Shown: positions 1 to 64,000 of the stretch, in pieces
How the letters are laid out: each line of letters begins with the position of its first letter
How positions within the stretch are numbered: position 1 is the first letter of the stretch
DNA from: Haloplanus natans DSM 17983
GTDB taxonomy: Archaea; Halobacteriota; Halobacteria; Halobacteriales; Haloferacaceae
DNA length: 64,000 bases
Assembly (NCBI RefSeq): GCF_000427685.1
Contig: NZ_KE386573.1
Location: 1,100,938 to 1,164,937 of the forward strand
Direction: 5' to 3'
The notes under the pieces: generated by a model
What the model was told of the DNA's origin: nothing
Seen by the model: the letters and a program-made list of their open reading frames with translations, nothing else
Databases searched by the model: none
Program-made: the position numbers and the translations under genes

Positions 1-322
1 ATCGATGAACGACCGTCGTCTTAACTGAGGAAGATTTCAATAAGCATCTCCGTAGGAGTTGTTCTCAGAAAACGCCACCCGCCCATCAGACCAACCCACC
101 CCTACTAACTCTACTGCGTGACCCTCCGGGGATCAACAGGCTTGGAAGGTCCCTGAGCGTCCACGCTACCCCTGTCATAGGAGTTGTCCGGAAGAAACCC
201 GCCCGGTTTGTATTGAGCTTCACCGTACCAGCCTTTCAATCTCGTCACACTCATCAATACAGTTATCATTCTACCAAGTGTTCCTACTCAAGAACCCTCT
301 ACGGCAACGGGCTTCGCTCATA
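1..322. other. non-coding left flank of accessory segment
   Basis: No convincing gene. The stretch is AT-richer than the chromosomal part and contains one copy of the CTCAGAAAACG repeat at 64-74 followed by CC. TAGGAGTTGT occurs at two places, about 52 and 178. A promoter for the helicase-like gene at 323 should lie here, but no single TATA box stands out. Confidence 0.5.
64..76 (+). repeat. CTCAGAAAACGCC repeat, copy 1
   Basis: First of four copies of CTCAGAAAACG in the first 3 kb (others at 2463, 2941 and, inverted, 3007). This copy and the one at 2463 flank the helicase-like gene in direct orientation. Confidence 0.6.
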
Positions 323-2386
323 ATGGAAACTGACGATCTACAATCAATTACGACCGGCATCACAAACAAACTCGAACTTTCTGAGGGGGAACACCAAGTC
401 CTGCTTGACGCTCAGCGAGGGACGCCGATAACAACAGAGGACGCCGAAGATCGTCTATCCGAAGCACTTCACGATGCTCTCCAAAATAGCGAAAACACGC
501 TCCTAACTGCCCCGACTGGTCTCGGGAAGACATACACTATCGCTACAACCCCGTGGCGCGACTTTCCCGAGATCACAGGCGGTCAACCGATCATTCACAT
601 TTCGCAGACAACAGACGCTCGTGACGGTGCAGTAGAGATGAGTAAAGAAGCAGGTGTGAAATATGCTGTTCTCAAAGCCCGCAACGAAGTGTGCCCGGTG
701 GCTAACGGCGATTTTGATCGAAAGTTGCCGCGCATTCAAATGCTTACTCCCTCAGAGTGGTTTGACAAGAAGTGTGATAAAGAGCGTATTCCGTTCTCTG
801 AAGCTCATAACTACCTCAGTAAAAAGAACAAGGGACTCCCCTGCGAAGCAACGGGGGCGTGTTCGTCAAAAACGCAATGGCATAACGTACCTCGTAATCA
901 GGAGGGGGAGGTTGAATACGATGTTATCCACGCAACGTCGGCCTTCGCTAAGCTTGGAAATCTAACAGTAGGCTCAAATCTCATCTTTGACGAGCGACCC
1001 GACTATGAAATTGAGTTCACTCAAAATAGACTACGGGTAGCAGTAACTCAGCTACTCCACAGTCGACGGCCTCAAGCGACGAAGTATGATTGGGAAGATC
1101 TGATCAAAACCTCGCAGAAAAGCAATTCCGAGACAGAAGATATGGAAGACATGCCGGAACAATACTATGAGAAATTAGCCGGCTACCGGGGCCTGTCTGA
1201 GGACAACCTTACACGCAAAGAGAAATTTGGAGCGAAAAGGAAGACAGATACTCTCATCCCGTCTCTCATTAGAGCAATAACAAATGCCTACGAGGTAGGG
1301 AATAATCGATTCCGGGGACAGGACGATTTACTTACAGTCGTATTTGATACCGAGAATACTGTTAGGCAAATCCACGAAGCACCCGATCTTTCTAAGACTC
1401 GTTGTGTGATTGGGTTGGATGCCCATCCATCAGAACGACTGTGGCAATTCAACGCAGGCATAGAATTTCAACTCGGAGAATTACTCACTTCAAATGAACA
1501 GCGGTACTGGCGAACGAATGAGCGAGGACTGTTCGTAGTTCAAGTTGGAAGTTACACTAACCCTCTCACGAGAGGGTGGCGTGCATCAAGTCAGGAGAAG
1601 AAAGCGAATATCATTATTAAGGCTCTACGCGAAAAGTTTGGAGGGCTATTCCGAACGTGTATTTGTCCAAAAGAGATCAAGAGCGATATATCCCATCTTA
1701 TGAAGAACGCAGGCATTGTCGATCCCGAATTAATGCATTATGGCGGTGAGAAGAGTCTCAATAATTTCAAAAATGAGGCTGTTGGACTCTTATTAGGATG
1801 CGTTGACCCCGGCGATGTTGGAATCCTCAATAACTTAGCGTTATTAGATCTGTTTGCAGAACCCGAAGATGCGGTGGACAAGGATGGGAATCCCCGCATT
1901 GACGAAGAGGGGGAGCCACTACGAGCTTACGGGCGTGGATTTGTCGGAGAAGATGCCGACGCGGCTCAGGAATTTCTCGAAGACGTACGGGAAGTCCATA
2001 TTGCACAGAGTATAGGTCGCTATGCTCGAAACATCCGCGATACAAACAGCGGGGCAGTAGTCTACGTGTGGACAAACGCTATCCCCCAACATATGATTGA
2101 TGTGAAGATACCGGGAGTTGATCTTCGGAAGGCAACCAAACGGGACACTATCGCGGATTATGTGTATAGAAGTGACGGAGTATTCACGAAGAGAATGATA
2201 GTGGATGCATTAGCAGAGGAGCTTGGCGGCCTTTCTGATAAGCACGTAGTGGATGTGCTGGCCAAACTATCTGATCAGGATATTGTCTTCCAATCAAAAG
2301 GGACTGGCGACTATGGAGCCGATGAATACAGGTACATTGGAGGAACGTTACAGCCGATGATTGATTTGACTATCAAAATGAAATAA
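323..2386 (+). CDS. SF2 helicase-like ATPase with Cys cluster and C-terminal winged helix
   Basis: 687 residues from ATG 323; an upstream in-frame TTG at 278 would add 15 residues of unlikely sequence. Walker A is APTGLGKT (about residues 63-70) and a DERP sequence near 223-226 sits where a DEAD/DEAH box would be. QSIGRYAR near 562-569 resembles helicase motif VI. Four cysteines between Walker A and the acidic box (C124, C151, C174, C180) recall the Fe-S or zinc insertion of XPD-type helicases. The last 75 residues look like a winged helix. Likely an ATP-driven DNA or RNA remodeller of a plasmid- or virus-derived element (replication or defence); no named family is recognised. Base composition is AT-richer than the chromosome, which suggests transfer. 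Confidence 0.75.
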   Translation: METDDLQSITTGITNKLELSEGEHQVLLDAQRGTPITTEDAEDRLSEALHDALQNSENTLLTAPTGLGKTYTIATTPWRDFPEITGGQPIIHISQTTDARDGAVEMSKEAGVKYAVLKARNEVCPVANGDFDRKLPRIQMLTPSEWFDKKCDKERIPFSEAHNYLSKKNKGLPCEATGACSSKTQWHNVPRNQEGEVEYDVIHATSAFAKLGNLTVGSNLIFDERPDYEIEFTQNRLRVAVTQLLHSRRPQATKYDWEDLIKTSQKSNSETEDMEDMPEQYYEKLAGYRGLSEDNLTRKEKFGAKRKTDTLIPSLIRAITNAYEVGNNRFRGQDDLLTVVFDTENTVRQIHEAPDLSKTRCVIGLDAHPSERLWQFNAGIEFQLGELLTSNEQRYWRTNERGLFVVQVGSYTNPLTRGWRASSQEKKANIIIKALREKFGGLFRTCICPKEIKSDISHLMKNAGIVDPELMHYGGEKSLNNFKNEAVGLLLGCVDPGDVGILNNLALLDLFAEPEDAVDKDGNPRIDEEGEPLRAYGRGFVGEDADAAQEFLEDVREVHIAQSIGRYARNIRDTNSGAVVYVWTNAIPQHMIDVKIPGVDLRKATKRDTIADYVYRSDGVFTKRMIVDALAEELGGLSDKHVVDVLAKLSDQDIVFQSKGTGDYGADEYRYIGGTLQPMIDLTIKMK

Positions 2387-2452
2387 ATCGTTACCTCTCC
2401 CTTACATAAATCTCTGTAACGCAAAGGTAACGATCTTCATATGTTCCTACTG

Positions 2453-2479
2453 TAATGTTATTCTCAGAAAACGCCGGCG
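2453..2479 (+). repeat. 27-base inverted repeat, left arm
   Basis: Begins TAATGTT and contains CTCAGAAAACGCCG. It matches the reverse complement of 3001-3027 at 24 of 27 positions by eye (differences at positions 8, 9 and 25). Confidence 0.75.
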
Positions 2480-2940
2480 AACACTACATCAGCAAACCGC
2501 CGGATATGCCCAAACTGTTAGATACAAATGAGCAACACAGGAAACGCGGCTGTTCCTGTATTCTGACTGCTTATACAGATCTTCTATGATCGTGTTGGAT
2601 ACAGGCGGAACAGATAGACCCTCCCGGCTGTCCACCAGCGAGAAGAGCTTCCATGCTACCGAAATCGGGAATTTCCTTAGCGAGACTTTGGGCCGGCGAT
2701 AACCGAGATCAACGAGGAAATCCCATTGTGACTTCCCCAAAATCTGCTCGCGCATTTTCGGCCGACTCCTCTTGAACGCGCAGGGGGGACTTGACGAAGT
2801 ACCAACCCCCTCCTCGATCAGAACACGAGGAGGACAGGATCGTGCGAGCCGGTACCGTGGCAATCAGATACTTATTTTGTATGCTATACGTAGAGGGTTC
2901 AACTGATGTTACTCATTAAAGCGTTACTCTCTATGATCCA

Positions 2941-2951
2941 CTCAGAAAACG
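2941..2951 (+). repeat. CTCAGAAAACG repeat, copy 3
   Basis: Exact 11-base copy in the same orientation as those at 64 and 2463. With the inverted copy at 3007-3017 it forms a close inverted pair. Confidence 0.6.
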
Positions 2952-3000
2952 AAGGGCAGGATAGGTACCAGTTAGTCAAATACGTCCACCAGTACAGACG

Positions 3001-3027
3001 CGACGGCGTTTTCTGAGAGCAACATTA
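3001..3027 (-). repeat. 27-base inverted repeat, right arm
   Basis: Inverted partner of 2453-2479; contains CGTTTTCTGAG at 3007-3017. It lies at the 3' end of the small winged-helix gene (stop at 3033), so it could also act in that transcript. Confidence 0.75.
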
Positions 3028-3032
3028 ACTTC

Positions 3033-3272
3033 TCACTCGTCAGGGGGATCTGGTCGCCACCATACAACGGCAAGCCCGCCGATGTTCTTCTTCCGTATCT
3101 CCCCGCGTTCTCTGAGCGATTCGAGTTTATTGTAGGCCGTCTTCTGAGCCACGTCAAGCGCCTCTGCTACCTCGCTGGTCGTTCGAGGCTCCGTATCGGG
3201 GAACAGCTCAAGGACGGCGTCAAGGGGCACCGTGGCCTGATACCGCCCGCTCTCGTCACGCTCTTGGCTCAT
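3033..3272 (-). CDS. small winged-helix transcriptional regulator
   Basis: 79 residues from ATG 3272 (MSQERDES...); an upstream ATG at 3311 gives a Cys-rich extension that is probably leader. The central part, about residues 20-65, reads as a winged helix: a TSEVAEALDV helix-turn-helix is followed by KTAYNKLESLRERGEI and a beta wing ending in VVWWRPD. Such proteins are usual regulators of haloarchaeal plasmids and proviruses. It is divergent from the SWIM-domain gene, and the 50-base dyad at 3311-3360 lies between them, so autoregulation and control of the SWIM gene are likely (inference). Confidence 0.75.
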   Translation of the reverse strand: MSQERDESGRYQATVPLDAVLELFPDTEPRTTSEVAEALDVAQKTAYNKLESLRERGEIRKKNIGGLAVVWWRPDPPDE

Positions 3273-3310
3273 AGGATGATGTAGACAACGACACTCCATA
3301 CCTGTTTCCA

Positions 3311-3360
3311 TTACTTACGTGAGCAACCGATACACCTATATCGGATACCCACGTAGGTAA
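3311..3360. promoter_or_regulatory. 50-base interrupted dyad with central TATA-like box
   Basis: Nested inverted repeats share one centre (3335.5): TTACTTACGTG (3311-3321) pairs with CACGTAGGTAA (3350-3360), and CCGATA (3327-3332) pairs with TATCGG (3339-3344). Nineteen of 25 symmetric positions are complementary. The centre carries CTATATC (3336-3342). It lies between the divergent winged-helix gene (start 3272) and SWIM gene (start 3446) and fits an operator for a dimeric regulator. Confidence 0.65.
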
Positions 3361-3383
3361 CGGTGAGAAGAACGGTTCCCTCG

Positions 3384-3443
3384 GGACGTGAAAGCGTCCG
3401 GGTGCTGAGACACCCGGAGCCGGCTTCTCTGGTAGGAGAAAGC
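3384..3443 (+). ncRNA. three-hairpin structured leader of the SWIM gene
   Basis: Three hairpins follow one another: GGACG/CGTCC (3384-3388/3395-3399, loop TGAAAG), CCGGGTG/CACCCGG (3398-3404/3411-3417, loop CTGAGA), and GGCTT-CTC/GAG-AAGCC (3422-3443, loop TGGTAG). Each has a six-base loop. The first two share two bases, so they may be alternatives. GGAG just before ATG 3446 lies inside the third stem, which could mask a ribosome binding site. It may be a cis-acting leader or a separate small RNA. Confidence 0.5.
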
Positions 3444-3445
3444 CA

Positions 3446-3901
3446 ATGGAAATCAACGAAGGCGGTAGACAAAAGAGTGCTGTTGAGTATCTGAATTTCG
3501 GCGCGAAGACAGCCAAGCGTGTGACTTGGGAAGCGTGGTCATTCCGCATCGTCGGGCCACTCCAAGTCTTAGTGACGAACGAATCCTACGGGGTCGAGAG
3601 GGACCTACACGCCTACGTGGTGGCCGTCGAGGACGTGGGTGGAACGATTGTACCCCGAGAGTGCGAATGCCCTGCTGACCGTTTCAGGGACGACTACGAT
3701 TGCAAGCATAAATTAGCCCTCGTAGCGGTGGCTGGCCCGGTGGTGATGAATGCGGCGGCGGAGTTTCCTGAGAAACCACTCGAAAGTCCGGACTCCGTCA
3801 ACCCCACTCCGGTAACGGACGGAGGGCACCCCAAAGATGGGAACTGTGAGTGTGAGGGCTTGGGGACTCTCTCCTGCTGGCCGTGCTACCGAGCGCAATA
3901 G
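3446..3901 (+). CDS. SWIM zinc-finger domain protein
   Basis: 151 residues from ATG 3446, with GGAG about ten bases upstream. The SWIM signature is visible: CECP followed by DYDCKH, that is CxCx(n)CxH, around residues 74-90. SWIM domains bind zinc and mediate DNA or protein contacts. Short haloarchaeal SWIM proteins of this size are common on plasmids, proviruses and islands, and their function is unknown. The C-terminus holds another Cys-rich stretch (CECEG...CWPC) that could bind a second metal. It is divergent from the winged-helix regulator and preceded by a triple-hairpin leader. Confidence 0.85.
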   Translation: MEINEGGRQKSAVEYLNFGAKTAKRVTWEAWSFRIVGPLQVLVTNESYGVERDLHAYVVAVEDVGGTIVPRECECPADRFRDDYDCKHKLALVAVAGPVVMNAAAEFPEKPLESPDSVNPTPVTDGGHPKDGNCECEGLGTLSCWPCYRAQ

Positions 3902-3959
3902 ATAAGCAATAGATTAGAGATATAACATCATGTGTTTCAAAGAACCAACTGAAATAGTA

Positions 3960-4394
3960 ATGGCCTTCACAAACGGGTATATTCCGGTATTCGAGAATGA
4001 TGAGGGCGAGATCCTGTGGGCATATGACCCTGTTAGAGGAACGTACTGCGGTGAGTTCGATGACGGCTTGCATTCAACTCCCCAATCGGTGCTATGGCCG
4101 AGTGAATTTAGCAACAGGACGGGCTGGCTTGACGTGCGAGAGCCACCACATCTGATTTACGAACCAGAGGGTACGTATGATGATTTCATCTCCGGTACGG
4201 AAAGGGAGTATCGGACTCACTTCGTCCATGACGGGACGGTTCTTTGCAATCATCGGATGATCGTTCCGTCCCCCGAATCCGAGGAGTTGACTCCATTGTC
4301 TGAATTCTCGGAAGAGGAGCTTCTACGCCTATCCGGACAGATGTGTTCAAACTGTCCGGACATAGACCATATTCTCTCGGAGGAGAAAAAATAG
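3960..4394 (+). CDS. hypothetical protein of the accessory segment
   Basis: 144 residues from ATG 3960 (MAFTNGYIPV...). ATG 3930 would add ten residues and cannot be excluded; an AT-rich GATATAAC lies just before it. The protein is acidic and has a possible zinc pair near the end (MCSNCPD). A WAYDPVRG-like stretch and a C-terminal acidic helix are visible, but I recognise no family. It follows the SWIM gene in the same direction after about 60 bases and may be co-transcribed. Confidence 0.6.
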   Translation: MAFTNGYIPVFENDEGEILWAYDPVRGTYCGEFDDGLHSTPQSVLWPSEFSNRTGWLDVREPPHLIYEPEGTYDDFISGTEREYRTHFVHDGTVLCNHRMIVPSPESEELTPLSEFSEEELLRLSGQMCSNCPDIDHILSEEKK

Positions 4395-4554
4395 AGTCGG
4401 GCTAACGACGGTCGGCGGGCTGGTGGTGATGGAAGTGGCGGCGCGGGTTCTCTGAGAAATTCTTGACTCCTCAAACATCAGTGGGAGATATAGGACGTTC
4501 TGAGAGTCTGACGAGAAGTGCTACTGCACAAGTCGAATAAGCTCTAAGACGCGC

Positions 4555-7500
4555 TCAGTAATCCGTTAGTTGCGAGTCCTCAGGGCCGTGGCGACCGTAT
4601 TCCGAATGATAGCCCTGAACGAAATTGATTTGCTCCTCTGAGAGCCCGTAGAGTTCTCCCATCACTTCATCGGCTTCCTCGATGATGGGTTTCTGCATCT
4701 CATAGTTGTCAAAGTTCTTCACGTCAGCATTGAAGCCGTCTTCCATGGTATTCCACAGCCTATCAGATATTTCTATAATCTCATCACGGCGTGACTCAAG
4801 CTCATCTTCCTCAGGGAGTGGGAATCCGCGAATCTCACCCAAGTTCAGATGGAACATATCTCCGTAGGTACACCAATAAACGTAGAAAACTGATGAGCTA
4901 ATCGCCAAGAACGCGGAACGGGCTTCTAATTCGGACTTAAAATAAATCCCCTTCACATCTGTCCCTGAATACAGCTTCTCCAACATCGGATTAGTGAAGT
5001 AGTCCATTCCCCGTCTTCGCCAGATCACATGGTCTGTTTCTGAATCCTCCTCTCGCTTTTTGATGAGAGAGGGCTGTTCTTTGAGCTTCTGAAGGATATT
5101 CTCTATATGTTCCAACCCGACCTTAGCGAGAGCTACGTGCTTACCGTCCCCATCTATACCGTCATTCCTGAGCGTATAACCGTCTGTATTCCTGTAGGTG
5201 ATATTCCGGAAGCGAGTATCCCTGTCCTTGTCGTTGTCAAATCGGATGAAGTCACTTGTGTAAATGCTCCCCTTTCCTTCAGAAGATGCCTTCTTCCCAC
5301 TAATTATCGCAATACGCACCTCAGCCCCTTCAAACACTTTTGACGGGCGCTTAGCGAAGCAGGCAATATCTGTTCGGTCAAGCGTTTCGCGCAAATAGTC
5401 TTGAATCTCCTCCATAGACCGCTTGTAGACCAACTTCAGGGTGGTTACGTTCCCAAAGTACCCATCTTCAGCTAACAACTGAAGTTGCCTCTCAACGAAA
5501 AGAGCGGCTATGTCTTCTCCGGCAGTCCGGTAGGTAGCTGTAAGAGCATCCTCGCTCTCACTCAGAAGGTCACCATACGGGGGATTTCCTACAATAATAT
5601 CAAAGTCAACGTCAAGAGTCCCGTTATCTTCGCTGTTAGCTTCGGGGAACTCAGCCGCCCAATGGAAGGGTGTCCCGAGAACGTCATTCAAATCATCTCC
5701 GATCGGTCGCCGTTCAACCTGAGAGAAAACGAAGCCGTCGCTCAGAAGCTCACACAGCTCATCTACAAGCGTTTCCTGAGGGTCATCCGTTTCATCATCA
5801 TCCCGAAGCTCACGCTCTCTATCGGCTACATCAAGGGATGCGCTCTTGTTGGTGTCACGCCATTCCTGCCACTCAAAACCAAGGTCCCCTAACCGATCCT
5901 TATCATTGTCCGATAGTTCCTCTTCATCAACCCGCTCTACCTTGATGGAAACCAATTTGCTGTGTAGCTGAGGTTCCTGAATGGAGTCGCAAAACTTCCG
6001 AAACTCCTCAGCTTTCTCAAACTTGGTTTCAACTGTGTAGTTCAGTTGGTCAACGTAGGCCTTGTTGAGAACCGGGCGAATCTCTTCTTCTAACTGTTCA
6101 ATCTCCGTCCGGTCTTCCGTTTCCTCTTTCTTGTATTGCTTCCTGAGTTCAAGCACTTCCTCCATCTGTTCCTCAACATCAGCGAAATCGAGGGAAACAT
6201 CGGTCATCCCCTTGATTGGGAGCCCAATAAGCGAGTTCCCATCTATGATGTTAACATCAATGTTGGGGAGTTTCCCGAACTCCGGAGTCCAACTGTTGTC
6301 TTCCACAATCTTCAGCCATACCCTAAGCTTGGCGATTTCAGTAGCTATACGGTCTGCATCCACCCCGTAGATACCGGAGAGTGCCAGATTCCGCTTCAGA
6401 TGGAATCGGGTTTCTGCATCGGGCGTATCACCGTGGCTGAGCCCTCGCTGAAGGGACAATTGAGCCCGGTACACTTCATCCATAGCCGACGTGAGGAAGT
6501 GACCACTCCCACAAGCAGGATCTAAGACTTTGATTTGTGAGAGGCGGTCATTCGCTTCCTCAATGGCTTCAGGGGTAGCGAACCAACTGCGTCCCTCTTC
6601 CACCGCTTCCAATATCTCAGAAAGCTCCATCTCATCCAACTGTCCTCGAATTACCGTAGCTTGGTCATCATCCTGAGAGACAATATCAACGAACGTCTCT
6701 ATGAGTACGTCCCGAATCTTAGGGTCAATGGCGTTCCTGCTAACGATTTCCGTAACGTCGTTCGGGGTGTAGTAGGCTCCCGTATCCTTCTGTTCCCGTT
6801 CCTGTTCTATGTGGTTGATAGTCTTCTCAAACACGCTCCCCAAGATAGCAGGGTCAAACCCCCCTCCATTGAGTTCCAACTGAGAACCTTCGATCAGGTC
6901 TGAAATGACGGTCGGGAGGATTCGGTCAATCACCGTATAGTTGGACTCTTCGGGGACGTTCTCACGAAAGAGACCACCATTCAGGTAGGGCACTTCATCA
7001 AACCAACCCCTCCGATATTTTGGCTCTCGGTCATCAACTTCTGTGTTGAGAAGCTTGTAGAACAGGGGCCTGATTTGGGTTTCGTAGAGGTTCCCTGCGA
7101 GTACGTTTTCATGCCGCTCATAGTGATCTACCCGGTCACGGAGAAACCCGTCATACAGAATATCCCGAGACTCAAGGAATTTGATGAACAGTAGTCGGTT
7201 CATCAGAGTGATACCAAAGAGTCGTTCATCCTTCTCCGTCGCCCCGGACGGGGAGCGAATATCATCCATCAAGCAGGTCTCATAGTCGTATTCATCGCTC
7301 TCGCCAAACAGAAGCTCAATATAGAGTTCATAGAAGGCTTCAACGTCTCTCTTCCGTTCATCACGGAGTGTCTTCGGAGCGGTCTGTGAAAGAAGCGTTT
7401 GGAACTTGGGACGGTCAAAGGTAGAGACAAAACCATCAAGCTCTTCCTCTACGTCAACGTGCGTGAGGCTTGTAGAGGAAACCACCCCGGTATCTCTCGC

Positions 7501-8016
7501 TACTTCAAGCAGGGCAGGGCGAATATCCACATACTGAATCTCCGGGTATTCGGTGAAGTCCCCGCCAAGCTCAATCCGGAAAATGTACCATTCAATCCCG
7601 TCCGTCGCGATCCCGTACTCAGCTCCTATAGATTTCTTATCAAGATATTCTTTAACCTCAGGAATTGCCTCATCTACGTTGTTGAGTGGTTTGTCTTCCC
7701 CGATAGTGTGGGGCTCAAAGTTGGTGAGTTCAAAGTCGGGCCACACAGCCCGCTCACCGCTTTGTCCGAACGGTCGAGGCTCATAGTCCAATCCGGCGGC
7801 TTCCAAGAGAGGGTAGATGAGGTGATTTTCGGTAAAAGACTCCGGGCGAGTTCCAAGGTCGGCGCTTGTCAAATTATCTTCATCTCCGGTTAGAACTCGC
7901 TCTATGTCGTGGGTGTCTAATCGGTCGCCCAATTCGATAACGAATGTTTCCAAAACCTCGCGTACATCTTCTGTATCAAGTATAGAGTCCTCATCGGGCA
8001 GAGCGGGGTCGGGCAT
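4555..8016 (-). CDS. type IIG-like restriction-modification protein (PD-(D/E)xK nuclease + N6-adenine methyltransferase)
   Basis: 1153 residues. The N-terminus has a PD-(D/E)xK pattern: P93-D94 followed by E107-D-K109, within a region resembling the HsdR/N-terminal domain of type I and IIG enzymes. SAM-binding motif I is LDPACGSGHF near residue 497, and catalytic motif IV is NPPY near 808-812, which is typical of N6-adenine methylation (Eco57I-type). The remaining C-terminus should hold target recognition. A single chain that both cuts and methylates DNA fits type IIG. PglX of BREX systems has a similar methyltransferase core, but no other BREX gene is seen. Defence against foreign DNA is the likely role. 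Confidence 0.88.
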   Translation of the reverse strand: MPDPALPDEDSILDTEDVREVLETFVIELGDRLDTHDIERVLTGDEDNLTSADLGTRPESFTENHLIYPLLEAAGLDYEPRPFGQSGERAVWPDFELTNFEPHTIGEDKPLNNVDEAIPEVKEYLDKKSIGAEYGIATDGIEWYIFRIELGGDFTEYPEIQYVDIRPALLEVARDTGVVSSTSLTHVDVEEELDGFVSTFDRPKFQTLLSQTAPKTLRDERKRDVEAFYELYIELLFGESDEYDYETCLMDDIRSPSGATEKDERLFGITLMNRLLFIKFLESRDILYDGFLRDRVDHYERHENVLAGNLYETQIRPLFYKLLNTEVDDREPKYRRGWFDEVPYLNGGLFRENVPEESNYTVIDRILPTVISDLIEGSQLELNGGGFDPAILGSVFEKTINHIEQEREQKDTGAYYTPNDVTEIVSRNAIDPKIRDVLIETFVDIVSQDDDQATVIRGQLDEMELSEILEAVEEGRSWFATPEAIEEANDRLSQIKVLDPACGSGHFLTSAMDEVYRAQLSLQRGLSHGDTPDAETRFHLKRNLALSGIYGVDADRIATEIAKLRVWLKIVEDNSWTPEFGKLPNIDVNIIDGNSLIGLPIKGMTDVSLDFADVEEQMEEVLELRKQYKKEETEDRTEIEQLEEEIRPVLNKAYVDQLNYTVETKFEKAEEFRKFCDSIQEPQLHSKLVSIKVERVDEEELSDNDKDRLGDLGFEWQEWRDTNKSASLDVADRERELRDDDETDDPQETLVDELCELLSDGFVFSQVERRPIGDDLNDVLGTPFHWAAEFPEANSEDNGTLDVDFDIIVGNPPYGDLLSESEDALTATYRTAGEDIAALFVERQLQLLAEDGYFGNVTTLKLVYKRSMEEIQDYLRETLDRTDIACFAKRPSKVFEGAEVRIAIISGKKASSEGKGSIYTSDFIRFDNDKDRDTRFRNITYRNTDGYTLRNDGIDGDGKHVALAKVGLEHIENILQKLKEQPSLIKKREEDSETDHVIWRRRGMDYFTNPMLEKLYSGTDVKGIYFKSELEARSAFLAISSSVFYVYWCTYGDMFHLNLGEIRGFPLPEEDELESRRDEIIEISDRLWNTMEDGFNADVKNFDNYEMQKPIIEEADEVMGELYGLSEEQINFVQGYHSEYGRHGPEDSQLTDY

Positions 8017-8429
8017 TCTACATCTTGCCTCTCAAGCGCACCAATTAAAAGGTGCGTTGCCGGAGGGAGTCTACTCTCTAAGTGACGGTTCTCCCTGCTT
8101 CCTGACAAGCGCATTTAAAATAGGTGTGCTTCGTATGATACTCATCGGGAGACTGCGTCGACCCTCAACCGTTCGACGGTTCAAATGAAACGGTCAGCTT
8201 CTCACAAGGTCGCGCCCGGTTTTCTCCGGACAACATCAGGTGGGAAGCACTAACTCGCCTACTACGCCAGCGCGAAATTCTCACAACGAGCGGGACGACT
8301 TACTTCGGATCTCGACCGGGCGGGACTGATGAAGTCGCAACCGGAGGGGAGCAACTGTAGTTTGACCAAGTCATTGGGTGGCCCACGTTCCCTGTGGGAA
8401 TCACGTATCCTCAAGGTAGTATATGAATT
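8017..8429. other. intergenic region upstream of the nuclease-methyltransferase
   Basis: About 410 bases without a supportable gene. It should hold the promoter of the minus-strand methyltransferase gene; I see no convincing operator or repeat. Confidence 0.45.
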
Positions 8430-8711
8430 TTATTCTGAACTATCCGAAGTAACTTCCTCAAGCCTATTTTCAAGTGACTGTATTCGTCGACGGGCTTGTA
8501 TTAATTCTCTGCGGGTTTCGTCTCGTTGTTTTCTCAGTTCTTCATTCGATTCGTCGCTATTGATTTGCCTGTCGAACTTTTTCATCCCTGCTTCGGTCAT
8601 ATTTTTTATAAAGCCTGAAAGGGATACTCCCGCATCTTCCGCTCCCTGCTCCCATCTCTCTTTCTGCTCCTTCGTCACGTATACGAATATTTGCTGTGTC
8701 AATTTTGTCAT
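8430..8711 (-). CDS. ribbon-helix-helix-like protein with C-terminal coiled coil
   Basis: 93 residues from ATG 8711. The N-terminus (TQQIFVYVTKEQKERW) has the beta-strand plus helix look of a ribbon-helix-helix DNA-binding protein. It is followed by SLSGFIKNMTEAG and, from about residue 50 onward, a highly charged Arg/Glu-rich coiled coil. Such small proteins are typical of haloarchaeal plasmids and integrated elements, where they serve as copy-number, partition or antitoxin-like regulators. The exact role is unknown. Confidence 0.7.
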   Translation of the reverse strand: MTKLTQQIFVYVTKEQKERWEQGAEDAGVSLSGFIKNMTEAGMKKFDRQINSDESNEELRKQRDETRRELIQARRRIQSLENRLEEVTSDSSE

Positions 8712-9282
8712 TGTCTATGGTATTTATCAGGATCAGTCCTGTTCCTTTTCTCTTCATACGCTATAATAGATGATAGAGACGCGCAAATCGGAGGTATTTG
8801 ATACGTTACGAAGAGATATATTTTCATTAGTCAATTGGTGTTTTATAGACGTGACTACCTCCGTGACTGCCTTCGTATAACTCGTTATCTTTCTGCCTCT
8901 CCACCTCTGAACCCTTGTCGTAGTGCTTGTCCAACACTCATTCTCTATCTGGCCAAGTCCTCCGTCTCGCCGTCGTCATTACGGCAGTTCCGTATGTGAG
9001 AGCGCCGATTTTACGGGGTATAATAATGATTTGGGTGGCCAATATTTTTGTGCCACTCATCTCATTGGAATTAGTTGTGTGCTTGACCATGGGGAGAAGA
9101 GTCGCGTGTTCGCTCTTTTTGGATACGTTGAGTCTGTGTCAGAGCAATTATAATCGAAGTACGGCGAGTCGACGTTGCTCACGAAGCAAAAAAACAGGGC
9201 TTATAAGCAATCGGTACGTCCAATTGAGTGTGGAAGCCCCCAAGGGTGCTACACATATAAACTGAGGCGCGAGCCGAAGTTT
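8712..9282. other. intergenic region between accessory segment and tRNA-Glu
   Basis: About 570 AT-rich bases. A hydrophobic TTG-initiated frame at 8927-9265 has no family features and I do not call it. I see no integrase remnant. The tRNA promoter should be near its right end. Confidence 0.4.
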
Positions 9283-9357
9283 GCTCCGATAGTGTAGTCC
9301 GGCCAATCATATTGCCCTCTCACGGCAATGACCAGGGTTCGAATCCCTGTCGGAGCA
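9283..9357 (+). tRNA. tRNA-Glu (CTC)
   Basis: 75 bases with a full cloverleaf. The acceptor stem is GCTCCGA/TCGGAGC and the anticodon stem is TTGCC/GGCAA with loop CTCTCAC, giving anticodon CTC (9319-9321), which reads GAG. The T-arm is CAGGG-TTCGAAT-CCCTG. The terminal A of 9357 is templated; no CCA is encoded. No intron is seen. Confidence 0.95.
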
Positions 9358-9468
9358 TTGCAGCGAGCGTCACGCTGTGACGCGAGCGAAACGCACACGA
9401 AGGGGTTCGAACCACGCGAGACGAGCGTCAACGAGTCTCGCAATCGGGTTCGAATCCCTGTCGGAGCA
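9335..9468. repeat. duplicated tRNA-Glu 3' end (att-like direct repeat)
   Basis: The last 23 bases of the tRNA (9335-9357) recur exactly at 9446-9468. A partial copy, GGGGTTCGAA, lies at 9402-9411. Between the copies are two hairpins: GCGTCAC/GTGACGC (9367-9383) and GCGAGAC/GTCTCGC (about 9416-9441). Such duplications mark integrase-mediated insertion at a tRNA 3' end. Only about 110 bases remain, so this is a scar or a nested remnant. Confidence 0.75.
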
Positions 9469-9573
9469 GTTCTCGAACGTAGTGAGCGACTGCGACCGGA
9501 GATTCATTATCGTCGCCGCCGCGAGGTTCGGTATGGACGGACTCACCGACACCCGGCGACGGGGTACTCACTG

Positions 9574-10392
9574 ATGCGCTATCTCGCCCGCACCGCCGAC
9601 GGCCGCCCACTCGTCGGCGACGACGACGGAGTCGTTCCGCTCACGGCCCTCTATCCCGACGCATCGAGCGTCCACGACGCCCTGCCGCGGGCGACGACGG
9701 GCCTGCGGGACCCGGCGGACGCGACGGCTGACCGAGTTCCGCGCGACGGGGTCACCTTCGGCCCGCCGCTCGACGACCCCGGCAAACTGTTCGGCATCGG
9801 CCTCAACTACGCCGACCACGCTGCGGACCTCTCGGAGGAACCACCGGAAGAGCCGGCGAGTTTCTTCAAGCCGGCCACCGCGGCGACGGGACCGGGCGGC
9901 CCGATACGGCTGCCGCCCCGCGAACAGTCCGATTGCGTCACCGCGGAGGCAGAACTCGCCGTCGTGATCGGACGGACCTGTCGGAACGTCGCCGTCGACG
10001 ACGCCGAGTCGGTGATCGCGGGCTATACGCCGGTGATCGACGTGACCGCCGAGGACGTTCTCGCGCGCAACCCCCGCTTTCTCACGCGGGCAAAGAGCTA
10101 CGACACGTTTCTCGTTCTCGGACCGCATATCGCGGTGCCGAAAGCCGACGGAGCGCTCGACGATATCGAGGTGCGGACGGTCGTGAACGGCGAGGTGCGG
10201 GCGCGAAACACCCTGGCCAACATGCAGTTCTCGCCGCGGGAACTCGTCGCCTACCACTCCGGAGTGATGACACTGGAGCCGGGCGACGTGATCTCGACGG
10301 GGACGCCCGGCGCCCATCCGATCGAACCGGGAGACCTGGTACGGGCCGAGGTGGACCGGATCGGACCGGTCGGCGCGGACGTGGTACGGTAG
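9574..10392 (+). CDS. fumarylacetoacetate hydrolase (FAH) family protein
   Basis: 272 residues from ATG 9574. An N-terminal small domain is followed by the FAH fold: GIGLNYADHA, FFKP, AEAELAVVIG (metal-binding acidic residues), KSYDTFLVLGP and GDVISTGTPG. Family members hydrolyse, decarboxylate or isomerise acylpyruvates and related oxo-acids with a bound divalent metal. The exact substrate cannot be read from the sequence; catabolism of aromatic compounds or an oxaloacetate decarboxylase-like role are both possible. The start is chosen because upstream in-frame codons run through the duplicated tRNA region. Confidence 0.9.
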   Translation: MRYLARTADGRPLVGDDDGVVPLTALYPDASSVHDALPRATTGLRDPADATADRVPRDGVTFGPPLDDPGKLFGIGLNYADHAADLSEEPPEEPASFFKPATAATGPGGPIRLPPREQSDCVTAEAELAVVIGRTCRNVAVDDAESVIAGYTPVIDVTAEDVLARNPRFLTRAKSYDTFLVLGPHIAVPKADGALDDIEVRTVVNGEVRARNTLANMQFSPRELVAYHSGVMTLEPGDVISTGTPGAHPIEPGDLVRAEVDRIGPVGADVVR

Positions 10393-10443
10393 TCGCCGCG
10401 AGGAGCGAAGGGTACAGGACCGGTCGGACCCTACCGGCGGGTA

Positions 10444-12621
10444 ATGAACGACGGCGGGATCGAACTCACGGTCCGGAGCGCGGAGAAACGCGACGCGGGC
10501 CGGGGTATCGCGCGGTTACCGGAGGCTGCCCGGAAGCGACTCGGCGTGTTGAGCGGCGACGCCGTCGCCATCGCGGGCGAGCGGGAGACGGTAGCGAAAC
10601 TGTGGCCGGCGCGCGCGGGGGTGCCGGCCGGCACCATCCTGATCGATGCGGGGACGCGCAGCGACGCCGGCGTGGCCGTCGGCGACACCGTTCGGGTGCG
10701 ACGGGCGAGCGTCGCCGACGCCGATTCGATCACGCTCTCGGCACCCGCCGGCGTCGACACGAATCGCGAGTCGGTGCGCCGCGAACTCCGGCGAGCCATC
10801 GAGAATCGCCCCCTCCGCGACGGCGATCAGGTGCGCGTCGAGAGCCTCGCCGCCGACCCCTTCGTGGTCGTCGGCACCCACCCCGACGGGGCCGTCCGAG
10901 CAGTCGAGGGGACGGACGTGCGGCTGGTCGGTGGGGGGAGCGAGCAGCGAACGTCGGCGTTTTCCGGCGGTGCCGAGGGCGACGCCGGTGCCGACGACGA
11001 AGGCGGTCCGGCCGGTCCGGCGACCGGCCCCCGCCCGGCGACGGGCGTTACCTACGAGGACATCGGCGGCCTCGACGACGAACTCGACCTGGTTCGGGAG
11101 ATGATCGAACTCCCGCTGGCGGAGCCGGAGCTGTTTACCCGCCTCGGCGTCGACCCGCCGAAGGGCGTCCTGCTCTACGGGCCGCCGGGAACGGGCAAGA
11201 CGCTGATCGCTAAGGCCGTCGCCAACGAGGTCGACGCCACCTTCATCTCCGTCTCCGGCCCCGAAATCGTCTCGAAGTACAAAGGCGACAGTGAGGAGCG
11301 CCTGCGCGCGGTGTTCGACCGCGCCCGCGAGGAGGCGCCGAGCATCGTCTTCTTCGACGAAATCGACTCCGTCGCGCCGAAACGCGAGGACGGTGGTGGG
11401 ATGGAAGACCGGATCGTCGGCCAACTCCTCTCGCTTATGGACGGCCTCGAAGCACGGGGCGAGGTGATCGTCATCGGCGCGACCAACCGCGTCGACGACC
11501 TCGATCCGGCGCTGCGCCGTGGCGGTCGGTTCGACCGCGAAATCGAGGTCGGCGTCCCGGGAGTCGCCGGCCGGCGCGAGATCCTCGACGTTCACACCCG
11601 GCGCGTGCCGATGACGGCGGACATCGACCTCGACCGACTGGCGTCCCGCACCCACGGCTTCGTCGGTGCCGACCTCGAATCACTGGTGACGGAGGCGGCC
11701 ATGTCGGCGCTCCGTCGCGCCAAGCGGGAGGGGACGGCGACGGGCGATATCCGGGTGACACGCGACGACTTCGAGGCGGCGATGGCGAGTGTCGACCCCA
11801 GCGCCATGCGCGAGTACGTCTCCGAGGCGCCGACGGAGGGGTTCGAGTCGGTGGGCGGTCTCGACGAGGCGAAAGCGACGCTGGAACGCGCCGTGACGTG
11901 GCCGCTCACCTACGGCTCGCTGTTCGAGGCGGCCGACGCCGACCCGCCCTCGGGCGTCCTGCTCTACGGGCCGCCGGGGACGGGGAAGACGCTTCTCGCC
12001 CGTGCCGTCGCCGCCGAGAGCGAGGTCAACTTCGTCCGCGTACAGGGACCGGAGTTGCTGGACCGCTACGTCGGCGAGAGCGAGAAAGCCGTCCGGGAGG
12101 TGTTCGACCGCGCGCGCCAGACCGCACCCGCCATCGTCTTCTTCGACGAAATCGACGCCGTGGCGACGGACCGTGACCGCGCCGGCAACGAGGTGACCGA
12201 GCGCGTCGTCTCCCAACTCCTGACGGAGTTCGACGCCGTCGCGGACAACCCCAACCTGATCGTCCTCGCGGCGACGAACCGGAAGTCGGCCCTCGATCCC
12301 GCACTCCTCCGGGCCGGTCGCCTGGAGTCCCACGTCGAGGTGCCGGCACCCGACGAGGCCGCGCGGCGAGCCATCCTCGCGGTCCACACTCGGGAGAAAC
12401 CCCTCGCCGACAACGTTGCCCTCGACGACTTGGCGGCGCGAACCGCCGGCTATTCGGGCGCCGACCTCGCCGCGGTCTGCCGGGAGGCGGCCATGCTCGC
12501 TGTGCGGGCAGTGGCCGACGCCTACCCCGGCCCCGAGGCGAACGACCACGCCGACGAGGTGTCGCTGACGGCCGAGCAGTTCGAGGCCGCACTGGAGACG
12601 GTCGCCCCGTCGCTCGGGTAA
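10444..12621 (+). CDS. CDC48/VCP-type AAA+ ATPase
   Basis: 725 residues with the full CDC48 layout: an N-domain (about 1-185, double-psi barrel plus second lobe), and D1 and D2 AAA+ modules. Walker A GPPGTGKT occurs twice (near 246 and 508), each followed by the Walker B sequence IVFFDEID; arginine-finger motifs such as RRGGRFD and RAGRLE follow. In archaea the hexamer unfolds proteins and feeds the proteasome. The segment linking N-domain and D1 is rich in Gly, Ala and Asp. Haloarchaea usually carry several paralogues. It starts 51 bases after the FAH gene and may be co-transcribed. Confidence 0.95.
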   Translation: MNDGGIELTVRSAEKRDAGRGIARLPEAARKRLGVLSGDAVAIAGERETVAKLWPARAGVPAGTILIDAGTRSDAGVAVGDTVRVRRASVADADSITLSAPAGVDTNRESVRRELRRAIENRPLRDGDQVRVESLAADPFVVVGTHPDGAVRAVEGTDVRLVGGGSEQRTSAFSGGAEGDAGADDEGGPAGPATGPRPATGVTYEDIGGLDDELDLVREMIELPLAEPELFTRLGVDPPKGVLLYGPPGTGKTLIAKAVANEVDATFISVSGPEIVSKYKGDSEERLRAVFDRAREEAPSIVFFDEIDSVAPKREDGGGMEDRIVGQLLSLMDGLEARGEVIVIGATNRVDDLDPALRRGGRFDREIEVGVPGVAGRREILDVHTRRVPMTADIDLDRLASRTHGFVGADLESLVTEAAMSALRRAKREGTATGDIRVTRDDFEAAMASVDPSAMREYVSEAPTEGFESVGGLDEAKATLERAVTWPLTYGSLFEAADADPPSGVLLYGPPGTGKTLLARAVAAESEVNFVRVQGPELLDRYVGESEKAVREVFDRARQTAPAIVFFDEIDAVATDRDRAGNEVTERVVSQLLTEFDAVADNPNLIVLAATNRKSALDPALLRAGRLESHVEVPAPDEAARRAILAVHTREKPLADNVALDDLAARTAGYSGADLAAVCREAAMLAVRAVADAYPGPEANDHADEVSLTAEQFEAALETVAPSLG

Positions 12622-12748
12622 CCGTCCACCCTCGCGTCGGCGGTCATCCGGTCGGGGCGGTGGCTCTCCGACCCCGTCACGCCGAGAGGCGGCCCGGCCG
12701 CCGAACCGAACCGTCGCTACTTTGGCAGTGGCACTCGTGGACGGGTGT

Positions 12749-13102
12749 ATGGGACGTGGCGAGATCGACGTGACCGTCTTTCAGGTCCTCGCGGACGAGT
12801 ATTCGCGACGGATCCTCCTCGCGGCCGACCGGGATCCGAAAACCGCGAAAGCCCTCAGTGACATCTGTGACGCCTCGCTCACGACGATCTACCGCCGCGT
12901 GTCGACGTTGCAGGAACACGGCCTCATCCAGGAACACTCGACCGTCGGCGCCGACGGGGCGCACCGAAGCCAGTTCGAAACGACGCTCGAAGAGCTCCAC
13001 GTCACGGTGTCCGACGGCGAACTCTCGCTGTCGGTGGAGACGCGGGACGAACTGGCGGACAACTTCACGTCGCTGTGGACGAACATGCGAGAGAACCGAT
13101 GA
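12749..13102 (+). CDS. ArsR-like winged-helix regulator
   Basis: 117 residues from ATG 12749. Residues about 8-75 form a winged helix of the haloarchaeal ArsR-like type: VFQVLADEYSRRIL, then TAKALSDICDASLTTIYRRVSTLQEHGLI. The C-terminus is a short acidic beta-rich tail. Its stop overlaps the start of the following small membrane protein (ATGA), a pairing often seen in haloarchaea, so the two should be co-translated and may work together as sensor and regulator (inference). Confidence 0.85.
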   Translation: MGRGEIDVTVFQVLADEYSRRILLAADRDPKTAKALSDICDASLTTIYRRVSTLQEHGLIQEHSTVGADGAHRSQFETTLEELHVTVSDGELSLSVETRDELADNFTSLWTNMRENR

Positions 13103-13377
13103 TCGCTCCCCCGGTGTTGATCGTCAAGCTGATAACCCTCGTTTTGAGCCTGATCGTCGCCTATCTCGCGTATCACGGCTACCGGCGAAATCAGAGTGCG
13201 CCGATGCTCTACGTCTCGGTGGGCTTCGTCTTCATCGGCGTGGGGACGATCTGTGAGGGCCTCGTCTACCGCCTGCTCGGAACGTCCCTCCAGTCCGCCG
13301 CGGTCGTACAGGCGCTCATCGTCTCGAGTGGGCTGTTGTTCATTCTGGCCTCCCTAACCCGCCGTCCCGCCGGGTGA
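13099..13377 (+). CDS. small three-helix membrane protein paired with HTH regulator
   Basis: 92 residues from ATG 13099, overlapping the stop of the winged-helix gene by four bases. Three hydrophobic segments are visible (about 5-24, 35-55 and 66-85), separated by short Arg-containing loops. It resembles haloarchaeal membrane proteins (DUF7521-like) that follow ArsR-type regulators. The function is unknown; it may sense or respond to envelope conditions. Confidence 0.75.
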   Translation: MIAPPVLIVKLITLVLSLIVAYLAYHGYRRNQSAPMLYVSVGFVFIGVGTICEGLVYRLLGTSLQSAAVVQALIVSSGLLFILASLTRRPAG

Positions 13378-13485
13378 GTGCGCTCCGGTCCTGGCGTGCC
13401 CGAGAGCGCACCGTTGCTACGACGGAACCGCTCGATGCCAACTGTCCGACGGCATTCAACTTCCCTCTCGACGTAGCCGGGGCTG

Positions 13486-13950
13486 ATGACCGACCATCCG
13501 ATCCCGGAGGAATCGTGGCAGGAGATCGTGCGACACGTCCCCATCGTCTCGGTCGATCTACTCGTCCGCCACGGCGGCGGCGTCGTCCTCGGGAAACGGA
13601 AGAACGAGCCGGGCCGTGGCGGATGGTTCACCCCGGGTGGGCGAGTACGCAAGGGGGAGACGCTCGATGCGGCGACCCATCGAGTCGCGCGTCAAGAACT
13701 CGGTGTCGACGTGACTATCGAACGACGACTGGGTGCCTACGAACATTTCTGGGAGGGAAGCGAGTTCGACGACGTGTCGACGAAACAGTATCCCGCCAAC
13801 GGCGTCGTCGTCCGACCACGTGAGGGGTCGTTCACCTCCGACGACCAACACGCCGAACTCCGCACGTTCGGGCCACCGTTCCCGGATCTCCACCCGTACG
13901 TCGAGGCGTATCTCCGGAACGCCAATCTGCTGGACGAACCGAGGGACTGA
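13486..13950 (+). CDS. NUDIX hydrolase, GDP-mannose mannosyl hydrolase-like
   Basis: 154 residues. The Nudix region is PGGRVRKGETLDAA followed by HRVARQELG. This keeps the G-x5-E spacing but replaces the usual REUxEE core, as GDP-mannose mannosyl hydrolases (Gmm/NudD) do. Substrates would be GDP-sugars, hydrolysed to GDP plus sugar. The C-terminal part (about 90-154) matches the length of that subfamily. The altered box argues against a housekeeping MutT role, but this assignment is from family knowledge only. Confidence 0.8.
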   Translation: MTDHPIPEESWQEIVRHVPIVSVDLLVRHGGGVVLGKRKNEPGRGGWFTPGGRVRKGETLDAATHRVARQELGVDVTIERRLGAYEHFWEGSEFDDVSTKQYPANGVVVRPREGSFTSDDQHAELRTFGPPFPDLHPYVEAYLRNANLLDEPRD

Positions 13951-13976
13951 ATCCGGTCGCCCCCGTACAGATACGT

Positions 13977-14660
13977 ATGCGCGCGCTGCTCTCGATGCGC
14001 TGGGACGACGTGTTGTTCGCCCACTGGCCGGTCGATCCCGGCGTCGTCGCGCCCACGCTTCCGGACGGTCTGGCAGTCGACACCGACGGCGGCGACGCCT
14101 ACCTCGGGGTCGTGGGCTTCCGGATGGACCCGATCCGTCCGCGCGGCGCCCCGTTCGGCCTCTCATTTCCCGAGTTGAACCTCCGGACGTACGTCCGGTC
14201 GGCGGACGGCCCGGGGGTCTACTTCTACAACCTCGACGCCGACGACCGGATCGGCGTGACGCTGGCGCGGGCGCTGTTCGAACTTCCCTACTACCGGGCG
14301 GAGATGCGGGTCGAAGACGGCGAGGACGGGATTCGATTCCGGAGTCGGCGCACCCACCGCGACGCCGCGTCGGCGCGGTTCGACGCCACGTACCGACCGA
14401 CTGGGACGGCGAAGCCGGTCGCGCCGGACTCGCTCGACGCCTTCCTCACGGAGCGCTACCGCTTTTACACCGAGAGCGAGGGTGGCCGCCTCTATCGGGG
14501 CGACATCGAACACCCGCCCTGGGAGGTAAGCGACGCGACGCTCTCGATCCGGTCGAACACGCTCTTCGAGGCCAACGGCTTCGACCGGCCGGCCGGTGAG
14601 CCGCTGGTCCGCTACAGCCCGGGAAGCGACGTGACTGCGGGGCGGCTTCGGCGGGCGTAG
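13977..14660 (+). CDS. DUF2071 (YqjF) family protein, paralogue 1
   Basis: 227 residues. Typical YqjF features: WDDVLFAHWPVDP at the N-terminus, PELNLRTYVR at about 60-75, GVYFYNLDAD, and a C-terminal FEANGF...VRYSPG. The family is widespread in bacteria and haloarchaea; its biochemical function is not established. A second member lies at 22067-22816, sharing the same sequence landmarks but clearly diverged. It follows the NUDIX gene by 26 bases in the same direction. Confidence 0.9.
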   Translation: MRALLSMRWDDVLFAHWPVDPGVVAPTLPDGLAVDTDGGDAYLGVVGFRMDPIRPRGAPFGLSFPELNLRTYVRSADGPGVYFYNLDADDRIGVTLARALFELPYYRAEMRVEDGEDGIRFRSRRTHRDAASARFDATYRPTGTAKPVAPDSLDAFLTERYRFYTESEGGRLYRGDIEHPPWEVSDATLSIRSNTLFEANGFDRPAGEPLVRYSPGSDVTAGRLRRA

Positions 14661-14666
14661 GGGCGT

Positions 14667-15089
14667 CTACCAGGTTCGCGTGCAAGCGATCAGGAATCCG
14701 GCGCCGGCTACGACCAAGATGACGGCGGCGACGACGACGACGCCGAGGCCGAATGCAGTGCCGACGGCGACGCCGACCCACGCGAGGCCGAAGACGCCGT
14801 GCGCGATGCCGAACAGTCGGTGGCCGCGCCGGACGAAGACGGGGGCGCCGAGACAGAATCCGACACCGAGAACGACCGCCGAAAGCGCGATGGGGCGGAC
14901 CCGAATCTCGCCGACTGCGAGGGGACCGACGAGGGGGTCGAGCAGGAAGAGCAGGCCACCAGTGCCGACGACGAGGCCGACGAGCGTGGGACCGGGTTCC
15001 AGGTCGAGTGCGGTTCCGGTGTCCACGTTGGGGTCGGTCACGACGACTCCGGCGACGGGTGGGGTCGGCCAGCGCGTTCCATACACCAC
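14667..15089 (-). CDS. haloarchaeal membrane protein, four predicted helices
   Basis: About 140 residues if started at GTG 15089 (GTG 15086 and 15041 are alternatives; there is no clear ATG). After a short hydrophilic N-terminus there are about four hydrophobic segments, for example LVGLVVGTGGLLFLL and AWVGVAVGTAFGLG. It starts about 30 bases after the Lhr helicase stop in the same direction, so it may be read from that transcript. I recognise no family. Confidence 0.6.
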   Translation of the reverse strand: MVYGTRWPTPPVAGVVVTDPNVDTGTALDLEPGPTLVGLVVGTGGLLFLLDPLVGPLAVGEIRVRPIALSAVVLGVGFCLGAPVFVRRGHRLFGIAHGVFGLAWVGVAVGTAFGLGVVVVAAVILVVAGAGFLIACTRTW

Positions 15090-15118
15090 CTTCGGCCACG
15101 TCGGATTGAAGCTTTGGA

Positions 15119-17956
15119 CTAGTCCCAGAACGACTGTGTACGGGCGTACTGGCGCTCCTGTTCGAGTATGTCGCGGTAGAAGTCGGCCTCGTTCTCGCGG
15201 AGTTTGGCGATGATGCGGGCGGCGTTGTGCGGACCGACGCCGCGGGCGGCCATCGCGATAACCGCCTGCTTGCCGTGGCTCTGGACGAGATTCGCCGAGC
15301 GGTAGGCGCGTTCGGTCAGGCGCTCCTGTTCCTCGTCTTTCTCCGTCGCGCGCACCGCCTTCACCGCCTCTTCGTCCCACGGGTTCAGGGCGGCGACCCG
15401 CGTCGACTCGCACTCCGGACACCGGGGCTGGTCCGGGACGCGTTTCACCTTCGTTTTCCGCGTCCACTCCGTGCAGTGGAGGCAGGCGAGGATCACCCGA
15501 TCCTCGTGGATGCGCTCTTTCAGCGTCTCGACGACGCTCGCGTCCGCGTTCTCGGGCACGAGGAGTTCGCGCCCGCTCGACCGCCCGCCGGTACCGATGG
15601 GCGTCAGTTCGCGGGCGGTCACGAGGCCGAGTTCGCCGGACTGGATCCGTTCGAGCACCTCGGCCGTGGTGTCGACGGCGAGGTCGGTGTGAAACACCTC
15701 CCGGACCGCTTCGTCGTAGACGGGCGTATCCTCCAGGGCGGCAAGCAGTCGGTCGGCGCCGAAGCGGCCCTGGCCCTGATACCGTTTCAGCGCCCCGAAC
15801 TTCGCGGCCACCTGCGCCAGCGTGAACTTCAGCGTCCCCGAGTTCTTCAACGCAAGTTCGAGGAGCCCCTCGACGTGGTCCGGATCGGTCGTCTCCAGCA
15901 CTTCGATCACGTCGCTCGGCCCCGTCCGGCCGGGTACCTCCAGTTCGATCCGGTAGGGATCGACCTCCATCCCGACCGACGACCCGGTCTTCTGCCCGAC
16001 CAGCGCGGAACAGAGGCGCCCGAGCGTCTCGTTCACCTCGTGGCCGAAAGCGGCGTCGACGACGACCGACCGCCCCTGTCCCTCGACGACGATGCGGTCG
16101 TTCGTCGGGACGGGCGCGCCCGCCTCGACCTGCCGTTCGACCGGATCGAGCGCCTCGCTCACGGTGCGCTCGTCGCCGGGGTACCGCGGCCGGAACTCGC
16201 GGGCAGCGGCGGTGCGGTCGGCGCCGCCCTCGAACCCCCCGGCTGCGACGCCGCGCATCTCGCCGACTTCGCCCGCGACGGCGGCCGGAACCGGAATCTC
16301 CCGGCCCGTCCACGACGGCACCTCGCCCGCGGGGTCCTCGATGGGCGTCACCTCGACACGGGTCTCCTCCTCGTCAACTTCGGTGATCCGCCACATCTCG
16401 CCCCGCTGGATGAACGTCTCGCCGGGCGTCGCGAAGTTGAGGACGAACTTCTCGTCGAGGGTGCCGATGGTCTCCCGCGAGGAGAGGTCGTACACCTCGT
16501 AGGTCTCCTCGTCCGGGATCATCGAGAGGTTGGCGTAGAAGTATCGCCACGTCCCGCCCGACTTCTCCAGGCGGTCGGCGTCTTCCTCCAACCACAGGAG
16601 GCGGTTGCCCGAGAGTTCCCGAACCACCTCGCGGAACTGAGCTTCCGAGAGATCACGGAACGGATACGCCCGCGTCAGCGTCTCGTAGGCGTCGCGAGCC
16701 GCGACTTCGCCGTGATCCATCACGAGGCCGACGATCTGGTTGGCGACCACGTCGAGGCTGCCGTGGTGGATGGCGGCGGGTTCGACCTCGCCCGCGACCG
16801 CCCGACGGGCGATGGCCAGCGCCTCCAGCGTGTCGTCCGGGTGATCGACGAGTATCGTCCCTTCCGAGACGGCGTCGCGGCGGTGGCCCGCACGGCCGAC
16901 CCGCTGGAGCAACCGGGACACCTCGCGTGGGCTCCCGTACTGGACGACGTGGTCCACCCGTCCCACGTCGATGCCGAGTTCCATCGAGGAGGTGCAGACG
17001 AGGCCGTCGATCGCCCCCGATTTGAACGCGTCCTCGACCTCGATCCGGGCCTCCTTCGAGAGCGAGCCGTGATGGACGCCGATGGGGGCGTCGAGGCGTT
17101 TGAACCGTGATCCCAGCGCCTCGGCGGTCTGGCGCGTGTTGACGAAGATCAGCGTCGACTCGTGGGCGGCGACGATATCCCGGATCGCCCGGACGTGGCT
17201 GGCGATATCGATATCGGTCGCGAGTTCGCCCGCCAGCGCCTCGTCCTCGGCGGTCGGTTCGGGGTTCCGGACCCGGAAATCGACGTTGGTGCCGGCGTCG
17301 ACCTCCACGAGCGTACAGCCCCGATCGCCGGTCAGGAACTTGCCCACCTCCGCCGGCGACCCGACCGTCGCGGAGAGCCCGATACGCTGGAACGGACCGG
17401 CGAGATTTCGGAGGCGTTCGAGCCCGACCGTCAACTGCGCGCCGCGTTTCGAGGACGCGAGTTCGTGCACCTCGTCGACGATCAGGTGTGCCACGTCCGC
17501 AAGCGCCGTCCGGAGTTTCTCGCCGGTCAGCATCGCCTGCAGCGTCTCGGGGGTCGTCACCAGTACGTCCGGCGGGTCGTCGGCCTGCTTGCTCCGCTGG
17601 TACTGCGTGGTGTCGCCGTGACGTACGTCCACCTCGACGTCGAGATACTCGCCCCACCAGTCGAGACGGTCGCGCATATCCCGGTTGAGCGCGCGGAGGG
17701 GCGTGATGTAGAGCGCGGAGATACCGAATCGGTCCCCGGCACGGTGAATCGCGTCGAACACCGGCAACATCGCCGTCTCCGTCTTGCCCGTTCCGGTCGG
17801 CGCGAGGACGAGGGCGTTCTCGCCCGCGGCGAGTGGCGGAATCGCGCGTCGCTGTGGCTCCGTGGGCGTCGAGAAGCCACGTTCCGAGAGCGCCTCGCGT
17901 ACCCGCTCGCCGAGGTGGGTGAACGCGTCCATCCCGTCGAGCGTCGTGTCTGCCAT
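15119..17956 (-). CDS. lhr: Lhr-type ATP-dependent helicase
   Basis: 945 residues. SF2 core: Walker A APTGTGKT (52-59), DEVH Walker B near residue 165, SATVGSP (motif III), and motif VI QRVGRAGHR. The long C-terminal half fits the winged-helix and Lhr-core domains, and a CxxC...CxxC zinc pair (CLHC...CPEC) lies near residue 865. Archaeal Lhr proteins act on DNA:RNA hybrids and forked DNA in repair and transcription-linked processes. MDAFTHLGE at residue 9 is an alternative start. The gene is codirectional with the small membrane protein downstream. Confidence 0.93.
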   Translation of the reverse strand: MADTTLDGMDAFTHLGERVREALSERGFSTPTEPQRRAIPPLAAGENALVLAPTGTGKTETAMLPVFDAIHRAGDRFGISALYITPLRALNRDMRDRLDWWGEYLDVEVDVRHGDTTQYQRSKQADDPPDVLVTTPETLQAMLTGEKLRTALADVAHLIVDEVHELASSKRGAQLTVGLERLRNLAGPFQRIGLSATVGSPAEVGKFLTGDRGCTLVEVDAGTNVDFRVRNPEPTAEDEALAGELATDIDIASHVRAIRDIVAAHESTLIFVNTRQTAEALGSRFKRLDAPIGVHHGSLSKEARIEVEDAFKSGAIDGLVCTSSMELGIDVGRVDHVVQYGSPREVSRLLQRVGRAGHRRDAVSEGTILVDHPDDTLEALAIARRAVAGEVEPAAIHHGSLDVVANQIVGLVMDHGEVAARDAYETLTRAYPFRDLSEAQFREVVRELSGNRLLWLEEDADRLEKSGGTWRYFYANLSMIPDEETYEVYDLSSRETIGTLDEKFVLNFATPGETFIQRGEMWRITEVDEEETRVEVTPIEDPAGEVPSWTGREIPVPAAVAGEVGEMRGVAAGGFEGGADRTAAAREFRPRYPGDERTVSEALDPVERQVEAGAPVPTNDRIVVEGQGRSVVVDAAFGHEVNETLGRLCSALVGQKTGSSVGMEVDPYRIELEVPGRTGPSDVIEVLETTDPDHVEGLLELALKNSGTLKFTLAQVAAKFGALKRYQGQGRFGADRLLAALEDTPVYDEAVREVFHTDLAVDTTAEVLERIQSGELGLVTARELTPIGTGGRSSGRELLVPENADASVVETLKERIHEDRVILACLHCTEWTRKTKVKRVPDQPRCPECESTRVAALNPWDEEAVKAVRATEKDEEQERLTERAYRSANLVQSHGKQAVIAMAARGVGPHNAARIIAKLRENEADFYRDILEQERQYARTQSFWD

Positions 17957-18045
17957 TCGACTGCCTTACCCGCGCGAGCCGATTAAGCGCACCGCTCCCG
18001 GCTCGACTCCACAGGAACTAGTCGCTCGGGCGAGCTACCTCACGT

Positions 18046-18399
18046 ATGGCTATTCCGTTCGTCGGTTCGTTGGTCGCGTTCGTCGTTGCCCTGCTGGTCG
18101 GTGGGTTCGCGATATACCTCAGCGCGCGGGTCGTCGCGGACGTCGACGATTACGGCCGCGCCGTCGTCACCGCCGTGTTCGGCGCACTCGGGTGGGCCGT
18201 GACGGCGTGGATTCCGCTGATCGGCCCGATCATCGCGCTGATCGTGTGGATCGGCGTCCTGAAGTGGCGCTACCCCGGCGGCTGGGGGACGGCCGCGGTG
18301 ATGGGTCTCATCGCCTGGATCGCGGCGCTGCACATCCTCTTCGTCGTGAACGCCCTCCTCGGCGTCGGCGTCGGCGCGTTCGGCGTGCCAAGGGCGTAA
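18046..18399 (+). CDS. small membrane protein
   Basis: 117 residues with four hydrophobic segments (about 3-27, 40-60, 62-75 and 85-115). Few charged residues occur outside the loops. I recognise no family; similar short membrane proteins are common and uncharacterised in haloarchaea. It is divergent from the Lhr gene and convergent with the phosphoesterase. Confidence 0.7.
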   Translation: MAIPFVGSLVAFVVALLVGGFAIYLSARVVADVDDYGRAVVTAVFGALGWAVTAWIPLIGPIIALIVWIGVLKWRYPGGWGTAAVMGLIAWIAALHILFVVNALLGVGVGAFGVPRA

Positions 18400-18422
18400 T
18401 CGGCGCGGCGACCGCCGGGGCG

Positions 18423-19181
18423 TCACACCCGCCGGTACGACCCCAGCCGCGTCCCGTCGAGCAGATACGCCTCGGCGTCGCCGTCCAGACCGGCGGGGAG
18501 AAACGGCGAGAGGAAGTCCCGCCCGTCGACGTTGATCCACGTCCCGCCCGAGCGGTCGTTGAATGCGGGGAAGACGACGAGTTCCGGATCGCCCCACCCC
18601 AGCGATTCGGGGGCGACGCCGAATCGATCGGCGAAGGGGCCGACCCGCAGACGCCCCCGGAGCCACGCCTTCTCCACGCGGCCGCCGCCCACCTCGTCTT
18701 CCAGCCGAACCTGCGGGTGTTCGTGACCCATACAGACCGTGGCGGCGCCGAGGACGGCTCGATCCGGCCAGGTGTGGCCGTGGACGAAGCCCACGTTCCC
18801 CAGTCGCAGGCCACCGGCGTCTGCTACGTCGATCCGGTCGTAGGCGTCTGCGACTCCCCCGTCGTGGTTGCCGGGGACGAGCGTCAGCGGGACGGCGAGG
18901 GCATCGAGCAGCGCCGCCACCTCGTCGCGTTCGCCCCGGTCGGGGTCGCCGATCCGGTGTACCAGGTCGCCGAGGACGACGACGCGATCCGGCGAGACGC
19001 GGTCACGGAGCGCACGGAGTCGCCCGCGACGGGCGTCGGCGTTGCTCCGGAGTTCGACGCCGCGCTCGTATCGGAGGCCGGCCTCGATGCCGGCGTGGTA
19101 GTCGGCGACCACGAGCGCCCGCTCCGACCCGCAGTCGGCGACGGCGGCGGGTTCGCCGGGCACCGGCTCGACGAGCGACAC
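18423..19181 (-). CDS. rpe: metallophosphoesterase of the RPA operon (Rpe)
   Basis: 252 residues from GTG 19181. Calcineurin-type motifs are visible: VVADYHAG (DxH), VLGDLVHRIGD (GDxxD), PGNHDGG (GNHD) and VHGHTWP (GH). It belongs to the archaeal SbcD/Mre11-related phosphoesterases. It begins one base after the stop of the RPA-associated protein gene, matching the known rpa1-rpap1-rpe operon of Haloferax volcanii. The substrate is unknown; nucleic-acid processing during repair is implied by the operon. Confidence 0.9.
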   Translation of the reverse strand: MSLVEPVPGEPAAVADCGSERALVVADYHAGIEAGLRYERGVELRSNADARRGRLRALRDRVSPDRVVVLGDLVHRIGDPDRGERDEVAALLDALAVPLTLVPGNHDGGVADAYDRIDVADAGGLRLGNVGFVHGHTWPDRAVLGAATVCMGHEHPQVRLEDEVGGGRVEKAWLRGRLRVGPFADRFGVAPESLGWGDPELVVFPAFNDRSGGTWINVDGRDFLSPFLPAGLDGDAEAYLLDGTRLGSYRRV

Positions 19182-19182
19182 C

Positions 19183-20685
19183 TCAGATCGCCTTCAGCCG
19201 ATCCTCACTCGGCTCGTAACATTTCCCGCTCATCAGCGCGTCCTCGATGGCGTCGGCGACGGCACCCGGGTCGGCGCCGTACTCGTCGACCACCGCGGCC
19301 ACCACCTCGTCGTGGGGGGCGCCGTCGCCGTCGTCGAAATCGGACATGGCGTCGACCGCCGCTTCTTCGAGGTCCACATCGGCGGCGCTGGTTTCGGCAT
19401 CGGCGCCGTCGTTGGTGGTCGTTTCGGCGGCGCCCTCCGCGTCCGCGTCCGCGTCCTCGGCGGTGTCGGCCGTGGCCGTCTCGACGGCGTCGGTGCCGGT
19501 CTCGGCTACCCCGTCGTCGAGGTCGTCCGGCCCCGGCACGTCGATGCCAGCCTCGCCGGGGTCGTCGACCTCGGCGCCGCTCTCGAAGCCCACGTCGAAC
19601 TCCGCCTCGACTTCGCGGCGCTCCTCCTCGTCGAGTTCGTAGAGGTCGTCATCCTCGTCGAAGTCGCCGAGTCCGTCGTCCGTCGACGTATCCGATGACG
19701 TCTCGCTCGACGGCGTGTCGTCCACCGTTGTGTCGGTCGACGCCGAGGCGACGGACTCGTCGGGTGTCGCGTCGGCGGAGACCGACTCCTCGTGCGTCGG
19801 GGCGTCGTCCATCGCACTCTCGGCCGTCTCCGTGGCGCCGGTCCCCGGTTCGGGCGCCGCGTCCTCGGTCGCGTCGACTTCCTCGTTCGTGGTTACCGTC
19901 TCCGGGTCGTCGGCTGTCGGGTCGGGCGCGGCAGCATCCGTCTCGACCGCCCGCTGCACGGCCTCCGGAAGCGGGCCGAGTGACGTGGTCCCCGCGTCGT
20001 CGGGCGCCACGTCGAGCGCACGGACCTCGTCCCGGTCGCCGCCGACGACTTCGAGGGCGTCGAGAGCCACCTCGCGAACGGCATCGAGATACGCGACGGT
20101 CGTCCCGTAGTGGTCGAGGGCGATCGGAATGCCCGCGGCGAGCGACGCGTCGTAGCCGCGGTCCAGCAGGGCGGCCTCCAGGTCGTCGCCCCGCTGATCC
20201 ATCGAGAGCGCGTCGGCTATCGCGGCGACGCGACGGAGCGTCGCCTCCGCGGCCGAGACGGTCCACCGATCGCGCGTCTCGGTGTCGACTTCCGAGACGC
20301 TCTCGGGACGGACCGAGGTGTACACCCGGTTGCCGTCCTCGGGCTGGAAGGTGCGGGCCTTCCCCGTGAGCGCGACGAACGCCGGCGGGTCGGTCCGCTC
20401 GAAGAAGGCCGCCGCGTCCGGCTGGTACTGCCCGGCGTAGGAGACGAACGCCCCCGTCGGGTCGACCACCCGTGCCCGGAGCACGTCGTCGTTGACCGAC
20501 TCGACTTCGGTCAACACGCCGACCGCGAAGGTTCGATTCACACGTGCGCCGGTCGGCGTGACGACGTACTTCGGCGCCCGTTCCTCGTCGCTCTCGGCGT
20601 AGGAGACGGTGGCGTCGTCGAACTCGGCGGCGAACAGGCGGTAGGCCACCTCCCGGCGGCCGGGGCCGTCGTCGCTCGCGCTCAT
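19183..20685 (-). CDS. rpap1: RPA-associated protein (Rpap, COG3390)
   Basis: 500 residues from ATG 20685, whose ATG overlaps the RPA stop (ATGA). The first 180 residues form the conserved OB-fold-bearing part (VAYRLFAAEF, RVVDPTGAFVSYAGQYQP). A long, strongly acidic low-complexity region rich in Asp, Glu, Ser and Thr follows. The end, about 440-500, is a folded segment (AVDAMSDFDDG...GKCYEPSEDRLKAI). In Haloferax volcanii, Rpap proteins bind their cognate RPA and are needed for its function in DNA repair. Confidence 0.9.
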   Translation of the reverse strand: MSASDDGPGRREVAYRLFAAEFDDATVSYAESDEERAPKYVVTPTGARVNRTFAVGVLTEVESVNDDVLRARVVDPTGAFVSYAGQYQPDAAAFFERTDPPAFVALTGKARTFQPEDGNRVYTSVRPESVSEVDTETRDRWTVSAAEATLRRVAAIADALSMDQRGDDLEAALLDRGYDASLAAGIPIALDHYGTTVAYLDAVREVALDALEVVGGDRDEVRALDVAPDDAGTTSLGPLPEAVQRAVETDAAAPDPTADDPETVTTNEEVDATEDAAPEPGTGATETAESAMDDAPTHEESVSADATPDESVASASTDTTVDDTPSSETSSDTSTDDGLGDFDEDDDLYELDEEERREVEAEFDVGFESGAEVDDPGEAGIDVPGPDDLDDGVAETGTDAVETATADTAEDADADAEGAAETTTNDGADAETSAADVDLEEAAVDAMSDFDDGDGAPHDEVVAAVVDEYGADPGAVADAIEDALMSGKCYEPSEDRLKAI

Positions 20686-21953
20686 CGCGCCACCCCCGCG
20701 AGGAGTTCGCTCGCCCGATCCACGGGGTCGTCCGCGCTCTCGACGAACTCGTCGGCGTCGACGTTGGCGCCGTACTCGTCGACCGAGAGCGATCCGCGGA
20801 CCCGGTACTCGCGGCCGACGATCCGCCCGCGAATCTCGTCCGCGACGACTTCCTTGTCCATCGCGTCCCGGGCGGCCGCCTTCGCGTCCTCGATGCCGCC
20901 GCCGTACACCTCGGCGGTCAGGTCGGTGTCGAGGATAGCCGTCACCGTTCCGGTGCCGTCGTCGAGGATGGCCTTCACCCGCAGGTCGTCCTCGCCGTCC
21001 ACGTCGCCGTGGGCGCGACACTGGCCGTTCTGGACGACCCGGCCACACTCCGGACACCGCTCGATCAGCCCGGAGCCGTCGCGCACCTCGATGACGTTGC
21101 CGACGAGTTCCACGTCGAACAGGCCACCGGAGGCGACGGCCTCGCCGACGCCCATGCTCGGCGCCGTCGCGGGCGCGGAAATCTCGCGATCCAGCCGCTC
21201 GACCGTCGAGAACTCGGTGACGTTCACCTGCGGAACGCCGCGGTACTCCCGGACGTACACGTCGCCGAGGCGGAGCGACGCCCCGTCCTCGATTTCGGCG
21301 TGGGGGTCCCAGTCGGTCAGGGGGAGTCGCGCCGTCTCGTCGGCGACGACACCCGAGAGGATCTCCGTCTCGCCGTCGCGGCCGTCGATGGTCCGCCGGT
21401 CGAGTTCCTGGACGGTCACCTCGACCGACCGCCCGCGGTCGCCGGGTTCGAGGTCGATCAGGTCGCGACTCCCGCCCACCTGATGGGGCGTCTCGACCGG
21501 CTCCGACGCCGCCGCGACGGTCGTGTTCGTCCCGAGGTTGAGTTCGGGCCGTCCCTCCCACTCGCGGACGTTCGCGTTCCCGACCGTGATCGAATCGCCG
21601 GGTTCGAAGTCGAACGCCTCCCACGCGGTGTAGGAGATACGACCGGTGTCGTCGGCGAACTCGCCCTCGCGAATCACCTGGTCCTCGCCCTGATAGCGGA
21701 TCGATCGGGTGCCTTTCGTCAACACCCGGACCGTCGCCGTGACGGAGCCGTCCTCGGGCGTCACGTCCGCGAGTGACTTGGCCGTCGGCGCTGACGAGGA
21801 GCCACCGTCGCCGCCGTGTTTCCGGCGGATGCTCGCCTTGGCTTCCTCGACGGGGACGTTGTACTCCAGCAGGCTCTCCAGATCGTCTTTGACCTCCGCT
21901 TTGTCTACGCCGAGGTCGGAGGCGAGATCCTCGGCATGATCGTCGAGTTGCAT
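20682..21953 (-). CDS. rpa1: replication protein A (single-stranded DNA-binding), RPA1-type
   Basis: 423 residues from ATG 21953 (MQLDDHAEDL...). Three OB folds follow an N-terminal helical part: about 70-160, 170-265 and 290-380. A zinc-finger-like CPEC...CRAH lies in the third. It coats single-stranded DNA during replication and repair. Gene order RPA-Rpap-phosphoesterase identifies it as the RPA1-type of haloarchaea rather than RPA3, which lacks the phosphoesterase. The upstream in-frame ATG at 22040 is rejected because the conserved N-terminus begins at MQLDD. Confidence 0.92.
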   Translation of the reverse strand: MQLDDHAEDLASDLGVDKAEVKDDLESLLEYNVPVEEAKASIRRKHGGDGGSSSAPTAKSLADVTPEDGSVTATVRVLTKGTRSIRYQGEDQVIREGEFADDTGRISYTAWEAFDFEPGDSITVGNANVREWEGRPELNLGTNTTVAAASEPVETPHQVGGSRDLIDLEPGDRGRSVEVTVQELDRRTIDGRDGETEILSGVVADETARLPLTDWDPHAEIEDGASLRLGDVYVREYRGVPQVNVTEFSTVERLDREISAPATAPSMGVGEAVASGGLFDVELVGNVIEVRDGSGLIERCPECGRVVQNGQCRAHGDVDGEDDLRVKAILDDGTGTVTAILDTDLTAEVYGGGIEDAKAAARDAMDKEVVADEIRGRIVGREYRVRGSLSVDEYGANVDADEFVESADDPVDRASELLAGVAR

Positions 21954-22066
21954 CGGGCGGGGGTTGGTCGCGACAGCATAAAAAACGACGACTCCGACCC
22001 GTTGCTGCGGTCGCTCGTCCCGATGGCCGGCGGTAACCAAAAGTCGCTCCGGTCCAACTCACAGCC

Positions 22067-22816
22067 GTGCCACCCGTCCTCACCGTCACCGGGCGTGACG
22101 TGCTGTTCGCTCACTGGGCTCTCGATCCGGCGGCCGTCGAGCCACACGTCCCCGACGGACTCGACGTTGAGACGTTCGACGGATCGGCGTGGGTGAGCGT
22201 CCTCGCGCTGGAGAATCGGGGGTTCGGTCCCGGTCCGATGGCGCCCCCGTCCTGGCTCCGACGCGGCGTCCCACAGCTCAACCTCCGGACGTACGTGACG
22301 ATGGGGGGCCAGTCCGGCGTCTACTTCCTCTCGCTCGATACGGGTGACCGACTGGCCGCGTGGGCCGGCCGCCGGGGGTTCGGCATCCCCTTCCACCGCG
22401 CTCGAATGCGCCTGTCCCGACGGGGCGACGAGGTGAGCGTCCGCAGTCGCCGCGAGGGCGACCCGCCGGCCGCCTTTCGGGCGCGATACCGGCCCACCGG
22501 GAGGACGTACCGGGCCGAGTCGGACACCATCGAGGAGTTCTGTATCGAGCGGTTCCGCTACTTCCTGCCGGCCGACGAGGACCGGCGGTTCGGGGCCGGC
22601 GGCGGCGGGGGCGGGCGGGTCGGCGAACTCGACCGGGAGCCGTGGGACCTTCGGCCGGCGGCGGCGACCATCCGGGAGAACACGCTGTTCGAGGCGGCCG
22701 GGATCCCGGCGCCGACGGGCGACCCGGTCGTCCAGTACAGCCCCGGCTTCACCATGCGGGTCGAACCGCTCGTCACCGGGACGACGGGCGACGCCACGCC
22801 GGGCCGACTCGGTTGA
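22067..22816 (+). CDS. DUF2071 (YqjF) family protein, paralogue 2
   Basis: 249 residues from GTG 22067. Shares GRDVLFAHWALDP, PQLNLRTYV, GVYFLSLDTGD and YSPGF with the copy at 13977. It has an insert around residues 175-190 made of Gly residues (GAGGGGGG). It is divergent from the RPA gene and convergent with the pilin-like gene. Function unknown. Confidence 0.88.
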   Translation: MPPVLTVTGRDVLFAHWALDPAAVEPHVPDGLDVETFDGSAWVSVLALENRGFGPGPMAPPSWLRRGVPQLNLRTYVTMGGQSGVYFLSLDTGDRLAAWAGRRGFGIPFHRARMRLSRRGDEVSVRSRREGDPPAAFRARYRPTGRTYRAESDTIEEFCIERFRYFLPADEDRRFGAGGGGGGRVGELDREPWDLRPAAATIRENTLFEAAGIPAPTGDPVVQYSPGFTMRVEPLVTGTTGDATPGRLG

Positions 22817-22831
22817 GTCCACGCGTCCCCA

Positions 22832-23176
22832 TTACCCGTCTTCGTCGCCGTCACCGTCATCGTCATCGTCGTCGCCGTCACCGTCGTCGTCACCGTCATC
22901 GTCGCCGTCATCGTCGCCGTCACCGTCATCGTCGCCGTCGCCGTCGTCGTCACCGTCATCGTCGCCGTCGTCACCGTCATCGTTGCCATCGTCGTCGTCA
23001 CCGTCGCCCTCGGTGACGGCCGTATCGTCGCCGTCGACGAGTTCGCCGACGAGGGTCCGCTCGGTACCGAAATCCGTCGTACCCACTGCGCCGACGGCGA
23101 AGACGCTGGCGAGCAACAGCGTTATAATCACGGTCGTAACGGTGCCGACGACCGGGGAGATGCCACGAGCATCCAT
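22832..23176 (-). CDS. type IV pilin-like protein with Asp/Gly tail
   Basis: 114 residues from ATG 23176 (an ATG three bases earlier is possible). The N-terminus, RGISPVVGT followed by about 18 hydrophobic residues, is the archaeal pilin/archaellin class III signal, cut by the prepilin peptidase before the hydrophobic stretch. After a short extracellular part (GTTDFGTERTLVGEL), the rest (about residues 55-114) is almost only Gly and Asp. Such tails could bind calcium or other cations. No adjacent pilus genes are seen, so this may be an orphan minor pilin or an anchored secreted tail. Confidence 0.75.
   Translation of the reverse strand: MDARGISPVVGTVTTVIITLLLASVFAVGAVGTTDFGTERTLVGELVDGDDTAVTEGDGDDDDGNDDGDDGDDDGDDDGDGDDDGDGDDDGDDDGDDDGDGDDDDDDGDGDEDG
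22835..23005. repeat. GTCATCGTCGCC-type low-complexity tract
   Basis: Roughly 170 bases of short units built from GTC, ATC, GCC and ACC encode the Asp/Gly tail of the pilin-like protein on the minus strand. Units are mostly 6-18 bases and irregular, so length change by slippage is likely. Confidence 0.8.
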
Positions 23177-23291
23177 CATGGAGGAAGTGTCGCCGTCGGG
23201 ATATAGTTCTACCCGTCGGAGAATCAGTGCTGATAGTCGTCGTCGTGATCGATCCGAAAGCGGTTTTGCTCCCACCGCTCGAAGAGGTGAC

Positions 23292-23954
23292 ATGGAAGTC
23301 GTCGTCAACGCGGCGACGAGCGTGGACGGGAAGCTCTCGACCCACGAGCGTCGACAGGTCCGCATCTCCGGCGCGGCGGATTTCGACCGCGTCGACCGCC
23401 TGCGGGCCGCGACCGACGCCGTCCTCGTCGGCGTCGGGACGGCGCTCGCGGACGATCCACACCTCGGCGTGAAATCGGAGGATCGACGGGTCGAGCGGCT
23501 CCGAAACGGCCGCCCCGCCAATCCGGCACGGGTCGTCGCCGACTCCCGCGCCCGCACGCCGCCGGACGCGACGCTGTTGAACGACGACGCCGAGACGTAC
23601 CTGCTGGTTTCGGCGGCGGCGCCCGAGGAGCGACTGGCCGCACTCCGGGAAGCCGGCGCGACGGTGATCGAGGCGGGCGACGAGCGGGTCGCCCTCCCGG
23701 CCGCGCTGGACGCCCTCGAAGCCGACGGCGTCGACCGCCTGCTGGCCGAAGGCGGAGGCGAACTCATCTACTCGCTGTTCGACGCCGGCCTCGTCGACGA
23801 GTTGAGCGTCTTCGTCGGCTCGCTCGTCGTCGGCGGACGCGAGGCGCCGACCCTCGCCGACGGCGAGGGGTTCGTCGCCGACTTCCCGACGCTCGATCTC
23901 GTGGGCGTCGAGCGCCTCGACGACGGCGTCGTGCTCGAATACCGGACGGGGTGA
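23292..23954 (+). CDS. arfC: 2,5-diamino-6-(ribosylamino)-4(3H)-pyrimidinone 5'-phosphate reductase (RibD C-domain)
   Basis: 220 residues from ATG 23292. Features of the archaeal RibD-type reductase: VVVNAATSVDGKLST at the start, VGVGTALADDP, LAEGGGELIYS and SVFVGSLVVGG. It uses NADPH to reduce the ribose of the pyrimidine intermediate in riboflavin and F420 precursor synthesis. It stands alone; no other rib gene is adjacent. The long upstream reading frame overlaps the pilin gene and is not coding. Confidence 0.9.
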   Translation: MEVVVNAATSVDGKLSTHERRQVRISGAADFDRVDRLRAATDAVLVGVGTALADDPHLGVKSEDRRVERLRNGRPANPARVVADSRARTPPDATLLNDDAETYLLVSAAAPEERLAALREAGATVIEAGDERVALPAALDALEADGVDRLLAEGGGELIYSLFDAGLVDELSVFVGSLVVGGREAPTLADGEGFVADFPTLDLVGVERLDDGVVLEYRTG

Positions 23955-24018
23955 CGGTCGTGCACCGAGACATCCGAACGACTCAACGGTTAAGGGGTTC
24001 GCGTGGCTACGGGTGAAC

Positions 24019-24354
24019 ATGAGCAAGTCGACCGCGGACGGAGAACCCATCCACGTCGAAGACGCCGACCACCTGGCCGAACTCATCGAGGACCACGCCA
24101 TCGTCCTCGTCGACTACTACGCCGACTGGTGTGGCCCCTGCAAGATGCTGGAACCGACGGTCGAGGAAATCGCCGCGGAGACCGACGCCGTCGTCCTGAA
24201 AGTGGACATCGACGAACTGCAGACGCTCGCACAGGAACGCGGCATCCAGAGCGTCCCGACCCTGGAGTTCTACGCGAACGGCGAACAGGCCGAACGGCTA
24301 ATCGGCGTCCAGGACAAGGCGAACCTCGTCGAAATCGTCGAGAACCTCTCCTAG
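24019..24354 (+). CDS. thioredoxin
   Basis: 111 residues from ATG 24019. Active site WCGPC near residues 38-42 within [12 protein letters not shown]; the cis-proline region is SVPTLEFY. A typical soluble thioredoxin for cytosolic disulfide exchange. A TTAAG box at 23990-23994 lies about 27 bases upstream, supporting a leaderless transcript and this start. Confidence 0.93.
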
Positions 24355-24438
24355 ACGCGTGCGGATCGGGCGCGCACGCGGCCACCGCTACGTTCGCCGA
24401 TCCGGGACCGATAGTCGCATTCGTAAGTCGTTGCTCGC

Positions 24439-24464
24439 CCGATCGCACGACTGCGTGCGATCGG
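24439..24464. terminator. perfect 11-base-pair hairpin after thioredoxin gene
   Basis: CCGATCGCACG and its exact complement CGTGCGATCGG are separated by ACTG. It lies 85 bases after the thioredoxin stop and about 105 before the SBDS TATA box. No T-run follows, so it could be a terminator, an mRNA end-stabilising hairpin, or an operator for the SBDS promoter. Confidence 0.4.
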
Positions 24465-24568
24465 ACACGCATACCGTTCCAGCGGCTACTATAGATTCGA
24501 CAACGGCCTCCGGGCGAGAATCGATGGACAGCTACGATTATCCCTCCGAGCGCGCCGACGGCCGAGAG

Positions 24569-24574
24569 TATATA
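24569..24574 (+). promoter_or_regulatory. TATATA promoter box of the SBDS gene
   Basis: TATATA lies within the palindrome AGTATATACT, 25-30 bases before ATG 24599. It fixes the start at MISLDEA and points to a leaderless mRNA. Confidence 0.7.
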
Positions 24575-24598
24575 CTCCCGGAGGGTCTACCTCGGCGT

Positions 24599-25324
24599 AT
24601 GATTTCACTCGACGAGGCCGTCACCGCACGCCTCGAATCCCACGGCGAGCGGTTCGAGGTACTGATCGACCCCGACGCGGCGCTCGCGATCAAGCGCGGC
24701 GAGTTCGAGGGCGACCTAGAGGACGTGATCGCCGCCGAGGACGTGTTCGAGGATGCCTCCCGCGGCGACCGCCCGGCCGAAAACGACTTGGAGGAGGTGT
24801 TCGGCACGACCGAGCCACTCGAAATCATCCCCGAAGTCGTCAAGCGCGGCGAGATTCAGATCACGGCCGAGCAGCGCCGCGAAATGCAAGAACAGAAGCG
24901 CAAGCAGTTGATCAACCGCATCGCGCGCAACGCGGTCAACCCGCAGATGGACGACGCCCCGCACCCGCCCGAACGTATCGAACGGGCGCTGGAGGAAGCC
25001 GGCTTCCGCGTCGATCCGATGGAACGGGTCGAGACGCAGGTCGACGACGCCCTCGACGCCCTCCGACCCGTCATCCCCATCCGCTTCGCGGAGGTGACCG
25101 TCGCGGTGCAGGTACCGGCGGACAAAGCCGGGAGCGCACAGGCAAAGATCCGGGGCTTTGGCGACCTGGATCGGGAGGAGTGGCAGGCCGACGGCTCCTG
25201 GATCGGCGTGCTCACTTTCCCCGCGGGGATGCAAAACGAGTTCTACGACCTGGTGAACGAGGTGACGAGCGGCGAGGCGGAGACGCGGATCGTCAAAGAC
25301 GAGGACGACCTGAACGTCAGGTAA
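24599..25324 (+). CDS. ribosome assembly factor SBDS/Sdo1
   Basis: 241 residues from ATG 24599. The N-terminal FYSH domain ([21 protein letters not shown]), a middle helical region with [21 protein letters not shown], and a C-terminal ferredoxin-like domain ([19 protein letters not shown]) match SBDS. It helps the late maturation of the large ribosomal subunit with EF-2-like GTPases. The TATA box 25-30 bases upstream selects this start over the open frame reaching back to 24359. Its stop abuts that of the convergent FUN14-like gene. Confidence 0.95.
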
Positions 25325-25666
25325 TTATCCCCGCCGGAAACCCAGCAGGAAGCCGCCGGTGAAGCCGGCTGAGACCGAAAGCGTCGAGAGGATGGTCGAC
25401 GCCCAGCCGGGCGGCCCGCCCGACGCCGCGCCCTCACCGGTCTTCAGAAGGCCCGCCGACAGCCCCGCCCAGTCGACGGTGAGGATCCCGCGGGACTCCA
25501 GAAATTTGAACAGCGCGAGTTCGAGGCCGACGATGATCGCGATGATTTTCGCCAATTTCTTCGCGGCGAAGCCGATGATCCCCCCGATGACGGCCCCACC
25601 CCCGAACTCCAACCCCAGTTGTTGGGGATCGATCCCCAGTTGTAACCCGATCAGAAGCCAGTCCAT
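25325..25666 (-). CDS. FUN14 family membrane protein
   Basis: 113 residues. Gly-rich membrane segments (GGGAVIGGIIGFAAKKLAKI, then IIAIIVGLELALFKFL, and a C-terminal SAGFTGGFLLGFRRG) match the FUN14 family, which is found in archaea and in mitochondria. The function in archaea is unknown. It is convergent with the SBDS gene with no gap between stop codons. Confidence 0.85.
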   Translation of the reverse strand: MDWLLIGLQLGIDPQQLGLEFGGGAVIGGIIGFAAKKLAKIIAIIVGLELALFKFLESRGILTVDWAGLSAGLLKTGEGAASGGPPGWASTILSTLSVSAGFTGGFLLGFRRG

Positions 25667-25720
25667 ACGTCCAGTGGGCCGGTAGCGGTTAAGTCGTTTG
25701 TGGCACGGCGCTCGCTTCCG

Positions 25721-27211
25721 TCACTCCGTGACGATCACCGTCCCGCGCATTCCGAGCAGGTTCTGTGGCTCGTCGAGTTCCGGCCGCCCCGGTGGGTGGT
25801 GGTAGTCGTCGAGCGTCTCGTCGGGATTGGGGAACGCCTCGGGCGCCCCGTGTGGCTCGCAGTAGTACGGGTAGACGCCCGGGTCGGCGAAGGTGTGTTC
25901 GAAGGGGCTGGGTTCGTCGACGCCCCTCGCCGAGTCGTGACCGACCGGGTGGCCGCTGTTGACGACCGTCGCCGGGTCGACGGTCGCGGTGTCACAGCCG
26001 TCCATGTCGTCCGGGAACTCGAAGATGATGACGTTGTGATGCACCGTCTCCGGGATGGCCGGGTTCACCTCGGTCTGGTCGACCCACTCCCAGCGCACCG
26101 TCGTGCCAGCCTCGACGCAGGTGACGGCCGGGTCGAACCCGAACGGCGCGACGCCGAACGGGTCGTACGCGACGCCCGTACCGACTCGCACCGTCGTGGT
26201 GTCGGCGACCGTCTCGCCGTCCCACTGGAGGCCGTCCATCAGCGCCAGATCGGTCGGTTCGTCCAGCAGGAACGCCCGTGTACAGGAATCGAGCGTGCAG
26301 TCGATGCCCGCGCCGTCGTTGTGACGGCACTGCTCCGTATAAAAAGAGAGGTCGAGCGTAGCCGAATCGCTCTGGACCTCGTTGCCGTGGTCGACCGGCA
26401 GCCACCACGCGAAGCCGGCCGAGTGAGTGGTCGTGGCCGAGAAACAGCCCTGTTCACCCGTGCCACCGCCCGCCTCGGCGTTCAGGTCGCCGCCGAACTC
26501 GATGCCAGGGACGGTGGTCATCGACAGGAGCTGTCGCAGGCTCCCGACGAAAGTCGGCGTCTCGTCGTCGTCCTGGTAGTCGTCGCCGTCGTCGACCCAG
26601 ACGGCCGTCCGGACGGCGTCGAGGAGTTCCACGTCGTCGCCCTCGTCCGGATCGTCGGCCTCCGGTTCGGTCACGCCGTTCTCGCCCGCCGAGCGGAGCG
26701 TCGGGACGAACCAGACGTACCCGGGGTTGTCACAGAGCGCGAAGTCGAAGGTGACCTCCCCGAAATCGCCGGGTTTCACGTCGCCGAAATCGATCACCGG
26801 CTGTGTTAGGTCCTCGGCGTCGGTGCCCGGGTCGCAGTCGGTGGTGCCGTCGGCCGCGTACTGGGTGTTGGCGAGGAACGTCTCGGGGTCGTCGACGGCG
26901 ATCAACCACGCGTCGTCTAGCGGCAAGCCCGTCTCGCCGGATTCGAGGTCGTTCGCGCTCCCCGCCGTCCCCGTGGGGCCGTCCCACATCCGCACCGTGA
27001 CGCCGGCGCCGTCCTCGGGACTCCAGTCGGAGTAGTGTGCCGAGTAGGCGGCGTGCATATCCAGTTCGCCCGCCACCAGTCGGTTGTTCTGGAACGATTC
27101 CTCGTCGCTGAAGAAGGCACTCGTCCCCAGCCCCGCCCCCGCCGACGCGGCGCCGACGGTGCCGAGCGCGGCGAGCGCCTTCCGTCGTGAGAGTGTGAAC
27201 TCCTGTGGCAT
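25721..27211 (-). CDS. SipW-type signal peptide protein with C-terminal cupredoxin domain
   Basis: 496 residues from ATG 27211. The N-terminus SRRKALAALGTVGAA...AFFSDEE is a SipW/TasA-type signal. The first part (about 30-300) has the TasA-like pattern with VAGELDMHAAY, ending in LSFYTEQCRHND. The last 170 residues form a blue-copper (halocyanin-like) domain: VHHNVIIFEFP, YYCEPHG and GMRGTVIV supply the His, Cys, His and Met ligands. About 25 residues separate Cys-x2-His from Gly-Met, longer than in simple halocyanins. It probably acts outside the membrane in copper binding or electron transfer. An AT-rich TTATAAA lies near 27298. Confidence 0.82.
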   Translation of the reverse strand: MPQEFTLSRRKALAALGTVGAASAGAGLGTSAFFSDEESFQNNRLVAGELDMHAAYSAHYSDWSPEDGAGVTVRMWDGPTGTAGSANDLESGETGLPLDDAWLIAVDDPETFLANTQYAADGTTDCDPGTDAEDLTQPVIDFGDVKPGDFGEVTFDFALCDNPGYVWFVPTLRSAGENGVTEPEADDPDEGDDVELLDAVRTAVWVDDGDDYQDDDETPTFVGSLRQLLSMTTVPGIEFGGDLNAEAGGGTGEQGCFSATTTHSAGFAWWLPVDHGNEVQSDSATLDLSFYTEQCRHNDGAGIDCTLDSCTRAFLLDEPTDLALMDGLQWDGETVADTTTVRVGTGVAYDPFGVAPFGFDPAVTCVEAGTTVRWEWVDQTEVNPAIPETVHHNVIIFEFPDDMDGCDTATVDPATVVNSGHPVGHDSARGVDEPSPFEHTFADPGVYPYYCEPHGAPEAFPNPDETLDDYHHPPGRPELDEPQNLLGMRGTVIVTE

Positions 27212-27447
27212 CGTGGCTCCCCTCCCGGGGAGGTCCCACCGATGGAGTCGAACCATCGACTGGCGGCCGAACCGGGCGCGAGATGGGATATAGTTAGATT
27301 TATAACATAATAATTAATCGTTCATTATTCGGCGGCGACGGTCGGTGAAACGGCCGTATCCCGCCGAGCGGAGTTTAAGTGGTTCGAGCGCCTACCTCGG
27401 TAGTAGATCGTGCAGGGAACCGACACGACCCCGACGACGGTGGACCG

Positions 27448-28740
27448 ATGAGAGCGGTCGTCGCCAAGCGCGTCGAGCGTGGGGACGCCGATCTGAGCGA
27501 GATCGGGGAGCTCGCCCGCGCCGCGGGCTACGAGGTGGTCGGCGAGCTCACCCAGACCCGCGAGGAGGACGCCGCCTTCGCGTTCGGCGAGGGCAAGGTC
27601 GACGAACTCGCGGCGCTGTCGGTCGAGACCGGCGCCGACGCCGTGATCGTCGACAACCGTCTCGGCCCCTATCAAACGTACAACATCGGCGGCACGCTCC
27701 CGGAGGGTGTCGAGGTGATCGACCGCTTCACGCTCATCCTCGATATCTTCGGCCAGCGAGCGCAGACCCGCAAGGCCCAGTTACAGGTCGAACTCGCCGA
27801 ACTCCGCTACGAACTGCCACGCGCCGAGGCCAAGACCAGCCTCGCCAAGCGCGACGAGCGCCCCGGGTTTATGGGGCTCGGCGAGTACGACGAGAGCCGC
27901 GAGCGCGACATCAAAAACCAGATCGCGGACATCAAGCGGGAACTCGACGCCATCGCGGAGAAAGAGGAGACACGCCGCGACCAGCGCCGCGAATCCGGCT
28001 TCGACCTCGTCGCGCTCGCGGGCTACACCAACGCCGGCAAGTCGACGCTGATGCGCCGCCTCGCCGCCGAACTCGACGTGGACGAGAACGAGGGCCGCCA
28101 CCCGGACCTCGACACCACCGCCGAGAGCGAGGACCGCCTGTTCACCACGCTCGGCACCACCACCCGCCGTGCCGACACCGGAAAACGGGACGTGCTCCTC
28201 ACCGACACCGTCGGCTTCGTCTCCGATCTTCCACACTGGCTGGTCGAATCCTTCGAGTCAACGCTCGACTCCGTCTATCACGCCGACCTCGTCCTCCTCG
28301 TCGTCGACGCTAGCGAGCCCGTCGAGGAGATGCGCGAGAAACTCGTCACCTGCCACGACACGCTGTACGAACGCAACGAGGCGCCCATCGTCACCGTGTT
28401 GAACAAGATCGACCGCGTCGACGAGGACGAACTCGCCGAGAAACGCGAGGCGCTGTCGGCGCTCGCCCCCAACCCCATCGCCGTCTCGGGGCTGACCGGC
28501 GACCGCGTCGACGAACTCCGGGACCGGATCGAGCGCGAACTCCCCGACTGGCGGTTCGAACGCCTCGTGCTCCCTCTCGGCGACGACACCATGAGCCTCG
28601 TCTCGTGGGTCCACGACCACGCGAACGTCGAGAGCGAGGAGTACGAGGGCGAACAGGTCGTCCTGGAGTTCGAAGCCCGGCCCTCCGTCGTGGAACGCGC
28701 CCGCGCCAAGGCGAGCGACCTCGCCGCCGTCGATGCCTAG
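27448..28740 (+). CDS. hflX: GTPase HflX
   Basis: 430 residues from ATG 27448. The N-terminal HflX domain (EDAAFAFGEGKVDEL, VIVDNRLGPYQ) is followed by a coiled linker and the GTPase domain: GYTNAGKST (G1), DTVGF (G3) and NKID (G4). HflX binds the 50S subunit and rescues or splits stalled ribosomes. A TTTAAG box lies near 27374, giving a leader of about 50 bases. Its stop overlaps the moaC stop on the other strand. Confidence 0.95.
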   Translation: MRAVVAKRVERGDADLSEIGELARAAGYEVVGELTQTREEDAAFAFGEGKVDELAALSVETGADAVIVDNRLGPYQTYNIGGTLPEGVEVIDRFTLILDIFGQRAQTRKAQLQVELAELRYELPRAEAKTSLAKRDERPGFMGLGEYDESRERDIKNQIADIKRELDAIAEKEETRRDQRRESGFDLVALAGYTNAGKSTLMRRLAAELDVDENEGRHPDLDTTAESEDRLFTTLGTTTRRADTGKRDVLLTDTVGFVSDLPHWLVESFESTLDSVYHADLVLLVVDASEPVEEMREKLVTCHDTLYERNEAPIVTVLNKIDRVDEDELAEKREALSALAPNPIAVSGLTGDRVDELRDRIERELPDWRFERLVLPLGDDTMSLVSWVHDHANVESEEYEGEQVVLEFEARPSVVERARAKASDLAAVDA

Positions 28741-29231
28741 AGCTTCCGTTTCGTCTTCTCGACCACCCGCACGTCACGGATCGCCGTGTCCGGATACTCG
28801 CCGTCCGCGTCCTTCTCGGCCGCCTTCACCATATCCCAGACGACGTTGAGCCCCGTGGTCACGCCCTCCAGTGCCTCCATCTCACAGCCCGTCTTCCCCG
28901 TCGTCTCGACGGCGACGGTGAGCGTCACGAGGTCCTCGTCCACGTCGAACTCGGTGTCGACGTTCGTGATGGGTATCTGGTGGCACATCGGGATCGTCTC
29001 CCAGGTGTGTTTGACCGCCTGCACGGCGCCGACGCGGGCGGTGGCCAGCACGTCGCCTTTCCCGATTTCGTCGTCGCGGATGGCCGTGATGGTCGAGGGC
29101 TGGAGGTGAACCTCGCCGCGGGCGACCGCCCGGCGGGACGTGTCGGGTTTGCCGCCCACGTCGACCATCTGAACCGACCCGGACTCGTCGGTGTGGGTCA
29201 GGTCGTCCCCCGGCGCACCGTCGTCACTCAT
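28737..29231 (-). CDS. moaC: cyclic pyranopterin monophosphate synthase MoaC
   Basis: 164 residues from ATG 29231. MVDVGGKPDTSRRAVA, the MCHQIPI motif and GKTGCEMEALEGVT are MoaC signatures. With MoaA it converts GTP to cyclic pyranopterin in molybdenum cofactor synthesis. Its start overlaps the end of the Nnr gene by eight bases, so the two are translationally coupled. The stop codon overlaps that of hflX by two bases. Confidence 0.96.
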   Translation of the reverse strand: MSDDGAPGDDLTHTDESGSVQMVDVGGKPDTSRRAVARGEVHLQPSTITAIRDDEIGKGDVLATARVGAVQAVKHTWETIPMCHQIPITNVDTEFDVDEDLVTLTVAVETTGKTGCEMEALEGVTTGLNVVWDMVKAAEKDADGEYPDTAIRDVRVVEKTKRKL

Positions 29232-30657
29232 CGCGACCACCCCACAGGGCCCGCGGCAGTTCGGGTAAGAGGTCGCTCGCCAGCAACCCGTACCCCTGTC
29301 GGTCGACGACCCGGTCGCCCGCGAGGCCGTTGGCGTAGGCGGCGAGCGTCCCGGCGTCGACCGGGTCCCCCGTCGAGAGGAGCGCCCCCGCCATTCCCGC
29401 GAGCACGTCGCCGGTGCCGCCGACGGTCATCCCCGGGTTGCCAGTGCGATTCGCCCGCGACGCGGTGCCGTCGGATATCACGTCGTACGCGCCCTTAACG
29501 AGGAGCGCGTGACCGATCTCGGCCGCGAAGTCGGCTACCGCGTCCAGCCGGTCGCGCCAGTCGTCCGCGCTCGGCCCACCCATCCCCCGAAGTTCGCCCT
29601 GGTGGGGCGTACAGAGCAGGGTCGCGTCGGTGTCCACCTCGGGGACGACCTGCAGGGCGTCGGCGTCGATCACCGCCCGCCCGTCGTAGTCGGCGAGGAA
29701 CGTCCGCACTGCGTCGAGGGTCGCCTCGTGGGTCCCCAGCCCCGGCCCGAAGACGACGGCGTCGTGGTCGGCCGCGAGGGAACGAACGTGGTCGAGGCTC
29801 TCGGCCGCGAACCGGGCGCCGTCGAACGGGCGGAGGATCAGTCCCGCCTCGAACCCCTGCACCTCGCGGGCGACTGTGCGGGGACAGGCGACACGCACCA
29901 GGTCGGCGCCGGCGCGCATCGCCGCCTGTGCGGCGAGGGCGGGCGCACCCGTGTACGGTCCGCCGCCAACGACGAGCACTTCGCCGAAGTCGCCCTTGTG
30001 GGCGTCGCTCGGGCGGGAGAGGAGGCGTCGGTCGCCGGGGCCGGCGAACAGTTCGGCCGTCTCGGGGATGCCGATGTCGGCGACTGTCACGTCCCAGCCG
30101 CCGAGTCCGGGTTTGTCGTCGTGGAACGTGACGACGTGGTCGGCGTCGACGGCGACGCCCGCCGCCTCGCCCGTATCGGCGTCGACGCCGGAGGGCACGT
30201 CGACAGCGACGACGGCCGCATCGGACTCGTTGATCGCCGCCGCGGCCGAGCGCTCGGGTTCGCGGAGCGCGCCCGTCACGCCCGTCCCGAGCATCGCGTC
30301 GACGACCACGTCGGGAGCGCCGAGGTCGAGGTCCCGGGAGTCGCGGACAACGTGGGTGTCGTACTCCGCTCGCACCAACGCGTCCCAGTTCTTGCGCGCG
30401 ATGTCCGTCGCGATGGTCTCGGGTCGGCCGAGGAGGTGAACTGCGGCGTCGTAGTCGTCGAGGAAGCGCGCGGCGACGAAGGCGTCGCCGCCGTTGTTGC
30501 CGCGGCCACAGACCAGCGCGACCGAGGCGCCGGGGTCGGCGACCGAGCGGACCGCGGCGGCGACGGCGTTGCCGCTCGACTCCATCAACTGCTTGCGCGA
30601 GACGCCGAGGGCGGCCGCGTTCTCGTCGACCGCGGCCATGCGTTCGGCTGTGATCAT
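29224..30657 (-). CDS. nnr: bifunctional NAD(P)H-hydrate epimerase/dehydratase
   Basis: 477 residues. The N-terminal YjeF/epimerase half (about 1-210) has GRGNNGGDAFVAARFL and DAMLGTG. The C-terminal ribokinase-like dehydratase half has VVGGGPYTGAPALAA and GNPGMTVGGTGDVLAGM. The enzyme repairs hydrated NADH and NADPH damage. It lies upstream of and overlaps moaC, a common haloarchaeal order. Confidence 0.95.
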   Translation of the reverse strand: MITAERMAAVDENAAALGVSRKQLMESSGNAVAAAVRSVADPGASVALVCGRGNNGGDAFVAARFLDDYDAAVHLLGRPETIATDIARKNWDALVRAEYDTHVVRDSRDLDLGAPDVVVDAMLGTGVTGALREPERSAAAAINESDAAVVAVDVPSGVDADTGEAAGVAVDADHVVTFHDDKPGLGGWDVTVADIGIPETAELFAGPGDRRLLSRPSDAHKGDFGEVLVVGGGPYTGAPALAAQAAMRAGADLVRVACPRTVAREVQGFEAGLILRPFDGARFAAESLDHVRSLAADHDAVVFGPGLGTHEATLDAVRTFLADYDGRAVIDADALQVVPEVDTDATLLCTPHQGELRGMGGPSADDWRDRLDAVADFAAEIGHALLVKGAYDVISDGTASRANRTGNPGMTVGGTGDVLAGMAGALLSTGDPVDAGTLAAYANGLAGDRVVDRQGYGLLASDLLPELPRALWGGRDE

Positions 30658-30741
30658 ACTCGGGTGTTGCCGCGGTGGCCGTTATAGTATTCGCCACGAG
30701 TCGAACGCAACCCTTGTGCCACCGCCCGACGAACCCCCGCC

Positions 30742-31905
30742 GTGACCCGCCGGCTCTTTACTTCCCTCTGTGGGCTCGTCTTCTGTGCCAACTTCGGTCG
30801 TGTCGCCTTCGCGCCCCTCCTCGAAACCTTCCGAACCTCCTTCGACGTGGGGACGGCGGGGCTGGGGCTGGTGACGACGCTCGTCTGGGTCGGGACGGCC
30901 GTCCCCCGAATTCCCGTCGGCTACCTCGTCACACGCGTCAGCCGGGGTCGGATCGTGCTCGGTGCGGGCGTCCTCCTCACAGCCGCGGCGGCGCTGACCG
31001 CGTCGGCCACGTCGATACCGGTCCTCCAGACCGGCGCCTTCGCCCTCGGCGTCGCCTCCGGGGCGTACTACGCGTCCGCAGTCCCGCTGATCGGCGACCT
31101 CTACCCCGACGCGGTGGGGCGGGCGGTCGGGGTTCACGGCGTCGCCGCACAGGCCGCGGCGGTACTCGCCCCGACGCTCGCCGTCACCCTCGTCGTCACC
31201 GCCTCGTGGCGGGCGGTCTTCTGGATGCTCGCCGCCCTCGGTGCGACGCTGACACTCGCCGTCGTCGGCGTCGCCCGGCGGCGGGAGGGCGGCGTTCCGC
31301 AGGGGGCGGACCGCGATTTCCGCGCCGCGCTCGCTCACTGGCGGATCATCCTCGCGGCGGTGGTGATGATCGGCGGCGCCGGCTTCGTCTGGCAGGGCGT
31401 GTTCAACTTCTATGTCACCTATCTCGTGGGGAGCAAGGGGCTGGCCGCGGGGCGGGCGGGGACGCTCCTGACCGTCGCGTTCGCCGCCGGTCTGCCCGCC
31501 TTCTGGATCGGCGGCCGCCTCGCCGACCGCCTGCCACACGTCCCCTACATCCTGACGCTCGGCGCCGGCGTCGCTGTCGGCGTCGCGGCGCTGACCGTCG
31601 CGGAGTCGCTGGCCGCCCTCGTCGCCGTGAGCGTCGCCCTCGGCCTCGCCGCCCACAGCCTCTTTCCCGCCCTCGACGCGTACGTGCTGGGCGCGGTGCC
31701 GGACAACCGCGGGAGCGCCTATGCGGTGTACGGCGGCCTCGCGCTGTTCGTGCAGGCGACCGGCAGCGGCGTGGTCGGCGTCCTCGGCGAACGGTTCTCC
31801 TTCGACGCCGTCTTCCTCGGGTTCGCGGCCGGCCTCCTCGCGCTTGTCGCCTGCCTCGCGGGCCTGTATCTCGCCGGTGGGTTCCCAACGACCGCCGATA
31901 CGTGA
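30742..31905 (+). CDS. major facilitator superfamily transporter
   Basis: 387 residues from GTG 30742. About 12 hydrophobic segments occur, with the loop 2-3 signature as RIPVGYLVTRVSRGRIV. The substrate cannot be deduced; the nearest shape is a nitrate/efflux-type carrier without a cytosolic domain. It is followed after 70 bases by a membrane-anchored HTH protein with its own promoter. Confidence 0.88.
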   Translation: MTRRLFTSLCGLVFCANFGRVAFAPLLETFRTSFDVGTAGLGLVTTLVWVGTAVPRIPVGYLVTRVSRGRIVLGAGVLLTAAAALTASATSIPVLQTGAFALGVASGAYYASAVPLIGDLYPDAVGRAVGVHGVAAQAAAVLAPTLAVTLVVTASWRAVFWMLAALGATLTLAVVGVARRREGGVPQGADRDFRAALAHWRIILAAVVMIGGAGFVWQGVFNFYVTYLVGSKGLAAGRAGTLLTVAFAAGLPAFWIGGRLADRLPHVPYILTLGAGVAVGVAALTVAESLAALVAVSVALGLAAHSLFPALDAYVLGAVPDNRGSAYAVYGGLALFVQATGSGVVGVLGERFSFDAVFLGFAAGLLALVACLAGLYLAGGFPTTADT

Positions 31906-31945
31906 AAATATCAGATAATTTACTGAACGAGATTCTGGCGAAGGA

Positions 31946-31955
31946 TTTTTTACTT
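31946..31955 (+). promoter_or_regulatory. TATA-like box of the membrane HTH gene
   Basis: TTTTTTACTT lies 21-30 bases before ATG 31976 within an AT-rich island (31906-31955), supporting a leaderless start. Confidence 0.55.
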
Positions 31956-31975
31956 GGGTTCGTAACCAACGCCCG

Positions 31976-32581
31976 ATGTCAGGGCTCTTACCCTCGCACT
32001 TGGAGCAGGACGTGACGCCCGAAGACGAGGGTGAACTCCGCGTCCTGTCCCTGACGGACGACGATGCGGAGCGCCTCATCGGCTCCGTCTCGTCGGAGAC
32101 GGCCCGGTCCATCCTGACCGCGCTAGAAGAGCGCCCCGCGACCGCGTCCGAGCTCGCCGACTCCGTGTCGACCTCCCTCCAGAACGTGCGTCACCACCTC
32201 GGCAACTTACAGGAAGCCGGCCTGGTCGAAGTCGCCGGCACGCGCTACTCGGTAAAGGGGCGGGAGATGAAGGTGTACGCCCCGAGCCAGGACTCGCTGG
32301 TCGTCGTCGGCTCCGACGCCGACAAGGAACGGTTCTTGGACTCGCTGGATCGACTGGTCGGCGTCCTCGCCGTCCTCGCCGTTGCCGCGTTCGCCGTCCA
32401 GCGGTCGTTCGGGACCGGCGTGGTCGACCTCGGTGGCCCGGGCACGGCACCCCGTGTCGGCGACACCGTCGGAGGTGCGGCCGGACCGATACTCGGTCTC
32501 GTCCCGCCGGGCGTTGCCTTCCTCGCCGGTGGCCTCCTCGTCGTCGCCCTCCTGGCCGTCTGGGATCGATACACCGACTGA
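31976..32581 (+). CDS. membrane-anchored winged-helix regulator
   Basis: 201 residues. Residues about 30-100 form an ArsR-like winged helix (SETARSILTALEERPATASELAD, then TSLQNVRHHLGNLQEAGLV). Two hydrophobic segments follow near 122-140 and 175-195. The C-terminal membrane anchor suggests a one-component sensor that holds its DNA-binding domain at the membrane. It is ten bases upstream of the subtilase-like gene, so regulation of that protein or response to it is plausible. Confidence 0.85.
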   Translation: MSGLLPSHLEQDVTPEDEGELRVLSLTDDDAERLIGSVSSETARSILTALEERPATASELADSVSTSLQNVRHHLGNLQEAGLVEVAGTRYSVKGREMKVYAPSQDSLVVVGSDADKERFLDSLDRLVGVLAVLAVAAFAVQRSFGTGVVDLGGPGTAPRVGDTVGGAAGPILGLVPPGVAFLAGGLLVVALLAVWDRYTD

Positions 32582-32590
32582 GTCACGCTC

Positions 32591-34351
32591 ATGTCCCTCG
32601 CCCCCCGATCGCGTGTCGCACTCCTCACCGCCGTCGTCGTCCTCGCGGTCGTCCAGCCGGCGCTGGCGGGTGTCGAACGGGCCGAGCCGACGCGGGGGGT
32701 CGGCGACGTGGGTCTCACCGTCGGCGCCGCGGTCGAGCGCCATCCGTCGAGCGCCGGGGCGACCGCCGAGGCGCTCCGGACGGTCCGGGCCGACGCCGTC
32801 CACGACCGCGGACTGACGGGTGCGGGCGTCTCCGTCGGCGTCATCGGACAGGGATTCGATGCCGGCGGCGCCGTTGCACCGCACGTCGCCGCCGAGCGAC
32901 AGGTCGGCGATCCGCCCCGGTCGACCGCTCACGACACCGCCGTCGCCGAGGTGGTCTCCGAGACGGCGCCGGACGCGGACCTGTATCTCGCGGGCGTCGG
33001 CCGGACGCCCACGCCCGCGGAGTACGCGGCGGCCGTCGAGTGGCTGACCGCCCGCGGCGCCGACATCATCGTCGATTCGGGGAGTTATTTCCCGAGCGTC
33101 GCGGCCGACGAACGACGGATCACCGCCGCCGCCGAACGGGCGATCGAGCGGGGCGTCGTCTTCGTTACCTCCGCCGGCAACTACGCCGACCGCCACTGGG
33201 CCGGCACGGGCACCGCTAAGGGCTGGGTCACCTTCGCCGCCGACGACGCGGCGAACGCCCTCGCCGACGGCGAACGTCTGCGAGGACGGGTGACCGTTCG
33301 GCTGCGCTGGCACAGTGCCGCCGACTACGATCTTTACCTCTACAGGCGCCTCCCGGACGGCGCCGACCGCGTCGTCGCGAAATCCGTCGGCGACGAGACC
33401 GGTCCCGGCCTCACCGTCGAGTCCATCGACGTGGCGGTCCCCCGCGGGCGGTACTACGTGGGTGTCTACGCTGATAGCGTGGCGACAGCCACGGACAACA
33501 GCGTGGCGACAGCCACGGACAACAGCGTGGCGACAGCCACGGACAACAGCGTGGCGACAGCCACGAGCAACGGCGTGGCCGCTCCGTCGACCCCGGCCAC
33601 CGACCCCGGCCGCGTGCAGGTGTTCGCCGCCCACCACCGACTCGAACACACGACCGCCCACGGGAGCATGGTCGCGCCCGCGACGAGTGACCGCGTCGTC
33701 GCCGTTGGCGCGGCCGCGAACGGCGAACCCCTCCCGTACAGTTCGCTCTCGGAGGCAGGATCGGTCGATCTGACCGCCCCCGCCGACGCCCGGACGCGCG
33801 CCGACCCGACCTTCGTCGGCACGTCGGCCGCCGCACCCTACGTCGCCGGGACGGCCGCGCTGGTGGAGGCCGCCGGGCGGGACCCCTCGCCCGCCCGCAT
33901 CGAGGCCATCCTCGAACGCACCGCCGACGACGAGGGATCGACGGTCGACGCGCTGGCCGCCGTCGAGGCCGCGTCGGCGAGCGGCGAGTTGGCGACTGCC
34001 GGCGCGGGCGACCCCGACGGATCGGCGTCCGCCACGGTGGAGTCGGTCGACGACGCCGGGACGTGGCCCGACGTGACCGCCAGCCCGGATCCCGACCGCG
34101 GGGCGACCGACTCCACCACGGGCACGTCGCCGACGCGGTCGGCGGACGAGTCCGCCCGGAACGTCACCCGCCCCGACGATGGGCGTCGCTCGGGGGTCGA
34201 CGACGCGCGCGACGAGCGAAACCGGGATGACGACGCGGACCGAAGTCCCGGGCGTGATCGGGACCGGAACGGCGGCAACACGACCGACGACGGTGCCGGC
34301 GGCCGCGAGCGACGCGACGGCACGGCCGACGGCGGAAGCCGGGAGCGATAG
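32591..34351 (+). CDS. secreted subtilase-like (S8) protein lacking the usual catalytic Asp
   Basis: 586 residues with a signal peptide (about 1-27). The subtilase fold is visible: GVSVGVIGQGFD (80-90) where the Asp motif should be, HDTAVAEVV with H114, SAGNYADRHW (oxyanion Asn) and GTSAAAPYVAG with S412. The position of the catalytic Asp in the VIDxG pattern is Gly86; D90 is the nearest acidic residue. A middle insert (about 225-345) has an eight-residue repeat, SVATATDN, four times (296-327). The tail (430-586) is acidic, low-complexity and probably disordered. It may be a divergent protease or an inactive binding protein. Confidence 0.8.
   Translation: MSLAPRSRVALLTAVVVLAVVQPALAGVERAEPTRGVGDVGLTVGAAVERHPSSAGATAEALRTVRADAVHDRGLTGAGVSVGVIGQGFDAGGAVAPHVAAERQVGDPPRSTAHDTAVAEVVSETAPDADLYLAGVGRTPTPAEYAAAVEWLTARGADIIVDSGSYFPSVAADERRITAAAERAIERGVVFVTSAGNYADRHWAGTGTAKGWVTFAADDAANALADGERLRGRVTVRLRWHSAADYDLYLYRRLPDGADRVVAKSVGDETGPGLTVESIDVAVPRGRYYVGVYADSVATATDNSVATATDNSVATATDNSVATATSNGVAAPSTPATDPGRVQVFAAHHRLEHTTAHGSMVAPATSDRVVAVGAAANGEPLPYSSLSEAGSVDLTAPADARTRADPTFVGTSAAAPYVAGTAALVEAAGRDPSPARIEAILERTADDEGSTVDALAAVEAASASGELATAGAGDPDGSASATVESVDDAGTWPDVTASPDPDRGATDSTTGTSPTRSADESARNVTRPDDGRRSGVDDARDERNRDDDADRSPGRDRDRNGGNTTDDGAGGRERRDGTADGGSRER
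33476..33571 (+). repeat. 24-base tandem repeat, four copies
   Basis: Four units of 24 bases start at 33476, 33500, 33524 and 33548 and encode SVATATDN (last unit SVATATSN) in the subtilase-like protein. The first three are identical, so the array is recent or conserved by slippage. There are no spacers, so it is not a CRISPR. Confidence 0.95.
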
Positions 34352-34354
34352 TCC

Positions 34355-34735
34355 GTGACGGCGCAGGTTGCGGAGTCACGCATCGAGGAGTACTGGGACT
34401 GGATCGCAGTTGCCCTGTTTCTCCTGCTCGCGGTCGACCTGTTGACGACGCTTTCGGCCGCTCGGCTCGTCGGCACTGGCGCCGAGAGTAATCCGCTGAT
34501 GCGGTGGCTGCTGGGCCGAGGGGTGCTGACGGTGATCGGTACCCACCTCGCCGCGGTGGTACTCGTCACAGGCTGCTTTCGACTGCTCGTCGACCGCCTG
34601 CGACGGACGCCGGCGCCCGCGAACCGATATTTCGCCCTCGCCATCGAGGCATGGCTGGGTTTTCTCGTCGCCGTCGGCCTCGGCGTCTTCGCCAACAACC
34701 TCGCGGTGATCGTGTTGGGCCAGAGCCTGCTGTAA
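34355..34735 (+). CDS. DUF5658-like membrane protein
   Basis: 126 residues from GTG 34355, four bases after the subtilase-like stop. Three hydrophobic segments (about 15-35, 58-78 and 95-120) and the pattern DLLTTLSAARLVGTGAESNPLM fit the DUF5658 family of small archaeal membrane proteins. The function is unknown. The tight spacing puts it in the same operon as the HTH and subtilase-like genes. Confidence 0.75.
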   Translation: MTAQVAESRIEEYWDWIAVALFLLLAVDLLTTLSAARLVGTGAESNPLMRWLLGRGVLTVIGTHLAAVVLVTGCFRLLVDRLRRTPAPANRYFALAIEAWLGFLVAVGLGVFANNLAVIVLGQSLL

Positions 34736-34748
34736 CACCGAGCCGAGC

Positions 34749-34755
34749 TTTTTAT
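34749..34755 (+). promoter_or_regulatory. TATA-like box of XPD-like helicase gene
   Basis: TTTTTAT lies 27-33 bases before ATG 34782, between the membrane protein and the helicase genes; this supports an independent leaderless transcript. Confidence 0.6.
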
Positions 34756-34781
34756 CCGAGAACGACGCCAGCCACGGAGTA

Positions 34782-37181
34782 ATGGGCGAAACGTGGCGGG
34801 CAGTGTTCGGCCACGACGAGCCGTATCCCGAACAGGCCGACGGCATCGAGACGGCGATATCGACGGCCGAGCGGGACGGGTTCGCGGTGATCGAGGGCGC
34901 CTGCGGCACCGGCAAAACGATGCTCGCGCTGACGGCGGGGATCGACCGCGTACGCGACCCCGACTCCGACTTCGAGCGGGTGGTCGTGCTGACGAGCGTC
35001 AAACAGCAACTCCGGCAGTTCGAGGCGGACGTGCGCACGATCAACGACGGCCTCCCCGACGACTGGCGCCCCGTCTCGGCGCTGACGCTCGTCGGCAAGG
35101 CCGACGTGTGTCCGTACAGCCGCGAACGAGCCGGACGGATCGACGAGTCGACCGTCTACGACCGCTGTGAGGGGCTCCGCGAGCGGACGCGCAACCTGAC
35201 CGGGAGCGAGGGGCCGACGACGGCGGCGACGCTTGCCGCGGAGGCCCGGCAGGCCCAGACCGGTCTGCTCGACTCCGGCGGGGGCGGGGCGTCGGTCGAC
35301 TATCTAGAGACCGCCGGCGAACCGACACCCTATCTCCCCGACACCGCCGAGTACGGCGACACCGAATACTGCCCCTTCTACGCGCAGTATCTCGACGACC
35401 TGCCCGAAGAGGGCGACCCCGTCGAGGCCGTCCCCTTCGACTTCGAGGACGCCGGCCTCCTCGATACGGAGGATCTGGTCGGCCTCTCGGCGGGCCACGG
35501 CACCTGCCCGCACTCGATGCTGGGGGCGCTCCTGCCACACGTCGAAGTCGTCATCGGCAACTACTACCACGCGTTCGACCCGCGGACCGTCGACTCCTTT
35601 ACCGGCGCCCTGCTCGACGACGCGACGTTCGTCGTCTGTGACGAGGCGCATATGCTCGAACCGCGGGTGCGTGATCTGGTGAGCGATGGGGTGGCCGACG
35701 CGACCCTCCGTGACGCCGAGTCGGAGTTGACGCGGGCGATCCAGCCGGTCGAACTGGACGGCGTGGAGGGACGCAGTCCCTCGGGCAACCGGACACGGTC
35801 CGGTGACAGCCGGACGGGGTCCGGGACACCGGAATCGGGGGACGGCGCCCTCGTCCGTGGCGAGTTGGAGGAGTCCGACGTGACGCTTTCGGAACTGAAA
35901 GAGACGCGGGCGTTCGTCCGCGACCTGCGCGAGGAACTCGACCGGCGGGTGCGCGCCCACCTCGACCGGAAATATCCGGCGTGGCGGACGGGGATGGACG
36001 ACCTGCCGGACGAGGAGATACCCCTCCGCGATCCGGAGACGCCCGAACCCGACCGGATAACGGAGTGGGCAACGAAGGAGTACGGCGACGACGTGTGGGT
36101 GCGCGCCGAGGCGGTCGGCGCCGTCGTCGCGCGCGTCCTGAACGAACTGGAGGAGGAGGACCGCGAACGGGCGGCCCCGACGGCCGGGCGAGTGCTCGGC
36201 GCGTGGTATCGTGCGGATCACGGCCGGTACTTCCGGTCCATCGACTGCTCGCGCACGTGGAACGAGGCCGAACCCGCCGACTCGTGGCGACGGGCCTACA
36301 ACGCCCGCCTGTCGCTTCACAACTGTGTCCCCAGCGACGCCATCGCGGATCGGCTGGGCGAGTTCGGCGGCGGCGTGTTGATGTCGGCGACGCTCGAACC
36401 GCTCGACGTGTTCCGGACGGTGACGGGACTGGACGAGTTGGCCGACGACGGTCGGCCGGTCGTCGAACGGACCTACGGCCTCACGTTCCCGGCCGAGAAC
36501 CGGGCGAGTTTCGCCGTCGACGCGCCGGCGTTCACCCACGAGAACCGCGGCGCGCCGGGGTCGGCAAGCGACACTCGGCGGGTGTACGTCGACGCCGTCG
36601 TCGAGGTGGCAAGACGGGAGGGGAACGTCCTCGTCGGGATGCCGAACTACGCCGAGGCGGAGTGGATGGCCGGCGAGTTGGAGACCCGCCTCGATTCGCC
36701 GGTCCTGCTCGACGAGTCGAGCGACGACGGGGCGACCGAGGCGCTCAAATCCGACTTCTTCGCCGGCGGATCGAAGACGCTCGTCACCAGCCTCCGGGGG
36801 ACGCTCACGGAGGGCGTCGACTACCGGGGCGATCGCCTGCATGCGGCGGTGGTCTGTGGGGTCCCGCTGGTCGACACGACGCGGCCGCGGACCCGGGCGG
36901 TCGCGACGGCGTACGACCGCGCGTTCGGGTGCGAGGGCCGTGGCGGACGTAGCGGGTTCGAGACGGCGCTGACGGTACCCGCGGTCCGAAAGGCACGGCA
37001 GGCGATCGGGCGAGTGATCCGCGGCCCCGACGAACGCGGGGTCCGGGTGTTCGTCGACGCCCGCTACGCTCGCGACCGATGGAACGGGGTTCGGGAGTAT
37101 TTCCCCGAGTGGGAGCGCGAGGAGTTCCAGCCCGTCAGCCCGGATATGCTGTCGCTGGGGCTGGATCGGTTCGACGGGTAG
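34782..37181 (+). CDS. XPD/Rad3-family DNA helicase
   Basis: 799 residues. Walker A GACGTGKT (39-46), DEAH box at 287-290, and C-terminal helicase motifs including SLRGTLTEGVDYRG and QAIGRVIRG. Four cysteines between Walker A and DEAH (C110, C129, C197, C242) match the placement of the 4Fe-4S cluster of XPD/DinG helicases. It unwinds DNA 5' to 3', likely in repair. An insert near residues 325-350, rich in Gly, Ser and Arg, is unusual. Its stop abuts the convergent small zinc-finger gene. Confidence 0.93.
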   Translation: MGETWRAVFGHDEPYPEQADGIETAISTAERDGFAVIEGACGTGKTMLALTAGIDRVRDPDSDFERVVVLTSVKQQLRQFEADVRTINDGLPDDWRPVSALTLVGKADVCPYSRERAGRIDESTVYDRCEGLRERTRNLTGSEGPTTAATLAAEARQAQTGLLDSGGGGASVDYLETAGEPTPYLPDTAEYGDTEYCPFYAQYLDDLPEEGDPVEAVPFDFEDAGLLDTEDLVGLSAGHGTCPHSMLGALLPHVEVVIGNYYHAFDPRTVDSFTGALLDDATFVVCDEAHMLEPRVRDLVSDGVADATLRDAESELTRAIQPVELDGVEGRSPSGNRTRSGDSRTGSGTPESGDGALVRGELEESDVTLSELKETRAFVRDLREELDRRVRAHLDRKYPAWRTGMDDLPDEEIPLRDPETPEPDRITEWATKEYGDDVWVRAEAVGAVVARVLNELEEEDRERAAPTAGRVLGAWYRADHGRYFRSIDCSRTWNEAEPADSWRRAYNARLSLHNCVPSDAIADRLGEFGGGVLMSATLEPLDVFRTVTGLDELADDGRPVVERTYGLTFPAENRASFAVDAPAFTHENRGAPGSASDTRRVYVDAVVEVARREGNVLVGMPNYAEAEWMAGELETRLDSPVLLDESSDDGATEALKSDFFAGGSKTLVTSLRGTLTEGVDYRGDRLHAAVVCGVPLVDTTRPRTRAVATAYDRAFGCEGRGGRSGFETALTVPAVRKARQAIGRVIRGPDERGVRVFVDARYARDRWNGVREYFPEWEREEFQPVSPDMLSLGLDRFDG

Positions 37182-37376
37182 CTATCGCGGCCGGCGTCCG
37201 CTCCAGGCCTCGCGGCACTCGTCGTCACAGAAGTGAAGATGTTCGACCTCGCCGTCCTCGACCCACGAGACGACCCGATGTGCCGGTTCCTGCATGATCT
37301 TCTTCCCACACGTGTGACACGTCGGTGCGGTGCTCTCGTCGACGTCCTCCCCAATGTCGGATGTGGGGTCGATCAT
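37182..37376 (-). CDS. small CxxC zinc-ribbon protein
   Basis: 64 residues from ATG 37376. A treble-clef-like metal site: CHTCGKK at about 25-30 and HFCDDECREAW near the end, resembling TRASH/MYM-type or haloarchaeal DUF7576-like small zinc proteins. The start is chosen because upstream frame sequence lies within the leader. Function unknown. Confidence 0.75.
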   Translation of the reverse strand: MIDPTSDIGEDVDESTAPTCHTCGKKIMQEPAHRVVSWVEDGEVEHLHFCDDECREAWSGRRPR

Positions 37377-37435
37377 CTTTCCAGTCAGTAACGGGGAGCC
37401 CGTCTTAAATCCCGCTAACTCGGCCGACGGGGCGA

Positions 37436-38788
37436 TCAGCCGGTGGGATGGGGACAGCGGACCGTCGTTCGGGCGTCGAGGTCGGTCACCGTCCGCTGGC
37501 AGCCGTCGGGCCAGCGGACCGTCATCTCGCGGGGCGTCGCGGTCCCCAACCCGAAGTGGGCGACGGGCTCCATCTGGCAGAGGTAGCCGCTGCCGGCGTC
37601 GATGAGACGACTCTGCCGTCCCTCCTCCGTCGTCAGGTCGACCCGCGCGCCGCGGGCGGGGGCGCCGTCGGAGGTGAGCGGTCGAACCCGGAGCCAGTCG
37701 CCGTCGTTCGGGGCGGCGAACAGGGAGAGTGGCTGCGCCTGGGCCTCGCCGTGGACGACGAGGAGTTCGAGCGTGCCGTCGCCGTCGATATCGGCGACGG
37801 CGGCGCCGGTGCCCATTCCCTCGGCTTCGAGGGCGTCGCCAATGCCCGTCTGTGTCCACCCCCCATCGTATTCGAGCAGGCGGTTCGGCGTGCCGAGGCA
37901 GTTGACGAACAGTTCCTGGCGGCCGTCGTTGTCGAAGTCGGCGGCGACGATGGTTCGGACGCGCGCCGGCCGGGCGAGCGGTGGGGGCGCAACGTCCTCG
38001 AAGGGACCGTCGCCGTCGCGGGTGAACAGTCGGTTCGAGCCGTTCCAGTTGCCACAGACGATGTCGAGTGTCGGCGCGGCGTCGGGCGCGACGAGCGTCG
38101 CGCCGCGGGCGTTCTCCTCGTCGTCGTCGACGCCGTACTCCCGTGCCACGTCGACGAAGGTACCGCCGACGTTTCGGAGCAGGAGGTTCGCCCCCCGCTC
38201 CGCGCCGACGAACACGTCCGTGCGGTCGGAGAGGATGGGGCCGGCGGCGACGGAGCGCCCACCCGTCACCACGTCGAGGCCCACCGCGTCCGCGAGGTCG
38301 GTGATGCCGCCGTCGTCGCCCACCTCGTAGAAGCGGGCGGGGGCGCCGTAGCCGGTGACGAAGATACCGTACCGGCCGGTGCCGAGGCGGTCGATAGCGG
38401 CGACCGACCGGCCGACGTGGTAGTTCTCGCGGCCGCGGTTCACCGGATCGGCGAAGAGGTCACGCCACGTCCCCTCGTCCGTCGGATCGAGGAGGAGGTC
38501 GGCCTCGGCGGAGGTACCGCCGAAGGCGGCCACGTTGTGGACGTACACTTCCTCGCGTCCGTCCGCGTCGAGATCAGCGGCGGCGACGCCGATGGCGTGG
38601 CGCCCCTCGTCCGCGAGGACGCCACAGGCCGCGTCGACGACCGTCCCGTCCCGCCATCGCAGGACGCGATTGGCGTTGCCGAACCCAGCGACGAACAGCC
38701 GTGGACCGTCGGGACCGACCGTGACGGCCGTGCCGTACCCTCGAAACGGCGGATTGTCGGCGAGGAGTCCCGAACGGTCCTCGAACAT
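37436..38788 (-). CDS. CRTAC1-type FG-GAP/VCBS repeat protein
   Basis: 450 residues. Several seven-bladed propeller repeats with calcium-loop motifs: VAAADLDADGREEVYV, VAADFDNDGRQELFV and VADIDGDGTLELLVV. A C-terminal ASPIC/UnbV-like domain (GSGYLCQMEPVAHFGLG, VRWPDGCQRTV) completes the CRTAC1 layout. No signal peptide or Tat motif is evident at the N-terminus (MFEDRSGLLADN), so it may be cytosolic or exported by other means. The function of haloarchaeal members is unknown. No partner gene is adjacent. Confidence 0.88.
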   Translation of the reverse strand: MFEDRSGLLADNPPFRGYGTAVTVGPDGPRLFVAGFGNANRVLRWRDGTVVDAACGVLADEGRHAIGVAAADLDADGREEVYVHNVAAFGGTSAEADLLLDPTDEGTWRDLFADPVNRGRENYHVGRSVAAIDRLGTGRYGIFVTGYGAPARFYEVGDDGGITDLADAVGLDVVTGGRSVAAGPILSDRTDVFVGAERGANLLLRNVGGTFVDVAREYGVDDDEENARGATLVAPDAAPTLDIVCGNWNGSNRLFTRDGDGPFEDVAPPPLARPARVRTIVAADFDNDGRQELFVNCLGTPNRLLEYDGGWTQTGIGDALEAEGMGTGAAVADIDGDGTLELLVVHGEAQAQPLSLFAAPNDGDWLRVRPLTSDGAPARGARVDLTTEEGRQSRLIDAGSGYLCQMEPVAHFGLGTATPREMTVRWPDGCQRTVTDLDARTTVRCPHPTG

Positions 38789-38902
38789 ACCTCTCCCAGA
38801 CGACGCGGGGTTAAGAGTCGTACGCTCCGACGTGGTCCGGACGGTCGATCCGCAGCGAGTCGGGGACCGAACGGTGGCGGCCGGCCGATTCGGTGGCCCG
38901 TC

Positions 38903-40621
38903 TCACCCATCCCACACGTCGGAGAGGGTGCGCTGGACTGCCTCCTCGCCCACCGCGGCGGCGAGGTGTTCGAACCCCTGTCGCACCCGCCGGTCGCCCG
39001 CGTTCGCGACGAGGCGGGATACGATGAACTCCGGCGTCGACTTGCCGACGGTGCCGAAACGCGGCTGGTAATCCACCCGAAGATCGAGGTCGGGGGTCAA
39101 CCCCTCGGCGAAGATGCCGTCGATCCGGGCGGCGTCGGGAAGCGGGCTCAGATCGTCCGCGAGGTGGGTGACGTAGACGCCGAGGGCGCCCCGTTCGACG
39201 GTGAGATCGACCAGGCCGTTCAGCAGGTCCGCGGCGCGCCCGGGTTCGGTGATGGCTTCGAACTCGTCGACGAGCATGAGCGTCCGGCCGCCGTCGGTCA
39301 AGGGCGGGACGATGGATTTCAGCGTCGACTCCAGCACCCCCGCGTTGAAACTGGCGTGGCGGCGGTGGAAGACCACGGCGTCGAACTCGCCGACAGCGGC
39401 GCAGTCGGCGGGGACGGGAAGCCCCATCGCGGCCAGTAGCGCGACCGAACAGCAGGTCTCCAGCAGCGTCGTCTTCCCCCCGCTGTTGGCACCCGTCAGC
39501 ACGGCCACGCGGTCGCCCGTCGGCGGCGACAGATCGTGGTCGCCGACCGCGTAGTCGACTGGGTCCGGGTCGGACAGAAAGAGGTTGCGCGCCCCCTCGA
39601 CGGCGAGGCCGTCGCCGCCGAGGGTCGGCCGAACCAGGTCGTGTGCGGCCGCAAAGCGCGCCAGCGAGAGATCGAACGCCACGTCGTCGACGGCGGCGAC
39701 CGCCCGGTCCACGTCGTCTCGGGCGTCGGCGATGGACGCCCGGAGGTCGTCTTCCACCTCGCGTTCGCGTGCCGCGACGCGGCGTTCGAAGTCGTCGACC
39801 AGCGCCCGAAGCGCCGTGCTCACGAAGTCGGCGGCGTCGTGGGCCTCGCCGGGCGCCACCTCCTCGACCGCCGACCGCGACAGACGCGTCTCGCGATCCA
39901 CGTAGTCGGCGAAGGCGCGGCGGAAATCCTCGAGGTCCCGCACGCCCGTCTCCCGAATCCGGTCGAGCACGTCGAACGCGGAGTTCTCCAGGTCGCGCGC
40001 GTCGTCGAGACGGCCTCGAAGGTCGTCGAGGCGGTCGTCGGCGCCCACGGCCACTCCCTCGGGAGTGACGTACTGCAGGGCGTCGGCCGCCTCGCGCACC
40101 GCGTCGGGGTCGATGTCGCCGAGGGCGCCGAACGTCGACCCGTCGAGGCCGGCGTCGCGGAGGGCGAGAACGGCGTCGACGGCGGCGCGTTCGGTCCCCT
40201 CGGCCGCGTCGTAGGCGTCGAAGGCCTCGACGACCGCTTCCCCGTTCTCCCCGTCGAGGTCGGTCCACGCGCCGACGGCGGCGTCGACGGCGTCCAGCCG
40301 TTTCTCGACTGCTTCGGGGTTCGAAAGCGGCGTCAGCACCCGGATTCGGTCGGCGGCGTGACGGGTGAGGGCGTACTCGCTCGCCAGCGCCAACAGGTCG
40401 TCGTACACCTCTCGCGCGTCGCGGGTGGCGAGGGCGTCCATCCCAGCCTGGTCGTTGGCGCGGCGGAGGATGCGCGTCGCTCGCCCCCGCGTGATCCCCG
40501 CGTCGGTCAGCGCGCGCACGTCCGCGGATTCGATGGCTTCGACGGCCGCCTCCTCCCCGAGTGTCTCTCGGAGACGTTCACTCGTCTTCGGCCCCACGCC
40601 CCAGTAATCCTCCAGTCGCAT
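38903..40621 (-). CDS. MutS2-like ATPase with N-terminal helix-hairpin-helix
   Basis: 572 residues. Residues about 1-60 hold a helix-hairpin-helix (YWGVGPKTSERLRETLGE, and AGITRGRATRILRR). A helical clamp region follows and then the MutS ATPase: Walker A TGANSGGKTT near 395, Walker B LMLVDEFEAI near 470. No mismatch-recognition domain and no C-terminal Smr nuclease domain is present. This archaeal type is close to MutS2/MutS5. It may act on branched DNA or collided ribosomes; its role is unproven. Confidence 0.9.
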   Translation of the reverse strand: MRLEDYWGVGPKTSERLRETLGEEAAVEAIESADVRALTDAGITRGRATRILRRANDQAGMDALATRDAREVYDDLLALASEYALTRHAADRIRVLTPLSNPEAVEKRLDAVDAAVGAWTDLDGENGEAVVEAFDAYDAAEGTERAAVDAVLALRDAGLDGSTFGALGDIDPDAVREAADALQYVTPEGVAVGADDRLDDLRGRLDDARDLENSAFDVLDRIRETGVRDLEDFRRAFADYVDRETRLSRSAVEEVAPGEAHDAADFVSTALRALVDDFERRVAAREREVEDDLRASIADARDDVDRAVAAVDDVAFDLSLARFAAAHDLVRPTLGGDGLAVEGARNLFLSDPDPVDYAVGDHDLSPPTGDRVAVLTGANSGGKTTLLETCCSVALLAAMGLPVPADCAAVGEFDAVVFHRRHASFNAGVLESTLKSIVPPLTDGGRTLMLVDEFEAITEPGRAADLLNGLVDLTVERGALGVYVTHLADDLSPLPDAARIDGIFAEGLTPDLDLRVDYQPRFGTVGKSTPEFIVSRLVANAGDRRVRQGFEHLAAAVGEEAVQRTLSDVWDG

Positions 40622-40686
40622 ACCGGACGGAGTCGGGCGGGGCGTATAGTGGTTGTCTCCGAGACGACGCCGGACGACGGACGGGA

Positions 40687-40693
40687 TTTTAAG
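40687..40693 (+). promoter_or_regulatory. TTTTAAG promoter box of dodecin gene
   Basis: TTTTAAG lies 31-37 bases before ATG 40724 and fits the haloarchaeal TATA consensus for a near-leaderless mRNA. Confidence 0.6.
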
Positions 40694-40723
40694 TCACTCC
40701 TGTGAGAATAGCTGACACGAGCC

Positions 40724-40927
40724 ATGGTCTTCAAGAAGATCACGCTGATCGGGACGAGTCCGGAGAGCTTCGACGCCGCGGCCGACGACGCCATCGACCG
40801 CGCCGAGTCGACCCTGGACAACGTGAAGTGGATCGAAGTGGACGAACTGGGGGTCGAGATCGCGAGCGTCGAGGGCCGGGAGTACCAAGCTGAGGTCACG
40901 GTGGCGTTCGAACTCGAGGACCGATAG
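40724..40927 (+). CDS. dodecin
   Basis: 67 residues, the usual dodecin length. [18 protein letters not shown], the tryptophan in VKWIEVDEL that stacks on the flavin, and the C-terminal [14 protein letters not shown] match archaeal dodecin. The dodecamer stores riboflavin or lumichrome and protects from light-driven damage. The RibD-type reductase at 23292 belongs to the same flavin metabolism but is not linked in an operon. Confidence 0.95.
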
Positions 40928-41087
40928 GACCGGTCACCTGACGGCTTTCACCCCGTCGCGTCGACCGCGGGAGCGGCCGCGCCGGTCGTCCGGGACGGAC
41001 CGACTATGGGGACGACTCGCCGGCACGCAGGACACCACCCCGTCCGAATCGAATAGATTGAAACGCCCCGCCGCCGTCCCTCCCCGT

Positions 41088-41492
41088 ATGTCTCTGGTGG
41101 TCGTCCCGGTCCGCTATCCGCTCAGCAGACACTCCAAGGCGACACTGGCCGAGGCCATCCGTCTCGCCGAGGAGCGCGACGCCGATCTGACGGTCCTCCA
41201 CGTCGACCTCTATCAGGAAGGTCGCGAGGTGACGCGGACGGAACTCAAGCGGGCGGTCGAGGCGGAGTTCGGGGCCATCGCTCGCGCACGATACGTCGTC
41301 CGTCGGGGCTTTCTGGTCGAGGAGACCATCCTCGACGAGGTGGCCGCCGAGAACGCCGACGTGGTCGTCATCGGCTCGAAACAGGTCAGTCGGTGGCGGC
41401 GCACGTTCAGTCGCTTCCTCGACGACCCGGATATCGATCGCTTCCTGCGGGAGAAACTCGACTGCGACGTGGTGACCGTCAGCGAGGGCTGA
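41088..41492 (+). CDS. universal stress protein (UspA) family
   Basis: 134 residues from ATG 41088. LVVVPVRYPLSRHS at the start, AEERDADLTVLHVDLYQ, and VVIGSKQVSRWRR with a C-terminal DCDVVTV match the UspA fold. The ATP-binding glycine pattern is changed (GSKQVSRWRR), so nucleotide binding is uncertain. It is a single-domain protein of unknown role in stress response. Confidence 0.85.
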   Translation: MSLVVVPVRYPLSRHSKATLAEAIRLAEERDADLTVLHVDLYQEGREVTRTELKRAVEAEFGAIARARYVVRRGFLVEETILDEVAAENADVVVIGSKQVSRWRRTFSRFLDDPDIDRFLREKLDCDVVTVSEG

Positions 41493-41512
41493 TAGGGATC
41501 AGTGTAAGTCGT

Positions 41513-41610
41513 TACCGGTGGTTCGCCGACCCGTTCCGGCGAACCGCCGGTACACAGTTACAACAACCACTATGAGACGGTCTGTCGTACGTCAGTACCG
41601 GCGATTCGCC
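41513..41610. repeat. 15-base inverted/direct repeats downstream of the UspA gene
   Basis: TACCGGTGGTTCGCC (41513-41527) and GGCGAACCGCCGGTA (41538-41552) form a 15-base hairpin with one mismatch and a ten-base loop. A third copy in direct orientation, TACCGGCGATTCGCC, is at 41596-41610, just beyond the end of the MscS gene (stop at 41657 on the minus strand). The hairpin may terminate both convergent transcripts. Confidence 0.7.
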
Positions 41611-41656
41611 GGGCCGTCCACGATCCGTGTGAGACGGACTCGCCGTCCGAACGGCG

Positions 41657-42688
41657 CTACTCCGCCGTGTCCTCGGTTTCGGCGTCGGGTGCGCTCTCGC
41701 CGCTCTCGATCGGGTCCCGTGCCGTCACGCCGCTCTCGGTCCGCTCGGCCGGGGCCGCTCGCTCGTTGCCGTCCTCGACGGCGACGCGGGCGATCCCGCT
41801 GTGTTCGTCGAACCGGAGTTGTTGGTGCGGGTAGGCAATCTCCACATCCGCATCCTCCAGTTCCGCCCAGATACGCTCGCGGACGGCCGACTCGACGGTC
41901 GATATCTTGTACGGCTTCCGAGTCCAGTACCGGAGGCCAAGCCGAACGCCGCTGTCGGCGTAGGCGTCGATGTAACAGGTCGGCTTCGCGGGGTAGCGTG
42001 CGCTCCCGATACGGATGTCCGGCCCGCCCTCGATCACGCCGCTGCAGTCGCGTGCGGCCCGTTCCATGATCCGTCGGGCCTCCTCTAGGTTCCCCTCGTA
42101 AGTGACGAGAAGCGGCAGCGAGAGCCGCGTCCGTTCGTCCTCGGCGGAGAAGTTGGTCACGTCGCGCTCCCGCATCGACGAGTTCGGTACGACGAGGAAG
42201 GTGTTCTCCAGGGTCAATATCTTCGTGTAGCGAAGGGTGATATCGTCGACGAACCCCCGCCGTCCGTCCTCGAGTTCGATCATGTCGCCGATCTCGTAGG
42301 GGTTGTCCGCGAGGACGAACACGCCGTTGATGATGCTCCCGACGATGGGCGCGAGGACGATACCGAGGACGGCCGAGAAGACGGTCACCGAGAGGACGAT
42401 GTCGCCGATGCCGAGGCCGACGATGCTCCCGGCGACGAACGTCGCGACGATGATCGTCGAGACCCGGATGATCCCGAGGACGGTCTGAGCGACGCTCTGT
42501 CGCTCGAACCGGCGGGCGATGGGTCGTCCGAGCAGGCGAACGAGGAACTTCGAGACGACGATCCCGAGGACGACCACGAGTAGCGCGGCCATCACCCGAG
42601 CGGTCCGAAAGCCCCACAGCCACCGTATCAGCGTCTCGGCCCCGGTCAGTGGGCTCGTTCCGGCCAGCGCGACCGCCCCCATGTCCAT
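41657..42688 (-). CDS. MscS-type mechanosensitive channel
   Basis: 343 residues. Three N-terminal membrane segments (about 22-43, 70-90 and 95-118) lead to the pore helix VLGIVLAPIVGSIINGVFVLADNPYEIGDMIEL, split by the typical Gly/Ala pattern. A beta domain (GRRGFVDDITLRYTKI, FLVVPNSSM) and a C-terminal alpha-beta domain follow. It protects against osmotic downshift. The last 60 residues are a low-complexity acidic tail. The start is ATG 42688; MDMGAV is a short periplasmic N-terminus. Confidence 0.92.
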   Translation of the reverse strand: MDMGAVALAGTSPLTGAETLIRWLWGFRTARVMAALLVVVLGIVVSKFLVRLLGRPIARRFERQSVAQTVLGIIRVSTIIVATFVAGSIVGLGIGDIVLSVTVFSAVLGIVLAPIVGSIINGVFVLADNPYEIGDMIELEDGRRGFVDDITLRYTKILTLENTFLVVPNSSMRERDVTNFSAEDERTRLSLPLLVTYEGNLEEARRIMERAARDCSGVIEGGPDIRIGSARYPAKPTCYIDAYADSGVRLGLRYWTRKPYKISTVESAVRERIWAELEDADVEIAYPHQQLRFDEHSGIARVAVEDGNERAAPAERTESGVTARDPIESGESAPDAETEDTAE

Positions 42689-43162
42689 GCCAAGGTCTCT
42701 GCGCCTCCCGAAAAAAGGGTTTCCACGTCACGGCCCGCGTTCGGAAGCTAGTGAACTACCACACGCTACCGCGCTCGGGGCTACTCGCCCCTCGCTTGTT
42801 GAGGGTGGGGCTTCCTGTTTCTGTGTCGGAACTTGCATCCGACGTGGACACAGCGGTTCCAGACTCCGCAGGCGACTTCCCTTCACGGGCGGTTCGGAGT
42901 GTCCCACTCCTACCGGTTGGACACTCGATCACAACCGACGGTGCGCGCTTCTTGTCGCGCTTGAACACCATCGGAGGCGTGGCGAGCATCGTACTACCAC
43001 ATACACCCGGAGGCGCAGTAAGCGTGGCCGAGACCGTGCAAGCAAAGTGTGCGGGCGCTGTATCCCCATCCTACTCCGTTCGCTTCGCTCACTTCGTGGG
43101 GGAAGGGGGCTTAGCGCCCTCACCGCAGAAGCTAAATCGTCCACGACCCAGGTGGTGGACGC
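42689..43162. other. intergenic region holding a decayed transposon, upstream of priS
   Basis: About 470 bases between the divergent MscS and priS genes. Most of it is a TnpB-like relic (see 42756-42989). GCTAAATCG at 43131-43139 is placed about 25-30 bases before ATG 43163 and may be the priS TATA box. Confidence 0.6.
42756..42989 (-). pseudogene. 3' remnant of a TnpB (IS200/IS605-IS1341 type) gene
   Basis: Minus-strand frame of 77 codons ending at 42756. Its last 50 residues (ECPTGRSGTLRTAREGKSP, then TETGSPTLNKRGASS) resemble the variable C-terminal tail of haloarchaeal TnpB proteins, which commonly ends in a GSPTLN/K motif. The catalytic RuvC and zinc parts are missing upstream. Just before and after the stop, two overlapping hairpins are possible: GGGGC/GCCCC (42777-42791) and CCCTC/GAGGG (42789-42805). 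In complete elements this 3' end encodes the guide (omega) RNA. No TnpA is present. Confidence 0.55.
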
Positions 43163-44317
43163 ATGGATCGACGGACACGCGAGTATCTCTCGGGGCGCTT
43201 CGGTGACTACTATCGGAGCGCCGACCCGACGCTCCCGCCCGATCCCGACGCCCGCGAGTGGGGCCACATCCCGTGGACGCGCGGCGAGTCGACGACGATG
43301 GTCCGCCACCAGTCTATCTACGAACTCGGCGACCTGAGCGACTTCCTCGCGCGCGAGGCGCCGCGCCACGTCTACTTCTCCGCGGCGTGTTACGACGATC
43401 CGGGCGCGGACACGATGGACGAGAAGCGGTGGCGAGGCGCCGACCTCGTCTTCGACCTCGACGCCGACCATCTCCCGAGCGTCGACCCCGACGAGGCGAC
43501 GTACGCCGAGATGCTCGCGGCCTGCAAGGACGCCCTGGAGCGCCTGCTCGATCTGCTCGAAACCGACTTCGGGTTCGAGGACGTGACCGTCGTCTTCTCC
43601 GGCGGCCGCGGCTATCACGTCCACGTCCGCGACGACGGCCTTGCCGGTCTCGATTCGGCGGCCCGCCGCGAAATCGTCGACTACGTCCGCGCGGTCGACC
43701 TCGACGTCGAGGGTCTCGTCCGGACCCGCGCCGTCGGCGGGACGACCCGTCGCGAACTTCGCACGCAAGGCGGCTGGGGGCGGCGCACTCACCGCCGCCT
43801 CCAGCGGTTCGTCGACGAGTTGAGCGACCTGGAGGAGGCCGACGCCAAGGAACGTCTCATGGAGTTCGACGGCATCGGCGACGGACGGGCGACCACGCTG
43901 CTCGGCGCGTTCGACGGCGACGCCGTCGCGGACGGCAACGTCGAGGCCGGCGGCCCGGGGGCGCGAACGTTGGTCGAGGCGCTGGCCCGCGAGACGGTCG
44001 CCGCGGAGACGGCGCCCATCGACGAACCGGTGACGACGGACACTCACCGGTTGATCCGCCTGCCGGGGAGCCTCCACGGGGGGAGTGGGCTCGTCGTCCG
44101 CCGACTCGACCGGTCGGCCCTCGACGACTTCGACCCGCTGGTCGACGCCGTCCCCGAACGCTTCACCAGACGCTCGGTTCGGGTCGAGGTGACCGACCCC
44201 GGAACCGTCGAACTCGACGGCGACAGTTTTACCCTCGACGCCGGTGAGCAATCGGTACCGGAGTGTGTCGGCGTGTTCCTGATGACGCGCAATCGAGCCC
44301 GGAAGGTCAAAGAATGA
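43163..44317 (+). CDS. priS: DNA primase small subunit PriS
   Basis: 384 residues. The catalytic triad region LVFDLDADHLP (about 92-102) and the SGGRGYHVH motif (152-160) are typical of archaeo-eukaryotic primase. The protein makes RNA/DNA primers with PriL, which is not in the window. Its stop overlaps the GINS start (ATGA), giving the conserved archaeal priS-gins operon. Confidence 0.96.
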   Translation: MDRRTREYLSGRFGDYYRSADPTLPPDPDAREWGHIPWTRGESTTMVRHQSIYELGDLSDFLAREAPRHVYFSAACYDDPGADTMDEKRWRGADLVFDLDADHLPSVDPDEATYAEMLAACKDALERLLDLLETDFGFEDVTVVFSGGRGYHVHVRDDGLAGLDSAARREIVDYVRAVDLDVEGLVRTRAVGGTTRRELRTQGGWGRRTHRRLQRFVDELSDLEEADAKERLMEFDGIGDGRATTLLGAFDGDAVADGNVEAGGPGARTLVEALARETVAAETAPIDEPVTTDTHRLIRLPGSLHGGSGLVVRRLDRSALDDFDPLVDAVPERFTRRSVRVEVTDPGTVELDGDSFTLDAGEQSVPECVGVFLMTRNRARKVKE

Positions 44318-45120
44318 ACGTGGAGGAACTGCGCTCGGTCCAGCGCACCGAACGGCAGAAAGACAGTCTCCAGCACCTTCGGGACTCGTTTTATCGCGAC
44401 GTGGCCGACTACGTCGCCGAGCGCAAGGCCGAACGCAAGCGGATGGCCGCCGAGGCGGACGACCCCTTCTCCTCGCCGGAGGTGAGCCGCCTCACCGACG
44501 AAATCGAGACCGCCGAGGAGGTTGTCGAGAGCATCTACGAGCGGCGCGTCGGCAAAATAGTCAAGCGAGCGACGTTCGCCGCGGCGGGCATGGCCGCCGA
44601 GGACGAAGGGCTCACCAGCGAGGAGCGGGACCTGTTCGACGACCTGGTCACACGCATCGAGCGGAACCGCGAGACGGTGCTGGATACGCTGGCGGGCGAC
44701 GTGGGCGGCGCCGAGTCCGACTCGCCGGACGAGGGCACGCCCGACGAGTCGGCCCCGGCCCCGGACTCGACAGATCCCTCGCCGGCCGACGCGGCCGGGC
44801 GAGCGGAGTCGGAACCCTCGCCGCCGGCCGACGTGGCCCCGGCGCCCGACCCGGACGACTTGCTCGCGGAAGCGATGGGCGGGGACGCGCCGGCCGAGGA
44901 CGATCCGTCGCCGACGCCCGACGGCGACGCCCGCCCGGGCGCGGCGTCCGAATCGGCGCCCGACACCCAGCGCACCACCCTCCGCATCACTCGCGACGTG
45001 GGCGAGATATTCGGCGTCGACGAACGGGAGTACGACCTCGCCAACGAGGACGTGGTGACGCTCCCGACGCCGAACGCCGAGCCGTTGCTCGATCGGGACG
45101 CCGCCGAACGACTGGACTGA
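44314..45120 (+). CDS. GINS complex protein
   Basis: 268 residues from ATG 44314. The helical A-domain of about 110 residues (MNVEELRSVQRTERQKD, SIYERRVGKIVKRATF) is followed by an acidic Pro/Ser-rich linker (130-225). The C-terminal B-domain has TTLRITRDVGEIFGVD. The A-then-B order marks the archaeal Gins51-type. GINS links MCM helicase and polymerase at the fork. It is fused to priS by a start-stop overlap. Confidence 0.92.
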   Translation: MNVEELRSVQRTERQKDSLQHLRDSFYRDVADYVAERKAERKRMAAEADDPFSSPEVSRLTDEIETAEEVVESIYERRVGKIVKRATFAAAGMAAEDEGLTSEERDLFDDLVTRIERNRETVLDTLAGDVGGAESDSPDEGTPDESAPAPDSTDPSPADAAGRAESEPSPPADVAPAPDPDDLLAEAMGGDAPAEDDPSPTPDGDARPGAASESAPDTQRTTLRITRDVGEIFGVDEREYDLANEDVVTLPTPNAEPLLDRDAAERLD

Positions 45121-45158
45121 TTCGTGCTATCGACGGTCGAAAATCGTGAGCGACGCGG

Positions 45159-46424
45159 TTAGTCGTCGCGTGGAAGCAGTCGCGCGCCGACGAGGCCGAC
45201 GACCACCATCCCAGCGACGGCGCCGAGGATCGACAGCCCGGGGAACGAAGGGATGGCGGCGCTGGCGGACGGCGCCGTCTCCGCTGTGGCCCCGCGGTCC
45301 GTATCTCCCCCCGCGGCTGCGCCCGCCTCGTTCCCGCCGGACGCCACGCTCGCGCCCGTCGCGTTCTGCGTGCGCGCACCGTCGAGGTCGAACCGGATCG
45401 TCTCACCCGCGTCGATCGGCCCGTCGCTGGTGAGCAGCGGGATCGGCGCTTCGCCGACGCGGAGGTTCCGAGAGTGGTCGACCGTGTTCGGATCGTAGCC
45501 CTGGACGACGACGGTGAGCGACGCGGTGTCACGAAGCGGCGCCGTCTCGACCCGCGTCCCGTCGAGGTCGGCGGCGACCCCGACCCGCGCGGTGGCGTTC
45601 GCGGGGACGGAGACGTTGACCTGGACCCCGCCGTCGGTCCGCCGGTACTCTGCCTCCTGTCCCCCGGCCATCGCCGCGTACGGCGTGGCGTCCGCCGGGA
45701 CGGGGAGTTCGACCACCCCGACGAAGGGGCGGTCGGTCGGGTTCCGGAGGGTAATCGTCCCGATCACGCTCGGGACGCTCGTCCCGTTCGCCGGCGGCAC
45801 GACCTGCAACACGTACGGCGTCCGGCTGTCGTTGGCGATCCGGAGAACGGACGCGTCCGCGGTCGGCGGGCGCGCCACGAGGCTGACGGTCCCACTCTCG
45901 GACGCCTCGACGGTCGCCCGATAGCCGACGCCGTCGACGGTCGCCCGGACGCGGTAGGTCTCCGTCTCCTCGACCGGTCCGACCCTGAACCGGCCGTCGC
46001 CGTCGGTTTCGGTTTCCGTCACGACGAAGCCCTGGTCGTCGGTCACCCGAATGGGTACGCCGGAGAGGGGCGTCCCCGAGGCGTCCGCGACGCGCCCGCC
46101 GACCGATCCCGAGAGGCTGAGCGACGCGCTCGTGGTGTTGCGGAGCATTTCGTAGTGGGTCGTGCTCCCGTATGCGACCCGGACGGCGTACGCCGACGCT
46201 TCGGCGACGTCGACCGAGAACGACGACCCCTGCACCGTCGTCCGTGCGGGGGGGCCGGCGCGTTGCTGGGTCGCGGTGACGGGAACGACGGTCACCTGGG
46301 CGCCGTCGGCACTGCCGCCGTCGACGGTGACGGTGCCCGAAACGGACACCGTCGACTGCGCCGCGGCGGTCGGGGCGGCGGCGACACAGGCGAGGACGAC
46401 GACGAGTGCGAGGAGGCGCTTCAT
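45159..46424 (-). CDS. secreted or surface protein of the cytochrome c maturation operon
   Basis: 421 residues. Signal peptide of about 22 residues (MKRLLALVVVLACVAAAPTAAAQ). A carboxypeptidase-regulatory-like beta sandwich follows (about 100-165: GRVADASGTPLSGVPIRVTDD...DGDGRFRVG), then a second beta domain, a low-complexity linker and a C-terminal helix (LSILGAVAGMVVVGLVGARLL) that anchors it. Its start overlaps the CcmF stop by one base. It therefore belongs to the operon of thioredoxin and CcmF, and may help present the apocytochrome. No CcmH-like CxxC is present. Confidence 0.75.
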   Translation of the reverse strand: MKRLLALVVVLACVAAAPTAAAQSTVSVSGTVTVDGGSADGAQVTVVPVTATQQRAGPPARTTVQGSSFSVDVAEASAYAVRVAYGSTTHYEMLRNTTSASLSLSGSVGGRVADASGTPLSGVPIRVTDDQGFVVTETETDGDGRFRVGPVEETETYRVRATVDGVGYRATVEASESGTVSLVARPPTADASVLRIANDSRTPYVLQVVPPANGTSVPSVIGTITLRNPTDRPFVGVVELPVPADATPYAAMAGGQEAEYRRTDGGVQVNVSVPANATARVGVAADLDGTRVETAPLRDTASLTVVVQGYDPNTVDHSRNLRVGEAPIPLLTSDGPIDAGETIRFDLDGARTQNATGASVASGGNEAGAAAGGDTDRGATAETAPSASAAIPSFPGLSILGAVAGMVVVGLVGARLLPRDD

Positions 46425-48823
46425 CAGTCCGCCACCTCCGGGTTCGCGTCGCGGGCCGTCCCACGAACCGCCGTGTCGGTCACCGCGCCGTGGCGCGGGT
46501 CGAAGAGGGCAACGAGGCTCATCCCGAGGAGCAGCGAGACGATGGCGAGTCGCATGAGCGTGACGAAGGGAATCCGCTTGACAGTGATCGAGGCGGTGCC
46601 GTCGCTGACTCCGGCGATGACGTACGTATCGGCGAGGAGACCGCGGTCGATGACGACGTCCCTGATCTGCATACCGCCCTGTTCGGGATAGCGTCGCTGT
46701 CCGGCGATGCCGGAGGCGCGGAGCCGGTCACCCTCGTACACCGCGAGCGAGACGCCCTCCGCGACGACGCGGGTCGGGACGACGCTCTCGGGCGGGTCGG
46801 CCGTCGGCCCGACCGTCTTCGGCCCCGCGAGGACGACGGCGTCCGCGCTCGGCACGAAGTCCCACATCAGGCGCCCCCGAGCGACGATGCGTTCGCCGGT
46901 CGTCACCGGGACCGTCGTCCCGTTGCCGGCGAGGCCGATCCAGACGTTCGAGCCGTCGAGTTGGACGACCGTCGCCCGCGGCCCCTCGCGAACGTCGGTC
47001 ACTCGCCCGTGGACCGTCTGGACGGAGCCGTTCAACGAGGAGCCGCGCCGCACCACCTGCTCGGTCGAGAGCGCGTGCGTCCCGACCGCCGGGTCCTGCG
47101 GGAACTCGGTCCGGGAGTGACCGAGGACCCGGACCGAGTAGTCGGAACCGGGAACCGCCTGCCGGGACGTGTCCATCGATCCGTCCCCGACGCCGGTCGC
47201 CATCACGGACGCCTGCCCGGCGAAGACGTACATGAAGGGAAGGGAGAGGACGAGCAGCGCCGCACCGACGTGGATGAGGCTTATCCCCATCTGCTTCAGT
47301 CTCGCGTTGCGGGAGGCCGCCGTCCGGATTCGGCCGCCGGTCCGTTTCACGGTCCCGAGGATGGCGTAGGCGACGGGCGGCAGCACCGACGCAGCGCTCG
47401 CCGACCCGACGAGTCGGTAGACGACGGCGTCGTCCGGTCGGGTCGACGCCAGTTGCCACATCTCGGTGGGGGCGACGAACGCGCCGACGAGCGTGGCGAC
47501 GGTGAAGGCGCCGAGACCGGCGAGCGCTCGCGTACGTCCCGCGGCTTCGTAGTCCATGTAGAACCCGAGAAGCAGGAGGAGGCCGAGGACGAGCGGGTAG
47601 CTCCAGAGGTTGTAGTAGCGCGCTTCGACCGAGACTTCGAGCCCGGTGATCGCGTTCCGGAGCAGCGGGAAGGAAAGTCCCCAAAGCGAGACGAAGGTGA
47701 GGAGGCCGAAACCGAGGACGGCGAGGTGGACGAGGTTCGCACGGCGGAGCCACCGGCCGTCGGCCCCGTCGTCGGCTCCATCGTCCGGTTGGAGCAGCCA
47801 GTAGGTCACCGGGGCGAGGACGCCGAGCGCAGCGGTCAGCGCCATGAGGAGGAGGAAGGCGGCGCCGATACCGCCGTCGGCGAAGGAGTGGACGCTCCGG
47901 AAGACGCCGCTCCGGACGACCGACGTGGTGTACACCGCGAGCGCGAACACCGTCGCGGTCATCGCGGGCGCGAGGACGCGGTAGCGACCCGTCGGCTCGT
48001 AGGCGCTGACGGCATGGAGCGTCGCGGTCAGGAAGAGCCACGGGATCAGGATCGCCGTCTCGACGGGGTCCCACGCCCAGATGCCGCCCCACCCGAGGAC
48101 GGTGTAAGACCAGAGGCCACCGAGCGCGACCGCGGCGGTCAGAAACAGCCAGCTCAGGCGGAGCCAGCGCGTGACGCTCCCGTGCCACGTCGGGAAGACG
48201 CCGCCGTTCCCCCGGAACAGCGAGACGAAGTGAGCCGCCCCGATGGCGAACGGCATCGCCAGGAGGGCGTAGGCGGTAAACATCACGGGCGGGTGGATCG
48301 CCATGTACGGATCGACCAGCAGGGGGTTCAGTCCCTGGCCGGACGTGGGCACGAACCCCGGCGGGGCGCCGGGGAATGCCGTCCGAATCGACGCGAACGG
48401 GCTCTGGGCCAACAACATGCCGGTGAAGTACGCGACGAGGCCGAGCGTGAGGCCGTGAATCAGCTTGGCGTGTCGGTCGGGGATGCCGCGAACCGCGCCA
48501 GCGATCATCGCCACGACCGAGACGATGGCCGCCCACAGCAACACCGACCCCTCGTTGGCGGCGTAGACGCCGGTTACCCGGTAGAGCAACGGCAGGTACG
48601 AGGCGGTGTTCTCCCAGACGTAGGCGTTCGAGTAGTCGGTCGTCACGAACTGATACGTGAGGTGGAGCAACGCCGAGACGAGCAAGACGGCGGCCGCCGC
48701 GGTGAGTTTCGGGACGTGTGCGACGTACGCGTCGTCGTCGGCGACGTAGGCACGACCCAGGAGGCCGGCCGCCGAGAGCGACGCGCCGAAGGCGAGTCCG
48801 AGCAGGACCGTCCCGACGTTCAT
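46424..48823 (-). CDS. ccmF: cytochrome c heme lyase CcmF
   Basis: 799 residues with about 14-15 membrane segments. The heme-handling WWD domain is GWGGIWAWDPVE near residue 240, with histidines in VDPYMAIHPPVMF and NEGSVLLWAAIVS around it. A large non-membrane domain lies near 520-770. In System I, CcmF attaches heme to the CxxCH of apocytochromes. It overlaps the upstream thioredoxin stop by four bases and the downstream gene by one. Confidence 0.94.
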   Translation of the reverse strand: MNVGTVLLGLAFGASLSAAGLLGRAYVADDDAYVAHVPKLTAAAAVLLVSALLHLTYQFVTTDYSNAYVWENTASYLPLLYRVTGVYAANEGSVLLWAAIVSVVAMIAGAVRGIPDRHAKLIHGLTLGLVAYFTGMLLAQSPFASIRTAFPGAPPGFVPTSGQGLNPLLVDPYMAIHPPVMFTAYALLAMPFAIGAAHFVSLFRGNGGVFPTWHGSVTRWLRLSWLFLTAAVALGGLWSYTVLGWGGIWAWDPVETAILIPWLFLTATLHAVSAYEPTGRYRVLAPAMTATVFALAVYTTSVVRSGVFRSVHSFADGGIGAAFLLLMALTAALGVLAPVTYWLLQPDDGADDGADGRWLRRANLVHLAVLGFGLLTFVSLWGLSFPLLRNAITGLEVSVEARYYNLWSYPLVLGLLLLLGFYMDYEAAGRTRALAGLGAFTVATLVGAFVAPTEMWQLASTRPDDAVVYRLVGSASAASVLPPVAYAILGTVKRTGGRIRTAASRNARLKQMGISLIHVGAALLVLSLPFMYVFAGQASVMATGVGDGSMDTSRQAVPGSDYSVRVLGHSRTEFPQDPAVGTHALSTEQVVRRGSSLNGSVQTVHGRVTDVREGPRATVVQLDGSNVWIGLAGNGTTVPVTTGERIVARGRLMWDFVPSADAVVLAGPKTVGPTADPPESVVPTRVVAEGVSLAVYEGDRLRASGIAGQRRYPEQGGMQIRDVVIDRGLLADTYVIAGVSDGTASITVKRIPFVTLMRLAIVSLLLGMSLVALFDPRHGAVTDTAVRGTARDANPEVAD

Positions 48824-49299
48824 GACGACCCACCCGAGTAGCGTTGCTCGGCCGTGTCGAGATAGGAGAGGAAATCCTCGGTCCCGGCGTAGCCGTTGAT
48901 CCGGACCAGCACCTCACCGTCGGGCGTGATGACGACGTGCTGGGGCGGGTAGTTGACGTTGTACTCCCGTTGCATCCGGGACGCGGCTCCGCCGTCGTCG
49001 TCCAGGTTCACCGCCACCTTCACGAAGTCGTCGAGCGCCGACTGCACCGCCGGATCGGCGTACACCTCCCGGTTGTAGTCCTCACAGTAGGTACACCACG
49101 TCGTCCAGAAGTAGACGACGATCGGTTTCCCCTCGGCCGCCGCAGTCTCCTCGGCGGCCGTCACGTCCGTCTGCCAGCGCGTGTCCCCGTGATACGAGTA
49201 GTTCTCGTCGCTCAGCGTGGGCGCTGCATGCATCGAAAAATACCCAATACTAAGCAAGACCACGAAGAAGGCGAGCGTCATCGCCTTTCGAGGCTTCAT
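48820..49299 (-). CDS. membrane-anchored thioredoxin-like protein (CcmG-like)
   Basis: 159 residues from ATG 49299. The N-terminal anchor helix is about 8-27. The thioredoxin fold carries WCTYC (about residues 72-76) and a PPQHVVI cis-Pro loop. It faces outward and likely reduces the disulfide of apocytochrome CxxCH with electrons from CcdA. It is the first gene of the three-gene minus-strand operon ending in the surface protein. Confidence 0.87.
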   Translation of the reverse strand: MKPRKAMTLAFFVVLLSIGYFSMHAAPTLSDENYSYHGDTRWQTDVTAAEETAAAEGKPIVVYFWTTWCTYCEDYNREVYADPAVQSALDDFVKVAVNLDDDGGAASRMQREYNVNYPPQHVVITPDGEVLVRINGYAGTEDFLSYLDTAEQRYSGGSS

Positions 49300-49612
49300 T
49301 GGTGACCGCCAGTAACGGCTTCCCCTAGTAAAACCTACTGTCTCTTCGCTCGCACTGAAAAATCAAGACGGCTACGAGAGCCGATTAGAGGTCCGATGAA
49401 CGCTAAATTCGGCGTCGACAAGTCGTCGGCAGCGAACGAACGAATCGGCCGCGTTTTTCGGAGTGAGAAAATCCGCAAAGGATACTTGTAGGGTCGAATC
49501 TCGGCGAGAAAAACGGAGGAAGGTTTATATTGGATGTGTAGATATAGCGAATTACTACGCGCGAGCGGACCACAACTATGACAGGTACATTCGAACGATC
49601 GGTGACACACGC
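49300..49612. other. divergent promoter region of the cytochrome locus
   Basis: About 310 bases between the CcmG-like gene (minus) and the cytochrome gene (plus). AT-rich for this genome. A TATA-like TTTATAT lies at 49524-49530. I see no clear operator. Confidence 0.5.
49524..49530 (+). promoter_or_regulatory. TATA-like box of cytochrome c operon
   Basis: TTTATAT in an AT-rich stretch about 85 bases before ATG 49613; it implies a leader of about 60 bases if used. Confidence 0.4.
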
Positions 49613-51031
49613 ATGAGTCAGGGCGACTCGACGCTCCTGCTCAAACCCGCGCTCCTTCTCGTCGGGACGGTTGCCGCTGCGGTCGTCCTGGTGTTCGCCC
49701 TCAACGGCGTCCTCGCGTACCTCGGTGTCGGTGCGGTCGGCCCCGGGGCACCGGCGACCCAGGCCGGCGGCCCGACGACGCCGGGAGCGAGCAACGCCAG
49801 CGGCGGCGGTGCCGGTGGTAGCGGCGCCGCCGGTGGCGTTCGAGCACTTCCGGCGACGTTCAGCGGGCAGAAGTGGTACAGTGAGGACCTGCGCGATCAG
49901 GAGTTCAAATACAAGGACCCGAACGCGGGCGCGGAAATCGAGTTCCAGCCCAAGAAGATGAACAACTCGACGTTGCCCGACAACGAGAAACGGGCCGAAC
50001 TCATCCGTGAGGGGCGGAGCCTGTTCGCCAACACCTCGGAGGAGATGCCCGAACACGTCGGCAACGATCTGTCGTGTGCGAACTGCCACGGCGGCGGTGA
50101 CCTGCCGACGACGACCGGCATGGTCGGCCAGGACATCGACATGATCCCGCTGGTCGGCACCGCCGCGGGCTACCCCGAGTGGACGGGCCGCACCGAGCGT
50201 ATGCGCGATATGCGCCAGCGTATCATGGGTTGTTTCCTCCGGAGCATGAACGCCCCCGGCTCGGCCGAGGGCGTCCCGGCCTACGACAGCCGCGAGATTC
50301 AGGCGATGGAGTCGTACATGGTCTGGCTGAACAAGGGGACTCCGAGCAGTCGCGTCCCCTACTGGCGCCACCTGGAGAAACCGGAAGGTGACGAGAAGGT
50401 GCCGGTGCCCGAGGTCAACCCCGTCCGCGGGGCCGAACTCTACCTCGAGAACTGCGCGTCCTGTCACGGCGCGGACGGACAGGGTATCGAGGGGCAGTAC
50501 CCGCCGCTGTGGGGCGAGGGCTCGTTCAACGACGGCGCCGGTATGGGGCGGATGTACACCTCGGCCGCGTTCATCCGCGAAGCCATGCCTTACGGCGCGG
50601 GTCACACGTTCTCGAACTGGGAGGACGTCCAGGACGTCGCCGGATTCATGAACGCTCACAAGCGACCGCACCTGCCGCGCCAGCCCAAAGACTGGGCCGT
50701 GTCGGGTGCCCCCGACGAGGGCATCTACTACAAGCGCGTCCAGCAGCGACACGGCTACGACATGAATCCGATGACGAAGAAGCTGATGCTGGCGGGCATC
50801 CCCATCGACGACTCGAAGCTCACCGCGGAGATGATCCCGGAGGATACGAGTCGGTACGACCAGCCGCTCCGTAACGGGTCGGTCGACGGCTCGTGGCAGA
50901 CCACCTGGATCCGGACGTACGAGACAGTCGGAAACGAAACGTCGACGAACGCGACGGCTTCGAACCAGTCGGCCGTCGCGACATCGGGTGCGGTCTCGTC
51001 GGCGATAGAGGGGTCGCACGCGGCCAGCTGA
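49613..51031 (+). CDS. membrane-anchored diheme cytochrome c, TsdA-like
   Basis: 472 residues from ATG 49613. An anchor helix (about 9-33) and a Gly/Ala/Thr linker precede two heme domains, with CANCH at 155-159 and CASCH at 281-285. Cys207, within RIMGCFLRSMN, lies 48 residues after the first heme histidine. In thiosulfate dehydrogenase TsdA a Cys about 40-50 residues beyond the first CxxCH is the axial ligand of the active-site heme. Oxidation of thiosulfate to tetrathionate is therefore the best guess; a general diheme electron carrier is the alternative. It heads the plus-strand ccdA-ccmC-ccmD operon. Confidence 0.85.
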   Translation: MSQGDSTLLLKPALLLVGTVAAAVVLVFALNGVLAYLGVGAVGPGAPATQAGGPTTPGASNASGGGAGGSGAAGGVRALPATFSGQKWYSEDLRDQEFKYKDPNAGAEIEFQPKKMNNSTLPDNEKRAELIREGRSLFANTSEEMPEHVGNDLSCANCHGGGDLPTTTGMVGQDIDMIPLVGTAAGYPEWTGRTERMRDMRQRIMGCFLRSMNAPGSAEGVPAYDSREIQAMESYMVWLNKGTPSSRVPYWRHLEKPEGDEKVPVPEVNPVRGAELYLENCASCHGADGQGIEGQYPPLWGEGSFNDGAGMGRMYTSAAFIREAMPYGAGHTFSNWEDVQDVAGFMNAHKRPHLPRQPKDWAVSGAPDEGIYYKRVQQRHGYDMNPMTKKLMLAGIPIDDSKLTAEMIPEDTSRYDQPLRNGSVDGSWQTTWIRTYETVGNETSTNATASNQSAVATSGAVSSAIEGSHAAS

Positions 51032-51055
51032 CACACCGCACTGGACTACGGACCG

Positions 51056-51736
51056 ATGCTCGAAACACCCTCCACGCTTGCGGTCTTTTTCGCCGGCGTC
51101 CTGACGATACTGACACCGTGTTGTCTGCCGATGATCCCCGTCCTCGTCGTCGGCGCGAACGGACACCGATTCCGGCCGGTCCTCATCGTCACGGGGAGCA
51201 CGCTGACGTTTACCGCCCTCGGCGTGGTGACTGGCTCCCTCGGGTCGGTAACGCCCGAGACGATCCGCGCTCCCTTCGCCGTCCTCATGCTCGCGTTCGG
51301 CGTCGTGCTCGCGGACGACGACGTGAACGCGGCGTACAGCCGGTACGCCTCCCGGCTCGCCGGGCGGGCGACGGCCCTGACCGGGCGAGTCGACGAGGAC
51401 CGCCACCCGCTCGCGAACGCCTTCGTGGTCGGCCTGTTGCTCGGCGTCATCTGGCTACCCTGTGTCGGCCCCGTCCTCGGGGGCGTCCTCGCGTACGTCG
51501 GATCGACCGAGGGCGTCGTCGGCGGCGCCGGCCTCCTCTTTACTTACGGCGTCGGGTTCTCGCTGCCGCTGCTCGGCGTGGCCTACGCCGGGCGGGCGGG
51601 CGGGCGCCGACTCCTCGACTGGCGGCCCGGGGCTGGCTTTCGAACCGCCACCGGGTACGCGTTCGTCCTGCTCGGACTGGCCGTGCTCTTCGATATCGAC
51701 AAACTCGCGCTCGCGTCGCTGACTGACACGCTCTAA
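51056..51736 (+). CDS. ccdA: CcdA-type thiol-disulfide transporter
   Basis: 226 residues with six hydrophobic segments. The two redox cysteines sit in TILTPCCLPMIPVL (near residue 22) and VIWLPCVGPVLGG (near 139), the CcdA/DsbD hallmark. It passes electrons from cytosolic thioredoxin across the membrane to the CcmG-like protein. It starts 24 bases after the cytochrome gene and lies five bases before ccmC. Confidence 0.92.
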   Translation: MLETPSTLAVFFAGVLTILTPCCLPMIPVLVVGANGHRFRPVLIVTGSTLTFTALGVVTGSLGSVTPETIRAPFAVLMLAFGVVLADDDVNAAYSRYASRLAGRATALTGRVDEDRHPLANAFVVGLLLGVIWLPCVGPVLGGVLAYVGSTEGVVGGAGLLFTYGVGFSLPLLGVAYAGRAGGRRLLDWRPGAGFRTATGYAFVLLGLAVLFDIDKLALASLTDTL

Positions 51737-51741
51737 CAGCC

Positions 51742-52509
51742 ATGACTACTGACCAACGAAACGAACGGAATCGATCGCGGTCGAATCGCTTCAGCGCCGC
51801 GCGGATCGTCGGCCGAATCACCGGGCTCCTCCACCGCGTCACCCGGAGCCGGGCCGTGAAGTGGGGGGCGCTCCTGTTCGGGACGCTCTCGTTCGTCCTG
51901 GTGTTCGGCCACGCGTCGAAGACGATGTACGGCATCGAACACGGCGGCAACCTGCTCGCTTACTGGCATATCGCCCTCGCGTGGGTGGCCTCGGCGGCGC
52001 TCGGCACGACGTTCCTCGGGAGCGTGCTCTTCCTCCGATACCGGGGGCGCTTCTGGAGCCGCCTCGCCCACAGCGCCGGGGAACTCGGCTTCCTCTTCGC
52101 GACGCTGACGCTCCTGCTGGGAAGTGCGTGGGGGAAGGTCATCTGGAACTCGTGGTGGGAGTGGACGGACGTTCGCCTCGTCACCTTCCTGATCGTGTGG
52201 TTCATCTACGCTGGCTATCTCGTGGTGTCGTCGGCGACGGACCCGAACACGGGCGACCGCTACACCGCGGTGTACGGCGTCGTCGGCTTCGTCACGGTTC
52301 CCATCTCCTATGCCTCGACGCGGCTGTGGACGCCCACGTTCCACGAGACGACCATCGGGAACCCGGAGGTCAGCGCGAACATCGGCCCGACGACGCTGCT
52401 CGTAACCGTCGTCGCGGCGACTCTCCTGTACGTCTACCTCCTCGGCGTTCGGATTCGGGTGCACGAAGTCGAAGACCGTCTCCGCGGACTCACCGGTGGG
52501 AGGAGGTGA
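51742..52509 (+). CDS. ccmC: heme exporter component CcmC
   Basis: 255 residues with six membrane segments after a basic N-terminus of about 40 residues. The WWD motif is WGKVIWNSWWEWTDVRL (about 130-146), with flanking histidines such as H71 and H76-like positions in GIEHGGNLLAYWH. CcmC hands heme to CcmE. The operon order ccdA-ccmC-ccmD supports the call. Confidence 0.92.
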   Translation: MTTDQRNERNRSRSNRFSAARIVGRITGLLHRVTRSRAVKWGALLFGTLSFVLVFGHASKTMYGIEHGGNLLAYWHIALAWVASAALGTTFLGSVLFLRYRGRFWSRLAHSAGELGFLFATLTLLLGSAWGKVIWNSWWEWTDVRLVTFLIVWFIYAGYLVVSSATDPNTGDRYTAVYGVVGFVTVPISYASTRLWTPTFHETTIGNPEVSANIGPTTLLVTVVAATLLYVYLLGVRIRVHEVEDRLRGLTGGRR

Positions 52510-52513
52510 TCGT

Positions 52514-52630
52514 ATGGAACCACTCCTCCTGTTCGGTTACACGGCGCTTTTCCTCGCGCTGTTCGGGTACGCGGCGTACCTCCAGCGCAAGCTGGGCCGC
52601 GTCGAGCGACGGCTGAACGACCTCCGGTAG
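52514..52630 (+). CDS. ccmD: CcmD-like small membrane protein
   Basis: 38 residues from ATG 52514, four bases after the ccmC stop. One hydrophobic helix (LLLFGYTALFLALFGYAAY) and a basic tail (QRKLGRVERRLNDLR) match CcmD, which stabilises the CcmABC complex. The location right after ccmC makes the call likely. Confidence 0.82.
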   Translation: MEPLLLFGYTALFLALFGYAAYLQRKLGRVERRLNDLR

Positions 52631-52634
52631 GCCG

Positions 52635-53309
52635 CTACTCCTCGACAACGAAATCGAACGTGGCGACGCCCGCGAGCAACAGGACCGCGGTGTAGACGAC
52701 GAGCAGGCGGAGCCACGACCCGGTCGGGGCGTCCGTCGTGAGCGCCGCCGTCAGTTCGACGCCCGCGAGCAACACGGGGACGACGAGCGGAACGAGCAAC
52801 AGCGGCAAGGCGAGTTCGTCGAGGCCGGCACGGAAGGTGAGCGTCGCGACGACGACGCCGACGGCGGCGAATCCGACCGCCGCGACGGCGAGGACGCCGA
52901 GCAGCGCGAGCGCCGTCCGGGGCGTCGGCGCGTAGCCGAGCAGGACCGCCGTCGCCCCGAGGGTCAACACGTTCACCGCGAAGACGAACAGCGACGTACT
53001 CGTCACCTTCCCCAGGTAGATGGCGGAGCGATCGACCGGCGCGAGTAGGATGCCGTCGAGTGCGGCGTCGTCGTCCTCGACGGTGGCCGTCTTCGTCACA
53101 CCGAGTGTCCCCCCGAAGACGAACGCGATCCAGAGGGCGCCCCGACCGAGCACCGCTGGGTTCCGAAACGTCTTGACGAAGCTGAACGCGAATGCGAGGA
53201 CGATCAGCAGGGCGAACATCGCCATCGTCGTCGTGACGCGTCGAGAGCGGCTCTCGATCCGGAGGTCCTTCCGGACGATTCGGGAGACCGTGCCGAGAAA
53301 CGACCTCAC
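52635..53309 (-). CDS. ccmB: heme exporter permease CcmB
   Basis: 224 residues with six hydrophobic segments. The start, VSRIVRKDLRIESRSR, and LDGILLAPVDRSAIYLGK are typical of CcmB. It forms the ABC complex with CcmA and CcmC that drives release of holo-CcmE. Its start overlaps the ccmA stop by four bases; it is convergent with ccmD. Confidence 0.93.
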   Translation of the reverse strand: MRSFLGTVSRIVRKDLRIESRSRRVTTTMAMFALLIVLAFAFSFVKTFRNPAVLGRGALWIAFVFGGTLGVTKTATVEDDDAALDGILLAPVDRSAIYLGKVTSTSLFVFAVNVLTLGATAVLLGYAPTPRTALALLGVLAVAAVGFAAVGVVVATLTFRAGLDELALPLLLVPLVVPVLLAGVELTAALTTDAPTGSWLRLLVVYTAVLLLAGVATFDFVVEE

Positions 53310-54070
53310 GGATCGTCGCCTCCCTTCGATCCGTCGTCGACGCCGATGGTCCGGCGATACGTCGCTTCGAACGCCGCCGCCGACGTTTCGTCGAGGTCGA
53401 CGTCCGCCCGTAGCCGGCCGCGGTCGACGACGAGCGCCCGATCACATCGACCGACCCCCCGGTCGAGGTCGTGGGTCGTCAGGAGGACGGTCCGGTCGTC
53501 GAACCCGTCCAGAATCGTCGCGAGGTCGGCCACGGATCGCTGGTCGAGGCCGGCGTACGGTTCGTCGAGCAAGAGTACGTCTGGACGGTGGAGAAGCGCC
53601 CGGGCCAGCGACAGCCGTTTGCGGAGGCCGTGTGAGAACGCGCCGGGGTACTGACTCGCCCGTCCGCTCAGGTTCACGGCGTCGAGCACCGCCTCACAAC
53701 GCGCTGCGGGGTCGGCGACCCCGTGGAGGTCGGCGTGAAACCGGAGGTTCTCTCGCGCGCTGAGGTCGTCGTACAGCATCGACTCGTGGGTCACGACCCC
53801 GACCGTCCGGTGGACGGCGTGGTCGCCGGGTACGAGTTCCGCGCCGCCGAGACTGATGGTCCCGCTGGTGGGCCGGGCGAGCCCCGCGAGCATACGCAAC
53901 AGGGTCGACTTGCCCGCCCCGTTCGGGCCGAACAGGCCGACCGTCTCGCCCGACGCGACGGCGAAGCTGACGCCGTCGACGGCGGTCACCCGACCGTACA
54001 CCTTCCTCACGTCGTCGGTCCGCACCGCCGACGGCGTCGTCGCGGGCGCCGGTCGGGCGTCGGTGGTCAT
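53306..54070 (-). CDS. ccmA: ABC ATPase CcmA
   Basis: 254 residues from ATG 54070. Walker A GPNGAGKST (48-56), signature FSHGLRKRLSLA, Walker B DVLLLDEP and H-loop TTHD are present. The signature departs from LSGGQ, as in other CcmA and ABC-2 type ATPases. The ATG overlaps the ccmE stop, so ccmE-ccmA-ccmB form one operon. Confidence 0.93.
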   Translation of the reverse strand: MTTDARPAPATTPSAVRTDDVRKVYGRVTAVDGVSFAVASGETVGLFGPNGAGKSTLLRMLAGLARPTSGTISLGGAELVPGDHAVHRTVGVVTHESMLYDDLSARENLRFHADLHGVADPAARCEAVLDAVNLSGRASQYPGAFSHGLRKRLSLARALLHRPDVLLLDEPYAGLDQRSVADLATILDGFDDRTVLLTTHDLDRGVGRCDRALVVDRGRLRADVDLDETSAAAFEATYRRTIGVDDGSKGGDDP

Positions 54071-54441
54071 CGAGTGTCGTCCGGCCGCTCGGAGCCCTCG
54101 TGGGCACGGACCGAGAGCTGTTTGGCGACGAGCCTGTCGCCCTCGACTCGCCCTTTCGCAACGACGACCCGACCCTCGCCCATCGTGTCCGGAAGCGTTC
54201 CCTCGTAGACGACCGTCGTCGAGTGGTTGCCGTCGGTCACCTCGAACGTCGCCGTCCCGCCTTCCGTCTCGAGGTTCTTCACCGACCCTTCGAGGTTCAC
54301 CCACTCGCCCCCGTACTCGTCCTCGGAGAGTTGTGTCGGACTCACGAACGCGGCGGAGGCGTTCATGCTCGTCGCGCCCAGCACACCCAGGAGCGCGAGG
54401 ATTGCCACCGTCGTGACGAGAAGTTTGTTCTTCCGTCGCAC
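54067..54441 (-). CDS. ccmE: heme chaperone CcmE
   Basis: 124 residues. Anchor helix (about 8-25), then a small OB-fold barrel (WVNLEGSVKNLETEGGTATFEVTD, VVVAKGRVEGDRLVAKQL). In bacteria, heme binds the His of a HxxxY motif just after the barrel; some archaeal forms use CxxxY. Here the only candidate is H114 in RAHEGSE, and the Tyr is absent. The position in the operon and the fold make CcmE very likely; the altered heme site is notable. Confidence 0.85.
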   Translation of the reverse strand: MRRKNKLLVTTVAILALLGVLGATSMNASAAFVSPTQLSEDEYGGEWVNLEGSVKNLETEGGTATFEVTDGNHSTTVVYEGTLPDTMGEGRVVVAKGRVEGDRLVAKQLSVRAHEGSERPDDTR

Positions 54442-54582
54442 TACGCTCGTATCGTACGCCGGCGCTCTTGATTGTGTCGGATGGTTTCCGATCGGCGCCC
54501 CGGAGAGCCGTGCGCGCGCCGTCCACGACCGTCAGCCAGCCACGGGCCACAGATACTTCTCCCACCCTGCTCAATGCGGGCC

Positions 54583-56133
54583 ATGACAACTTTCCGCGTG
54601 CTCGGAACGTTGAGCATGGTGTTACTGCTCGCCATCGCGGGTGTGGCGCCCGCCGTCGCGACGACCGACACCGGGGACGCATGGACCGGCGTCGCGCCCA
54701 CGCATTCGGGTGGGGAGACCGGGACGCCGGGCGAGGAGGTGGTTCTCCACCAGCGCGGCATCGTCTCACGCAACTCCGAGCCCGGAAGCGTGACGCTCAC
54801 GTTCGCGTACGACATCCCGTCGTCGATCACGGGCCTCCGGGTCTCCGTGCCCGTCGTCGGCCTCGACGGTATCTCCGTCGCCGGGATGGAAGGGTTCGAA
54901 CGGACCGACCGCGGCTACTTCCTCTGGGACGGCGAGACGGCGCACCCGACGGTTTCGGTACGGATGGCGGTGACCGACTCGCTCGCCGAGGGCGTCCGGG
55001 GCATCGAGCGCGAGGACTGGGCGCTCGTCTCCGAGCCACAGACCCGAATCCAGGTGCGGACCGACGCGCGCCCCCGTCAGCGCACCTCCTTTACCGTCGC
55101 CGACGGCGAGGAGGGGTACGCCCGGAGTCACCTGGCCTACCTCGGCCCGCACGAACGCCGGAACGTCACGCTCGGCGGCGAGCGGACGACGTTCGTCCTC
55201 GGCGCCGAGAACGCCGATCCGACGCGTGCGATCGAGTTCCTCCGCACCGCGAACGGGCGCTTCGACTTCGGCGTCCGGCGCGACTCGATGACGGTGTTCG
55301 TCGTCCCCCTCGGCGGGCTGGAAGAGGGGCCGGTGCAGGCGGCCACCGTCGACACCGCGTTCTGGGTTGGATCGACGGGGCTCCGACTCGAATCGACCGG
55401 CTCCGTCTTCGCCCACGAGTACGTCCACACCCGGTTGGGAACGGTCGGCCGCGAGGACGCGGCGTGGCTGACCGAAGCGAGCGCCGAGTACTACGGCCGC
55501 CTGTTCGCGTTCAACGCCGGCGTCGGCACCTACGACTCGTTCCTCGAGGGACTGCGGGCGACCCAGTACGCCCCCGACCGCCGCGCGGCGGTGCTCACCG
55601 ATTCGGAGACGTGGCAGGGAACGCAGGCCCACTACGACAAGGGCGCACACGTCCTCGCGGCGCTGGACGCGGAGATTCGCCGCCGCACCGACGGTGACCA
55701 CACCCTCAGTGACGTGTTCACGGGGCGGTCGGAGCCGTTCGGCGACTACGAGGCCTTCCGGTCGGCGGTGGTCGAGGTGACCGGCGACGAGGCCATCGGG
55801 ACGTGGCTGGACCGCTACGCCACCACCGACGACCTGCCGCCGCTCCCCGAGCATCCGCGGAACTACGTGGCCGCCCCGTCGCTCGATCCGGACGGCGACG
55901 GCATGCCGAGCGGCGCCGAACTCGACGCCGGCCGGCACCCGTTCGTCGAGGGACCGGCGACCGAGCAGTTGGCCGACCGGACGACGGCGACGGCGACGCC
56001 CTCGGCCACGGCGACGGGCGACGGGACGACGCCGGCACCGAGCGGCACGGAGGACCGGGCGCCGGGCTTCGGCGTCGTCGCGGCGCTCGCGGCGCTCGCC
56101 GTACTCGCGACGGATGTCGGACGACGACAGTAA
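54583..56133 (+). CDS. secreted gluzincin metallopeptidase (M1/M61-like), PGF-CTERM-like anchor
   Basis: 516 residues from ATG 54583 (ATG 54574 possible). Signal peptide about 1-25. Zinc motif HEYVH (278-282) with WLTEASAEYYG (295-304), where E298 is the third ligand as in M61 peptidases. The N-terminal half (about 45-230) is beta-rich. The C-terminus is a Thr/Ala-rich linker, then PGFGVVAALAALAVLA and basic residues, resembling PGF-CTERM sorting. It is divergent from the ccmE operon; any link to cytochrome maturation is unknown. Confidence 0.85.
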   Translation: MTTFRVLGTLSMVLLLAIAGVAPAVATTDTGDAWTGVAPTHSGGETGTPGEEVVLHQRGIVSRNSEPGSVTLTFAYDIPSSITGLRVSVPVVGLDGISVAGMEGFERTDRGYFLWDGETAHPTVSVRMAVTDSLAEGVRGIEREDWALVSEPQTRIQVRTDARPRQRTSFTVADGEEGYARSHLAYLGPHERRNVTLGGERTTFVLGAENADPTRAIEFLRTANGRFDFGVRRDSMTVFVVPLGGLEEGPVQAATVDTAFWVGSTGLRLESTGSVFAHEYVHTRLGTVGREDAAWLTEASAEYYGRLFAFNAGVGTYDSFLEGLRATQYAPDRRAAVLTDSETWQGTQAHYDKGAHVLAALDAEIRRRTDGDHTLSDVFTGRSEPFGDYEAFRSAVVEVTGDEAIGTWLDRYATTDDLPPLPEHPRNYVAAPSLDPDGDGMPSGAELDAGRHPFVEGPATEQLADRTTATATPSATATGDGTTPAPSGTEDRAPGFGVVAALAALAVLATDVGRRQ

Positions 56134-56139
56134 GAGCGG

Positions 56140-56298
56140 TCAGGCGCGTCGCAGTCCCTCGCCGAGACCGGTCGCCTCGCCGCATTCGGGGCATTCGTAC
56201 GTCCACCCGTCCTTGGTGGCGCGACCCTCCGGGAACTCGGCATCACACTTTCGGCAGACGAGCAGGTCCCGGCGGGTAGAGGCGTGTAGCTGCGACAT
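56140..56298 (-). CDS. small two-CxxC zinc protein
   Basis: 52 residues from ATG 56298 (MSQLHASTRRD...). Two CxxC pairs, CRKC and CPEC, separated by 19 residues form a zinc ribbon. It resembles the HVO_0649-type small zinc-finger proteins of haloarchaea. Function unknown; the extended frame to 56328 adds only MMWDAVDSQR. Confidence 0.78.
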   Translation of the reverse strand: MSQLHASTRRDLLVCRKCDAEFPEGRATKDGWTYECPECGEATGLGEGLRRA

Positions 56299-56421
56299 AC
56301 GCTGAGAATCTACAGCATCCCACATCAACGTGTCGTTTCGGTTCCATGCTAACGTGTGTCCCGCCGAAGGGCACGACGAACGGCCGTCAGCCGGCTGATC
56401 CCCGTCCGTCGGATTTTCGAC

Positions 56422-57837
56422 TTACTCGTCGCCGCTCAGGATGCCGCGATGGGTCATTCGTTCGGGGTCGAGCACCGCGTCGGCCTCCGACTCGGTAAGA
56501 TAGCCCTTCTCGATGGCCACTTCGCGGACGGTCTTGCCCTCCTTCAGCGCCGCCTTGGCGACTTCCGATGCCTTGTCGTAGCCGATGGCGGGGTTGAGCG
56601 CCGTCGCCAGCGCCATCGATCGCTCCACCGCGTCGGCGCAGTGGGCCTCGTTGGCCTCCAACTTCGCCACGAACTTCCCGGCGAACGTCTCGGCGGCGTT
56701 GGCGAGGATGGCGGCCGACTGGAGGAAGTTGTACGCGATGACGGGTTTGTAGAGGTTGAGGTCGAGTTGCCCGCCCGCGGCGCCCGCGGAGACGGCGGCG
56801 TCGTTGCCCACGACCTGCGTGTGGACCTGGTTGACCGCCTCGGCGACGACGGGGTTGATCTTCCCGGGCATGATCGACGACCCCGGCTGGTTCTCCGGTT
56901 GCTCTATCTCGCCCAGGCCGTTCCGCGGGCCGGAGGCGAGCAGGCGGAGGTCGTTCGCGATCTTGTTCAGCGAGCCGGCGACCGTCCGGAGGGCGCCGTG
57001 GGCCTCGCCCATCGCGTCGTGGGCGGCCTGTACCTCGAAGTGGTCGTCGGCCTCGCGGAACGGTAGCCCCGTCGCCTCGGCGATGTACTCGGCGGCACGC
57101 TCGGGGAACTCGGGGTGCGTGTTCAGGCCCGTCCCCGTCGCCGTCCCGCCGAGGGCGAGTTCGGCCAGTCGGGACCCCACCGACTCACAGCGCTCGATCC
57201 CTTTCTCGACCTGGGTGCGGTAGCCGCCGAACTCCTGGCCGAGGCGGACCGGCGTCGCGTCCTGCAGGTGGGTGCGGCCGGTCTTGACGACGCCGTCGAA
57301 CGCCTCGGCTTTCGCATCCAGCGCGTCGGCGAGCGTCTCCAGTGCGGGAATCAGGTCCTTCTCCACCGCCTCCAGCGCCGCGACGTGCATCGCGGTCGGG
57401 ATCACGTCGTTCGAGGACTGCCCGAAGTTGACGTGGTCGTTCGGGTGGACGGTCCGGTCGCCCACCTCGGCGCCCATGAGTTCCGCCGCCCGGTTGGCGA
57501 TCACCTCGTTGGCGTTCATATTCGAGGAGGTGCCCGATCCGGTCTGGAACACGTCGACCGGGAACTGGTCGTCGTGGTCACCGGCGATCACCTCGTCGGC
57601 CGCCTCGACGATGGCGTCGGCCACGTCGTCGTCGACGAGGCCCAGATCACGGTTGGCCCGCGCCGCCGATCCCTTGACGATACCCAGGGCGCGGACGAAC
57701 CGCCGCCCGAACCGCGCGTCGCTGATCGGGAAGTTCTCGACGGCGCGCTGGGTCTGTGCGCCCCAGTACGCGTCGGCCGGCACGCGGATTTCGCCGAGGC
57801 TGTCACGCTCGATGCGGAAGTCGCTCTCGTCGCTCAT
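56422..57837 (-). CDS. fumC: class II fumarate hydratase
   Basis: 471 residues. GSSIMPGKINPV (near residues 318-329) is the fumarase/aspartase signature, and QTGSGTSSNMN and the HPNDHVN region are typical FumC substrate-binding parts. It hydrates fumarate to L-malate in the TCA cycle and needs no Fe-S cluster. It is an isolated gene, codirectional with the BolA gene 37 bases upstream. Confidence 0.97.
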   Translation of the reverse strand: MSDESDFRIERDSLGEIRVPADAYWGAQTQRAVENFPISDARFGRRFVRALGIVKGSAARANRDLGLVDDDVADAIVEAADEVIAGDHDDQFPVDVFQTGSGTSSNMNANEVIANRAAELMGAEVGDRTVHPNDHVNFGQSSNDVIPTAMHVAALEAVEKDLIPALETLADALDAKAEAFDGVVKTGRTHLQDATPVRLGQEFGGYRTQVEKGIERCESVGSRLAELALGGTATGTGLNTHPEFPERAAEYIAEATGLPFREADDHFEVQAAHDAMGEAHGALRTVAGSLNKIANDLRLLASGPRNGLGEIEQPENQPGSSIMPGKINPVVAEAVNQVHTQVVGNDAAVSAGAAGGQLDLNLYKPVIAYNFLQSAAILANAAETFAGKFVAKLEANEAHCADAVERSMALATALNPAIGYDKASEVAKAALKEGKTVREVAIEKGYLTESEADAVLDPERMTHRGILSGDE

Positions 57838-57874
57838 GCGCGAGCGAACGGCGGCCGCCTCGTAAAACCTACCG

Positions 57875-58144
57875 CTACGCGTCCGGCCCGTGTTCCGCGT
57901 ACGCCTCCGGCGTGTACGTCTTCATCTCGAGGGCGTGGATGTCGGTCGTCATGTAGCCGTCCAGCGCGTCGTACACCCTCTGGTGTTGCTGGACCAGCGA
58001 CAGGTCCTCGAACGCGGGCGAGACGACGACGGCCGCGAAGTGAGCGTCCTCGTGGTCCTCGTCCGGGACGCGGGGTTTGGTGACCGTCGCCTCGGCGTCC
58101 TCGATACCCTCCTCGATCAGTCGTTCGACTTCGGCGGTGTCCAT
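57875..58144 (-). CDS. BolA family protein
   Basis: 89 residues from ATG 58144 (MDTAEVERLIEEGI). The BolA fold is seen in HFAAVVVSPAFEDLSLVQQHQRVYDAL and the end MTTDIHALEMKTYTPEAY. BolA proteins pair with monothiol glutaredoxins in Fe-S trafficking; no glutaredoxin is adjacent here. The upstream ATG at 58177 would add basic residues not seen in the family. Confidence 0.92.
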   Translation of the reverse strand: MDTAEVERLIEEGIEDAEATVTKPRVPDEDHEDAHFAAVVVSPAFEDLSLVQQHQRVYDALDGYMTTDIHALEMKTYTPEAYAEHGPDA

Positions 58145-58186
58145 ACGGAAACGGGGTCGCCGGGCCACAAAAACCACGCGCTACGC

Positions 58187-58507
58187 CTACATCTGGTACC
58201 GGCGTTCGTCGTCGCGCTGGGGGTACTGGTCGGCGCCCGTCATCTCGTCGTAGGTCATTCCCGAGAGATACTCGTCGTACGTCACGTCGTACCCCTGCCG
58301 GAGGTGGAAATCCAGGTCGCCCGTATCGACCGCCGATCGATAGAGTGTGTGGACCGCCCGGCGGACGAGTTCCGCCTCGTCGCCGTCGAACGCCGCCAGC
58401 AACATGGCGAGTTCGTTTCGCGTCTCACGGTCGAGGCCGACGGCCAGGTCCTCGCCCAGGTCGCTGTAGGCGTCTTTCACGTCCGCGTTCAGCTCGTCGA
58501 GACTCAT
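58187..58507 (-). CDS. haloarchaeal hypothetical protein
   Basis: 106 residues from ATG 58507. Mostly helical and acidic, ending in an unstructured DDERRYQM tail. No motif is recognised. It sits between BolA (42 bases away) and the divergent mutY. A haloarchaea-specific family is likely. Confidence 0.65.
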   Translation of the reverse strand: MSLDELNADVKDAYSDLGEDLAVGLDRETRNELAMLLAAFDGDEAELVRRAVHTLYRSAVDTGDLDFHLRQGYDVTYDEYLSGMTYDEMTGADQYPQRDDERRYQM

Positions 58508-58591
58508 GGCAGGTCCGAGGGCGGCGCGTCGAATACGGCTTTCGGCTCGGAAATCACCACCTCTAACCGGCCACGCCCCTACCAGCCCACG

Positions 58592-59512
58592 ATGACCGAG
58601 ACGGCGGACGCTCCGCTCCCCGACGACACCGACGCCGTCCGCGCGGCCCTTATCGAGTGGTACGAGGCCGGCCACCGCGACTACCCGTGGCGTCGGACGA
58701 CGGACCCCTACGGGATTCTCGTCTCCGAGGTGATGAGCCAGCAGACCCAACTCGATCGGGTCGTCGAGGCGTGGGACGCCTTCCTCGACCGCTGGCCGAC
58801 CGTCGACGCTCTCGCCGACGCCGACCGGAGCGAGGTGGTCGGCTTCTGGTCCGACCAGCGACTCGGCTACAACAATCGTGCGCGCTACCTCCACGAGGCG
58901 GCCGGGCAGGTCGTCGAGGTGTACGACGGCGCGTTTCCCGAGGACCCCGACGAGTTACAGGAGCTGATGGGCGTCGGCCCCTACACCGCAAACGCCGTCG
59001 CGAGCTTCGCGTTCAACGCGGGCGACGCGGTGGTGGATACGAACGTCAAACGCGTCCTCTATCGCGCCTTCGGGGTCGCTGACGACGACGAAGAGTTCGA
59101 GCGGGCAGCGAGCGAACTGATGCCCGCCGGGGAGTCCCGCGTCTGGAACAATGCCATCATGGAACTCGGTGGCGTCGCCTGCGAGAAACAGCCCAGATGC
59201 GACGAGGCCGGGTGTCCCTGGCGCCAGTGGTGTCACGCCTACGAGACGGGGGACTTCACGGCACCCGACGTACCGACACAACCCGAGTTCGAGGGCAGCC
59301 GCCGGCAGTTCCGCGGGCGGGTCGTCCGGGTCCTCGGCGAGCACAACGAACTGACGCTGGACGAACTCGGACCGCGGATTCGCGTGGACTACACGCCTGA
59401 TGGCGAGTACGGTCGAGAGTGGCTCCGGGAACTGTGTTCGGACTTGACCGACGATGGACTCGTCGAGTTGCGAGAGTGCGACGGGAAAACGGTCGCTCGT
59501 CTCCGTCAGTAG
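58592..59512 (+). CDS. mutY: A/G-specific adenine glycosylase MutY
   Basis: 306 residues from ATG 58592. Catalytic Glu46 in SEVMSQQT, the helix-hairpin-helix MGVGPYTA (near 126-133) and catalytic Asp149 in VVDTNVKR identify MutY. Four Fe-S cysteines are at 197, 203, 208 and 214 (C-x5-C-x4-C-x5-C), which differs from the bacterial C-x6-C-x2-C-x5-C. It removes adenine opposite 8-oxoguanine. The last 27 residues (after position 279) differ from the tail kept in the duplicate at 60309-60762, so the present C-terminus was probably imported. Confidence 0.94.
   Translation: MTETADAPLPDDTDAVRAALIEWYEAGHRDYPWRRTTDPYGILVSEVMSQQTQLDRVVEAWDAFLDRWPTVDALADADRSEVVGFWSDQRLGYNNRARYLHEAAGQVVEVYDGAFPEDPDELQELMGVGPYTANAVASFAFNAGDAVVDTNVKRVLYRAFGVADDDEEFERAASELMPAGESRVWNNAIMELGGVACEKQPRCDEAGCPWRQWCHAYETGDFTAPDVPTQPEFEGSRRQFRGRVVRVLGEHNELTLDELGPRIRVDYTPDGEYGREWLRELCSDLTDDGLVELRECDGKTVARLRQ
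59060..59429 (+). repeat. 370-base direct repeat, copy inside mutY
   Basis: Matches 60309-60678 at an offset of 1249 bases with only a few substitutions by eye (for example near 59113, 59296 and 59299). It covers MutY residues about 157-279. The partner is the mutY fragment after the PIN toxin gene. Confidence 0.95.
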
Positions 59513-59532
59513 CCGTCGATACTGACCGGTGG

Positions 59533-59546
59533 GGTAATCATTTACC
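59533..59546. promoter_or_regulatory. inverted repeat before antitoxin gene
   Basis: GGTAA and TTACC separated by TCAT, 31 bases before ATG 59577 and just upstream of a TATAGA sequence (59560-59565). It may be an operator for toxin-antitoxin autoregulation. Confidence 0.4.
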
Positions 59547-59576
59547 AATCACGGGGTCGTATAGATTCGTATCGAG

Positions 59577-59840
59577 ATGAGTGCTACAGTCGAAATAACC
59601 GAAGAAGACGGCCAGTACACCGCCGTCGACTCGGAAACGGGGGCGAGCGGTGTGGGGAGTACGAGAGCGATGGCGCTGGCCGCACTTGCCGTCCGCCTCG
59701 GTGCAGAGGAGGAACACGGAAAGGCGGATAGCGAGTCCGAACTCCGGGCGCTCGCTGACCGGACCCGAAAACGGTTCGAGGAGAAAGGAGTCACTGACGA
59801 CGACGTCGAGGACGCGATAGAATGGGCACGCTCGGAGTAG
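59577..59840 (+). CDS. putative antitoxin of PIN-toxin pair
   Basis: 87 residues from ATG 59577. The N-terminus, ATVEITEEDGQYTAVDSETGASGVGSTRAMALAALAV, looks like a HicB-like small beta-alpha fold; the C-terminus is a charged helix (DRTRKRFEEKGV...AIEWARSE). Its end overlaps the start of the PIN gene by 19 bases, the usual antitoxin-toxin arrangement. I infer antitoxin from position and size; the family is not clear. Confidence 0.75.
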   Translation: MSATVEITEEDGQYTAVDSETGASGVGSTRAMALAALAVRLGAEEEHGKADSESELRALADRTRKRFEEKGVTDDDVEDAIEWARSE

Positions 59841-60229
59841 TCCTCGACACGAACGTTCTCGTCTCAGTGCTCGGGTTCGGTGGTTCGCCACTCGATGTGC
59901 TGCTTCGGACGTTCGATGACGAGGTTCGATTGCTCGCATCGGAGGCCACGCTCGACGAACTCGAACGGGTCATGCACTACGACCGGCTCCCGTTCACTGA
60001 GGCCGATCGGGTGCAGTATCTGGCGATCTTACGACGTGAGGTCGACATCCTCGACCCCGACAATTCCGTCGAAGTCGCGCGTGATTCCGACGACGACAAA
60101 TTTCTGGACGTGGCGCTGGAAGGTGATGCCGACTATCTGGTGTCCGGTGACGACGACCTGCTCTCGCTCGACTCCTACGAGGGCATTGCAGTCGTCACTC
60201 CCGACGAGTTCCTGACGTGTGTCGAATGA
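59822..60229 (+). CDS. PIN-domain toxin (TIGR00305-like)
   Basis: 135 residues from ATG 59822. PIN-domain acidic residues are visible in VVLDTNVLVS, ATLDELERV, DDDKFLDVAL and YLVSGDDDLLSL. The family cleaves RNA with Mg2+ or Mn2+ and is usually held by an upstream antitoxin. The pair was probably brought in together with the mutY 3' segment that is repeated after it. Confidence 0.9.
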   Translation: MGTLGVVLDTNVLVSVLGFGGSPLDVLLRTFDDEVRLLASEATLDELERVMHYDRLPFTEADRVQYLAILRREVDILDPDNSVEVARDSDDDKFLDVALEGDADYLVSGDDDLLSLDSYEGIAVVTPDEFLTCVE

Positions 60230-60308
60230 CGTGCAACGCTACTCGCCGGATTGCATGCCTCGATGACTCGTCCCCAGTTCTCGATTGAACAGTATAGATA
60301 TCCGCAAT

Positions 60309-60762
60309 TATCGCGCCTTCGGGGTCGCTGACGACGACGAAGAGTTCGAGCGGGCAGCGAGCGAGCTGATGCCCGCCGGGGAGTCCCGCGTCTGGAACAA
60401 TGCCATCATGGAACTCGGTGGCGTCGCCTGCGAGAAACAGCCCAGATGCGACGAGGCCGGGTGTCCCTGGCGCCAGTGGTGTCACGCCTACGAGACGGGG
60501 GACTTCACGGCACCCGACGTACCGACACAACCCGAGTTCGAGGGGAGTCGCCGGCAGTTCCGCGGGCGGGTCGTCCGGGTCCTCGGCGAGCACAACGAAC
60601 TGACGCTGGACGAACTCGGACCGCGGATTCGCGTGGACTACACGCCTGATGGCGAGTACGGTCGAGAGTGGCTCCGGGGGCCTCCTCACTGACCTCGAAG
60701 ACGACGGACTGGTCGACGTGACGGACCGCGACGGCGATGCCGTGGCCACCCTCCGGACGTAG
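60309..60762 (+). pseudogene. mutY: mutY 3' fragment (duplicate with original tail)
   Basis: 60309-60678 repeats 59060-59429 almost exactly, and 60679-60762 continues with a different MutY-like tail, TDLEDDGLVDVTDRDGD...LRT, ending in TAG at 60760. One extra G in the junction CTCCGGGGGCC puts this tail out of frame with the repeat. No intact start is present (a TTG at 60285 opens a frame of 135 codons). This looks like the original end of mutY, displaced by insertion. Confidence 0.9.
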
Positions 60763-60825
60763 GCTGTTCCTGCCACCGCAACAGCCTTGTTCTTTGCCAA
60801 CGTATCACAAATAAGTGTTAGAAAA

Positions 60826-61437
60826 ATGACTAGTAACTGGACCATCGCGGGCGACTACGCGGAAGCGTGCAACTGCGACGTCGCCTGTCAGTGTCTCTGG
60901 ATGGAACCGGCCGATGACGACGGCTGCACGGCCGCGCTCGCGTGGCACATCCGCGAGGGATCGTACGGTGACGTGGACCTGAGCGACTGCGCCGTCGCGA
61001 TGTTGATCGCGGCCGAAGAGGGGGTTATGTTCGCCCCCGGGACCGGGTGGGACGTGGTGCTCCTGACCGACGAGGCGGCCACCGACGAGCAACGCGCCGC
61101 CCTCGAAGACATCTACCTCGGTCGGGCCGGCGGTATCTGGGCCGCCGTCGCCGACGGTCACGTCGAACACGCCGAAACCGGGACGGCACCGATCACGTTC
61201 ACCCGCGACGACGACGACATCAGCGTCTCGGTGGGCGACATCGCGACCATGGATGTCGCCGGTGCCCCCGGCTTCGACGGCGGACTCGGTCGTGCCTCGC
61301 CCCACCCGCTCACGAAGAGCCGGGAGATGACGGTCGGGAAGTCGACGACGGCGACCGTCTCGTACGGCGACGACTTCGCGTGGGCCCTCTCAGGGAACAA
61401 CGCGTACCTCGGCGACTTCGAACTGGCCAGCGCCTGA
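60826..61437 (+). CDS. DUF1326 family protein
   Basis: 203 residues from ATG 60826. The N-terminal CNCDVACQCLW motif (about 14-24) with three cysteines is typical of DUF1326. The rest is a beta-rich soluble fold. Its stop is directly followed by the GTG of the DUF2182 gene; the two families are often neighbours. The function is not established; metal handling has been suggested for DUF2182. Confidence 0.9.
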   Translation: MTSNWTIAGDYAEACNCDVACQCLWMEPADDDGCTAALAWHIREGSYGDVDLSDCAVAMLIAAEEGVMFAPGTGWDVVLLTDEAATDEQRAALEDIYLGRAGGIWAAVADGHVEHAETGTAPITFTRDDDDISVSVGDIATMDVAGAPGFDGGLGRASPHPLTKSREMTVGKSTTATVSYGDDFAWALSGNNAYLGDFELASA

Positions 61438-62229
61438 GTGTCCGTGTCGCTCCCTACGTCCGATCGGCTCGCCGCCCGTCGGATTCCGGTCGTCGCGCTC
61501 GTAACCTACGGCATCGCACTGCTCGCGTGGGTGAGCATCGTCGCCCGCTGGCTCCCGATGCCGGGGTCCGTCCCCGGCCTCCGGATGTCCGATCCCGGGG
61601 CGCCGGAAGCGATGGCGCTCTCGAACGGCCCCGTCGGCATCAGCCTCTACCTGTTCATGTGGGGCGTGATGATGGTCGCGATGATGTACCCCTCCTCCGT
61701 CCCGCTCTTCCGGCTGTACCACGGGACCCTCGACGGCACGACGCCCCTCGGCCGAGCGGCACGCGTCGGCGCCTTCATGGGAGCCTACGCGCTCGTCTGG
61801 ACGCTCACTGGACTCGTCCCGTTGCTGATAAACGCCGTCGTCCCCATCGCCGGCGTCGCCAGTGAACGCGGGCCACTCCTGTTCGGCGTCACTCTCGGAC
61901 TGCTCGCAGTCTACCAACTCTCGCCGTACAAGCACCGGTGTCTGAAATACTGCCGGACGCCGCTCGGCTTTCTGATGGAGTATCACGAACCCGGCGTCCG
62001 CGGCGCCGCCCGGACCAGTTGCCGCTTCGCCGTCTTCTGTGTGGGCTGTTGCTGGGCGCTGTTTGCCGTCATGGTCGCCGTCGGCTCGATGAACCTCCTC
62101 TGGATGGCGATGCTCACGGTGCTTCTCTCGCTTGAACGCGTGGTGGGCTGGGGCGACCGACTGGCGAGGGGTATCGGCGTCGCCGCCGCCTTCGGGAGCG
62201 GTACCCTCCTGCTCGTCGCGGTGACCTGA
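61438..62229 (+). CDS. DUF2182 integral membrane protein
   Basis: 263 residues from GTG 61438, immediately after the preceding TGA. About six to seven membrane segments. Conserved MWGVMMVAMMYPS near 75, YKHRCLKYCR near 160 and a Cys-rich FCVGCCWAL helix fit DUF2182, a predicted metal-binding membrane family. It is probably co-translated with DUF1326. Function unknown. Confidence 0.9.
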   Translation: MSVSLPTSDRLAARRIPVVALVTYGIALLAWVSIVARWLPMPGSVPGLRMSDPGAPEAMALSNGPVGISLYLFMWGVMMVAMMYPSSVPLFRLYHGTLDGTTPLGRAARVGAFMGAYALVWTLTGLVPLLINAVVPIAGVASERGPLLFGVTLGLLAVYQLSPYKHRCLKYCRTPLGFLMEYHEPGVRGAARTSCRFAVFCVGCCWALFAVMVAVGSMNLLWMAMLTVLLSLERVVGWGDRLARGIGVAAAFGSGTLLLVAVT

Positions 62230-62245
62230 GTGACCGCGCCGAGGG

Positions 62246-62253
62246 TTTATTTT
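62246..62253 (+). promoter_or_regulatory. TATA-like box before the 62276 gene
   Basis: TTTATTTT lies 23-30 bases before ATG 62276, consistent with a leaderless transcript. Confidence 0.55.
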
Positions 62254-62275
62254 CCTCCCCCTCCGGGTGTGTACT

Positions 62276-62677
62276 ATGCGCATGGAACTGCGGGTCTGCA
62301 AGCTGTGTCACGAGGGCGAACACGGCAACGAGCACAAGACCGCCGTTACGCGCGATATGGTCCGCTGTGCCCAGCAGATTCGGGAGTACAAGGACCTCAT
62401 CGGCCTCGACGAACTCCACATCACGATGGTGCAGGAAGGTGACCCCGGCGGCGCCGAGGCGCTTCCGGTCATCGTCGCGAGCATGGAAGGGGATCAGATC
62501 TCGCTCTCCGACACCCAGCTCGTCATGCAGGACGACGACGGCAACTTCCTGGTCTACCCCGAACCGAAGGACATCCTCGAAGTGCTCACGCGCAACATCG
62601 ACCAGATGAGCCAGCAGACGCGCCAGGACGTGACGGTCGAACTCTCGACCGAGGGCGCGGAACTCCTCTCCGCCTAA
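62276..62677 (+). CDS. haloarchaeal protein with N-terminal CxxCH
   Basis: 133 residues from ATG 62276. CKLCHEGEHGNEH near the start could bind a metal; the isolated CxxCH is probably not a heme site because there is no signal peptide. The rest is an alpha-beta fold with no recognised motif. The start is supported by a TATA-like box. Its stop overlaps that of the convergent lipoprotein gene. Confidence 0.7.
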   Translation: MRMELRVCKLCHEGEHGNEHKTAVTRDMVRCAQQIREYKDLIGLDELHITMVQEGDPGGAEALPVIVASMEGDQISLSDTQLVMQDDDGNFLVYPEPKDILEVLTRNIDQMSQQTRQDVTVELSTEGAELLSA

Positions 62678-63453
62678 GACGTCGGCGACGGATACGTCCC
62701 CCGCCCGACTTCGGTCGTCCCGTTCGCGACGGCCCAACCGTCCCGTGGCCCGGCGGCGTCGAAATGGACGCGGTCGACGTAGCCATTCCCGGTCCACCCG
62801 CCGGCGAACCACTCGTTCGAGCCGTAAACGGCGACGACGCCCGACACCCGCGCCGAATCCGCCGCCTCGTAGGAGAGGTAGATCGGCGCGTCGTACTCGA
62901 AACACGCCGTCTCGTCCCGATAGGGGAACGGACAGTCGGTCAGCGCGCGCGTCGCCGCCGGGTAGAACGTCGGCGACTCGCCGACGGGCGTCCGCGTCTC
63001 GATGGGGTAGGTCGCCTCCCGCGTGACACTCACCGTCACCGTCCGCCGTTCGACCCTCTGGTGGTCGGGGTTCGAGGGGTCGTACTCGGATTCATCTATC
63101 TCCTCACGACGACCCAGGCCGTCCTCTTCGACGAACCGGTAGTACCGCGTCTCGACCACGAACTCGTCGGCGGTGAGTTCGAGCGTCGGGCCGTGCTCGG
63201 TTTCGACCACCGCCGCGTCGAACCCCTCGACGGTCCCGTTCGGCCCGACGACGCTCGCGTCGAACGCCGTCTCCCCATCCGCCTGCGGAAGCGGGACGCG
63301 GATCGTCACGTCCTCGAGCGTCCCCGTCGCGTCGATGCCGACGCTGTACTCGTAGCTGCTGGTGTAGCTCTCCGGGTTCGGCGTGAGGAACGAACAGCCG
63401 GCGGTGATCGTGAGGCCGGCGAGGAGGAGAGCGAGAACGGACTGACGGGTCAT
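62674..63453 (-). CDS. predicted lipoprotein
   Basis: 259 residues. Lipobox TITAGC (Cys20) after a hydrophobic signal. The mature part is beta-rich (VGIDATGTLEDVTIRVPLPQ; VETEHGPTLELTADEF). A CPFPYRDETAC pair may form a disulfide. No family is recognised. It likely sits on the outer face of the membrane, and the gene follows the cytochrome-b-like gene by 48 bases in the same direction. Confidence 0.8.
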   Translation of the reverse strand: MTRQSVLALLLAGLTITAGCSFLTPNPESYTSSYEYSVGIDATGTLEDVTIRVPLPQADGETAFDASVVGPNGTVEGFDAAVVETEHGPTLELTADEFVVETRYYRFVEEDGLGRREEIDESEYDPSNPDHQRVERRTVTVSVTREATYPIETRTPVGESPTFYPAATRALTDCPFPYRDETACFEYDAPIYLSYEAADSARVSGVVAVYGSNEWFAGGWTGNGYVDRVHFDAAGPRDGWAVANGTTEVGRGTYPSPTS

Positions 63454-63501
63454 CGCCGACGATATTGACAGCGAAAAAACAAAACGGTTCCGGGGACGCG
63501 G

Positions 63502-64000
63502 TCAGTCGTCGTCGGAGCCGGTGTGGCCGCCGTCGGCGGCCGCGGTCGGCTGACTCCGCTCCTCTTCGAGCTGGCGCTCCCATCGCACGCGCAGGAGGTT
63601 GCCGTACATCGAGAGGACGAGTCCGACGAAGAGCACGAATATGCCGGCGTTGATACCGAGCGTGAGCAGGAGGTTCTCCGGACCGCCACCGATCGTTATC
63701 TCACGCGGAACCGGATACCCCTCGTCGAACACCGACGCGATCATGACGCTCGTGATGCCCACGACGGTCAGGATGCCCATGACGGTGCTGACCGTGCTCC
63801 ACGACGGGGCGAGGGTGAGATCCTCGATGCCTCCGTCGGCGTGTGTCTCCGGGATCAGCTCCCGGGGGATGAACGCCTTGGGCTCGACGGGGTAGAACGC
63901 CGGATGGAGGCCGTGCTCGAAGATGTGGAGCATGACCCCCATCAGCATGATGACCCCGAGCAGGCCGTGGAAGACGACAAAGCCCATCGCGGCGGTCTTC
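63502..64000 (-). CDS. cytochrome-b-like membrane protein, C-terminal part (partial)
   Basis: Open to the window edge; about 165 residues are visible (frame continues upstream with KTAAMGFVVFHG...). A helix FHGLLGVIMLMGVMLH with two His separated by 13 residues, then EHGLHPAFYPVEP, resembles the fourth membrane helix of cytochrome b. Two more membrane segments and a charged tail (RVRWERQLEEERS) follow. It may be part of a haloarchaeal cytochrome bc-type complex; the rest of the gene is needed to be sure. Confidence 0.6.
   Translation of the reverse strand, partial: KTAAMGFVVFHGLLGVIMLMGVMLHIFEHGLHPAFYPVEPKAFIPRELIPETHADGGIEDLTLAPSWSTVSTVMGILTVVGITSVMIASVFDEGYPVPREITIGGGPENLLLTLGINAGIFVLFVGLVLSMYGNLLRVRWERQLEEERSQPTAAADGGHTGSDDD

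What the first reader, a model, noticed from the sequence alone, without database searches (positions are those of the whole stretch)
278..8711. Compact accessory module: helicase with Cys cluster, SWIM protein, type IIG enzyme and two regulators
Seen: an AT-rich block holding a Walker A/DERP ATPase with four cysteines and a C-terminal winged helix, a small winged-helix protein, a SWIM protein, an unknown 144-residue protein, a PD-(D/E)xK-NPPY fusion enzyme and a ribbon/coiled-coil protein. Known: type IIG enzymes and SWIM proteins occur in defence and mobile islands. Inference: it may be a defence island in which the helicase and SWIM protein work with the restriction enzyme, or a plasmid remnant that kept its replication helicase. 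The helicase plus SWIM plus three-hairpin leader is a set I cannot match to a named system.
Basis: partly seen in the sequence, partly recalled or inferred. Interest (0 to 1): 0.6.

Follow-up and report, generated by a model that had tools for sequence, protein, structure and literature searches.

The report
tRNA-integrated element with RNA-switch leader
The block is the right-hand 85% of a small mobile DNA element that inserted itself into a transfer-RNA gene of a salt-loving archaeon, and the leader of one of its genes is a conserved folded RNA, apparently undescribed, that recurs in about 40% of sampled haloarchaeal genomes and looks like an on/off switch for such elements.

Summary
It is most of a tRNA-integrated mobile element: 10,856 bp between 42-bp direct repeats of the 5' half of tRNA-Glu(CTC). 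A tyrosine integrase lies just left of the window, and the site is empty in sister species. The helicase is the stand-alone form of a plasmid replication-protein helicase; relatives sit beside tRNA genes or integrases across Halobacteria. The type IIG enzyme is exchangeable cargo.

It is a three-way-junction RNA with strong covariation, no Rfam match, and hits in 163 of 391 Halobacteria genomes, none found outside the order. It ends at a start codon in 81 of 81 sampled cases and usually has a divergent winged-helix gene upstream, homologous to the immunity protein of virus phiH. The junction's last strand is also complementary to the sequence before the AUG (supported by a swap test), which suggests a two-state switch.

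The RNA family and module are well supported computationally. The switch's trigger and direction, and the element's mobility, are inferred.

The parts
1..9324 (.). Right-hand part of the integrated element (left 1.6 kb, with integrase and left att, lies outside the window at C7:1099364-1100937)
   Evidence: 42-bp direct repeat at C7:1099364 and window 9283-9324; GC 47-55% vs 70%; empty site in sister species
278..2386 (+). Replication-type helicase, DinG/XPD-like, with cysteine cluster and C-terminal winged helix; probable true start ATG 323
   Evidence: Relatives in 69/391 Halobacteria genomes; fused in small plasmid Rep proteins; PADLOC typeIV_DinG in 9 of 11 members; alignment A1
62..76 (+). 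Element-specific intergenic repeat TTCTCAGAAAACGCC; further copies at 2461-2475 (+), 3005-3019 (-) and 4444-4458 (-)
   Evidence: function unknown
3033..3311 (-). Winged-helix repressor, homologous to phiH/phiCh1 immunity protein Imm
   Evidence: tblastn 38.5% over 77 aa, E 1e-8 to phiH imm; divergent homologues beside 14 of 20 leader loci
3314..3361 (+). SWIM promoter: TATA-like TATATC at 3337-3342 flanked by an inverted repeat (TTACGTGAG / CACGTAGGTAAC), candidate operator
   Evidence: Sequence; AT-rich hexamer at -28 to -25 of the leader in most of 79 leaders, palindromes enriched
3362..3445 (+). Structured leader RNA: P1 3365-3370 + 3373-3379 with 3416-3422 + 3424-3429; P2 3384-3389/3394-3399; P3 3400-3404/3411-3415; alternative P4 3422-3429 with 3437-3445, abutting the AUG
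   Evidence: Folding z -3.7; covariation; model R1 110 bits; P4 swap test
3446..3901 (+). SWIM zinc-finger protein (151 aa) with C-terminal CxC...CWPCY motif
   Evidence: PF04434 20.6 bits, cutoff 19.6; relatives in 118/391 genomes
3930..4394 (+). Unknown protein P154
   Evidence: 83-88% identical copies next to SWIM in a second element of this genome and in a sister species; distant relatives beside related helicases in two further genomes
4555..8016 (-). Type IIG restriction-methylation enzyme (cargo)
   Evidence: other IIG enzymes at the cargo position of L076, L078, L079, L080
8430..8711 (-). Ribbon-helix-helix/coiled-coil protein; possible recombination accessory protein
   Evidence: NikA-like; 45% identical relative directly upstream of integrase genes in L079
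9126..9324 (.). Right att arm plus core, 71% identical to the same arm of a 59.7-kb tailed provirus in a sister species
   Evidence: blastn E 8e-18
9282..9358 (+). Reconstituted tRNA-Glu(CTC); att core 9283-9324 (5' half); upstream sequence now supplied by the element

Best explanation
It is a plasmid-type integrative element of haloarchaea. An HSTV2-family tyrosine integrase recombined the element's att site with the anticodon-loop region of tRNA-Glu; the right end now supplies the tRNA's upstream sequence (shown by sequence). The helicase is most likely the element's replication motor after excision (inferred from its plasmid Rep relatives). Element state is controlled by a compact switch: an Imm-like winged-helix repressor, transcribed divergently, sits beside palindromes that flank the TATA box of the SWIM gene; the SWIM mRNA starts with an 84-nt three-way-junction RNA. 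The last strand of the junction (P1') can pair either upstream (P1, junction closed, AUG region free: ON) or with the bases just before the AUG (P4, start site occluded: OFF). Shown: conservation, covariation of the junction, swap-test support for P4, position at the start codon, divergent repressor homologue. Inferred: which state is ON, what flips it (a protein, an antisense RNA as in phiH, or a ligand), and that SWIM antagonises silencing. The type IIG enzyme is cargo that protects the host and the element's tenure.
For: Direct repeats and integrase. Empty sites in sister genomes with the same left flank. Same family at other tRNAs, 5.6-12.4 kb. Helicase relatives on 8.9- and 10.8-kb circular plasmids. 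Leader: nearly all of 12 leaders fold as a junction; sequence-only alignment 87.8% paired against 36-46% when slid, 0/500 shuffles; 81 leaders 96.2% paired, 23 of 24 pairs with changes on both sides. P4: helices of 6 bp or more in 47/81, swapped mean 22.8, maximum 33. G-U cells 120 against 72 for all ten other mismatches together. 163/391 genomes, none found outside the order. Imm homology, divergent wHTH in 14/20, TATA spacing. A model without the AUG tail finds only leaders already known in 1.13 Mb.
Against: No excised circle or transcript was observed. No origin, relaxase or packaging gene was found. The 100-N gap next to the window hides an unknown length. In most leaders the junction is far more stable than P4, so P4 may form only in a transient or bound state. 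Downstream genes are heterogeneous (29 of 81 carry a SWIM motif), so the output of the switch is unclear. The phiH leader itself does not match the RNA model. A9 was fitted to the model, so its pair counts lean towards it; A5 was not. The helicase fold model had low confidence.
Confidence: 0.78

Rival explanations
1. A stand-alone defence system in which helicase, SWIM protein and type IIG enzyme act together on invading DNA.
For: IIG enzyme is a bona fide R-M type; R-M genes recur as cargo; a distant helicase, SWIM and another IIG enzyme occur together in L076.
Against: The sister element L037 keeps helicase, wHTH, SWIM and P154 but has no IIG gene. Cargo differs between elements and includes a TrkH transporter. 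Helicase relatives are plasmid Rep parts. Among defence models the helicase matches best, and only partially, a type IV CRISPR DinG.
Confidence: 0.08
2. A virus satellite: the element borrows its integration module from tailed haloviruses and is packaged by a helper such as the 59.7-kb provirus that occupies the same tRNA-Glu in a sister species.
For: The integrase is 61% identical to that provirus's, and the only DNA similarity between the two is att plus int (66%) and the right att arm (71%); same tRNA and same 5'-half core; phage-type Imm repressor.
Against: No packaging, capsid or terminase gene recognised and no other shared DNA in the element. Many family members use a different integrase type. 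Relatives live as small plasmids. No helper provirus was looked for or seen in this genome.
Confidence: 0.12
3. The leader is a DNA-level site (operator, origin or recombination site) rather than an RNA switch.
For: It is an inverted-repeat-rich stretch next to an operator-like palindrome; the opposite strand also matches weakly.
Against: G-U pairs are kept far more often than other mismatches; matches lie at a near-constant short distance before an AUG even with a model lacking the AUG; the TATA box places the start of transcription at its first base.
Confidence: 0.08

Closest known systems
phiH / phiCh1 immunity region (imm and the early lytic promoter of T1-T3)
   Same: Homologous winged-helix Imm protein, divergent from a promoter whose transcript has a long 5' leader before a small regulator; RNA-level control by an antisense RNA is documented for phiH.
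   Different: The phiH/phiCh1 leader does not match the RNA model; the controlled gene is a PadR-like regulator, not SWIM; RepH is not detectably related to this helicase.
HSTV2-family tyrosine integrases (Badel et al. 2021, PMC8371274)
   Same: 48-49% identity to HSTV-2/HRTV-7 integrases over 95% of the protein.
   Different: Here on a small plasmid-type element. [quoted passage not shown]
Small haloarchaeal plasmids with helicase-containing Rep (Halomarina sp. BCD28 NZ_CP100453, Halorientalis litorea NZ_CP095486)
   Same: Related helicase domain and a site-specific integrase; the divergent wHTH/leader module is present across the coordinate origin.
   Different: Helicase is fused into a 1062-1246 aa protein (a weak DnaG_N match in one); helicase identity only about 23%; found as free circles.
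Mpal_2033-type integrative elements (Extremophiles 2014, PMC4158269)
   Same: Small archaeal integrative elements built on a helicase/primase replication protein plus integrase.
   Different: Superfamily I helicase there, and no RNA-leader module described in the passages read.

Membership tests
tRNA-integrated mobile element | Site-specific recombinase gene | tested here: met
   Phage_integrase PF00589 5e-18 at L005:6494-7636, just left of the window
tRNA-integrated mobile element | Direct repeats at both ends, intact tRNA restored | tested here: met
   42-bp exact repeat, tRNA-Glu nt 2-43
tRNA-integrated mobile element | Empty site in relatives | tested here: met
   Left flank contiguous with intact tRNA-Glu in G392, G173, G394, G233
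tRNA-integrated mobile element | Excision and circular form | not testable with these tools
   No reads or cultures available
Structured cis-regulatory RNA | Compensatory base-pair changes | tested here: met
   (alignment not fitted to the structure)
Structured cis-regulatory RNA | Fixed position before coding sequences | tested here: met
   81/81 hits end at an ATG; all 27 hits of the tail-less model R2 coincide with leaders already known
Structured cis-regulatory RNA | Regulatory effect in vivo | not testable with these tools
   Needs a reporter assay
Any Rfam 15 family | Match to a curated model | tested here: not met
   No relevant match on 11 loci at E up to 0.5
phiH/phiCh1 immunity switch | Imm-type winged-helix protein | tested here: met
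   E 1e-8 over 77 aa
phiH/phiCh1 immunity switch | Same leader RNA | tested here: not met
   No match in the imm regions, filters off
XPD/DinG helicases | Four-cysteine cluster between motifs I and II | tested here: met
   All four in 10 of 11 members of A1 and 7 of 11 of the more diverse A4; three of them invariant in all
XPD/DinG helicases | Fold and full-length profile match | tested here: inconclusive
   Partial typeIV_DinG match; Foldseek top two are DinG and XPD but the model has pLDDT 48 and E about 2e-3
Type IIG restriction enzyme | Eco57I/MmeI-type methylase fused in one long chain | tested here: met
   PF07669 4e-22, REase_MTase_IIG 7e-39
Type IIG restriction enzyme | Cleavage activity | not testable with these tools
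   Needs enzyme assay
Virus satellite (PICI-like) | Packaging or capsid-hijack genes | tested here: not met
   None recognised among the ORFs; only int/att similar to the provirus

The most novel reading that the evidence does not exclude
An undescribed class of bistable leader RNA, paired with a divergent Imm-like repressor, is the common maintenance switch of haloarchaeal plasmids and integrated elements. Its two mutually exclusive helices decide whether the first regulator (often a SWIM protein) is translated and hence whether the element stays silent.
Probability: 0.5. Interest if true: 0.85.

Novelty: new variant of a known kind. Interest (0 to 1): 0.7.

Why it matters
Few cis-regulatory RNAs are known in archaea. 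This one is found in 163 of 391 sampled Halobacteria genomes, covaries strongly, has no Rfam entry, and sits in a defined circuit with a repressor homologous to a classic archaeal viral immunity protein. That makes the long-open question of how haloarchaeal elements decide between silence and activity testable with ordinary reporters in Haloferax. Separately, it indicates that HSTV2-type integrases act at the anticodon loop and may carry either half of the tRNA, and that small plasmid-type elements and tailed viruses compete for the same tRNA site.

Tried and rejected
Defence-module reading: cargo is exchangeable. Structure of P154: AlphaFold failed, pLDDT 36. Helicase model low confidence; profile search of PDB gave only weak winged-helix matches to its C-terminus. 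Helicase in phage records: none; in viral contigs by close-relative scan: none. Structure in the helicase's own leader: none, z +1.3. Pairing of P1' with the first 14 codons: not above swaps. The leader in HSTV-2 (second half), phiH and phiCh1 imm regions: none convincing; none in the G135 provirus. Papers: nothing describing this RNA or element family was found, but subscription journals are largely missing from the library.

Full report
WHAT IS THERE. The window lies at G000:C7:1100938-1164937 of a 3.8-Mb haloarchaeal genome. The block is 47-55% GC in a 70% GC chromosome. It ends at an intact tRNA-Glu(CTC) at 9282-9358. A 42-bp exact copy of that tRNA's 5' half lies 10,856 bp to the left, outside the window. 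Between that copy and the window lies a tyrosine integrase gene (L005:6494-7636, PF00589 5e-18). A run of 100 N sits between integrase and window; it falls in sequence repeated elsewhere in the genome, so the true length there is unknown.

IT IS AN INSERTION. I joined the two chromosomal flanks and searched the genus. In G392, G173, G394 and G233 the left flank, with the same TTTAAATA box, runs straight into a complete tRNA-Glu; in G393 the joined query matches over almost its whole length. In the window's genome the left repeat is the original tRNA start followed by element DNA, and the right copy is a complete tRNA preceded by element DNA. So the restored tRNA is read with upstream sequence supplied by the element.

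A FAMILY OF SUCH ELEMENTS. Helicase relatives occur in 69 of 391 sampled Halobacteria genomes. In seven of the first twenty 20-kb neighbourhoods the locus is bounded by a tRNA gene and an exact copy of 20-45 bp of it, giving elements of 5.6-8.5 kb; more followed. Elements with an HSTV2-type integrase share the anticodon-loop region (about nt 30-43) in their repeats, and carry either the 5' half (L005, L043) or the 3' half (L048, L078, L081). The elements with other integrases repeat only the 3' part, from nt 39 or later. The review PMC8371274 describes 5'-half sites in archaea only for pTN3-like integrases. Named carriers include Halorubrum californiense, Natrinema altunense and Halosegnis rubeus. 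This genome has two more elements with the same wHTH/SWIM pair (L072, L073).

THE HELICASE. It has three invariant cysteines plus a fourth present in most members. Nine of eleven members partly match a type IV CRISPR DinG model. Foldseek's best two hits are DinG and XPD, but the model is poor (pLDDT 48) and the E-values are only 2-3e-3, so DinG/XPD-like is a working label. On 8.9- and 10.8-kb circular plasmids a related domain forms part of a single 1062-1246 aa protein, one with a weak DnaG_N match. A replication role follows by inference.

CARGO. Large genes at the cargo position are a type IIG enzyme here and in L076, L078, L079 and L080, type I R-M in L054 and L077, Mrr-like endonuclease plus methylase in L048, and a TrkH transporter in L081. 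The sister element L037 keeps helicase (broken by two TGA), wHTH, SWIM and P154 at 63, 87, 75 and 88% identity but has no IIG gene. Helicase and SWIM lie within 10 kb in 7 of 24 sampled genomes that have both; my own arithmetic puts the chance expectation at about 0.25 (from the lists).

THE LEADER RNA. Upstream of SWIM in twelve loci lies an 85-95 nt stretch with folding z-scores of -1.7 to -4.0. The minimum-energy structure is the full three-way junction in ten of the twelve; in L080 it is the inner junction with P4 in place of the outer P1, and in L081 it is a different fold. On a sequence-only alignment, the structure taken from the window's leader is 87.8% paired, against 36-46% for slid versions; seven pairs change on both sides; 0 of 500 shuffles reach the covariation score. 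A covariance model (R1) found 163 of 391 Halobacteria genomes in 61 of 86 genera at E 0.01 per genome, where about four chance genomes are expected. In 295 genomes drawn across the phylum all 18 genomes with hits were in the window's order. Eighty-one leaders aligned to the model are 96.2% paired; 23 of 24 pairs change on both sides, 331 such cells against 77 in shuffles. That alignment is fitted to the model, so the unfitted one above carries more weight. G-U cells number 120 against 72 for all ten other mismatch types together, which argues for selection on RNA. Rfam has no match.

POSITION AND PARTNERS. All 81 leaders end at an ATG opening an ORF (one of these ORFs is only 8 codons). A second model without the AUG tail, run over 1.13 Mb, returned 27 matches, all at leaders already known. 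An AT-rich hexamer lies most often 25-28 nt before the first base of the leader (49 of 79), the archaeal TATA spacing; palindromes with arms of 7 or more are enriched in the 120 bp upstream (14 against 2). In 14 of 20 wide neighbourhoods a relative of the window's winged-helix protein lies divergently just upstream. On plasmids L057 and L058 the same divergent pair spans the coordinate origin. The first protein made is a SWIM protein in 29 of 81 cases and otherwise a small, often cysteine-containing protein. The first 13 codons share a loose pattern (M-S/T-..., Q/E-E/K at positions 9-10).

THE SWITCH. The 3' strand of P1 is also complementary to the bases directly before the AUG. Own strands score better than strands swapped between sequences (z 9.2); helices of 6 bp or more form in 47 of 81, swapped mean 22.8, maximum 33 in 200 swaps. 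The same strand pairs upstream (P1) in 64 of 81. The two pairings exclude each other. I infer that the junction leaves the start site open and P4 closes it. The swap test treats sequences as independent, so relatedness may inflate z, but restricting swaps to strands differing at two or more positions gives the same picture.

LINK TO VIRUSES. The winged-helix protein is homologous to Imm of phiH and phiCh1. In phiH imm is divergent from the early lytic promoter, whose transcripts have a 150-nt leader and an antisense RNA. The phiH leader does not match R1, so the claim is homology of the repressor and likeness of layout, not membership of the RNA. In sister species G135 the same tRNA-Glu holds a 59.7-kb provirus with DNA polymerase, tail sheath, tape measure and baseplate genes. 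Its integrase is the closest found (61%). Element and provirus share only the integrase end and the right att arm. The integration module is therefore of a type shared with tailed viruses; a satellite life is possible but unsupported by packaging genes.

SHOWN AND INFERRED. Shown by sequence: insertion, att sites, family, leader conservation and covariation, divergent repressor. Inferred: mobility today, replication role of the helicase, direction and trigger of the switch, protection by the IIG enzyme.

Noticed in passing
window 62-76, 2461-2475, 3005-3019, 4444-4458; L072 4595-12556: Intergenic repeats around TTCTCAGAAAACGCC, often just downstream of genes, shared by two elements of this genome: 11 near-exact hits genome-wide, 8 of them in the two elements, none for the reversed control. 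Function unknown; perhaps boundaries for gene exchange.
   Followed up: partly
L005 7839-7938 (just left of window base 1): 100-N assembly gap inside repeated sequence; the gap may hide further genes of the element.
   Followed up: no
window 9446-9468: A 23-bp copy of the tRNA-Glu 3' end 111 bp downstream of the tRNA: probable scar of another integration at the same gene.
   Followed up: no
G135:C1:2267125-2326814 (L100-L103): 59.7-kb tailed provirus in the same tRNA-Glu of a sister species with the closest integrase.
   Followed up: partly
L175 (G000:C7:1926500-1930500): A fourth leader RNA in this genome, about 1.3 kb from another HSTV2-type integrase gene.
   Followed up: no
leaders in A9, first 13 codons: Unrelated downstream proteins share a loose N-terminal pattern (Q/E-E/K at codons 9-10), as if different genes had been joined to a common start.
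   Followed up: partly
L105 (G334) 7629-9513: A split type IIG gene next to the same tRNA-Glu in another species, with an att arm like the provirus's.
   Followed up: no

Follow-up and report, generated by a model that had tools for sequence, protein, structure and literature searches.

A haloarchaeal System I cytochrome c maturation locus probably devoted to one TsdA-type diheme cytochrome

The 64,000-nt stretch of Haloplanus natans DSM 17983 DNA analysed here (the window) carries a cytochrome c maturation (Ccm) locus that is likely a haloarchaeal variant of System I with a single dedicated client, namely a diheme thiosulfate dehydrogenase of the TsdA type anchored in the membrane. The existence of the locus and its stated position are confirmed, with CcmA, CcmB, CcmC, CcmE, CcmF, CcdA and a thioredoxin encoded around one diheme cytochrome. 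The TDH-ccm arrangement (PMC4429474) and archaeal Ccm systems without CcmH are already known; less expected are the CcmE motif, a CcmD-like gene, the co-occurrence with TsdA of a protein that we label CpdR, and a split of CcmF and thioredoxin by client.

The genes are arranged in three operons. The first (trx-ccmF-CpdR), on the minus strand from 49299 to 45159, encodes a membrane-anchored thioredoxin with a WCTYC motif (48820-49299; Thioredoxin_2, 51.8 bits; Thioredoxin_7, 47.2 bits), the 799-aa CcmF (46424-48823; PF01578, 87.7 bits; CcmF_C, 30.1 bits; profile match to 6zmq, E 2.5e-54) and CpdR, a conserved exported beta-sandwich protein of 421 aa (45159-46424; Pfam CarboxypepD_reg, 37.2 bits) whose gene is not a Ccm gene; trx and ccmF overlap by 4 nt. 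The second (tsdA-ccdA-ccmC-ccmD), on the plus strand from 49613 to 52630, encodes a TsdA-family membrane-anchored diheme cytochrome c of 472 aa with CANCH and CASCH motifs (49613-51031), CcdA (51056-51736; DsbD_TM, 73.6 bits, cut-off 27.1), CcmC (51742-52509; Cytochrom_C_asm, 75.6 bits; TIGR01191, E 2.8e-23, below the curated cut-off) and, directly 3' of ccmC, a conserved CcmD-like protein of 38 aa with a single transmembrane (TM) segment (52514-52630). The third (ccmE-ccmA-ccmB), on the minus strand from 54441 to 52635 with 4-nt overlaps at both junctions, encodes the 124-aa CcmE, which has no Cys (54067-54441; PF03100, 50.7 bits, cut-off 24.6), the CcmA ATPase (53306-54070; TIGR01189, 138.3 bits, cut-off 131.6) and CcmB (52635-53309; PF03379, 71.4 bits, cut-off 24.9). 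The curated cut-off of Cytochrom_C_asm (PF01578), matched by both CcmC and CcmF, is 29.9 bits. NCBIfam models for CcmE, CcmB, CcmC and CcmF/NrfE matched below their cut-offs, in line with divergent Ccm members. The System I core of CcmA, CcmB, CcmC, CcmE and CcmF is present together at the locus, and the gene set is kept in 17 named haloarchaeal loci (in one of them, L012, the contig breaks off, so that ccmC and a portion of ccdA are missing), which is more than chance would give.

The match of the cytochrome to Allochromatium vinosum TsdA (4v2k, E 3e-39) extends to the active site. Of the A. vinosum residues named in PMC4423706, His80, Cys123, Arg109, Arg119 and Ser127 correspond to H159, C207, R193, R203 and S211 of the haloarchaeal protein (chain numbering +27), and Met236, read off the 4v2k alignment with the same offset, corresponds to M325; these six residues are invariant in 12 haloarchaeal sequences. 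The features of the TsdA family are present (two CxxCH motifs, a Cys heme ligand, the active-site Arg/Arg/Ser and a Met on heme 2), and the two heme domains are likewise shared with 4v2k, from which the haloarchaeal protein differs in its membrane anchor, its long C-terminal extension, its archaeal origin and an Ala beside the Met where the 4v2k chain has Lys. The diheme cytochrome is a TsdA-family member, with thiosulfate oxidation as its likely activity. Natronorubrum thiooxidans HArc-T carries the locus (L014), and we take this strain to be the thiosulfate-oxidising isolate of Sorokin 2005. That work, entitled 'Oxidation of thiosulfate to tetrathionate by an haloarchaeon', is cited in PMC8530250.

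The rest of the genome was searched for further clients and for CcmH. A whole-genome search with PF00034 at E values up to 10 matched the tsdA gene only, twice. Furthermore, 121 CxxCH-coding DNA sites genome-wide led to 70 open frames of at least 60 aa, all of which were read, and among these frames with CxxCH spacing only that of tsdA had the look of an exported cytochrome, the final judgement being made by eye. For CcmH (PF03918), no match anywhere in the genome passed the cut-off, the best having an E value of 0.56 and an internal stop, and none did so in any of the 40 CcmE-positive haloarchaeal genomes, H. natans included; fragments with E values of 0.006-0.009 lay inside long frames in three of the 40. 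The original prediction had noted the lack of CcmH and had proposed a dedicated assembly line for one cytochrome. The first point is borne out by the genome search, and the second is supported, since neither another plausible exported c-type cytochrome nor a CcmH over the cut-off was found, and by co-occurrence across genomes: in the 391 Halobacteria genomes surveyed, TsdA is found in 26, each of which has CcmE, all 14 genomes with a MauG-type diheme protein lie within the 40 with CcmE, and 39 of these 40 have one or the other protein. It is very improbable that there are further clients in the form of c-type cytochromes that escape detection through unusual heme motifs, a situation suspected for the bc complex of haloarchaea. 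Such proteins would fit the 'haloarchaea paradox' of PMC4429474, in which heme-stained proteins are left without genes and a non-standard heme linkage is proposed, but CcmE is confined to 40 of the 391 genomes, nearly all with TsdA or MauG, and the small haloarchaeal candidates of the same paper were found in species without CCM. Haloferax volcanii is counted there among the species without CCM.

With TsdA as the favoured single client, attention turns to the heme chaperone. Where other CcmEs have HxxxY or CxxxY, this one reads LSVRAHEG, the His being His114. In the HMMER alignment Ala113 stands at the position of E. coli H130, His114 comes one residue later and no Tyr is found at +4, so that the canonical HxxxY motif, whose His falls at position 130 in E. 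coli, is lacking. Neither CxxxY nor HxxxY occurs in any of the 42 haloarchaeal CcmE copies, and the Cys of CxxxY that replaces His130 in System I* is found in 0/42, whereas CxxxY is present in 50/50 control CcmEs from elsewhere in the phylum; the literature statement that archaeal CcmE carries CxxxY fails for the haloarchaea surveyed. All 16 haloarchaeal CcmEs that were aligned share SVRAH without variation, and each of the 42 copies retains the His of RAH or KSH, indicating that the motif change is not drift. An IRAH variant was seen in three copies. A further CcmE form in halobacteria may already be mentioned by Allen et al. in 2006, and we do not claim priority on the motif. We infer that His114 is the heme-attachment residue. 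The locus might instead be an ordinary archaeal System I, its CcmE and CcmD differences being without mechanistic meaning and the heme of CcmE being bound non-covalently or via another residue. The haloarchaeal protein does still belong to the CcmE family, and the CxxxY CcmE of D. vulgaris is reported to bind ferric heme non-covalently (PMC3884852), but the invariance of SVRAH and of its His, with the archaeal-type Cys and Tyr both gone, makes this explanation rather doubtful. Attachment through His114 is the reading we retain. The C120H CcmE of M. acetivorans was undetectable (PMC9084895); a natural archaeal His form makes it testable why His works in one CcmE and Cys in another.

A CcmD-like ORF follows CcmC in all 16 named loci with a full CcmC. 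The gene was found in 40/40 CcmE-positive haloarchaeal genomes and, weakly, in one of 20 CcmE-negative genomes, and its product answers to CcmD as a small single-TM protein encoded beside CcmC. With PF04995 (CcmD), weak matches were obtained for 5 of 17 members, the window copy not included; the best had an E value of 0.0046, and other TM families matched as well. No CcmD chain was among the six weak matches to PDB chains. The literature statement that ccmD is absent from archaea fails for the haloarchaea surveyed; a targeted literature search on CcmD in haloarchaea gave nothing relevant, but Halobacteria are named in the legend of a figure in PMC12077264 that shows a CcmC/CcmD alignment.

CcmF carries the WWD motif (also present in CcmC, as read by eye) and the four His positions, and an OB-fold domain is inserted at about aa 598-676. 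WGGIWAWDPVE and His 270, 312 and 518 are invariant, and His177 is Pro in one sequence (L006); the insertion is present in 31/31 haloarchaeal CcmFs compared. The structure model of CcmF is poor (mean pLDDT 54.5, the transmembrane part mostly below 50). A fold search over residues 577-676 returned OB domains (VIA Z 9.4 to 10.7), and CcmE 1sr3 aligned with the insertion at Z 9.5 (rmsd 4.2 over 94 aligned positions), level with the OB folds of tRNA synthetases and RPA. Descent of the insertion from CcmE was considered and rejected, hhalign against haloarchaeal CcmE giving probabilities of only 16% and 26%, and a common origin is therefore not claimed. The thioredoxin scored 27.1 bits against DsbE/CcmG TIGR00385 (cut-off 123.15); it is DsbD-gamma-like, of the Thioredoxin_2/Thioredoxin_7 type, and may act as the reductase in the CcmG position. 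The three operons around one diheme cytochrome stand as predicted, but the thioredoxin is not a clear CcmG. Its gene adjoins ccmF in the TsdA-type loci and in 6 of the 7 MauG-type loci fetched, and the CcmF and Trx trees split into TsdA and MauG clades with supports of 100/100 and 100/99, respectively. The CcmC and CcmE trees are also split by client, and the division of CcmF may therefore mirror no more than the inheritance of two types of locus. One genome, G037, has a single CcmE and a single CcmD and two Trx-CcmF modules, the first in a MauG locus (L228) and the second next to TsdA, together with CpdR (L229), both being supplied by the one CcmE/CcmD set. It is the only genome that separates the modules.

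CpdR, the third gene product of the trx-ccmF operon, has a signal peptide and a C-terminal TM helix (AF2 model, mean pLDDT 82.4). In 60 genomes tested it was present in exactly the 26 with TsdA and in none of the other 34, being absent from 13 CcmE-positive MauG-only genomes and from one CcmE-positive genome with neither client; a generic Ccm role was rejected on this absence (0/14 CcmE-positive genomes without TsdA). Its only cysteines fall within the region of the signal peptide, at residues 12-14 (17/17 named copies; window copy by eye), and a substitute for CcmH acting by thiol chemistry was rejected accordingly. In the genome G021, where Ccm genes are spread over several small contigs, CpdR and tsdA are immediate divergent neighbours, and neither trx nor ccmF lies between them or elsewhere in the 10 kb fetched (L235), an arrangement that fits a TsdA partner better than a synthase part. 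We give even chances to CpdR being a partner of the mature TsdA enzyme, in structure or in electron transfer (a tether to the membrane or the S-layer), and no maturation factor, with co-transcription as its sole link to ccmF. This would agree with a presence that tracks TsdA and not Ccm, with the G021 arrangement, with folds resembling pilin/S-layer and M1-peptidase N-domain beta sandwiches and with the cysteine distribution. On the other hand, CpdR lies downstream of ccmF on the same strand in 17/17 named loci, and its gene in G037 accompanies the Trx-CcmF module on the TsdA side.

Altogether, from the gene content, the TsdA active-site residues, the lack of a recognisable CcmH, the CcmE and CcmD-like features, the co-occurrence and the clades by client, all read from sequence, we infer for the single-client variant a course that includes the CpdR role and the direction of TsdA. 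CcmABCD would pass heme to CcmE outside the membrane, where it would be held via His114, one residue past the classical position. Electrons from CcdA would reach the anchored thioredoxin and reduce the two CxxCH motifs of apo-TsdA, and the Trx-CcmF unit would attach both hemes without CcmH. CpdR would help TsdA, either while it is being assembled or by pairing with the finished enzyme, and mature TsdA would link thiosulfate/tetrathionate to the respiratory chain. A bolder joint reading would combine a third CcmE class, which lacks Cys and Tyr and bears its heme on a His lying one residue beyond the site used in bacteria, a dedicated Trx-CcmF(OB)-CpdR synthase, with CpdR acting in place of CcmH/CcmI as an apocytochrome chaperone specific to TsdA, and a shared CcmABCDE heme delivery able to serve two such synthases in one cell. 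As a whole we consider it unlikely, the more so as CpdR of G021 adjoins tsdA and not ccmF. For the single-client variant, one recognisable c-type cytochrome and a full maturation set make a clean system, in which deletion of the machinery should lose one enzyme only.

The novelty first seen in the locus did not hold, as CcmH absence is the stated norm for archaeal System I (PMC3601427, PMC9084895, PMC4600277) and Kletzin et al. 2015 (PMC4429474) published the same kind of locus, with TDH (cluster 28) homologs operon-like with CCM genes in five haloarchaea; the relevant passages of that paper make no mention of the CcmE motif, CcmD, CpdR or client-specific CcmF modules. The term 'minimal System I' applies only in part, given the CcmD-like gene that is kept, the TsdA-linked gene that is added and the extra OB-fold domain of CcmF. 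The dedicated heme lyase NrfEFG of E. coli is alike in concept, as a functional comparison only, in that a second synthase module of CcmF type is reserved for a single cytochrome (PMC3601427), but the haloarchaeal client has no CxxCK and no NrfF- or NrfG-like gene was recognised. With archaeal System I, or System I* (M. acetivorans CcmABCEF, PMC9084895), the locus has in common CcmA, CcmB, CcmC, CcmE and CcmF, the lack of CcmH/CcmI and an archaeal host, and it differs in the RAH of CcmE instead of CxxxY, the presence of a CcmD-like gene, a single-chain CcmF with an OB-fold insertion and the inclusion of CcdA and a thioredoxin in the cluster.

Analysis of the region 45159-54441 revealed ten genes in three operons: trx-ccmF-CpdR on the minus strand, tsdA-ccdA-ccmC-ccmD on the plus strand and ccmE-ccmA-ccmB on the minus strand. 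The window corresponds to C7:1100938-1164937 of a 3.80-Mb genome in 8 contigs (99.8% complete), and, among named organisms, the closest CcmF matches came from Halobellus (72 to 73% identity; labelled Haloferacaceae). The coordinates and gene calls of the original prediction were borne out; its gene list lacked a separate entry for a CcmD-like ORF at 52514-52630. A CcmF scan of genome contigs recovered 20 loci, 17 of them haloarchaeal, and CcmA, CcmB, CcmE, CcmF, thioredoxin, CcdA, the diheme cytochrome and CpdR (our label for the exported protein encoded at 45159..46424) were present in all 17; in L012, ccmC and part of ccdA were cut off by the contig end. The ccmEAB genes were located on the opposite side of ccmF in L005, L007 and others, and L017 showed yet another gene order, indicating that content is more conserved than order. 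An ORF at 54583-56130, divergent from ccmE, encodes an exported protein that has a C-terminal hydrophobic helix and, as judged by eye, a metalloprotease-like HEYVHTR motif; no Pfam family matched it at E 0.01. Positions 1-10000 of the window have a GC content of about 50%, vs 63 to 72% across the remainder, which suggests an integrated element.

The diheme cytochrome matched Allochromatium vinosum TsdA over both heme domains (E 3e-39). Among the TsdA heme ligands and thiosulfate contacts named in a passage of PMC4423706, H159, C207, R193, R203 and S211 were located in the window protein by residue mapping, and M325 was assigned by the same numbering offset from the TsdA alignment; all six are invariant in 12 of 12 haloarchaeal sequences. 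From this match and these conserved residues, the cytochrome was assigned to the TsdA family, as a putative thiosulfate dehydrogenase.

The original prediction described a System I set around a single cytochrome and without CcmH. A genome-wide search for CcmH yielded nothing above the cut-off. The genome contains 121 CxxCH-coding sites (66 forward, 55 reverse), of which 30 were examined as loci, 86 in 76 further stretches and 5 in the window. These sites gave 108 distinct frames whose motif is not interrupted by a stop; 38 of them are shorter than 60 aa, and the 70 of at least 60 aa were all read around the motif (32 + 38) and classed by eye, not by family scan. The scan covered the CxxCH spacing only, with CxxCK and wider spacings outside it. 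No other c-type cytochrome was recognised by eye among these 70 frames, which included zinc ribbons, HNH-type, alcohol-dehydrogenase-like and radical-SAM-like motifs and thioredoxin-like proteins; many others of the 70 were out-of-frame or antisense readings. A hydrophobic stretch was also present in a few others (L103, L110, L129, L155 and L170), none cytochrome-like by eye. Both outcomes that the original prediction named as refuting it, a CcmH gene elsewhere and many other c-type cytochromes, were therefore sought within this scope and did not turn up. The locus is real and serves one recognisable cytochrome.

In a class sample of 391 Halobacteria genomes, CcmE was found in 40, TsdA in 26 and a MauG-type protein, the other diheme client, in 14, with a fifteenth match below the cut-off. 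All 26 TsdA and all 14 MauG genomes fall within the 40 CcmE-positive ones (Fisher p 5e-53 for co-occurrence, shared ancestry being ignored), so that haloarchaeal System I occurs in two main types, TsdA and MauG. The two kinds of client had previously been named by Kletzin et al. 2015 (PMC4429474), who also describe TDH homologs and CCM genes in operon-like arrangement in five haloarchaea. Genome G037 carries both clients, and genome G346, with a divergent CcmE, neither. The Ccm locus of the latter (L226, G346:C1:2688700-2708600) is divergent, with a CcmE ending in VKSHE and long CcmF and Trx branches, its genome having neither TsdA nor MauG above the cut-off. Contig G319:C2 harbours two near-identical complete TsdA-Ccm loci (L236 and L237) about 167 kb apart.

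The OB domain of CcmE ends in SVRAH in the window and in 17 named haloarchaeal loci, a motif lacking cysteine and a Tyr at +4; it is invariant in the 16 aligned haloarchaeal rows, and CPSKY stands at this place in two deltaproteobacterial rows of that alignment. HMMER places Ala113 opposite E. coli H130 and His114 opposite the residue after it. This His is kept in all 42 CcmE copies of the 40 genomes (38 VRAH, 3 IRAH, 1 VKSH). Neither CxxxY nor HxxxY was found in any of the 42, just one contains a cysteine (at residue 13), and HxxxH arises through a second His in 11, three of them IRAH. As a control, CxxxY was present in 50 of 50 CcmE copies from outside the haloarchaea but within the phylum; a match was found in 155 such genomes, from which the 30 with the highest scores and a further 20, picked by us across families, were taken. 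The PF03100 match ended at profile positions 92 to 95 for haloarchaeal proteins vs 95 to 99 for the others among the matches listed, in line with a lost motif. According to PMC9084895, PMC3601427 and PMC4600277, archaeal CcmE is of the Cys form ('universally', 'all', 'Archaea are known to'), and a figure legend of PMC9084895 has 'almost all'.

Directly 3′ of ccmC, an ORF of 38 to 39 aa, whose product has a single hydrophobic segment and a basic tail, was found in the window and in 16 of 16 named loci with a complete ccmC. A profile of these ORFs matched in 40 of 40 CcmE-positive genomes, the weakest best match (E 9.1e-8, with one in-frame TAG) being that of G346, and in 1 of 20 CcmE-less relatives (the first listed, not a random set), at E 0.0095 over 19 positions only. 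It is its position, size and topology that connect the ORF with bacterial CcmD; its similarity to the Pfam model is weak. A statement in PMC9084895 holds ccmD to be uniformly absent from archaeal genomes; an alignment legend of PMC12077264 (2025) includes Halobacteria, so the haloarchaeal gene is already implicit in the literature.

The trx gene adjoins ccmF in all 17 of the named loci of TsdA type, in 6 of the 7 MauG-type loci retrieved and in L226; in the seventh MauG-type locus (L227), neither gene was found within the stretch examined. A segment that spans 30 and 31 residues in two bacterial CcmFs is 74 to 83 residues long in all 31 haloarchaeal CcmFs compared; the haloarchaeal segment was modelled by AF2 with good confidence, as an OB fold. 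The CcmF of Halococcus morrhuae (L006:8644-11034) has Pro for the otherwise conserved His177 (MAIPPPVMF), which may be genuine or an artefact of sequencing. TsdA and MauG types were split in the trees of CcmF (100/100; 24 TsdA and 6 MauG rows), Trx (100/99), CcmC (95/91) and CcmE (97/92). Because all four proteins split, the trees alone do not show client dedication, which is better shown by one genome, G037. Its only CcmE and its only CcmD are encoded in the MauG locus, yet it has two Trx-CcmF modules, each grouping with its own client type; the TsdA-side module is accompanied by CpdR and CcdA, and none of CcmABCDE was found within the 20 kb examined.

Of 60 genomes searched with the CpdR profile, 26 gave a match, and these are the very genomes that have TsdA; G319 and G325, which have two TsdA copies each, also have two of CpdR. 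The profile matched none of the 14 CcmE-positive genomes without TsdA and none of the 20 CcmE-less genomes. The AF2 model has a C-terminal helix in addition to several beta-sandwich domains. By structure comparison, residues 105-187 are similar to domains of the carboxypeptidase-regulatory and CnaB kinds, with Z up to 13.6, and residues 190-350 to the N-domains of M1 peptidases and to oligosaccharyltransferase domains, with Z of about 10 to 11, likenesses of fold that by themselves assign no function. In genome G021, the Ccm genes are scattered over small contigs, CcmE and the CcmD-like gene being on contigs other than that of tsdA; there, CpdR lies head to head with tsdA (L235, G021:C105:1-10000), with neither trx nor ccmF in the 10 kb examined, which counts against a synthase role. 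CpdR may act as a chaperone for apo-TsdA or as a partner of mature TsdA, and we lean slightly towards the partner.

Altogether, loci of this type are already known; among System I sets, this one forms a distinct variant, marked by a CcmE motif outside the published generalisations cited here, by a CcmD-like gene and by what appears to be a client-specific CcmF module.
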